Below the pieces are notes generated by a model that did not search any database, was not told where the DNA came from, and was given only the letters and a program-made list of their open reading frames with translations. From IMG/VR virus record IMGVR_UViG_3300043446_004598, positions 1-25,739 of that record: 25,739 nt of DNA. One strand, given 5' to 3'. This document shows, piece by piece, positions 1-25,739 of this stretch. How positions within the stretch are numbered: the stretch's first letter is position 1; each line of letters opens with the position of its first letter. This DNA is from a virus. The position numbers were made by a program, and so were the translations under genes.

Positions 1-205
1 CGACGCGACCAGCGACGCGACCAGCGACGCGACCGACGCCGCGACCGACGCCGCGACCTACACCGCGACCTACGCCGCGACCCGCGACGCGACCTACGCC
101 GCGACCCGCGACGCGACCGACGCCGCGACCCGTGCCGCGACCTACGCCACGACCAGCGACGCGACCGACGCCGCGACCGACGCCGCGACCAGCGACGCGA
201 CCGAC
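1..205 (+). repeat. 12-bp tandem repeat, about 17 units, coding
   Basis: Back-to-back 12-base units, each ending in the near-invariant GCGACC. The first codon of each unit alternates between GAC, TAC, AGC and CGC, and the second mostly between GCC and GAC. Every unit keeps frame and encodes X-(A/D)-A-T. Few substitutions break the pattern (ACC at about 62, ACG at about 149). The array enters from outside the window, so total copy number is unknown. It stops at the transition to an Ala-rich linker near 206. Confidence 0.9.
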
Positions 206-907
206 GCACCAGCCGCACAGGCGGCGAAAGCATGTAAGGCGCTTGCAGGTGATTTTGGTTTGAAGTGCGCTTCGCATTGGCGTCGCGTCATGCAGGGCGG
301 AAACATGCATGCAGCCTACGACAGTTACCTGACGGCCTTCCGCGACATTATTGGTTTGCGTTTGCCCGCACATGAGAAATACGCGGCGTGGGAACAGGCG
401 GCAATTCACGGCGGCTTCCGCGTGATGCACGAAGAATTCTGTCTCGTGTCGGACTTCCCAAAAGTGCTGAAGATTGATGCCGAGAACCGCCCTCATTGCG
501 AGACCGGCCCGTCTCACCGCTGGCGCGACGGCTGGTCTCTGTATCACTGGCACGGCGTGCGCGTGCCCGCCGAATGGATCGAGGACAGGGCGTCGCTGTC
601 GGCCAAGACGGCCCTGACGTGGCCGAACGTCGAACAGCGCCGCGCGGCATGCGAGATCGTTGGATGGGCCAACATTCTGCGCGAGTTGAAAGCCAAGACC
701 ATCGACCGCGATCCCGATCCCGAAATCGGCGAGCTTGTCGAGGTCAAGATCGAAGGCAATCGCGAGCGGTTCATCAAGGTCTTGTGCGGCACCCGGCGCG
801 AGTTTGCGCTCCCCGTACCCCCCGGAACCAAAACGGCACTGGAAGGAAACGCTTGGACTTACGGTGTCGATCCCAATCTCATCAAGCGCATCGAAGTGAG
901 GACCTGA
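2..907 (+). CDS. Tetrapeptide-repeat protein with DUF6745-like C-terminal domain (5' partial)
   Basis: The reading frame is open from the window edge to the TGA at 905-907, so the gene begins outside the window; a TTG at 260 is an internal codon, not a convincing start. About residues 1-68 are an almost perfect four-residue repeat of the form X-(A/D)-A-T, where X is D, Y, S or R. This passes through an Ala-rich linker into a globular domain of about 215 residues. The globular part has Trp/His/Gly signatures (GWSLYHWHGVRVPAEWI, then PNVEQRRAACEIVGW) that I recall from DUF6745-type proteins, in which Ala-rich short repeats also often precede the domain. Function is unknown; no catalytic motif is obvious. 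The next gene starts 2 bases after this stop, with GAGGA upstream inside this gene, so the two are probably co-expressed. The family assignment is from memory and moderately sure; the repeat is read directly. Confidence 0.75.
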   Translation, partial: DATSDATSDATDAATDAATYTATYAATRDATYAATRDATDAATRAATYATTSDATDAATDAATSDATDAPAAQAAKACKALAGDFGLKCASHWRRVMQGGNMHAAYDSYLTAFRDIIGLRLPAHEKYAAWEQAAIHGGFRVMHEEFCLVSDFPKVLKIDAENRPHCETGPSHRWRDGWSLYHWHGVRVPAEWIEDRASLSAKTALTWPNVEQRRAACEIVGWANILRELKAKTIDRDPDPEIGELVEVKIEGNRERFIKVLCGTRREFALPVPPGTKTALEGNAWTYGVDPNLIKRIEVRT

Positions 908-909
908 AC

Positions 910-1248
910 ATGCATACGTTTCGTAACATCTGCGCGCAGGGCGATATCCTGATCCAGCGCATCGACAAGCTGCCCGAGAACGTGATCCCGGTCGAGCCCG
1001 AGAACGGCAAGATCATCGTCACGCACAGCGAGACCGGGCACCACCATGTGATGACCATGGAGCGCACGAAGGCGTATCGCTTGCCCGACAGCATCATGGA
1101 TATTTTCCTGACCGTCGAGCAGGGCGACGTCCTCGAACATCTGCGCCCGCACGACACGCACGAGCCCATCCAGTTTGGGCCGGGCATCTATCACGTCCGT
1201 CGGCAGCGCGAGTACGTGCCCGAGGGTTTCCGCCGGGTGGAGGACTGA
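910..1248 (+). CDS. Small His-rich conserved phage protein
   Basis: A 112-residue protein starting at ATG 910, with GAGGA about 8 bases upstream inside the end of the preceding gene. It opens with a QGDILIQRID segment, has a central TGHHHV cluster, and ends with GIYHVRRQREYVPEG. I recall this pattern (GDVL near the N-terminus, TGHxH in the middle, Y-x-V-x-RQREY at the C-terminus) from a widespread family of small uncharacterised phage and bacterial proteins, often found beside DUF6745 genes, as here. The clustered histidines and predicted beta-rich character suggest a cupin-like fold that could bind metal, but this is inference. No enzymatic role is established to my knowledge. It lies 2 bases after the repeat protein and 3 bases before the next gene, so it belongs to the same transcript. 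Confidence 0.8.
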   Translation: MHTFRNICAQGDILIQRIDKLPENVIPVEPENGKIIVTHSETGHHHVMTMERTKAYRLPDSIMDIFLTVEQGDVLEHLRPHDTHEPIQFGPGIYHVRRQREYVPEGFRRVED

Positions 1249-1251
1249 CAC

Positions 1252-1809
1252 ATGGCGACAGTCAGGATGAACGACTCGCACCGCCAGTTTTTGCGTAATC
1301 TGGCGGCGGACACGGTGAAAAAACTTGTTGACGCGAAGGCGATGGATGCCGCGTACAAGCTCGCGGCCCCGCTGGTGCGCAAGGCTGTTGAAACGAAATA
1401 TCCGCCGAAGGACATGGAGGTCCTGAAGAAGTACGAGTGCGTGGACACGGACACATGCGTGCGTCTGCAGTTGACAGCGGGCGGTGTCGAGCAGTTTGAA
1501 TTTTGCGACGCCGACGCAGTGTATCGCCCCGACACGGGATCGTGCCACCGTCACATCTATGCGACGGACGCGGATACGTCGAAGGCTGTCAGCGCGTACC
1601 TGCTTGAAAGAGAGAAGTTTCAAAAACTCAAGCGCCAGAAACTTGGCGACTACATTGCGCTGATCGACCACGCGCAGACGTTGGAACAGATCGAGTCGAT
1701 CTGGCCCGAAGCCAGCGCGCTGCGCGAGCGCATCGGTCGCGCGTTGCCCGTCGTTTTGTCCGACGACGTCATCGCGCGCATCAAGGCCGACAGCAGGAGG
1801 CGCGCGTGA
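1252..1809 (+). CDS. Hypothetical phage protein, possibly Nmad5-like
   Basis: A 185-residue protein starting at ATG 1252, with GGAGG at 1239-1243 within the end of the previous gene. The N-terminal third is helical and basic (FLRNLAADTVKKLVDAKAMD). A Cys/Asp-rich middle follows, then a Lys-rich helix and a C-terminal segment EQIESIWPEASALRERIG ending in a LPVVLSDDVIARI-type helix. The layout (N-terminal helix, central small beta region, C-terminal 'WPE...LP' helix) resembles phage proteins I associate with Nmad5, nucleotide modification-associated domain 5, whose members occur near DNA-modifying genes. I cannot verify this without a profile search and treat it as a weak suggestion. No signal peptide or membrane segment is seen. 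It is tightly linked to the genes on either side. Confidence 0.7.
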   Translation: MATVRMNDSHRQFLRNLAADTVKKLVDAKAMDAAYKLAAPLVRKAVETKYPPKDMEVLKKYECVDTDTCVRLQLTAGGVEQFEFCDADAVYRPDTGSCHRHIYATDADTSKAVSAYLLEREKFQKLKRQKLGDYIALIDHAQTLEQIESIWPEASALRERIGRALPVVLSDDVIARIKADSRRRA

Positions 1810-1828
1810 CGGAACAGGAGGGGAAGTG

Positions 1829-1996
1829 ATGCTCAAAGCAAAGCCCAAGCGCCCAGCGCAGAGAGAGTGGAAGGTGTGCGCCGCATGCGATGGGCGTGGG
1901 CACGTATTTGGATATCACGGCGATTACATGACCTGCACGGCCTGCAAGGCTACCGGGCGCATCCGCCTCACCCCACCCAAGCCACGGAGGAAGTGA
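1829..1996 (+). CDS. 55-residue DnaJ-type zinc-binding protein
   Basis: A very short gene with a strong ribosome binding site (AGGAGGGG at 1817-1824) ahead of ATG 1829. It encodes a Lys/Arg-rich N-terminus, then CAACDGRGHVFG, a short loop, and CTACKATGRIRL, ending in basic residues. Two C-x2-C-x-G-x-G-like half-sites, 16 residues apart, form one zinc site like those of the DnaJ Cys-rich domain. There is no J domain. Such mini-proteins are common in phages and probably bind nucleic acid or a partner protein. The four cysteines and basic ends also recall small zinc regulators such as Mu Com in general design, but there is no sequence evidence of relationship. Its TGA overlaps the next ATG (ATGA at 1993-1998 region), suggesting translational coupling. 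Confidence 0.7.
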   Translation: MLKAKPKRPAQREWKVCAACDGRGHVFGYHGDYMTCTACKATGRIRLTPPKPRRK

Positions 1997-2085
1997 TGGC
2001 GAGCAAAGACGAACTGCTGCGCAGGGCCGCTGATGCTGCGGCGAACGGCACAGCAGCAACGAAGAAGGAGAAGTCATATGTCTAG
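1996..2085 (+). CDS. 29-residue minigene
   Basis: An ATG at 1996 overlaps the stop of the zinc protein by one base (TGATG), and the frame runs 29 codons to a TAG at 2083-2085. The peptide is charged and Ala-rich (begins MASKDELLRR, ends KKEKSYV), probably a single amphipathic helix. It overlaps the next start by 8 bases. It may be a real minigene or may only serve to carry ribosomes into the downstream gene. No family is recognised. Confidence 0.4.
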   Translation: MASKDELLRRAADAAANGTAATKKEKSYV

Positions 2086-2254
2086 CAATCCGTTTGAAAA
2101 CGATACGTGGGTCCGCATGTGCCTGAAGACGGGCGCGATCACACCCCCGAAGGGCCACAGCATCGAACGCGCCAACAGGATCACGGCCTACACCGTGATC
2201 GCTGCGGTCAGCATCGGCGCGATCATTACGTGGGTGGCGTTCCTGTGGAAGTGA
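2078..2254 (+). CDS. Small single-pass membrane protein
   Basis: ATG 2078 follows GAAGGAGAAG at good spacing; an in-frame extension to 2033 lacks such a site. The 58-residue product has a polar N-terminal half with one Cys (VRMCLKTG) and a hydrophobic C-terminal segment of about 22 residues (TAYTVIAAVSIGAIITWVAF) ending in LWK. This predicts one membrane helix with the N-terminus probably in the cytoplasm. Small one-helix proteins are common in phage early regions (superinfection exclusion, lysis control), but nothing here fixes the role. Its last 29 bases overlap the end of the convergent helicase gene. Confidence 0.6.
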   Translation: MSSNPFENDTWVRMCLKTGAITPPKGHSIERANRITAYTVIAAVSIGAIITWVAFLWK

Positions 2255-3569
2255 ACACGGCGTCCTGAACTTCCGCCTTGAACGTGAGCCGCGGGAAGAC
2301 CGTCTCGTCCTCCACGGTGTTGGCGGCGACGGTCGCGTAGCTGATCGTTTCCGGTGCGCGCTGCCCCTCGCGGGCCAGCCGCATGATCGTCTGTTCGTAG
2401 TGGTCAAGCGACCACGGCAACGAGCACCAGCACACGACGTGACCGCCATACTGCAGATTCAATCCGTGCCCGAACGCCGCCGGATGCGCGATCAACACGC
2501 GCAGGCGGCCAGCGTTCCAGTCCTCGACGGCCTTGGCCGCGACCTTGCGTGTCGTGCCGCTGCCCAGCACGGGCGCGTCGGGATACCGCCGCTTCAACTC
2601 GTCGAGCTGCTCGCGGTAATCGTAGACCAGCAGGACCGGCGACGTCTGGCTGTCGACGACATCGCAGATCGCGTGGACCCGGAACATGTCGAGCCGCTTG
2701 CCGGCGCCGGTCTCATCGTACACGAAGCCTGCACACACCTGCCGCATCTTGTTGACGACCTGCGCCCGCGCGCCGGGCATCAGCAGCTCGCCCTCGATGT
2801 CGGCGACGCTGGCCTTGTCCAGTTCGGTGTAGATGCGGCGCAGCTCAGGCGGCAGCTCGACCGGCACCTTGACGTGGCGCACGGGCGGCGGCGCCCAGTT
2901 TTCGGGCGACAGGATGAACGTCATGTCATCGATCTGCGCCAGCGTCCTCTCCAACGTGCCCTTGCGGCAGCGCCAGACATTCTCGGCCTGCTCCCACATG
3001 TTGGCCGCGCGCCACGCAACCCAGTTGCGGCCAAGGCGCCGCCCGTGGTCGATCATGCGGACCTGCGCGAACAGGTCCTCGGGGCCGTTCGGCACCGGCG
3101 AGCCGGTCAGGCCGATACGCACGGCCATATGCGCCGTGTGCTTCAGGGTCGGCCGCCACTTGGCCGACGTCGGGCCCTTGAACTTCGACAGCTCGTCGAT
3201 CACGAAACAGTCGAAGGACTTGCTGTGCTTTTCGAGCAGGTCGACAAGGTTCTCGTGGTTCACGACGACGATCTCTGCGCCGCCGTACACCGCCTCGTCG
3301 CGCTCCTTCGGCGTGCCCGTCGCGATGGCAATACGCAGGTGGCTCAAATGAGCCCACTTCGCGCCTTCCTGCTGCCACACCAGCTCCGCAACACGCAGCG
3401 GTGCCGTGACGAGCGCACGGCGTACCACGCCGTCCCGCAGCATCTCACTGAGTGCCGTCAGCGTGACGACCGTCTTGCCGGCGCCCGGCCTCGCGAACAC
3501 GAGGCTCTCGTTGCGTTCGTAGATGTGGGTGATGGCCTGTTCCTGAACAGGCCGGAGCGTTACGGACAT
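2226..3569 (-). CDS. SNF2/DEAD-type superfamily 2 DNA helicase
   Basis: A 447-residue ATPase with an almost complete superfamily 2 motif set: a Q-like LRPVQEQAI near residue 5, Walker A RPGAGKT (K32), Walker B DELS at 125-128 in place of DEAH, motif III TGSPVPN at about 155-161, and a C-terminal motif VI QTIMRLAREGQ at 393-403. The order and the R-x-x-R-x-GQ motif are typical of phage SNF2-like helicases, which translocate on DNA during replication or recombination. Length is at the short end, with no accessory domains. It starts at 3569 and overlaps the upstream nuclease gene by 10 bases, so the two form a transcription unit. Both face opposite to the surrounding replication genes. Its 3' end overlaps the convergent membrane-protein gene by 29 bases. 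Confidence 0.92.
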   Translation of the reverse strand: MSVTLRPVQEQAITHIYERNESLVFARPGAGKTVVTLTALSEMLRDGVVRRALVTAPLRVAELVWQQEGAKWAHLSHLRIAIATGTPKERDEAVYGGAEIVVVNHENLVDLLEKHSKSFDCFVIDELSKFKGPTSAKWRPTLKHTAHMAVRIGLTGSPVPNGPEDLFAQVRMIDHGRRLGRNWVAWRAANMWEQAENVWRCRKGTLERTLAQIDDMTFILSPENWAPPPVRHVKVPVELPPELRRIYTELDKASVADIEGELLMPGARAQVVNKMRQVCAGFVYDETGAGKRLDMFRVHAICDVVDSQTSPVLLVYDYREQLDELKRRYPDAPVLGSGTTRKVAAKAVEDWNAGRLRVLIAHPAAFGHGLNLQYGGHVVCWCSLPWSLDHYEQTIMRLAREGQRAPETISYATVAANTVEDETVFPRLTFKAEVQDAVFTSTGTPPT

Positions 3570-3823
3570 ATGCGTTCGAAATCCGATACGTTGTCGATGA
3601 CGTGCACCTCGAAACCTAAGCCACGCAGCTTGTCATGCCAAGCCAATTGCAACGGCGTCGGCTTTTTGCCCGGCGCCTTGAACTCCACGAACACGACGCG
3701 GCCGCCGTGAGACAGTATGAGACGGTCTGGGACACCGGGGTATCCGGGGACGACCAATTTCCAGAAAATGATGCCGCGCGCCTTGGCGTATTTGCGGCAC
3801 CGCGATTCTATGTGTTTTTCCAC
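3560..3823 (-). CDS. VRR-NUC domain nuclease
   Basis: An 87-residue stand-alone VRR-NUC protein of the PD-(D/E)XK superfamily. Visible active-site elements are an N-terminal Glu (E2 or E6), G-V-P-D at 30-33, the E-F-K motif at 47-49, and the family's P-L-Q at 57-59. These proteins cut structured DNA, for example branched replication or recombination intermediates, with a divalent metal. The start is a GTG at 3823; an in-frame TAA lies just upstream and no strong ribosome binding site is seen. Short phage VRR-NUC proteins are typically encoded beside SNF2-type helicases, exactly as here, so a joint role in processing branched DNA is likely. Confidence 0.9.
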   Translation of the reverse strand: MEKHIESRCRKYAKARGIIFWKLVVPGYPGVPDRLILSHGGRVVFVEFKAPGKKPTPLQLAWHDKLRGLGFEVHVIDNVSDFERICP

Positions 3824-3840
3824 GCTTTAATTTAACACCG

Positions 3841-3870
3841 TTGACTCACGCAAGCGAGCACCCGTAGCTT
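3841..3870 (+). promoter_or_regulatory. Candidate promoter for the replication operon
   Basis: The 70-base gap between the divergent VRR-NUC and DUF2800 genes holds TTGACT at 3841-3846 (five of six bases of the -35 consensus). TAGCTT follows 18 bases later at 3865-3870, a poor -10. A ribosome binding site AGGAG at 3884-3888 precedes ATG 3894. This is the only sizeable non-coding gap on the left side, so promoters for both directions are expected here. The minus-strand promoter would lie in the AT-rich stretch at 3824-3835, but I could not pick a convincing hexamer pair. Confidence 0.4.
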
Positions 3871-3893
3871 GCGCGCAACATACAGGAGCTAGA

Positions 3894-5018
3894 ATGCAGC
3901 ACGCGCCTTTTGGAAGTTCGACGGCCGACCGTGTCATGAATTGCCCCGGCTCAGTCGCCCTCTCCGCAAAATCGCCCGAAGCCCCGCCCAGCGAGTACGC
4001 TGCAAAGGGCAGCGCGCAGCACGCGCTAATCGAGCACCTGTTGCTGGAAGGCGGCGAGCCCGACGAATTCATCGGTGCGAAGTTTGCCGACGTCGAGATT
4101 GATCAGGAGCTGGCCGACGGCGTTGCCGTAGCGTTGAAGGCCGCGGAGGAATTGCTGGGTGTCTACGATGGCGAACAGCTTATCGAGCAGCGGCTCGTGA
4201 TCGTGCCCGACGAAGTGTTCGGCACCGGCGACATCGTCGCGACGACGAAGGACGGCACGCGTGCGCTGATTGCCGATCACAAGTTCGGGTACATGGAAGT
4301 CAGCGCCGAAAGCGCGCAGCTCAAGTTTCTGGCGGCCGCGTTTCTGGTCGATCCGGCCATGGCGGAATTCAGCAAGGACGTCGAGGAGTTCGAGCTGGTC
4401 ATCATCCAGCCCGCGTTCGATCCGCCTACGGTCAAGGCGACGGCGACGCGCGCCGAGATCGAGGTCTTCCTGCGCAGCGTGAAGCTGGTCCACTCGGCGA
4501 CCAAGTCGCCGTCGGCCGACGTGCGCATGGGCGAGTGGTGCAAGTGGTGCCGCGCGAAGGTGATCTGCCCGGCGCAGAAGAAACTGTTCGCCGACCTGAT
4601 CGACATCAAGGTTCACCCCGACTGGTCGGCTACCGAAATCGCCGGAATGATCGAGAATTGCAAGCAGGTCGAAGAGCTGATCGAGGCAGTGAAGGAACGC
4701 GCCAAGCACGAGCTGGCTCACGGACGCTCGATCCCCGGTTGGCGGTTGAAACCCGGCGCAACGCGCCTGACGTGGTCGCAGCCGAACAAGGAAACGATTG
4801 CCGCCCTGCGCGGCCTCGGGCTCAAGGGCGACAAGGCCATTCAGCCCATTACACCGGCGGCGGCGAAGAAGGCGCTGAAGCTGGAAGAGCTTCCCGACGA
4901 TCTCGTCGCGAAGAGCACGAGCGCGCCGTCGCTCGCTCGTGATACCGACGCCGCAGACGCTGTCCTGCCGGCGGCGGCTTTTGCAAAGGCAGCAGCACTG
5001 ATGAAAGGAAACAGGTAA
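3894..5018 (+). CDS. DUF2800 Cas4/RecB-like PD-(D/E)XK nuclease
   Basis: A 374-residue protein with AGGAG ahead of ATG 3894. It carries the Cas4/RecB-family nuclease set: GSAQH (H43), G-T-G-D-I (D113), D-H-K (D128, K130) and Q142 in ESAQLK. Four cysteines are placed as in iron-sulfur nucleases of the Cas4/AddB type: C17 near the N-terminus, then C216, C219 and C225. The remaining C-terminal 150 residues are helical and charged, ending in an Ala-rich tail. DUF2800 proteins sit in phage replication modules beside a ssDNA-binding protein and polymerase, as here, and are presumed to resect or trim DNA ends. Nuclease function is inferred from residues, not proven for this family. The stop and the next start share one base (TAATG). 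Confidence 0.9.
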   Translation: MQHAPFGSSTADRVMNCPGSVALSAKSPEAPPSEYAAKGSAQHALIEHLLLEGGEPDEFIGAKFADVEIDQELADGVAVALKAAEELLGVYDGEQLIEQRLVIVPDEVFGTGDIVATTKDGTRALIADHKFGYMEVSAESAQLKFLAAAFLVDPAMAEFSKDVEEFELVIIQPAFDPPTVKATATRAEIEVFLRSVKLVHSATKSPSADVRMGEWCKWCRAKVICPAQKKLFADLIDIKVHPDWSATEIAGMIENCKQVEELIEAVKERAKHELAHGRSIPGWRLKPGATRLTWSQPNKETIAALRGLGLKGDKAIQPITPAAAKKALKLEELPDDLVAKSTSAPSLARDTDAADAVLPAAAFAKAAALMKGNR

Positions 5019-5716
5019 TGAGCAACGAAATCAGTCTTTTTGCGAAGGGCGGCCTGCCGCCCGTGGACATGACCGTCTACAAGCAGGCGATGAAGGCAAC
5101 CGCGGCGGCCAGCAAGGCCGCACTCGGCGGCCTTCCGTTCCTGCGGCTCCTGCGTGACGGCATGTGGGTCTACGGCGCCGAGAGCACCGAGGTCGAGGAA
5201 GACAGCCTCTGGGCCGTCAACTCGTTCTCGATGGCCTTGGGCTGGATCGCTTGGGGCGACGAAGGCAGCAAGGACGAAGGCACCGTCATGGGCGAGGAGA
5301 TGGCACGCATCGGCGAACCGCCGATCCAGCGTGGCAACCTGCCCGACGTCGGCGCCGAGTGGACGCCCTGCGTGTCGTTCGACTTGATGTGCATCACGGG
5401 CGAGGACAAGGGCACCACCGTGCGCTTCAAGAGCAACTCCGTCGGCGGCCGCCGCGCGTTCAGCGACATGCTGCAGCTGGTGTCGGCAGCGATGGATGAC
5501 GGGTCGGGCAAGTGCATCCCGATTGTCGCGCTGGATTCGGACAGCTACGCTCACAAGAAGTACGGCAAAATCTACACGCCGATCTTCGACGTGAAGAAGT
5601 GGGTGATGCCCGACGCCAGCGAGCTTGGGGGTGCTCCTGCTGCGGCTGCTGAGGAGAAGCCGCAGCCGAAGGAGCAGCCGGCTGCCGAGGCAACGGTTCG
5701 CCGTCGCCGCCGGTAG
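5018..5716 (+). CDS. Probable phage ssDNA-binding protein
   Basis: A 232-residue protein starting at ATG 5018, which overlaps the upstream stop by one base; AAGGAAACAGG lies ahead. Recognisable segments are LWAVNSFSMALGWIAWGD at about residues 64-81, LPDVGAEWTPCVSFDLMC at about 108-125, SNSVGGRRAFSDML, and the basic-aromatic SYAHKKYGKIYTP. I recall this combination from phage proteins encoded between DUF2800 and a family A polymerase, a slot filled by DUF2815-type ssDNA-binding proteins in related modules. An OB-like binding role is therefore inferred from context. Unlike classic SSBs, the tail is a Pro/Ala/Glu linker ending in RRRRR rather than acidic residues. A strong hairpin follows directly downstream. 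Confidence 0.75.
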   Translation: MSNEISLFAKGGLPPVDMTVYKQAMKATAAASKAALGGLPFLRLLRDGMWVYGAESTEVEEDSLWAVNSFSMALGWIAWGDEGSKDEGTVMGEEMARIGEPPIQRGNLPDVGAEWTPCVSFDLMCITGEDKGTTVRFKSNSVGGRRAFSDMLQLVSAAMDDGSGKCIPIVALDSDSYAHKKYGKIYTPIFDVKKWVMPDASELGGAPAAAAEEKPQPKEQPAAEATVRRRRR

Positions 5717-5728
5717 TCGTTCGGGGGA

Positions 5729-5760
5729 CGGGGGCGGCCTCGTGCCGCCCCCGATCTTGT
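5729..5760 (+). terminator. GC-rich hairpin, terminator-like or attenuator
   Basis: A perfect 10-bp inverted repeat, CGGGGGCGGC at 5729-5738 and GCCGCCCCCG at 5744-5753, with a 5-base loop, followed by ATCTTGTT. The trailing T-tract is weak, so termination may be partial. It begins 12 bases after the ssDNA-binding gene and ends just before the GGAGG of the next gene. It could hold back transcription of the modification and polymerase genes, or protect the 3' end of the upstream message. Confidence 0.55.
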
Positions 5761-5771
5761 TGGAGGATAGC

Positions 5772-6263
5772 ATGGCATTTACGGTCGTTCGCATAGAGAT
5801 AAACACCGCAAGAGATTTCATCGCCGCGCATCACAGCCGCTTGCCGTACACGCAGAAAGGCCCGTGGAAGATGGCATTCGGCGCGTATCAGGACGGCGCC
5901 CTCGTGGGGGTCGCACTCTGGCACAATTGCTCCGCGCGCGGCTTGCCGCAAAACTGGCTGGAGTTGAGGCGCATGGCGATCTCAGGCGACGCGCTGCCGA
6001 ACACAGCATCGCGCATGTTGTCGGCGATGCGCACCGCGATCCGGCGCCAGCAAGGCTATGAGACGGTGCTGGTATCCTATCAGGACGTGGCGGTGCATCA
6101 CGGCACGATCTACAAGGCCTCCGGCTGGACGCCAGTGGCGATATCGCGCCCCCGGCACCGTGACCGGACGCCGTTGCGCGGCGCCCGCCGCCAGCGCCAA
6201 GGTCAGGTGGCAAATCGGTTGCGGCAGGCAGCGTTTCACGGCGCTGTCGGCGGAACAGCTTGA
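5772..6263 (+). CDS. Mom-like GNAT-fold protein, candidate DNA modification enzyme
   Basis: The start is ATG 5772, with GGAGG at 5762-5766; the frame is open further upstream but without such a site. The 163-residue product has an N-terminal AAHHSRLPYTQKG, a GAYQDGALVGVALW strand pair, then LELRRMAISGDALPNTASRM and LVSYQDVAVHHGTIYKASGW. An 'R-x-x-x...P-N-x-x-S-R' loop followed by 'Y-x-D...G-x-I-Y-x-A-x-G-W' is the pattern I associate with Mom-like acetyltransferase-fold phage proteins. Mu Mom converts adenine to a carbamoylmethylated form that blocks host restriction. The C-terminus is very basic (about 40 residues rich in Arg/Gln), which fits DNA contact. It stands between the hairpin and the polymerase gene. 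An XF1762-type or ordinary N-acetyltransferase is the alternative. Confidence 0.7.
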   Translation: MAFTVVRIEINTARDFIAAHHSRLPYTQKGPWKMAFGAYQDGALVGVALWHNCSARGLPQNWLELRRMAISGDALPNTASRMLSAMRTAIRRQQGYETVLVSYQDVAVHHGTIYKASGWTPVAISRPRHRDRTPLRGARRQRQGQVANRLRQAAFHGAVGGTA

Positions 6264-6304
6264 GCAGGCCAAGACTATGCGGCCGACTAGATAGCGAGGA
6301 TAGG

Positions 6305-8290
6305 ATGGGATTGATACTGAGTTTGGATTACGAGACTTCGTCGCCGCTCGACGTTACCGAAGTCGGCGCTTACCGCTACGCCAAGAGCGCCAAGATCATG
6401 TGCGCCGCGTACGCCGTGTACGAGGAAGGTGAATTCGAGGCCGCCATGGTCGAGCCGTGGCGCGCGTGGCTGGGCGAACCGATGCCCGACGAACTGCTGC
6501 GCGCCCTGCGCGATCCGGAAGTCAGAAACTGCGCATGGAATGCTCAGTTCGAGCGGCTCATCACGCAGCACTGCACGGGTGTCGCGGTGCCGCTGGAAAA
6601 GTGGTTTTGCACGGCCGCGCGTGCGCGCGCCTCGGCCTATCCCGGCAAGCTCGACCTCTGCGCCAAGGCATTGGCGATCCCGCAGAAAAAGGATTTGGCC
6701 GGCGGCAAGTTGATGAAGAAGCTGTCGACCGAAGGCGCCGGCACACCGGAAGAATACGAGCGCGTGCTTCAGTACTGCATGCAGGACGTCGTCGTCGAGG
6801 CGACCATCGGCATGGTCGTGCGCGATCTTACGCCCGACGAGTGGCAGGACTACTGGGTTTGCGAACGCATGAACGACCGCGGCATCCCGGTGGATGTCGA
6901 ACTGGCGCGCGCTGCGCAGCGTTACGCGGAGGCCGAGGCGGCCGAGATCGCGAAGGAACTGGAAGCCGTGACCAAGGGCGTCGTCACCAGCGCCAAGCAA
7001 TTCCAGCGCATCAAGACGTGGGTCGCCGAACGCGCGCCCGAACTGTACGAGATGCTGAAGGACGACGACGGCAAGGTCTCGCTCGACAAGTCGGCGCGCG
7101 TCGCTGCGTTCGAGAGCGGGCTTTCGTTGCCGTCGGAAGTGGACGAGCTGCTGCACCTGATCGACGACGCCGGCCGTGCCAGCACCGCGAAGTACGCCGC
7201 CATCGAAAACCGTGCCGACGAAGACGGTCGCCTGCGCGGCGCATACCTGTTCAATGGCGCGGGCCAGACGGGCCGTTTTTCCGCCATGGGATTTCAGCCC
7301 CATAATCTGGTCAGAGATAAGCTCGATAACGGGGTTGACGTGATCGAAGCTGTGCTCAACGGCGCGTCGGCTGCCAAGGTCACGGCCCTGTCCGGCCAGA
7401 ACATGCTGACCACGCTGGCGCGGATGTTGCGGCCGACCATTGTTGCCGAGGACGGCAACGTGCTGGTGTGGGCCGACTACTCGGCCATCGAGGCTCGCGC
7501 GCTGCCGTGGCTGTCCGGCAGCAAGGCCGCCGAAGACCTGCTTGACTTGTTCCGCAAGGGCGAGGACGTCTACAAGTACGCGGCCGCAGATATCTACAGG
7601 GTGCCTGTGAATCGCGTGGATAAGGCACAGCGCCAGATGGGCAAGATCGCGATCCTTGCGCTGGGCTATCAGGGCGGCAAGAACGCCTTCCGCAAGATGG
7701 CGCGCGCCTACGGCCTGAAGATCGACGACGAGACCGCCGAAGAGATCAAGGTCGCGTGGCGCCACGCCAACCCATGGGCCAAGCTGTTCTGGGCCGATCT
7801 GGAATCGGCCGCGATACGCGCCGCGCGCAACGAAGGCACCGTGCACACGGCGGGACGCATCAAGTACCTGATGCACGGCGACATGCTGTACGCCCTGCTG
7901 CCGTGCGGGCGCCTGATCGCGTACCCGGAGGCGCGCCTCGACACGGTCGAAGGCAAGTTCGGCCCGCAGACACGCCTCACGGCGCTGAAGGCCTCGATGC
8001 ACCCGAAGAAGGGCGAGGATACGTGGCCGCGCGTTGCTCTGTACGGCGGCCTGCTGGCCGAGAACGCGACACAGGGTTTCTGCGCGTCGCTGCTGCGCGC
8101 CGGCGCGCGCCGCCTCGACGAGGCCGGGTGGCCCGTCGTCATGCACACCCATGACGAGATATTGCTGGAAATCGCCGAGGACGAACTGCGTGACGGCGAG
8201 CTTGCGCTGTCGGAAGCGATGACGACGTCGGCGTGGCCGACACTTCCGCTTGCTGTCGAAACTCAACACGGCTACAGCTACAACAAGTAA
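6305..8290 (+). CDS. Family A (Pol I-type) DNA polymerase
   Basis: A 661-residue polymerase; ATG 6305 is preferred over the longer frame from 6260 because GAGGATAG precedes it and the exonuclease motif begins directly after it. The N-terminal 3'-5' exonuclease shows D8-Y-E10, a WNAQFE segment and YCMQD, giving the expected Asp/Glu residues. The polymerase domain has motif A WADYSAIEARALPWL (D391), motif B R443-x3-K447-IAILALGYQGG, and motif C HDE (D617, E618). All key residues are intact, so active replication and proofreading are expected. There is no 5'-3' exonuclease domain, as usual for phage enzymes. It is followed 9 bases later by the primase-helicase gene. Confidence 0.96.
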   Translation: MGLILSLDYETSSPLDVTEVGAYRYAKSAKIMCAAYAVYEEGEFEAAMVEPWRAWLGEPMPDELLRALRDPEVRNCAWNAQFERLITQHCTGVAVPLEKWFCTAARARASAYPGKLDLCAKALAIPQKKDLAGGKLMKKLSTEGAGTPEEYERVLQYCMQDVVVEATIGMVVRDLTPDEWQDYWVCERMNDRGIPVDVELARAAQRYAEAEAAEIAKELEAVTKGVVTSAKQFQRIKTWVAERAPELYEMLKDDDGKVSLDKSARVAAFESGLSLPSEVDELLHLIDDAGRASTAKYAAIENRADEDGRLRGAYLFNGAGQTGRFSAMGFQPHNLVRDKLDNGVDVIEAVLNGASAAKVTALSGQNMLTTLARMLRPTIVAEDGNVLVWADYSAIEARALPWLSGSKAAEDLLDLFRKGEDVYKYAAADIYRVPVNRVDKAQRQMGKIAILALGYQGGKNAFRKMARAYGLKIDDETAEEIKVAWRHANPWAKLFWADLESAAIRAARNEGTVHTAGRIKYLMHGDMLYALLPCGRLIAYPEARLDTVEGKFGPQTRLTALKASMHPKKGEDTWPRVALYGGLLAENATQGFCASLLRAGARRLDEAGWPVVMHTHDEILLEIAEDELRDGELALSEAMTTSAWPTLPLAVETQHGYSYNK

Positions 8291-8299
8291 GAGGCCGGC

Positions 8300-10579
8300 A
8301 TGGAATTGGATACATTCATAACTCAGGTTTTTGGCGCATTGGCCGTCGACGAAGTCGTCGGCATTGTCCAGCGCGGCAAGGATACACGCGGTTGGCAGCT
8401 GCAGCCCTACAAGCAGGGGCGCACCAAGCTGCGTTCCGACGCGGCCAGTTACTACTGCATCTCGACGCTGTCGCGCCCGGACAGCAACGAACCGCTGCGT
8501 CGCCTCATGGCCAACATGCGGCGCTGCCCGATCATCGTGCTCGACGACATCGGCACGAAAATCCCGTGGAAGGTCTTCGACGGCAAGCCGTTCTTTCACT
8601 ACGTCATGGAGACCAGCCCCGGCAACTTTCAGGCCGGACTGAAGTTCAGCGGCACGCTTGAGGAAGCGCAGGCGCTGATCGAGGCTTTCATCGAGGGCGG
8701 CTACAGCGATCCCGGCGCACGCGATGTCCACCGTCTCGTGCGCCTGCCGGGTTCGCAGAATTTCAAGTTCGAGCCGCCGTTCACGGCGCGGCTGACCGAA
8801 GAAAACTGGGACGAGCCCGCCTACACCTTCGCCGAGGCCATCGCCGAGTTCGGCCTGACGCCGCGCGAGCCGACGTCGCTGCGCGCCACGAAGCGCGTGT
8901 GGTCGGGCGACACTGGCGGCGATGTCATCCTGAAATGGTTGACCGAACAGGGCATGGTGCTGTCGGAGGCGAACTCCGACGGCTGGCTGTTCATCGAGTG
9001 CCCGTGGAGCGACGAGCACAGCGACGGCCGCACCGACGCCAAGTATCAGGTCGGCAACGGCGCGACCGGCACGGTGCACTGCTTCCACGGCGCCTGCCAG
9101 CATCGCACGCAGCAGGATTTCCTGCTGTGGTGCAAAGAGAACGGCGCGCCGGACTTCGAGGACGAGGCCGTCAAGCAGGCCGCCAGCATCGGCCAGAAGC
9201 TCGCCGCGATACCGAGGGGAGTGTTTGCGCCACCGGACCCTTTGCCGCCCCCGCCGGAGGGAGCCGGTGCGGGGGCTATCCTTACTGGGCTCGTGCTGAA
9301 ATACGCGCCGAAGCTGAGAAAGGACGCGCTGCCAAGCCTCGAAACCACCGCAAAGGGCGCCGTAAAGGACGTACAAAAACCCGTCGCAGAAAACGTGCAG
9401 TACATCGTCGAGGAATGTGGCTTCGGCGTTCTAAGAAACCATCTCACCGGAGACGTTGAGTTGTCGCATCCTGATGAGGCGTTCGACATGATCAAGAACC
9501 CGGAAGAGCGCGCGACGCTGACACGGGAACTGATGATATCGCTTGGCCAACGTCTCGGTATTTCGTTGCGGCCTACGCTGTCCGAATTGTTGAGCGCGCT
9601 CGCCGGCAACAAGGGTTATCACCCGCTGCTCGACTGGGTCCTGTCGAAGCCGTGGGATGGCGTCGACCGCCTGCGCCCGCTGCTCGACAGCATCGAGGCA
9701 GCGAATCCCGCATGGCGCGACATTGCCGTAAAGCGGTGGTGCATCCAGTGCATCGCCGCATGGACGAATTGGATGCGCGACACGCCCCTGTCCATCCCGC
9801 ATGTTCTGATCCTCGATGGCCCGCAGGGCTGCGGCAAGACGTCGTGGTTCGGCGTGCTCCTGCCTGCGCCGTGGCGGCTTCTTGAACAGAGCGCGCATCT
9901 CGGCCACGTCAACAGCAAGGATGACGAACGGCGGCTGACCAGCGCCGGCATCGTCGAGATGTCGGAGTTCGAGACCGTGGTCGGCCGCGCCGAAGCAGGC
10001 CACCTGAAGAGCTTCGTATCGCGCCCGCTCGACAAGATCAGGTTGCCCTACGACCGCCACATCACCATTCGCGCGCGCGGCACTGCCTTCTGCGCCAGCG
10101 TGAACGGCGGCGAGTACCTGAACGATGCAACCGGCGCCCGCAGGTACTGGCCTATCGAAGTTACACGTTGCGACTTCAACCACGGCATCGACATGCAACA
10201 GTTCTGGGCCCAGATGGCCGTGCTGTTCGAGGCGGGCGAATCGTGGAATCTGGTGGGCAACGAGATACCGCTGCATGCGGCTACTGCCGAAGAGCACCGG
10301 GTCGTGTCCAACGCCGAGGGACGTCTCGAAGAGCTGCAGGCGCGCATGTTGCACGTTCCCCGGAAGGATTGGACGTTCGCAACGCCGAGCATTGTCTGCC
10401 GCTACTACGGTCTCGACAATAACTACACGAACTCGCGTAACGCAGGTGCGTATCTGCGCAAGATATTCGGCAAACGCAGCAGCAACAACGGGAGAAAAGG
10501 TTGGTACGTACCGCTCAAACAGACCGAACTGCAGGCGGGATACTCCCCATACATTCCACCAGAGGCTAATGACAGATGA
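8300..10579 (+). CDS. Primase-helicase: AEP-like primase, zinc site and VapE-type ATPase
   Basis: A 759-residue protein. The N-terminal 200 residues look like a RepB/AEP-type primase: IIVLDDIGTK near residue 80, ETSPGNFQAGLKF near 105-120, and DVHRLVRLPGSQNFK near 145-160. A Cys/His cluster follows (CPWSDEH near 233, then HCFHGACQH near 258), a likely zinc site. After a Pro-rich linker near 310-325, the C-terminal half is a virulence-associated E (VapE/D5-like) superfamily 3-type ATPase with Walker A DGPQGCGKT (K513) and a later EMSEFE segment as the Walker B region. Such fusions unwind DNA and lay primers at phage forks. It would act with the polymerase upstream. The stop overlaps the next ATG (ATGA). 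Confidence 0.9.
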   Translation: MELDTFITQVFGALAVDEVVGIVQRGKDTRGWQLQPYKQGRTKLRSDAASYYCISTLSRPDSNEPLRRLMANMRRCPIIVLDDIGTKIPWKVFDGKPFFHYVMETSPGNFQAGLKFSGTLEEAQALIEAFIEGGYSDPGARDVHRLVRLPGSQNFKFEPPFTARLTEENWDEPAYTFAEAIAEFGLTPREPTSLRATKRVWSGDTGGDVILKWLTEQGMVLSEANSDGWLFIECPWSDEHSDGRTDAKYQVGNGATGTVHCFHGACQHRTQQDFLLWCKENGAPDFEDEAVKQAASIGQKLAAIPRGVFAPPDPLPPPPEGAGAGAILTGLVLKYAPKLRKDALPSLETTAKGAVKDVQKPVAENVQYIVEECGFGVLRNHLTGDVELSHPDEAFDMIKNPEERATLTRELMISLGQRLGISLRPTLSELLSALAGNKGYHPLLDWVLSKPWDGVDRLRPLLDSIEAANPAWRDIAVKRWCIQCIAAWTNWMRDTPLSIPHVLILDGPQGCGKTSWFGVLLPAPWRLLEQSAHLGHVNSKDDERRLTSAGIVEMSEFETVVGRAEAGHLKSFVSRPLDKIRLPYDRHITIRARGTAFCASVNGGEYLNDATGARRYWPIEVTRCDFNHGIDMQQFWAQMAVLFEAGESWNLVGNEIPLHAATAEEHRVVSNAEGRLEELQARMLHVPRKDWTFATPSIVCRYYGLDNNYTNSRNAGAYLRKIFGKRSSNNGRKGWYVPLKQTELQAGYSPYIPPEANDR

Positions 10580-10842
10580 AATTTCTTTTGCACATGAACA
10601 TGCCGTCGGGCGGCAATGACGGCACGCATCAAGTCATCTTGAGCATCGAAGGTGTCGACTCGCTCGATGCGCTGATGTCATACATCGTCGAAAATCAGGG
10701 CATCCTGTTCGGCCAGCATCTCGTGTACGACCGCGACCGCGACGGACGTCGTGTCTGGCGGGTTCGCGGGCCTCTGCTGGTCAACATGGATCACGTTGGC
10801 AAGGTTGCCGTTTACCATGAGGGTGAAAATGAAACACGCTGA
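10576..10842 (+). CDS. Small conserved phage protein, function unknown
   Basis: An 88-residue product starting at ATG 10576, overlapping the helicase stop as ATGA. It begins MKFLLHMNMPS, has GTHQVILSIEGVDSLDALMSY and closes with a LLVNMDHVGKVAVY strand pair. This MKFLL-x-N-MPS...HQ...VN-x-x-x-(I/V)GK arrangement recurs, as I recall, in small phage replication-region proteins. A small beta-barrel is plausible. No catalytic residues are evident. It overlaps the next gene by 14 bases. Confidence 0.7.
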   Translation: MKFLLHMNMPSGGNDGTHQVILSIEGVDSLDALMSYIVENQGILFGQHLVYDRDRDGRRVWRVRGPLLVNMDHVGKVAVYHEGENETR

Positions 10843-11104
10843 TATGATGACTGAAGCCGCCAAGCTGGTGGCGCCGCGCGGAAACGTTTACGGCGGCATC
10901 CGCGAGAACCACGAGCAGATCGCCAAGATCGCGACGCAGCTCACCGGCATCGAGCTGGATGCGCACAACATCCTGATGATCATGGTCGCCGTGAAACTGT
11001 CGCGGATCGCGAAGTCGCCTGAGCATGTCGACAGCTATCTCGACGCACTCAATTACCTTTCATTTGCCGGGGAGCTTGCGACCGATGCCGTGGGCGAAGG
11101 GTGA
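10829..11104 (+). CDS. DUF6378 protein
   Basis: A 91-residue protein starting at ATG 10829, with GAGGG about 8 bases upstream; ATG 10817 is a possible alternative. The sequence AAKLVAPRGNVYGGIRENHEQIAKI, then GIELDAHNILMIMVAVKLSRI and HVDSYLDALNYLSFAGEL, matches the DUF6378 layout: a YG-x-x-x-ENH motif, a helix with M-x-x-x-K-x-x-R, and a D-x-x-x-Y-x-x-AGEL end. These all-helical proteins are widespread in phages, especially near nucleotide or replication genes. They resemble all-alpha NTP pyrophosphatases in outline, but the function is not established. Residues here are well conserved as I recall the family. Confidence 0.85.
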   Translation: MKHADMMTEAAKLVAPRGNVYGGIRENHEQIAKIATQLTGIELDAHNILMIMVAVKLSRIAKSPEHVDSYLDALNYLSFAGELATDAVGEG

Positions 11105-11330
11105 GGCCAACATATCGGCCAAGCTGACGGCGGCGCAGGTGCGCGCTGTCAGGCAGGACACCCGTATCGGCAAGCTCGTGGCGGCCGACTACGGCATCGC
11201 TGCGAGCCAAGTGTGGCGCATACGTAATTGCATGAAATGGAGACATCTCGATGAAGAAAAACAGCCGCGAACATCACACGGCGATCTACTGGTCGCTGTG
11301 CCGTCAGTATCGCAATCGGTGCTGGAATGA
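11085..11330 (+). CDS. Small helix-turn-helix protein
   Basis: The likely start is ATG 11085, with GGGGAG upstream, overlapping the DUF6378 gene by 20 bases; an upstream start at 11025 would lie deeper in that gene. The 81-residue product has LTAAQVRAVRQDTRIGKLVA followed by DYGIAASQVWRIRNCMKW. This is the classic phage pattern L-(S/T)-x-x-x-V-R-x-(I/V)R...(I/V)A-x-x-YG(V/I)-S-x-x-x-(V/I)-x-x-I of a short HTH that also accompanies homing endonucleases. It may be a DNA-binding regulator. The last 27 residues overlap the next ORF in another frame and look less constrained. Confidence 0.6.
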   Translation: MPWAKGEANISAKLTAAQVRAVRQDTRIGKLVAADYGIAASQVWRIRNCMKWRHLDEEKQPRTSHGDLLVAVPSVSQSVLE

Positions 11331-11451
11331 ACTTGCAACTGTCTCGGTAACACGGCTCTTGCAAAGTCCGTACGAGCGTGTGAGGCTGATGGCTTGTGAA
11401 CTCTGGTATAGGATTACATCGAATGACACGAAAGAGCAGGCGTGCGATTGA
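11251..11451 (+). CDS. Hypothetical 66-residue protein
   Basis: ATG 11251 is preceded by GGAGA at 9 bases. The product is Arg/Tyr/Trp-rich (SREHHTAIYWSLCRQYRNRCWNE opening region, then helices) and has no recognisable motif. It overlaps the HTH gene by 80 bases and the next gene by 29 bases. Such nested overlap is unusual for two real genes, so one of the pair may be spurious. The good ribosome binding site supports this one. Confidence 0.45.
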   Translation: MKKNSREHHTAIYWSLCRQYRNRCWNELATVSVTRLLQSPYERVRLMACELWYRITSNDTKEQACD

Positions 11452-11656
11452 GCAGACCGCCTTGGCCGAAGGCGTCACTCGCATCGAATGGACGTTGAAC
11501 CGGCGAGGCAAGCACGAACTGGCGATGCTTCACTTTGCCGACGGTCGCCACATCATCATGCACATCTCGCGCAGCTCGCGAGATGACGAGTACAAGTTGC
11601 GCGGCTGGACGCGACAGTATATTCGCAACCAGTCGCGGCAGCCCGTCAGGTCTTGA
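11423..11656 (+). CDS. Hypothetical basic protein at the end of the left operon
   Basis: The chosen start is ATG 11423 (AGGA about 10 bases upstream); a GTG at 11396 is the alternative. The 77-residue product is basic, with a beta-type core (RIEWTLNRRGKHELAMLHFADG and HIIMHISRS) that reads as two or three antiparallel strands around short turns. I do not recognise a family. It is the last plus-strand gene, and its final 11 bases overlap the end of the convergent tail-collar gene. No terminator hairpin is visible between the two converging operons. Confidence 0.5.
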   Translation: MTRKSRRAIEQTALAEGVTRIEWTLNRRGKHELAMLHFADGRHIIMHISRSSRDDEYKLRGWTRQYIRNQSRQPVRS

Positions 11657-12902
11657 TAATCCAGTTCGCGACGGCGGTCGGCTGCACGTTGTTGTGCGCG
11701 ACGTCGCCGCCCGTCGACGACGTGGTGCCGGTGCCGGGCGATCCATACAGGGACGAACCGCCGCCCGATCCGCCAAGCGCCGTCTGCCCGCCGGCATTTC
11801 CGTGCGTATGCGCGGCCAGTTCGGCCGTCGTCAATTGATGGCTCTGTTCGCCGCCCGTGGCCCCAACGGTGGCGCTGCCGGTAATGCCGCCGGTCGCGCC
11901 GCTGCCCAGCCGCCCGGCCGCGCTGCCGCCCATGTTGTCCGCGCCCGCAACAAGGCGACCGCGCAAATCGGGCACATTGAACGTCGTGCTGCCGTCGCCA
12001 CTGCCCCATGTCGTGCCGATTGCCGAAAACAGGTCGGAGTAGGTCGTGCGCGAAATGGCTTGGCCGTAGCAAAGCAGCCAGCCGGTTGGCGCGCTTGCGC
12101 CGGCATAGGCCGTTAGAGTGCCCGCGGGGATTGCCGCGGCCACAGCCGCTGTCGTCTGCACCGTACTGTCAGGAAACACGAAACCGCCGGCCGTCGATGC
12201 CACGGTGCCAGCGACCGTCAACTTGTTGGCGCCGACGGTGGTCGTGCCGATGCCGACCTGCGCGCCCGACGGCGACAGGTACAGCGTGTTGCTGCCGATG
12301 TTCAGCGTGTTCGGGATCGACATCGCGTTCGAATTGACGGTGAGCGTGTCGCCCGCCGCGTCGCCGAGCACGGTGTTGCCGCTGTTGTTCAGGCCGGTGA
12401 CGGCGAGCGTCGTGCCGTCGAACGTGAGCCCCGCCGAGCCGGCCAGCGCGCCTGCGCTGTTGTACTGGATTTGCGTGTTGGAGCCGGCGGGATTGGTGGC
12501 AGCAGTCGTGTTCCGCACCATGCCGGAAGCCGAGCCGTCACAGGACGCTTCGAGATTGTCGCCGGCGGTGATTGTTACGTAGGTTCCGCCGGAAGCCGAT
12601 TGCAGGCGAATCACCGATCCATCGCTTACGCCGTTTCGCACGATCCACTGGCCGCCGACGCCGGCGGGCACGGTGTACGTGACAGTGCCGCCGGGGCTGC
12701 CGGAAATGGCGAGCGTCGCCGGGCGGCATTGAGTTAATGTCAGGGCAACGGTTGTGCCGCCGAGGCCCGTGGCATTGAGGAGCGTGCTGCCGCCGAGCGC
12801 GAGGTCGATGAAACCGAAATTGTCGTTCAGCGGCCCGGTGCCCCACGTATTGACGTAGGTGTTGTAGCCGGGCTGGTTCAGGCCCTTGTTCGTCGTTGTC
12901 AT
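11646..12902 (-). CDS. Tail-collar domain fibre protein
   Basis: A 418-residue virion protein. The N-terminus (NKGLNQPGYNTYVNTWG, then PLNDNFGFID) is a pattern seen at the virion-attachment end of phage fibres. The middle is Gly/Thr/Ser-rich repeats typical of a beta-helical or trimeric shaft. The C-terminal third holds the phage tail collar domain: APTGWLLCYGQAISRTTY, then FNVPDLRGR, followed by a Gly-rich loop with H-x-H (AHTHGNAGG) and the ending VQPTAVANWIIKT. Such proteins form the distal tip that binds the host surface. Its ATG overlaps the stop of the upstream gene (ATGA at 12899-12902). It is the last gene of the minus-strand operon. Confidence 0.9.
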   Translation of the reverse strand: MTTTNKGLNQPGYNTYVNTWGTGPLNDNFGFIDLALGGSTLLNATGLGGTTVALTLTQCRPATLAISGSPGGTVTYTVPAGVGGQWIVRNGVSDGSVIRLQSASGGTYVTITAGDNLEASCDGSASGMVRNTTAATNPAGSNTQIQYNSAGALAGSAGLTFDGTTLAVTGLNNSGNTVLGDAAGDTLTVNSNAMSIPNTLNIGSNTLYLSPSGAQVGIGTTTVGANKLTVAGTVASTAGGFVFPDSTVQTTAAVAAAIPAGTLTAYAGASAPTGWLLCYGQAISRTTYSDLFSAIGTTWGSGDGSTTFNVPDLRGRLVAGADNMGGSAAGRLGSGATGGITGSATVGATGGEQSHQLTTAELAAHTHGNAGGQTALGGSGGGSSLYGSPGTGTTSSTGGDVAHNNVQPTAVANWIIKT

Positions 12903-15193
12903 TCGAGCGCCTCGTTGGCAATCGCGAGAGCCTTGGTGATGGCCTCGTCGGGTTCATTCAGCAGCGGTTCGGTCGTCGAGCTGTGGCCCTTCTTGGCCTT
13001 CTCGGCCGCGCGGATCAGGCCGGCGGCGACCGCGGCGTGGTCGATCTTGCCAATGCGGCCGCCCGCGGCGCGCGCCACGGGTTGAGGTTGCATACCCGCC
13101 GTGGAACGCGCCGTCGTCATAGCCAGTTCGGCCAACGAAGTGGTGACGCGGTTGAAGTACGCGTTTGCCGCGGGATTAGACTGCAATAAGGCGCCGAGCT
13201 TGACCATATCGGCACGATCCGCAGACTGCGCAAGCCGCATGACTTCGGGCGCGATGCGGCGTTCGGCGGCGTATTTAATGCTCTTTGACGCTTGATCGAA
13301 CGCCACGCCTGCAAGCACCTTGGCTGCCGCACTCGCCGGTAAACCTGCAAGATAGGGGACCGTCTCAAGCGCTGCCGCGCCAATCGCCGCCGTTAGGCCG
13401 ACGTGACCGCTAAAGAGATTTTTTGGCGGCGGGGTAGCAGCGATTGTTGCGGCGTTGCTTAACAGTTCGGTGTTGCGAGCGTAGCCGTGTAACGCGTTAT
13501 ACCGCGCGTCGCCCAGTGCCGCGCGCAACCGTTCGGCGTTTTCAGGGTGCGCCAAGAATTTCGTAAACGTCGTAGGCGATTGCTGCGCCTTGGTAAACAA
13601 AGTGTCGCCAACGCCCTTGATGAACAAATCGCGTTCTTCAGGCGTCATCTTTGCGAGTGTTTTTTTCACTTCAGTTGTCTGAAAACTATTCGGTTTGGCG
13701 GCGAATTTGGTGCCAGCTTCGAGCGCGTTTTCGGCTTGAAAACCCACCCGCGCTTCGGCGCGCGCAATGTCGTAGCCTTTCACTTGGCTATCAAGCTCGT
13801 GCAGCAATTCCTTGCGCCACGTATCAATGTAGTGCGTGTCGCCGCCTGACCGTTGTAGCGTCTTGATCTGCGCGTCAAGGTCTCGCTTCACGTGGTCCCA
13901 AAACGCAAGGTTACCCGGCGTTGGTGCCATTGGGGGCCCGCCAAACGATGGCGCGGCAATCGGCGGCTGAATGCCGAATTGCGGATCGTCCGCAAGTTTC
14001 GTAACGCGCGCCATAGCTTGTTTGACAGGCTCATATTGCGCCAGCTCTTCAAGCCGCGGCGTCGTTACTGCCGCCGCCGATGGTTCTGTACGTGCAAGTT
14101 TGTAGTTCTGGTCGTTCTGACGCTTATTCGCGAGCTGAAGCGCCGCTTGCTCGTCACCCGCCCGGTTGGTGAGACCGAAAGTGTCTGTAATGACCTGTCC
14201 GTTCGCCTCACGCATGGTCTCGTTGCGAGCGCGAATAGCGGCATTGAGCCGTCCCAATTCATGTTCGGAAATGCCGCCCATTCGCGACAGCAGAGCCTCG
14301 GTGCGCGGTCCCGCCATATCGAAAATGCTGGGGGTGTGTCCGACCGCATACGCTTCATCGATCTGCTGCGGCGTCATCTTTGCTTTGCCGTCACGCAGGT
14401 CTTCTTGCAGCGCTTGTGCCAGTCGATGTTCGGCTTCGGCATTCTTGCCCGTGAACGCGCGAACGCCGCCAGCGATGCGTAGCGCAGCTGCGTTAGTTAG
14501 CACGGCGCCAAGAATGCGCGCGGGCACCTCGTAGTCTTTGCTGAGGGCGCGTTCAGAAATGTCGGCGGCCGCCTCGCTGCCTGTTCCGGCCGCCGCGCCA
14601 ATCAACATTTTTTCGGCCAACGTGCGCCCCGGACCGCCGATGGGCGCGCTGCCCGCCATCCGTCCGGCGCTGCCTGCGTATTCGCCCGGTTTGGTTTGCG
14701 GTGTGTAATCTAACGCGGGAACGCGCTTGCGAACTTCTTTTTCAATTTCTTCGCCGGTCGGCCATTGCGAAATGCCTACGTCGCTACGCGAGCCGTACTT
14801 CTCTGCGTAGTAGCGGCTCTTAGGCGTCTCGAAGCTCTTCCACCACTCGCCAACAGCCGTCGGCAAAGTCTCAGGCGTATGCTCACCCGGCAAGATGCCA
14901 AGTTTTTCGCCTGCCTGCAGCGCCTTGCGTCCGGTCCATTGAGCACCTTGTTCAAGCATCGAACCTAGTGTGCCGGGTAGTCCCGCCTGCTCAACAAGAC
15001 CAATTCCGGCCTGTGTGCCGAAGCTCTTGGCCATGTCTTCGCCGACGCCAGCCTTGGGCGTAAGAGTACCCGCTGGCAGCTCAAAACCGCCTTCAACAGG
15101 AACAGCTTCAGGGGTCGCGCTGCTCCAGCGGGTGGAACGCGGCGGCGCCGTATCAATGGTGCCCGCTTCTAGTTCAATAGTGTCGCCGCTCAT
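12899..15193 (-). CDS. Probable internal virion / DNA-ejection protein
   Basis: A 764-residue protein starting with ATGA overlap to the gene upstream. The first 150 residues are low-complexity and Pro/Gly-rich; the middle (about 240-560) is long charged helices. A hydrophobic, Ala/Gly-rich stretch follows near residues 595-635 (LTAAIGAAALETVPYLAGLP). The C-terminus has an AGGRIGK motif then RAAEKAKKGHSSTTEPLLNE and PDEAITKALAIA. I recall this ending (GGR, then AEKAKK...TEPLL...P-D-x-x-(I/V)-x-KAL-x-x-A) from proteins of alphaproteobacterial phages, placed after the giant transglycosylase protein. Length, helix content and position fit the ejection proteins of short-tailed phages. That role is inference. 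Base composition is lower in GC than most of the operon except at its 3' end. Confidence 0.7.
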   Translation of the reverse strand: MSGDTIELEAGTIDTAPPRSTRWSSATPEAVPVEGGFELPAGTLTPKAGVGEDMAKSFGTQAGIGLVEQAGLPGTLGSMLEQGAQWTGRKALQAGEKLGILPGEHTPETLPTAVGEWWKSFETPKSRYYAEKYGSRSDVGISQWPTGEEIEKEVRKRVPALDYTPQTKPGEYAGSAGRMAGSAPIGGPGRTLAEKMLIGAAAGTGSEAAADISERALSKDYEVPARILGAVLTNAAALRIAGGVRAFTGKNAEAEHRLAQALQEDLRDGKAKMTPQQIDEAYAVGHTPSIFDMAGPRTEALLSRMGGISEHELGRLNAAIRARNETMREANGQVITDTFGLTNRAGDEQAALQLANKRQNDQNYKLARTEPSAAAVTTPRLEELAQYEPVKQAMARVTKLADDPQFGIQPPIAAPSFGGPPMAPTPGNLAFWDHVKRDLDAQIKTLQRSGGDTHYIDTWRKELLHELDSQVKGYDIARAEARVGFQAENALEAGTKFAAKPNSFQTTEVKKTLAKMTPEERDLFIKGVGDTLFTKAQQSPTTFTKFLAHPENAERLRAALGDARYNALHGYARNTELLSNAATIAATPPPKNLFSGHVGLTAAIGAAALETVPYLAGLPASAAAKVLAGVAFDQASKSIKYAAERRIAPEVMRLAQSADRADMVKLGALLQSNPAANAYFNRVTTSLAELAMTTARSTAGMQPQPVARAAGGRIGKIDHAAVAAGLIRAAEKAKKGHSSTTEPLLNEPDEAITKALAIANEALE

Positions 15194-18100
15194 TTAGGAT
15201 TCCACTGCGTCTTACCGGTTTCGGGGTTCACCCCCATATAGCGCAGACGCTCATATCGTCCTTCAATAGGGACCATATACATCTGCCCTTGCGTCAATAG
15301 TTGCGGTACCGGTTTACCTCTTCGGTCAAGCGCGCCGTTGATGTCGCCCAACACCGCTATGTCTTTTTTCGTTGCCTCCGTTCGCCCGGGCAGCGAGTTA
15401 CGAGGATCACGTTCCCACTCTTGCAAAGCCTCGGCCGTGTTGGCGTGCCGGTATTTCGAGATGATCGAATTCTGATAGTTGTCCCTGTCGCGCGTCCACT
15501 CGGCCATGGCCTTCAACTCTGCCATGATCGCCTTGTTGGTGTTAGGCGGCAGGTTCGGGTCCGCAGAACCTGCAATCAAACCTTGCAGGCGCGCGTCAGA
15601 AGGCGCGCCCGCCGCGGCCAGTCGGCTGAACACAAGATTGTAAGCGTTCTTGCGGGCCGTGTAGTAAGCGTTCGGGTTAGCCAGATCGGTCTTGATGCTG
15701 CCGCCTGACAGGTTATCGACCAATGCGGCCAACTCATTGATTTTGCTTGCCGCGGGGCCTGACGTAACACTCTGCAACGCGGTGTTCAGCTCGCCGATGT
15801 TGGTCAGCGTGCTTTGAATTGCCTGCTGTCGTGCGGGGTACTCAGCCTGCCACTTCGTGTTCTGGTCAACGCGTTCAACTTCAGAACGACGTTCGTTCCA
15901 GCCCGGCATCGTCGTGAACCCGCCGCCGCGCGTCGGAATTTCGCCCTTATCGTTCATGCGCATCTGCACTTCGTCAGCTTCGCGCTTGAGCCGCGCAGCG
16001 ACTTCACCCTTCGGGTCCGTAGCCAGCGCAGCTTGCGCGCGTTGATACAGCACGGCCGGGTCACGATTAGGATCGATGTTCTGTTTCACCCACGCCTGCT
16101 GTTCGGGCGTAGTTTGCGCTCGCCGTGCCCAACTTGGAACATCGGATTGGTCGGCGGAAGGCGGCAAAGAGGCCGGCGGCGTTTGCGCGGGCGCGTTGGT
16201 GGGCGCTGGTTGCGCGCCGCCACCAGACGGGCCGCCGCCGCCGGTCAGCAACTCGGTAGCCTGCTGCGGTGTCTTCACATATTTGCCGATCAGCGCATTT
16301 ATCTGTTTCCCAAGATTGTTGTACTGCGCGCGCAATGGCGCCAATGCGCCCCCTCCATCGGGTAGCGTTTCGGCATTGGCAATCCTCATTCCAAGATCGC
16401 TGTAAACGCCGTAGAGTTGCCGCGCGGCCGCGATGTCCGCCTGTTGCTGCTGGATGTCGCGTCCTTGCTGTTCAAGGTACGTCTTGCCGCCACCCACGAT
16501 GCCTTCGCCCAGCGCGTTCAGGAAGAACGGCGAACGTGAAGCAAGCATGCTGCCGATGCCACTGGCAAAAGGCATGACCCACCCACGATTGCGCTCGAAC
16601 CAATCGCCAGTGAGCGATGAAGACGGCAACGCTGCGCCGGGCGTCGTCGCAGTGACCACATCGGGAGGCACAAGCCCACGGCTTTGCGTAGACGACGGTG
16701 CGGCCGCCACTTCAGGAAAATTCGACGCCGTTCGGACATTCGTAGCTGCAGGCAGCGGCGGCGCTACGCCCGTCGAAGCCGGCGCAGCAACATTCGGCGA
16801 GACAGATGCTTCGACGCTTGGCGAGCTGGGCGTAGCCACGCGTGGCGAAGTTCCCGCAAGGCCGCGCTGGGGCATATAGCCGGCCGTCGCTTGCCCCGGT
16901 TGTTCGTAGGGCGCAGTGCGCACGCCGGTTTCAAGCATACGCTGTGGATCGGCTTGTACCGTTACCGGAGGAGTGGGCGGTGCAAGCCCTCGACTGGGCA
17001 TGACGTCAGCTGACGTCTGTCCCGGCGGCTCGAATTTGGCCCCCCGAACTTCTTGCTCAAGTGCACGCTGCCGAACCGCAGGGTCCAAATAGTCAGGCAA
17101 GTACTGTCCCGGCGAATCCCACGGTTCCGGCTCGCCACCGGCTTGATATCCGTGACGGCCAGCGATACCACCGCGCGCAAATTCGTTGTTGTCCTCTTCG
17201 TCTTCGTTCAGGTCTTCGACATCGGTGACCATCGGCGGCGCGAGGCCGGGGCGCGGCGGTTCGCGTCGCGCCATGACGTGTTCCGCCGTCGGCATCGGCG
17301 CGAGACCTTCCTTGAATTCGCCACGGTATTTGTTGAGCAAGCCGCCCAACGTCTCGTCGCGAAGGTTCGGGTTCTGCGCCAGCAACGTCGTGTTCGTAAA
17401 TTTCTCGCCGAGCTTGTGCCAGAAATCTTGCGGCAGGTCGGCAAATCGTGTGCCGGGGTCCAGCTTCATGAGCGCCGCCGCGCCCGACGGCCCGAAATAA
17501 TGTGCGTAGCGCAGTTCCGCGTTTGACGGATCACGGCCAAGAGACGAAGACAGCGCCCGGCGGTTCTCGCCAGTCAGCCAGTTCATGGCTTCGAGGCGTT
17601 GTTCCGGCGTCGACTCTCTGATGTTCGCCGGAAGATGTGGGAGAGCTTTACGCGCTGCAGCCCATGTGGGCGGCATAAATTGAAATTCCCCTTCCGCGCC
17701 CGACAACGGATTTCGTACGTTCCGGTTGCCGCTCTCGCCGCGCCCGACGATTGAGGTGTAGTCGACCTTGCCATCGGTGGCGTAGCCAGCGCGGCCACCG
17801 CGCGCGAGCGCGATCAGACCCATGGCAAGAGCTTCAGCTGCGCTCATGCCAGAGGGCACCATGGCCGATGCGCCAGCGAGACCTGAACTGATAGCCGCAT
17901 TCGTCCCTAACCAGTCAAGAGCACCGGAACCAAGGCTGCCAAGTTTCTCTGCGCCGCTAAACACGCCGGGAAGGTTTTTCGCGGCGCCCAAAATGCCGCC
18001 GTCGCCGCTGCTCGATGGCCCCGCCACCCCCGCCACCCCCGGCAGTCTGGTGTCTTGCAGTTTCCCCGGTTGAACTTGATGCGCGGCCAATTTCTCAAGC

Positions 18101-19944
18101 GGGTTATACCCTTTCGACGGATATGGAATCGCCGGATTTTCTTCTTCGGCGTCATCCGTTTCGCCGCCGCTGGCATAGCCAACGCGACCGCCATGCGCTG
18201 ACGACGTGGAAGGAATTGTCTTCAATAAATCGTCAATAGATGAATACGGCTTCATCTGATCGGAAAGCCAGTCGTAGCCTTTCTTGGCCAATTGACCAGT
18301 TTTCTCGATGCCTTCAATACCTCGCGCAACATCGCCTGCCGTGTTCAGCGCTGCAGAGAGCCCCGTCGGTTGCGGCGGCGACGCTGTAAATCGAACATTC
18401 GAGCCTAGCGGCGCCTGCGCAGTCTTTATGGGCGGCACGCTTACGCTGGCGAGTCCGCCACCTCGTGGCGCTGCGCCCGCAGATTCCCACGGGAATAGTT
18501 TTTTCGGATCGACGTCGCCGCCGCCGGCAAAGCCGAGGCCGGCCATGCTTGGATGCACGGCACCGCCTTCGGACGTCATCGGCAGCAGGCCGCCGCCGTA
18601 CGCGCGTTCGGCGTGCTTGGTCGCGGCGTCGTAGTCGACGGCCTTGATGCCCTCGGCGGTTTCGCTGACCGCCTCGGGATGGTGCCGCTCGACGTCCTGC
18701 GCCGACAGACCGATATGCTTCGTGCCTTCCGGCTCGCCCTTGTACCGGAACTTGATGATCTTCTGGCCGTCGTGCGTGCGGCCGATTTCGGTGATGTCTT
18801 CCTTGACGCGTTCGTCGGAGAAGAACGGCGTCGGCACGGTCGTCGTGCCGGACGTCGTGCTGCCGTACAGCGGGCCCGTGCCGAGCGCGATGTTCGCGAG
18901 GAACTGCGCGACCTGAAACGGGTAGCCCTGCTGCTGCAGGAACTGATTGTAGAGCGCGGCGTTGAGCTGCTGTTGCGTCTGCTGGCCCAGCGTGCCCGCA
19001 CCGAGCAGCGCCTGACCGGCCGCCAGCCCCGTCTGCGTGCCCTGCTGGCCAAGCCCGGCGAGGCTCTGCGCCACGCCCTGCCCGTAGCCTAGAACGCCCT
19101 GCCCGAGCTGCTGCTGGGCCTGCGCGGCCGCCATAGGCTGCCCGAAGGCCTGCTGGCCGATGGCCAGCGCCTGCGGCGCGAATTGCTGCAGTGCAGCGCG
19201 GTTTGCTTGCGCTGCACCCAAGCCAACGCCCTGCTGCTGCTGGGCCGCCTGCAGGGCCTGCCCGTAGGCGCCGCTCAGGAGGCCTGCCTGCGCCTGCTGG
19301 GCCGCCAGACCCTGCTGGCGGGCCAGATTTGCCGCGGCAATCGCGCCTCTGTCGCCACCGAAGGCGCCGCGCATCGCCTGCTCGCCCATGAGTTGGCTTT
19401 GCTGCTGCTGTTGCTGCTGGTAGAGGCCCTGCATCGTCGGCGCGACGACCGACTGGATGTACGGGTCCATGTAGCGCCCGATCTGGAGCGCCTGCGGGTT
19501 GACCGCCTGCGTGCCGGCCAGTCCGGCCGCCGTCGCCAGTCCCGTGTACGGCGCACCGGCCGCCTGTGCCTGCTGGATGCTCTCGCCAGCCTGTCCGTAG
19601 TACGGCAGCGCGGCCTCGGCCGCCCCGGTCAGGGCCGTGGTCGCCGCCTGCTGGTAGGGCTGGTAACCCTGCGTCGTCTGCCCGATCTGGTTGATCGCCG
19701 CTTCCTGCAGCGGATTGATGGGCGCAACGAACTGGCCGGTGTACGGGACGAAGGGCTGCTGCGCGACCTGTTCGGCGCGTGCGTTCACCGCATCGTAGCG
19801 GGCGCGCACTTCGGGTGGAATTTGGGTCGTCTGCGTCTGGTAGGTCGTGCCTCCACCGCCGCCCTTGCCGCCGCCGAAGCGCGCGCCTTGCGCCGCAAGC
19901 GGCGAATTATGGATGTGCCAAGGGCAGGTGGAGCGCATGATCAT
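15190..19944 (-). CDS. Giant virion protein with S74-like and lytic transglycosylase domains
   Basis: A 1584-residue protein; ATG 19944 is chosen because it shares a base with the upstream stop (TGATG), though a TTG at 19947 extends it. Residues 1-360 are Gln/Ala/Gly-rich helices, including seven consecutive Gln. At about 371-448 lies an intramolecular chaperone (S74)-type module: FFSDERVKEDITEIG, FRYKGEP, HIGLSAQDVE, KAVDYDAATKHAE. A Gly-rich region with GGRVGYASGGE (about 585) and GGRAGYATDGK (about 716) follows. Residues 726-876 are a lytic transglycosylase domain: GRGESGNRN with the catalytic Glu, then EGEFQFMPPTW. Later come another Gly-rich motif (about 930), a duplicated 42-residue unit, a disordered Pro/Ser-rich part and a helical C-terminus. 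It probably helps DNA cross the cell wall. Confidence 0.85.
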   Translation of the reverse strand: MIMRSTCPWHIHNSPLAAQGARFGGGKGGGGGTTYQTQTTQIPPEVRARYDAVNARAEQVAQQPFVPYTGQFVAPINPLQEAAINQIGQTTQGYQPYQQAATTALTGAAEAALPYYGQAGESIQQAQAAGAPYTGLATAAGLAGTQAVNPQALQIGRYMDPYIQSVVAPTMQGLYQQQQQQQSQLMGEQAMRGAFGGDRGAIAAANLARQQGLAAQQAQAGLLSGAYGQALQAAQQQQGVGLGAAQANRAALQQFAPQALAIGQQAFGQPMAAAQAQQQLGQGVLGYGQGVAQSLAGLGQQGTQTGLAAGQALLGAGTLGQQTQQQLNAALYNQFLQQQGYPFQVAQFLANIALGTGPLYGSTTSGTTTVPTPFFSDERVKEDITEIGRTHDGQKIIKFRYKGEPEGTKHIGLSAQDVERHHPEAVSETAEGIKAVDYDAATKHAERAYGGGLLPMTSEGGAVHPSMAGLGFAGGGDVDPKKLFPWESAGAAPRGGGLASVSVPPIKTAQAPLGSNVRFTASPPQPTGLSAALNTAGDVARGIEGIEKTGQLAKKGYDWLSDQMKPYSSIDDLLKTIPSTSSAHGGRVGYASGGETDDAEEENPAIPYPSKGYNPLEKLAAHQVQPGKLQDTRLPGVAGVAGPSSSGDGGILGAAKNLPGVFSGAEKLGSLGSGALDWLGTNAAISSGLAGASAMVPSGMSAAEALAMGLIALARGGRAGYATDGKVDYTSIVGRGESGNRNVRNPLSGAEGEFQFMPPTWAAARKALPHLPANIRESTPEQRLEAMNWLTGENRRALSSSLGRDPSNAELRYAHYFGPSGAAALMKLDPGTRFADLPQDFWHKLGEKFTNTTLLAQNPNLRDETLGGLLNKYRGEFKEGLAPMPTAEHVMARREPPRPGLAPPMVTDVEDLNEDEEDNNEFARGGIAGRHGYQAGGEPEPWDSPGQYLPDYLDPAVRQRALEQEVRGAKFEPPGQTSADVMPSRGLAPPTPPVTVQADPQRMLETGVRTAPYEQPGQATAGYMPQRGLAGTSPRVATPSSPSVEASVSPNVAAPASTGVAPPLPAATNVRTASNFPEVAAAPSSTQSRGLVPPDVVTATTPGAALPSSSLTGDWFERNRGWVMPFASGIGSMLASRSPFFLNALGEGIVGGGKTYLEQQGRDIQQQQADIAAARQLYGVYSDLGMRIANAETLPDGGGALAPLRAQYNNLGKQINALIGKYVKTPQQATELLTGGGGPSGGGAQPAPTNAPAQTPPASLPPSADQSDVPSWARRAQTTPEQQAWVKQNIDPNRDPAVLYQRAQAALATDPKGEVAARLKREADEVQMRMNDKGEIPTRGGGFTTMPGWNERRSEVERVDQNTKWQAEYPARQQAIQSTLTNIGELNTALQSVTSGPAASKINELAALVDNLSGGSIKTDLANPNAYYTARKNAYNLVFSRLAAAGAPSDARLQGLIAGSADPNLPPNTNKAIMAELKAMAEWTRDRDNYQNSIISKYRHANTAEALQEWERDPRNSLPGRTEATKKDIAVLGDINGALDRRGKPVPQLLTQGQMYMVPIEGRYERLRYMGVNPETGKTQWNPK
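16856..17070 (-). repeat. Duplicated 42-codon unit inside the 1584-residue protein
   Basis: Two copies, 16856-16944 and 16982-17070, offset by 126 bases (42 codons). At protein level each reads roughly R-x-L-E-x-x-V-R, then A-x-(F/Y)-E-x-PGQ, then (S/T)-A-x-x-MP-x-RGLA. Copies share the pattern but differ at many bases, so the duplication is not recent. A partial third echo (SRGLVPP) occurs near 16670-16690. Confidence 0.7.
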
Positions 19945-20432
19945 CAAGCGGCCTTGTTGGTTACGCCGGTCTCGGCGTTCAGGAGCCAGTATGCGCCGGC
20001 GGGTTTACCGAAGACGCGTTCGTAGAGACGCACCTTGCCTTCGGTGCGGCTGTTGGAAAGGATGCCGATGAGCAGCGGCATTTCGAGCTTGTCGGCCGCC
20101 GTCTTGGCGAACTCGCACAGCTTGCGGGCGCGGCCGCCCTTGGCGGCGCGGTAGTCGGGATGAACAAACACGCCGCGCTCTTCAAGCACGATCTTGTCGC
20201 TGTACCAGAGCTTCGTCGTGCGCAGCAGGATGCCGCCTTCGAAGTGTTCCGCGCCGGGGGCGCCGATGATGCCACAGAGGCCGCCTTCGCGATGCAGCGC
20301 GGGCCACACCTCTTCCAGCAATTTTACCGGGTCCGGTTTCACGAACCCGTTCTCCTCGCTGCCCTGCAGGCATAGCTCCATGAATCCATGTATATCCGAG
20401 GGGGTACCTACGCGAACGTGAATATCGGACAT
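19944..20432 (-). CDS. GNAT-family acetyltransferase-like phage protein
   Basis: A 162-residue protein with a near-ideal ribosome binding site (AGGAGG, about 5 bases before ATG 20432) that overlaps the upstream stop TAG. The fold reads as GNAT: IHVRVGTPSDIHGFMELC at the N-terminus, a CGIIG strand, LEERGVFVHPDYRAAKGGRARKL as the strand and acetyl-CoA loop (R/K-GG-R-A), and a final LYERVFGKPAGAYWLL. Proteins like this are found, as I recall, at the same place in phage structural operons of alphaproteobacteria. A substrate is unknown; it could modify a virion or host protein. The usual Q/R-x-x-G-x-G/A loop is altered to A-K-G-G-R-A, so catalysis is likely but not certain. Its stop couples to the 1584-residue gene. 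Confidence 0.85.
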   Translation of the reverse strand: MSDIHVRVGTPSDIHGFMELCLQGSEENGFVKPDPVKLLEEVWPALHREGGLCGIIGAPGAEHFEGGILLRTTKLWYSDKIVLEERGVFVHPDYRAAKGGRARKLCEFAKTAADKLEMPLLIGILSNSRTEGKVRLYERVFGKPAGAYWLLNAETGVTNKAA

Positions 20433-20441
20433 AGCTTCCTC

Positions 20442-21281
20442 CTAGTCCTTCTTCGGGCCGGGCAACTTCGATAGCGTCTTGATCGTCTTCGCCCGGAACT
20501 GCTTGACGAACTCGTCGAGTATCTTGTGGCCGTCATCGAGCGACCCTTTGCCGAGGCGCGTGACGTCTTCGGGATGGATTACGTACTCGCCGCCGGCGGC
20601 AACAATCGGCACCGTCGTGCCGCCGCCTTCGGCCTTGCCCGGCGCGGGCGCGTCGTACGGCAGCGTGCTCTCGGTGTAGGGCTGGTCGCCTTCGGCGCCG
20701 TACGGTTCGCCGGTCTGGCCGTAGGGCGCGCCGGCACCCGGTTTCTTGGCGCTGTAGAAGGGCGACGTGAAGAGCGACTTGACGATCTTGAAGCCGGCCG
20801 CGGTGTTGCCCTCACCCAAGGCCGAAACGATGTCAGCCGGCAGCACGTAGGCGCCCGACGGCACATGCATCGGCAGGTGGTCGGTTCGCCCCGGCACGGC
20901 GCTGGAAATCGCGCCCGAATGTACTTTGCCGCCGGTGGCGCGGGCGGGGCGGTCGAGGTTCAGGCTGGCCAGCCGGTCGGCCATCTGCTGCTTGGCGGCC
21001 TCTTCCTGCCCGGGCGCCGGGCGGTACATGTGGACGGACGCGCCGTAGTTCAGGTCATGCCGGTCGCGCGCCCGGCGCGCCGCGGGGATCGAGTTGGCGC
21101 GCCCGACAACCTTCTTGGTCTGACGATTGTAGATTTCGTAGACGGGGCCGCCGCCGGCGCGCATCTTGCGCGCCGTGCTCAGGGCTGCGGCCACCGCTTG
21201 GTCGCGCGGATGACCAGACGCGATCATTTCGCGAATGTTCGAACTGATCGTGGCCTGCGAAGAACCGCGCTTCAAGGGCAC
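20442..21281 (-). CDS. Conserved structural-region protein (MPLK-GSS type)
   Basis: A 279-residue protein starting at GTG 21281, with GGAG 7-8 bases ahead. It opens MPLKRGSSQATISSNIREM, then SGHPRDQAVAAALSTARK, a motif I recall at the start of many alphaproteobacterial phage proteins. The middle has ARATGGKVHSGAI then VPGRTDHLPMHVPSGAYVLP. A Pro/Gly/Tyr-rich linker precedes a second VAAGGEYVIHPEDVTRLGKG and a basic helical end. The two segments 'P-(S/A)G-x-Y-V-(L/I)-P...(L)G-(E/K)G' (residues about 134-150 and 225-240) resemble each other and may be a duplicated domain. Role is unknown; a minor virion component is likely from its place between tail genes and the giant ejection-type protein. 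A candidate promoter lies just upstream. Confidence 0.8.
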   Translation of the reverse strand: MPLKRGSSQATISSNIREMIASGHPRDQAVAAALSTARKMRAGGGPVYEIYNRQTKKVVGRANSIPAARRARDRHDLNYGASVHMYRPAPGQEEAAKQQMADRLASLNLDRPARATGGKVHSGAISSAVPGRTDHLPMHVPSGAYVLPADIVSALGEGNTAAGFKIVKSLFTSPFYSAKKPGAGAPYGQTGEPYGAEGDQPYTESTLPYDAPAPGKAEGGGTTVPIVAAGGEYVIHPEDVTRLGKGSLDDGHKILDEFVKQFRAKTIKTLSKLPGPKKD

Positions 21282-21300
21282 CTAGACGCTCCGGGTAACA

Positions 21301-21349
21301 GGCCATAATACCGCACGGCGCGGGCCCCCTGAAGCTGACACCGTGTCAG
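21301..21349 (-). promoter_or_regulatory. Candidate promoter with adjacent operator-like dyad
   Basis: This is the longest gap in the minus-strand operon (64 bases). On the minus strand TATTAT (plus 21304-21309) is a five-of-six -10 match, with TTCAGG 17 bases upstream as a weak -35. Next to it lies a perfect dyad CTGACAC-C-GTGTCAG at plus 21335-21349, overlapping the stop of the upstream gene. A further CTGACAC copy sits at 21363-21369. A loop of one base cannot form a hairpin, so a protein-binding site is more likely than a terminator. No binding protein is identified. Confidence 0.35.
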
Positions 21350-21828
21350 GCGACCTGCGATACTGACACAATGATCGACGGCACCGCGGGCTGCGCAGGC
21401 GGCCCGACCGACGCCGCGGTGGCGTAGATGCCGACGGACGTGTCGGTGCCCGCCATCCACAGCTCGTAATAGTCGCCGGGCGTCGTGCAATCGAGATTGA
21501 CGCTGACGGCGAGGATCGTCGGCTCGCCGTTCTGGCAGATGACCGTGGTGTTGCTGGCGGTTACGTCGCTGCCGTTCTTGCGGAACCAGATCGAGCAGCT
21601 CTTGTTGGCCGCGATGGCCTCGACGACGGCCGACACCGAAAAGAGATACGTGCCGACATTCGGCAACGTGATGCGCGACGCCTTGCCGCCCGAGGTCACC
21701 AGCGTGATGCCGGCCGTGCCGTCTGTCGTGTTGTAAGTGATGACCTGCGCCGTGTTCGTCGCCGCAATCGTCTGCGTCGTGGTGTCGTACACCATGATGT
21801 GCGGTATCGGCCCGATCCTGTACGACAT
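21346..21828 (-). CDS. Small beta-rich virion protein, C1q/TNF-like jelly roll suspected
   Basis: The start is ATG 21828, with GGAGG about 8 bases upstream and a shared base with the previous stop (TGATG). The 160-residue product is rich in beta-forming and Thr/Ser residues. Segments such as YNTTDGTAGITLVTSGG, LPNVGTYLFSVSAVVEA, CSIWFRKNGSDVTASNT and PGDYYELWMAG follow the strand pattern of C1q/TNF-like jelly-roll phage proteins (YLFS-x-S, then W-x-RKNG-x-D-x-x-S). Such domains form trimers in tail tips or decorate heads. Fold assignment is inferred from pattern only. Confidence 0.7.
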   Translation of the reverse strand: MSYRIGPIPHIMVYDTTTQTIAATNTAQVITYNTTDGTAGITLVTSGGKASRITLPNVGTYLFSVSAVVEAIAANKSCSIWFRKNGSDVTASNTTVICQNGEPTILAVSVNLDCTTPGDYYELWMAGTDTSVGIYATAASVGPPAQPAVPSIIVSVSQVA

Positions 21829-22217
21829 CAGATGATCCTCCAGCCCGTGTTGGTCGAGATCATGGAGATGCTCTGGTAACGCACCGTCAGGAGCTGCGTC
21901 GCGACGCCGTCGATGAATTCGCCGCTTGCGGCGGCCACCGTAATCACGCCGGTGCCGCTGTTCTTGACGGTGAAAATCTGCCCTTGGATGCCGGCCGCCG
22001 TCGGCAACGTGACTGTGAACGTGTTGGCCGTGCAATCGATCACGCAGTCGGTCACGGCAATCGTGTACGTGCCGCTGATCGGCGTGTACTTGACCTTGAG
22101 CGCTGCGCCCAATGCCGGTTGGATCAGCGCAAGGAAGTCGGCCATAAGCCGCTGGATGCCGTTGATGGCGACGACGCCGTTTTTCTGCGTTGTCAGGATG
22201 TCGTCGAGTGACGCCAT
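21828..22217 (-). CDS. Small fibre-like or decoration protein
   Basis: A 129-residue protein starting at ATG 22217, which shares a base with the preceding stop (TGATG). It opens MASLDDILTTQKNGVVAING, a virion N-terminal pattern I recall in several phages. The rest is beta-strand repeats (FTVTLPTAAGIQGQIFTVKN, GVITVAAASGEFIDG) of the type found in beta-helical phage fibres, ending W-R-I-I. It may assemble on the tail or capsid together with the next gene product. No enzymatic motif is seen. Confidence 0.72.
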   Translation of the reverse strand: MASLDDILTTQKNGVVAINGIQRLMADFLALIQPALGAALKVKYTPISGTYTIAVTDCVIDCTANTFTVTLPTAAGIQGQIFTVKNSGTGVITVAAASGEFIDGVATQLLTVRYQSISMISTNTGWRII

Positions 22218-24535
22218 CAGAACCTGCCCGCCGGCGTCAGCCGGTAGCGGGGCGCGCCGACACGCCAGAACGTATCGATGTCGTTGCTCTCGAACTTGAT
22301 CGAGACGAGGCGCCCGCGCAGCCGGGGCGTGATGTACTTGGTCGCCTGCGTCAGCGTGTACGGCCCAAACACTCGCGGCGACTGCCCCGGATAGTCGGTA
22401 ACGTAAAACGTCATCAACAGCGACGCGTTCTGCGTGCCGCCGTAGTAGCCCCACTTGAAGTCCGGCCACACCTGATCGATGAACGACAGCAGGTCACCGT
22501 CCTGAAGCGTGAAGTAGCCGGTCTGGAAACTGGCGGCGAGCGGCTGCCCGTCGGCGTTTGGCGATGTCTCGTGCTGGTAGATCACGCCGTTCGAGCTGCC
22601 GCCAATGGGCGGTCCCAGCACCGACTGGTTGATCCACGCCGTGCGCGACAGGTAGCCGTAGTCCCAGCCATTGGTCGCCAGCGAATACTTGACGTAGGCG
22701 TTCACTTCGCCGCCGCCGGATTGCGTCGGGAAGTACCACGTCATCTCGGCAAACCGCGAATTCGGCGCCGCGCGAATGCGGTCGACTTTCGTGGTGTCCA
22801 ACTCCTGAAAGACGAAATCCCACACGGTACAGGGCAGCGACTGCACGCCATTGCCCGCGTACATGTAGAATTGCGACTGGCCCATCCAGAAGACGGTGCC
22901 GCTCAGGGTCGCCATGGCCTTCTTGCCGATCAGGCCGCATCCCGTGGCCAGCTCGTTGAAATTGTAGACGTCGGGCAGGTTGACGTACTGCATCGCCCAC
23001 AGCGCAAGGTCGGTCCATATGAGGCCTTGCTGCGGGCCCTGCATGCCGCCGACGATGCGGCTGCCGCGAGGCAGGCGGTACGAGCCCGCCTGATTGGTCG
23101 GCAACGCGATCCACTGATTGAAATTGTTGATGTCGCACCAGCGAATAAGCAGGTGATCCTGCACGCCGGTGAAGGTCGAGCCCAGCGCCACGATCTGCCG
23201 CTGCGGCATCGCCAAGAACATGCTGTGATTGGCGACAGGCGCCTGCGGGATAACCTGCGCGATCTGAAAATTCGATATCGGCGACCATTGGTAGATCGGG
23301 CCGCCGGGCTCGATGTCTCCGACCTGAATGTTTGCCCCGTCGGGGTTCGCAATCAAGATTTCGCCCCAGTTGTCGAGCGACCAGTCCGTGGCGGGCGTCG
23401 GGAAGCCCACGGCAGCCGTCGGCGGCGCGCCGGTGGAGTACCCGCCCGTTGAATAGCCATTGGTCGAATATCCCGTGCCCGCCGGCAGCGGGCCGTAGGT
23501 CACGTAGTAGATGTACCGCGCGTTGCCGCCATTGATCGATCCCGCCGCCGTTGCCGTCGCGTTTTGCGATGCCTGAATAGTGAAGGTGTTCAGAGTCGGC
23601 ACCGACTGAACCGTGTAGTTGCCTTCCAGCAGGATGCCGCCGACCGTAGTCGCGACGAGTACCGGGTAGGTATCGCCAACCGCAAAACCGTGGTTGTTCA
23701 GCGTGACCGTGACGACAGACGTGTTGATGGTCGTATTGAACAGCGCGACGGCGCCGCCGTTGGCGACGGTCGCCGCGGCAAGCGCGGGCGAACCAAGCGT
23801 GTCCAAAGCGGTGATCTGGTACGTCGTGGACGACGCCGCGGTGCACGGATAGAAGCCGAACAGGATCAGGCCGCCGACGCTGATGTGCGTCGAGATGTAA
23901 ACTACGTCGTAGCTCGTTATGTTGCTGCCGCCGCTGCCAACGGTGCCCGCAACGGTCTGCGGGCCCGTCGTGGCATTCAGGTAAGATACCGAACCTGCCG
24001 AGGACGCCGTCACGGTCGCCGTCGCGTTGTAGCCGGCGGGCGTTACGCCGGCGACGACGACAGTGCCGCCGACGGGAAATACATGCGTTCCGGCGTAGGT
24101 TATCGTGGCAGTCGTGCCGTCGCCCGAGGCGCCGGTCGTGGCGGCGCTGAAGCCGGGATCGCCGATAGTGACGAGGCTGGTATTGATAGTCGTCGAACAG
24201 TCGACAGCGGGGTCATCTTCAAAAGTTTGCGGCGTGATGTTGTTCGCCGCGCCGTTGGCGATGACGTAGAGCGGGCCGCCCGCCGCGCCGGAACCCGAAC
24301 AGCCGGCAGCAAGATAGTCGTTCGTCAGGTTGTCGCGCCATGCCCAGAGCGCGCGCGGCACGGCGCCGAGCGCGGACGGGAAGAACCGCGTCCAGCCGCC
24401 CAGCTTTTGCACGAGGCCCAGATTCTCGCGATCCTTGATGAAGCGCACGAGTTGCGTCGAACTGATCGCCGCCTCGTTCAACGCGGGCGTTCGGTTCGTG
24501 TCGACCGTCGGGATCAGTTTCAGGGTGGCGTGCAT
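22217..24535 (-). CDS. P22 gp10-like tail hub / DNA stabilisation protein with Ig-like insert
   Basis: A 772-residue virion protein. The N-terminus (TPALNEAAISSTQLVRFI then LGLVQKLGGWTRFFP) and the C-terminal half (WSLDNWGEILIAN, QRQIVALGS, LALWAMQY, MGQSQFYMYAGNGVQ, AWINQSVLG, HETSPNADGQPLAASF, FWRVGAPRYRL) match the beta-propeller-like tail protein of short-tailed phages related to P22 gp10. That protein closes the portal-adaptor channel and carries the tail tip. Between residues about 110 and 345 lies a Thr/Val/Gly-rich insert with two copies of a TTINTS(L/V)VT strand (near 24180 and 23720) and a HGFAVGD...G-N-Y-T-V pattern, as in Ig-like domains. A triple GYST(N/G/G) repeat follows at 23443-23478. 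It starts at ATG 24535, 3 bases after the upstream stop. Confidence 0.75.
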   Translation of the reverse strand: MHATLKLIPTVDTNRTPALNEAAISSTQLVRFIKDRENLGLVQKLGGWTRFFPSALGAVPRALWAWRDNLTNDYLAAGCSGSGAAGGPLYVIANGAANNITPQTFEDDPAVDCSTTINTSLVTIGDPGFSAATTGASGDGTTATITYAGTHVFPVGGTVVVAGVTPAGYNATATVTASSAGSVSYLNATTGPQTVAGTVGSGGSNITSYDVVYISTHISVGGLILFGFYPCTAASSTTYQITALDTLGSPALAAATVANGGAVALFNTTINTSVVTVTLNNHGFAVGDTYPVLVATTVGGILLEGNYTVQSVPTLNTFTIQASQNATATAAGSINGGNARYIYYVTYGPLPAGTGYSTNGYSTGGYSTGAPPTAAVGFPTPATDWSLDNWGEILIANPDGANIQVGDIEPGGPIYQWSPISNFQIAQVIPQAPVANHSMFLAMPQRQIVALGSTFTGVQDHLLIRWCDINNFNQWIALPTNQAGSYRLPRGSRIVGGMQGPQQGLIWTDLALWAMQYVNLPDVYNFNELATGCGLIGKKAMATLSGTVFWMGQSQFYMYAGNGVQSLPCTVWDFVFQELDTTKVDRIRAAPNSRFAEMTWYFPTQSGGGEVNAYVKYSLATNGWDYGYLSRTAWINQSVLGPPIGGSSNGVIYQHETSPNADGQPLAASFQTGYFTLQDGDLLSFIDQVWPDFKWGYYGGTQNASLLMTFYVTDYPGQSPRVFGPYTLTQATKYITPRLRGRLVSIKFESNDIDTFWRVGAPRYRLTPAGRF

Positions 24536-24538
24536 GCG

Positions 24539-25264
24539 CTACCCGCGCGACGGCGTCGCGGCCACGGCCGGCGACATCGACGTCCAGCCACCGCCTTCGA
24601 ACTTCTTGCGGGCCTCCTCGACCATCGCGCTCTTGAGCAACGTCTGGTACTGGCTCTCGTAATTGACCGGCATCTGCGCGTCGTTGGCCTGACTGGCCGC
24701 CAGCGCGAAGTCGCGCTGGTAGCCGCTGATGAAGACCATGGACGCCATGAGGAACAGGTCCGGCAGGTAGAGACTGACGAACGTCGTCGAGTTGGACGAC
24801 GACAGCGAATCCGGGCGCACGGTCCCGACCAGCTCGACCGCGTAGTTCTGATCGGGCCACGGCCCGACCAGCACGGTATTCTGGTTCAACATCGCCATGT
24901 AGGCCGGCACGCCGGTGACCGTCGCCGTCGGGTACATCATGTCAAGCCAGAACTTGGTCACCGGCCACAGCGAGACGCGCGTTCCCGCATCGGGGTCCGC
25001 GACGCCGGCGGGCGTGATCACGTTGACTTCCTGAAGCGTGACGAACGTCGGCAACGGGAAAGTCAGCTGCCGACTGCCGGTCGACAGCGAGAAGCCGGTG
25101 GCCGCAGATACGGTCGACAGCAGGTCGAGATCGCGATAGATGCGATTTTCGGCGTACGTGATGCACTGCGGCAGGTTCGCCACGAAGTTGGTGTCCGCCG
25201 GATCGACGACCGCAAGGTTGGCCAGCTCCGTGACGTACTGGTTGTAGGTAAGGCCAGTCGTCAT
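24539..25264 (-). CDS. Head-tail adaptor protein
   Basis: A 241-residue protein whose ATG overlaps the holin stop (ATGA). Recognisable parts are YAENRIYRDLDLLSTV at about residues 37-52, EVNVITPAG, FWLDMMYP, VPAYMAMLNQNTVLVGPWPD, the LVGTVRPDSLSSSN strand, LPDLFLMASMVFISGYQRDF and a basic helical end. I recall this order from adaptor proteins of short-tailed phages (SU10-type), which form a ring under the portal. The strong fit in pattern and the adjacency to the gp10-like gene support a neck role. It should sit between the portal, expected upstream outside the window, and the gp10-like hub. Confidence 0.8.
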   Translation of the reverse strand: MTTGLTYNQYVTELANLAVVDPADTNFVANLPQCITYAENRIYRDLDLLSTVSAATGFSLSTGSRQLTFPLPTFVTLQEVNVITPAGVADPDAGTRVSLWPVTKFWLDMMYPTATVTGVPAYMAMLNQNTVLVGPWPDQNYAVELVGTVRPDSLSSSNSTTFVSLYLPDLFLMASMVFISGYQRDFALAASQANDAQMPVNYESQYQTLLKSAMVEEARKKFEGGGWTSMSPAVAATPSRG

Positions 25265-25665
25265 TTACCGGCGACCCCCTTGACCTTTTCGAACGAACGC
25301 AGCGCGCCCATGCCAAGCATGCCGATCATCAGTTCCCACAGATTGCCGTCGAGCTTCGGCGCGTTCAGGATATTCGTCACCGCGGCCGCGCTGATGAACG
25401 AAGCGATGTACACGCCGAGCGGCAGGAAGATGTACTGGTAGAACAGCGCGCCGCCGCAAATCCAGCCGATGAACGGACGCCAGCCGCTCACGAACAGGTT
25501 CGGATTGCTGGCCTCGGCTTCGTTGATCTTGAGCTGCGACAGGTCCGCCGCCTGCAACGCCGACAGGAGCTGCAGCGAGAACGCATTGCGCGCGTTGGGA
25601 TCGGGAATGAGCTTGTCGAGGACGGGGCCCATAGCTCCGAGGAGGGCTGCAATGATGGCGGGCAT
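25261..25665 (-). CDS. Holin, GTA-type three-helix family
   Basis: ATG 25665 is chosen because AGGAG lies about 8 bases upstream and the start shares a base with the preceding stop (TGATG); the open frame continues upstream without a better start. The 134-residue product has an N-terminal hydrophobic helix (MPAIIAALLGAMGPVLDKLI), a charged stretch (DPNARN...INEAEA), a conserved SGWRPFIGWICG, then two membrane segments (ALFYQYIFLPLGVYIASF and LWELMIGMLGMGAL). This matches the three-helix holin of gene-transfer agents and many alphaproteobacterial phages, which permeabilises the inner membrane for lysis. No separate endolysin or spanin is visible in the window. It is unusual in lying directly before the adaptor gene. 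Confidence 0.88.
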   Translation of the reverse strand: MPAIIAALLGAMGPVLDKLIPDPNARNAFSLQLLSALQAADLSQLKINEAEASNPNLFVSGWRPFIGWICGGALFYQYIFLPLGVYIASFISAAAVTNILNAPKLDGNLWELMIGMLGMGALRSFEKVKGVAGK

Positions 25666-25739
25666 CAGAGAACTCCTGCAAGCTGCAAACCATCGGCAAT
25701 CTCGTTGCCCTCGTACGGCATGCCGCCACACTCGACGCG
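25665..25739 (-). CDS. 3' end of an unidentified gene
   Basis: On the minus strand the frame is open from the window edge for 24 codons and ends in a TGA at 25667-25665, sharing a base with the holin ATG. The visible end reads VECGGMPYEGNEIADGLQLA and so on. The TGATG junction is the same as at other junctions of this operon, which supports a real gene. Too little is visible to name it. Confidence 0.6.
   Translation of the reverse strand, partial: RVECGGMPYEGNEIADGLQLAGVL

Follow-up and report, generated by a model that had tools for sequence, protein, structure and literature searches.

This locus raises the question of whether a phage known from a metagenome carries genes that alter the bases of its own DNA, and whether such genes are still in working order. 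The window, that is, the whole stretch of 25,739 bases that was analysed, is a single metagenome contig (virus record IMGVR_UViG_3300043446_004598). A first-pass annotation had proposed a DNA hypermodification set, composed of a Mom-like gene and an Nmad5-like candidate, and both open reading frames (ORFs) are present, at 5772-6263 (product P0001) and at 1252-1809 (product P0002). Our analysis makes it quite likely that the first is adenine-modification cargo lodged at the start of polA, which comes and goes as one unit and is here broken and probably inactive. The features of the region are collected in Table 1.

Table 1. Positions in the window of the genes, repeats, damaged segments and sibling matches discussed in the text.
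Feature	Position	Strand	Details
Sibling block	136-1248		94.3% identity
Segment with P0002, absent from sibling	1249-2085	plus	sibling matches end at 1248 and resume at 2086
P0002, Nmad5 candidate, family unproven	1252-1809	plus	
Sibling block	2086-2254		93.5% identity
Helicase	2226-3569	minus	
Sibling block	2253-5779		96.6% identity
VRR-NUC-like nuclease	3560-3823	minus	Pfam 23.7 bits, cut-off 23.8
DUF2800 protein	3894-5018	plus	
Conserved neighbour upstream of mom site	5018-5716	plus	phrog_9528, 6.3e-17
Terminator-like hairpin	5730-5752	plus	9-bp stem; between gene 5018-5716 and mom/polA start
Direct repeat, left copy	5763-5779	plus	GAGGATAGCATGGCATT; ribosome-binding site and mom start
mom ORF as assembled	5772-6263	plus	163 aa; out-of-frame basic tail at end
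Intact Mom core in frame	5772-6176	plus	135 codons; alignment with Mu Mom
41-nt gap relative to L002	6177..6178	plus	DNA alignment; placement within a base or two
Remnant of genuine Mom C-terminal end	6178-6294	plus, +1 frame	38 codons and TAG; K-x-R-W strand
Direct repeat, right copy	6296-6312	plus	GAGGATAGGATGGGATT; ribosome-binding site and polA start
Sibling block	6296-11263		95.2% identity
Family A DNA polymerase (polA), downstream of mom site	6305-8290	plus	Pfam 1.1e-19; phrog_17
VapE-type primase/helicase	8300-10579	plus	
Sibling block	11260-13856		94.4% identity

P0001 matches the Pfam family Mom (PF25680) with 54.6 bits (1.5e-14, residues 3-120), the curated cut-off being 27.1, and the PHROG 'Mom-like DNA modification protein' (phrog_1384) at 1.6e-22. 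The patterns on which the first-pass annotation had relied, P-N-x-x-SR and Y-x-D...GTIY-x-A-GW, are present as LPNTASR (residues 75-81) and SYQD...HHGTIYKASGW (102-119), and their residues fall mostly on invariant columns of a 13-row alignment (A1), in which W50, E64, R67, N77, SYQD (102-105) and HHGTIYKA (109-116) are among the invariant positions. Comparison of the A1 profile with PDB sequences gave Mu Mom (8bv8) as the one significant match, at 1.1e-5, and a single further hit at 0.33. Residues E64, R67, N77, S80, D105 and Y114 of P0001 align to E108, R111, N121, S124, D149 and Y159 of the catalytic region of Mu Mom. The S124A mutant is titled inactive in PDB entry 8bv8, and P0001 retains the counterpart S80, in a column where T also occurs among the relatives in A1.

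The structural comparison with Mu Mom proposed at first pass was run on the intact protein of a relative, L002, a 6,733-base contig from IMG/VR that is 76.7% identical to window positions 2254-8253 in one alignment. The AlphaFold model of this protein (20-row alignment; pLDDT 84.3, pTM 0.79) has Mu Mom as its top match, in Foldseek (1.7e-8) and in VIA-align (Z 17.6 over 161 residues), at only about 20% identity. An ordinary GNAT acetyltransferase, acting on a protein or a small molecule and not on DNA, would share much of this architecture: the fold is a general one, 909 of 999 aligned chains have Z of at least 8, acetyltransferases such as RimI reach the 15.2 of the entry next to Mu Mom, and many GNAT enzymes follow in the ranking, as expected for one common fold. 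We nevertheless regard this as very unlikely. Mu Mom comes first by sequence and by fold, Mom is the sole Pfam match of P0001 up to E 1, and tblastn found relatives of P0001 in 90 phage records, all below 60% identity, of which the 40 listed include 27 annotated as Mom (24) or DNA modification (3), 9 as hypothetical and 4 with no annotation. With Pfam, PHROGs and predicted fold in agreement, the Mom-like claim is upheld, and a mom gene occupies 5772-6294. The gene is of a known kind and the phage lineage is new; what the window holds is a damaged copy, not a non-Mom gene.

This copy differs from Mu Mom in several respects. P0001 is a short form, with 23% identity in alignment A3; it is encoded beside polA, whereas in Mu the genes mom and com overlap close to the right end; and it is without the last strand. 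P0001 also resembles the XF1762 family (NCBIfam NF045478), matching 132 of 143 positions with 49.4 bits, just below the curated cut-off of 50; the scores of L002, L005 and L013 are 36-42, and the matches listed do not include L003. A literature search for XF1762 found no paper.

The 'very basic tail' noted at first pass exists in the ORF as read, but it is an out-of-frame translation and not the genuine end of Mom. In L002 the whole protein of 187 aa is coded in one frame. After the common RDRTPLR, the window ORF continues GARRQRQGQV..., unlike L002, and it is the +1 frame of the window that reads AAPAASAKVRWQ... to a TAG at 6292-6294, like the end of the L002 protein; P0001 is thus translated out of frame from about residue 137. 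The Mom core is 80.7% identical to that of L002 in amino acids over 135 codons (pN/pS 0.20), and the tail, taken in its own frame, 68.4% over 38 codons (pN/pS 0.27), with mismatches of 14, 5 and 17 by codon position; five neighbouring genes give pN/pS of 0.22-0.41 in the same comparison. The tail therefore appears, from its pN/pS, identity and codon-position mismatches, to have been a constrained protein end until recently.

Owing to the out-of-frame gap, the window ORF is without the last beta-strand. This C-terminal strand, which follows a variable loop, is absent from P0001 as assembled, its remnant lying in another frame; the lost segment corresponds to a confident strand (157-163) in the model of L002, and at the same position a segment of Mu Mom is aligned. 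In a model of the window ORF itself (13-row alignment; pLDDT 71.7) the last strand is absent and the prediction is poor from residue 101, although the comparison of the two models is indicative only, since they rest on different alignments (13 and 20 rows). Given that the core is whole and the last strand is lost, little or no activity is to be expected, and judged by its sequence mom as assembled probably gives no working enzyme. The case is a warning that a striking 'basic tail' may come from a frame change.

We consider it fairly probable that the 41-nt gap and frame change are a real lesion, in a single contig where a slight error in the assembly or in a base would give the same picture. 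The gene could instead be intact in the living phage, with an assembly or base-calling error superimposed on a naturally shorter loop, so that a working Mom is made. The loop at the gap varies in length in the family and is disordered or of low confidence in the L002 model, which means that shortening it need not by itself do harm; read in its own frame, the tail retains the look of a protein end under constraint, and the record is one metagenome contig. However, the assembled DNA contains nothing that would preserve the mom frame, and the polymerase downstream, like the neighbouring genes, reads unbroken, which leaves an intact gene as the less likely possibility. A programmed +1 ribosome shift that joins core and tail, both frames being used on purpose, would suit a tail that lies in the +1 frame and is kept to its own stop; yet the closest relative codes the whole protein in one frame and no known shift signal was seen by eye, and this explanation appears most improbable. 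With the gap taken as a lesion, the window mom is probably inactive and being lost.

mom is surrounded by a replication module, in which the order from 3894 to 10579 is all on the plus strand. No Pfam family was matched by gene 5018-5716, the product of which we take to be DUF2815, and the hairpin that follows this gene has similar counterparts in the compared relatives. A sibling contig, 3300007735_001020 (12,956 bases; loci L032, L056 and L059), shares five main blocks with the window but has no mom. The edges of the matches on either side of mom fall inside two copies of a ribosome-binding-site and start-codon repeat, which are equal at 15 of 17 bases. Elsewhere on the plus strand of the window, the 20-mer at the mom start is matched best at the polA start (15/20) and next best at the primase start (14).

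Occupancy of the site was counted in 22 contigs, namely the window and 21 others that have gene 5018-5716 in a closely similar copy, and a polA start. mom lies between these genes in two (the window and L002), while 17 have a bare gap of 54-77 bases. L069 has a NUMOD4/HNH gene (NUMOD4 + HNH_3 endonuclease, 6908-7438) in place of mom, and L063 (860-1099) and L064 (1586-1825) have a 79-aa serine-rich ORF with a copy of the intergenic sequence and its hairpin on either side, an arrangement suggestive of insertion with a duplication. The count leaves out L073, L077 and L101 (flank missing), L078-L096 (polA 29-31% identical) and L109-L122 (gene 5018-5716 31-47% identical); by tblastn, mom was not seen in L073, L077, L101 or L109-L122. 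On the tree, L067/L068/L076, L061/L074 and L063/L064 form groups of near duplicates, which brings the number of independent lineages below 22. Whole records were also searched with Pfam: of 22 (those of the 21 contigs and of L034), four have Mom, L002, L074, L098 and L034, which makes five of 23 with the window; the Mom genes of L074 and L098 adjoin the helicase gene, and that of L034 is upstream of the counterpart of the DUF6745 gene of the window. The related records are fragments, and absence of mom applies to the sequenced part of each phage. mom is accessory in related phages and, being missing from a close sister and broken here, looks like optional cargo and not like a new system.

In polA itself, in-frame, stop-free inserts are found in L075 (3253-4122), L072 (about 9777-10619) and L071 (about 9828-10283). 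They start with Cys and end in VHN before a Cys, an arrangement that we take to be intein-like; a Pfam search of these polymerases up to E 0.01 gave DNA_pol_A only.

A tree built from three concatenated proteins places the window beside the empty-site sibling (support 1.0), and L002 together with two empty-site contigs in another clade (support 1.0). When window and L002 are compared, the synonymous difference of the mom core is 0.665, against 0.451-0.495 in four neighbours (p 0.0002-0.0045), and against 0.53 in VRR-NUC, where it is not significant (p 0.09); synonymous sites are near saturation, and the higher value in mom is therefore an indication only. Of 30 loci that came from a search for further copies of the mom allele of the window, only L002 is close (78%), the next being at 53%, and a scan of genome contigs with one A1 pattern confirmed no further mom. 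A single old insertion followed by vertical descent is not favoured, as both the tree and the synonymous difference speak against it. We read the distribution as separate acquisitions of mom, or as exchange via the common flanks; an old mom gene lost many times is a possible alternative. Most likely, mom is adenine-modification cargo that has been repeatedly gained and lost, and that is in decay in this phage.

In passages of two papers, the chemistry of Mu Mom is described as directed at N6 of adenine, with ncm6A as the modified base (PMC7824862, PMC8281217). Intact Mom in this phage group would be a GNAT-fold enzyme that puts a small acyl-derived group on adenines of the phage DNA, and the modification may shield this DNA from host restriction endonucleases. 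The gene, which would enter and leave as one unit, appears to sit as optional cargo at the ribosome-binding site of polA, and would for this reason be expressed with the replication genes; judging by position, Mom would be made alongside the replication proteins and act on new phage DNA. In the window, the out-of-frame gap puts an unrelated basic tail where the last beta-strand should be, presumably with loss of activity. Close contigs with mom, without mom and with a damaged mom suggest a natural route by which a DNA-modification gene is gained and lost. The interest of the locus lies in this with, without and broken series at one site, and the with/without pair offers material for testing the benefit of Mom to the phage. 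More tentatively, the polA start may be a common docking point for hypermodification and other cargo, through the repeated ribosome-binding-site and start-codon sequences, a proposal that we find doubtful at present. If it were true, phages could turn adenine modification on and off within short periods, acquiring it as protection from classical restriction and discarding it in settings where modified DNA is itself the target of enzymes.

The second member of the supposed set fares differently. For P0002, searches of Pfam, NCBIfam, PHROGs and PADLOC gave nothing above threshold (lowest E 0.061 in PHROGs and 0.13 in Pfam). The Nmad5 profile search proposed at first pass (PF18757, cut-off 27 bits) found no match on P0002 or anywhere else in the window up to E 10, whereas the eight phage Nmad5 proteins scanned as controls all score 103-239 bits, and BLASTP of P0002 against a Dhillonvirus Nmad5 also gave no match. 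No relatives of P0002 were found in phages at E 0.01, nor in viral or genome contigs by pattern scans, which reach close relatives only; a single relative with 28% identity, equally family-less, is encoded on a Skermanella plasmid. When P0002 and this relative were compared with an 8-row Nmad5 alignment, the probability was 39% and E was 0.0003 for one comparison, against 0.089 and 0.57 for two other window proteins, and the match was collinear over 90 columns in the C-terminal half, the T...WPE motif included. In hhalign, P0002 alone scores 26.0 against Nmad5, above all 326 decoy ORFs (best 21.4), while Nmad5 members reach 151-225 when each is left out of the profile in turn, and the Skermanella protein by itself scores 12.1. 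The loose resemblance noted at first pass is fair and membership of the Pfam family is not borne out; in view of this weak signal, kinship of P0002 with Nmad5 is not called refuted.

P0002 and mom as a set are not supported. The genes lie 4 kb apart, with two genes of the other strand between them, and belong to separate segments absent from the sibling; moreover, no significant relative of P0002 was found in 121 loci, the mom-bearing L002 included (best E 0.8; best tblastn E 0.48). Next to the window-only segment that contains P0002, the sibling has 316 bases absent from the window (L056 1299-1614), a neighbouring exchange of small cargo.

Elsewhere in the window, a second GNAT-like protein is encoded on the minus strand at 19944-20432, amid apparent structural genes, and its Pfam score for Acetyltransf_7 (20.5 bits) is below the cut-off of 27. 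The region 260-1248 codes for a DUF6745 protein (7.2e-23) and, after it, for a small protein that contains TGHHHV and RQREY, matches no Pfam family and has 21 viral relatives with 42-99% identity. At the start of the DUF6745 region, a 12-base tandem repeat of 17 copies (4-207) reads in frame 2 as Ala-Ala-Thr-(Asp/Arg/Tyr) repeats, long versions of which are found in L057 and L058.
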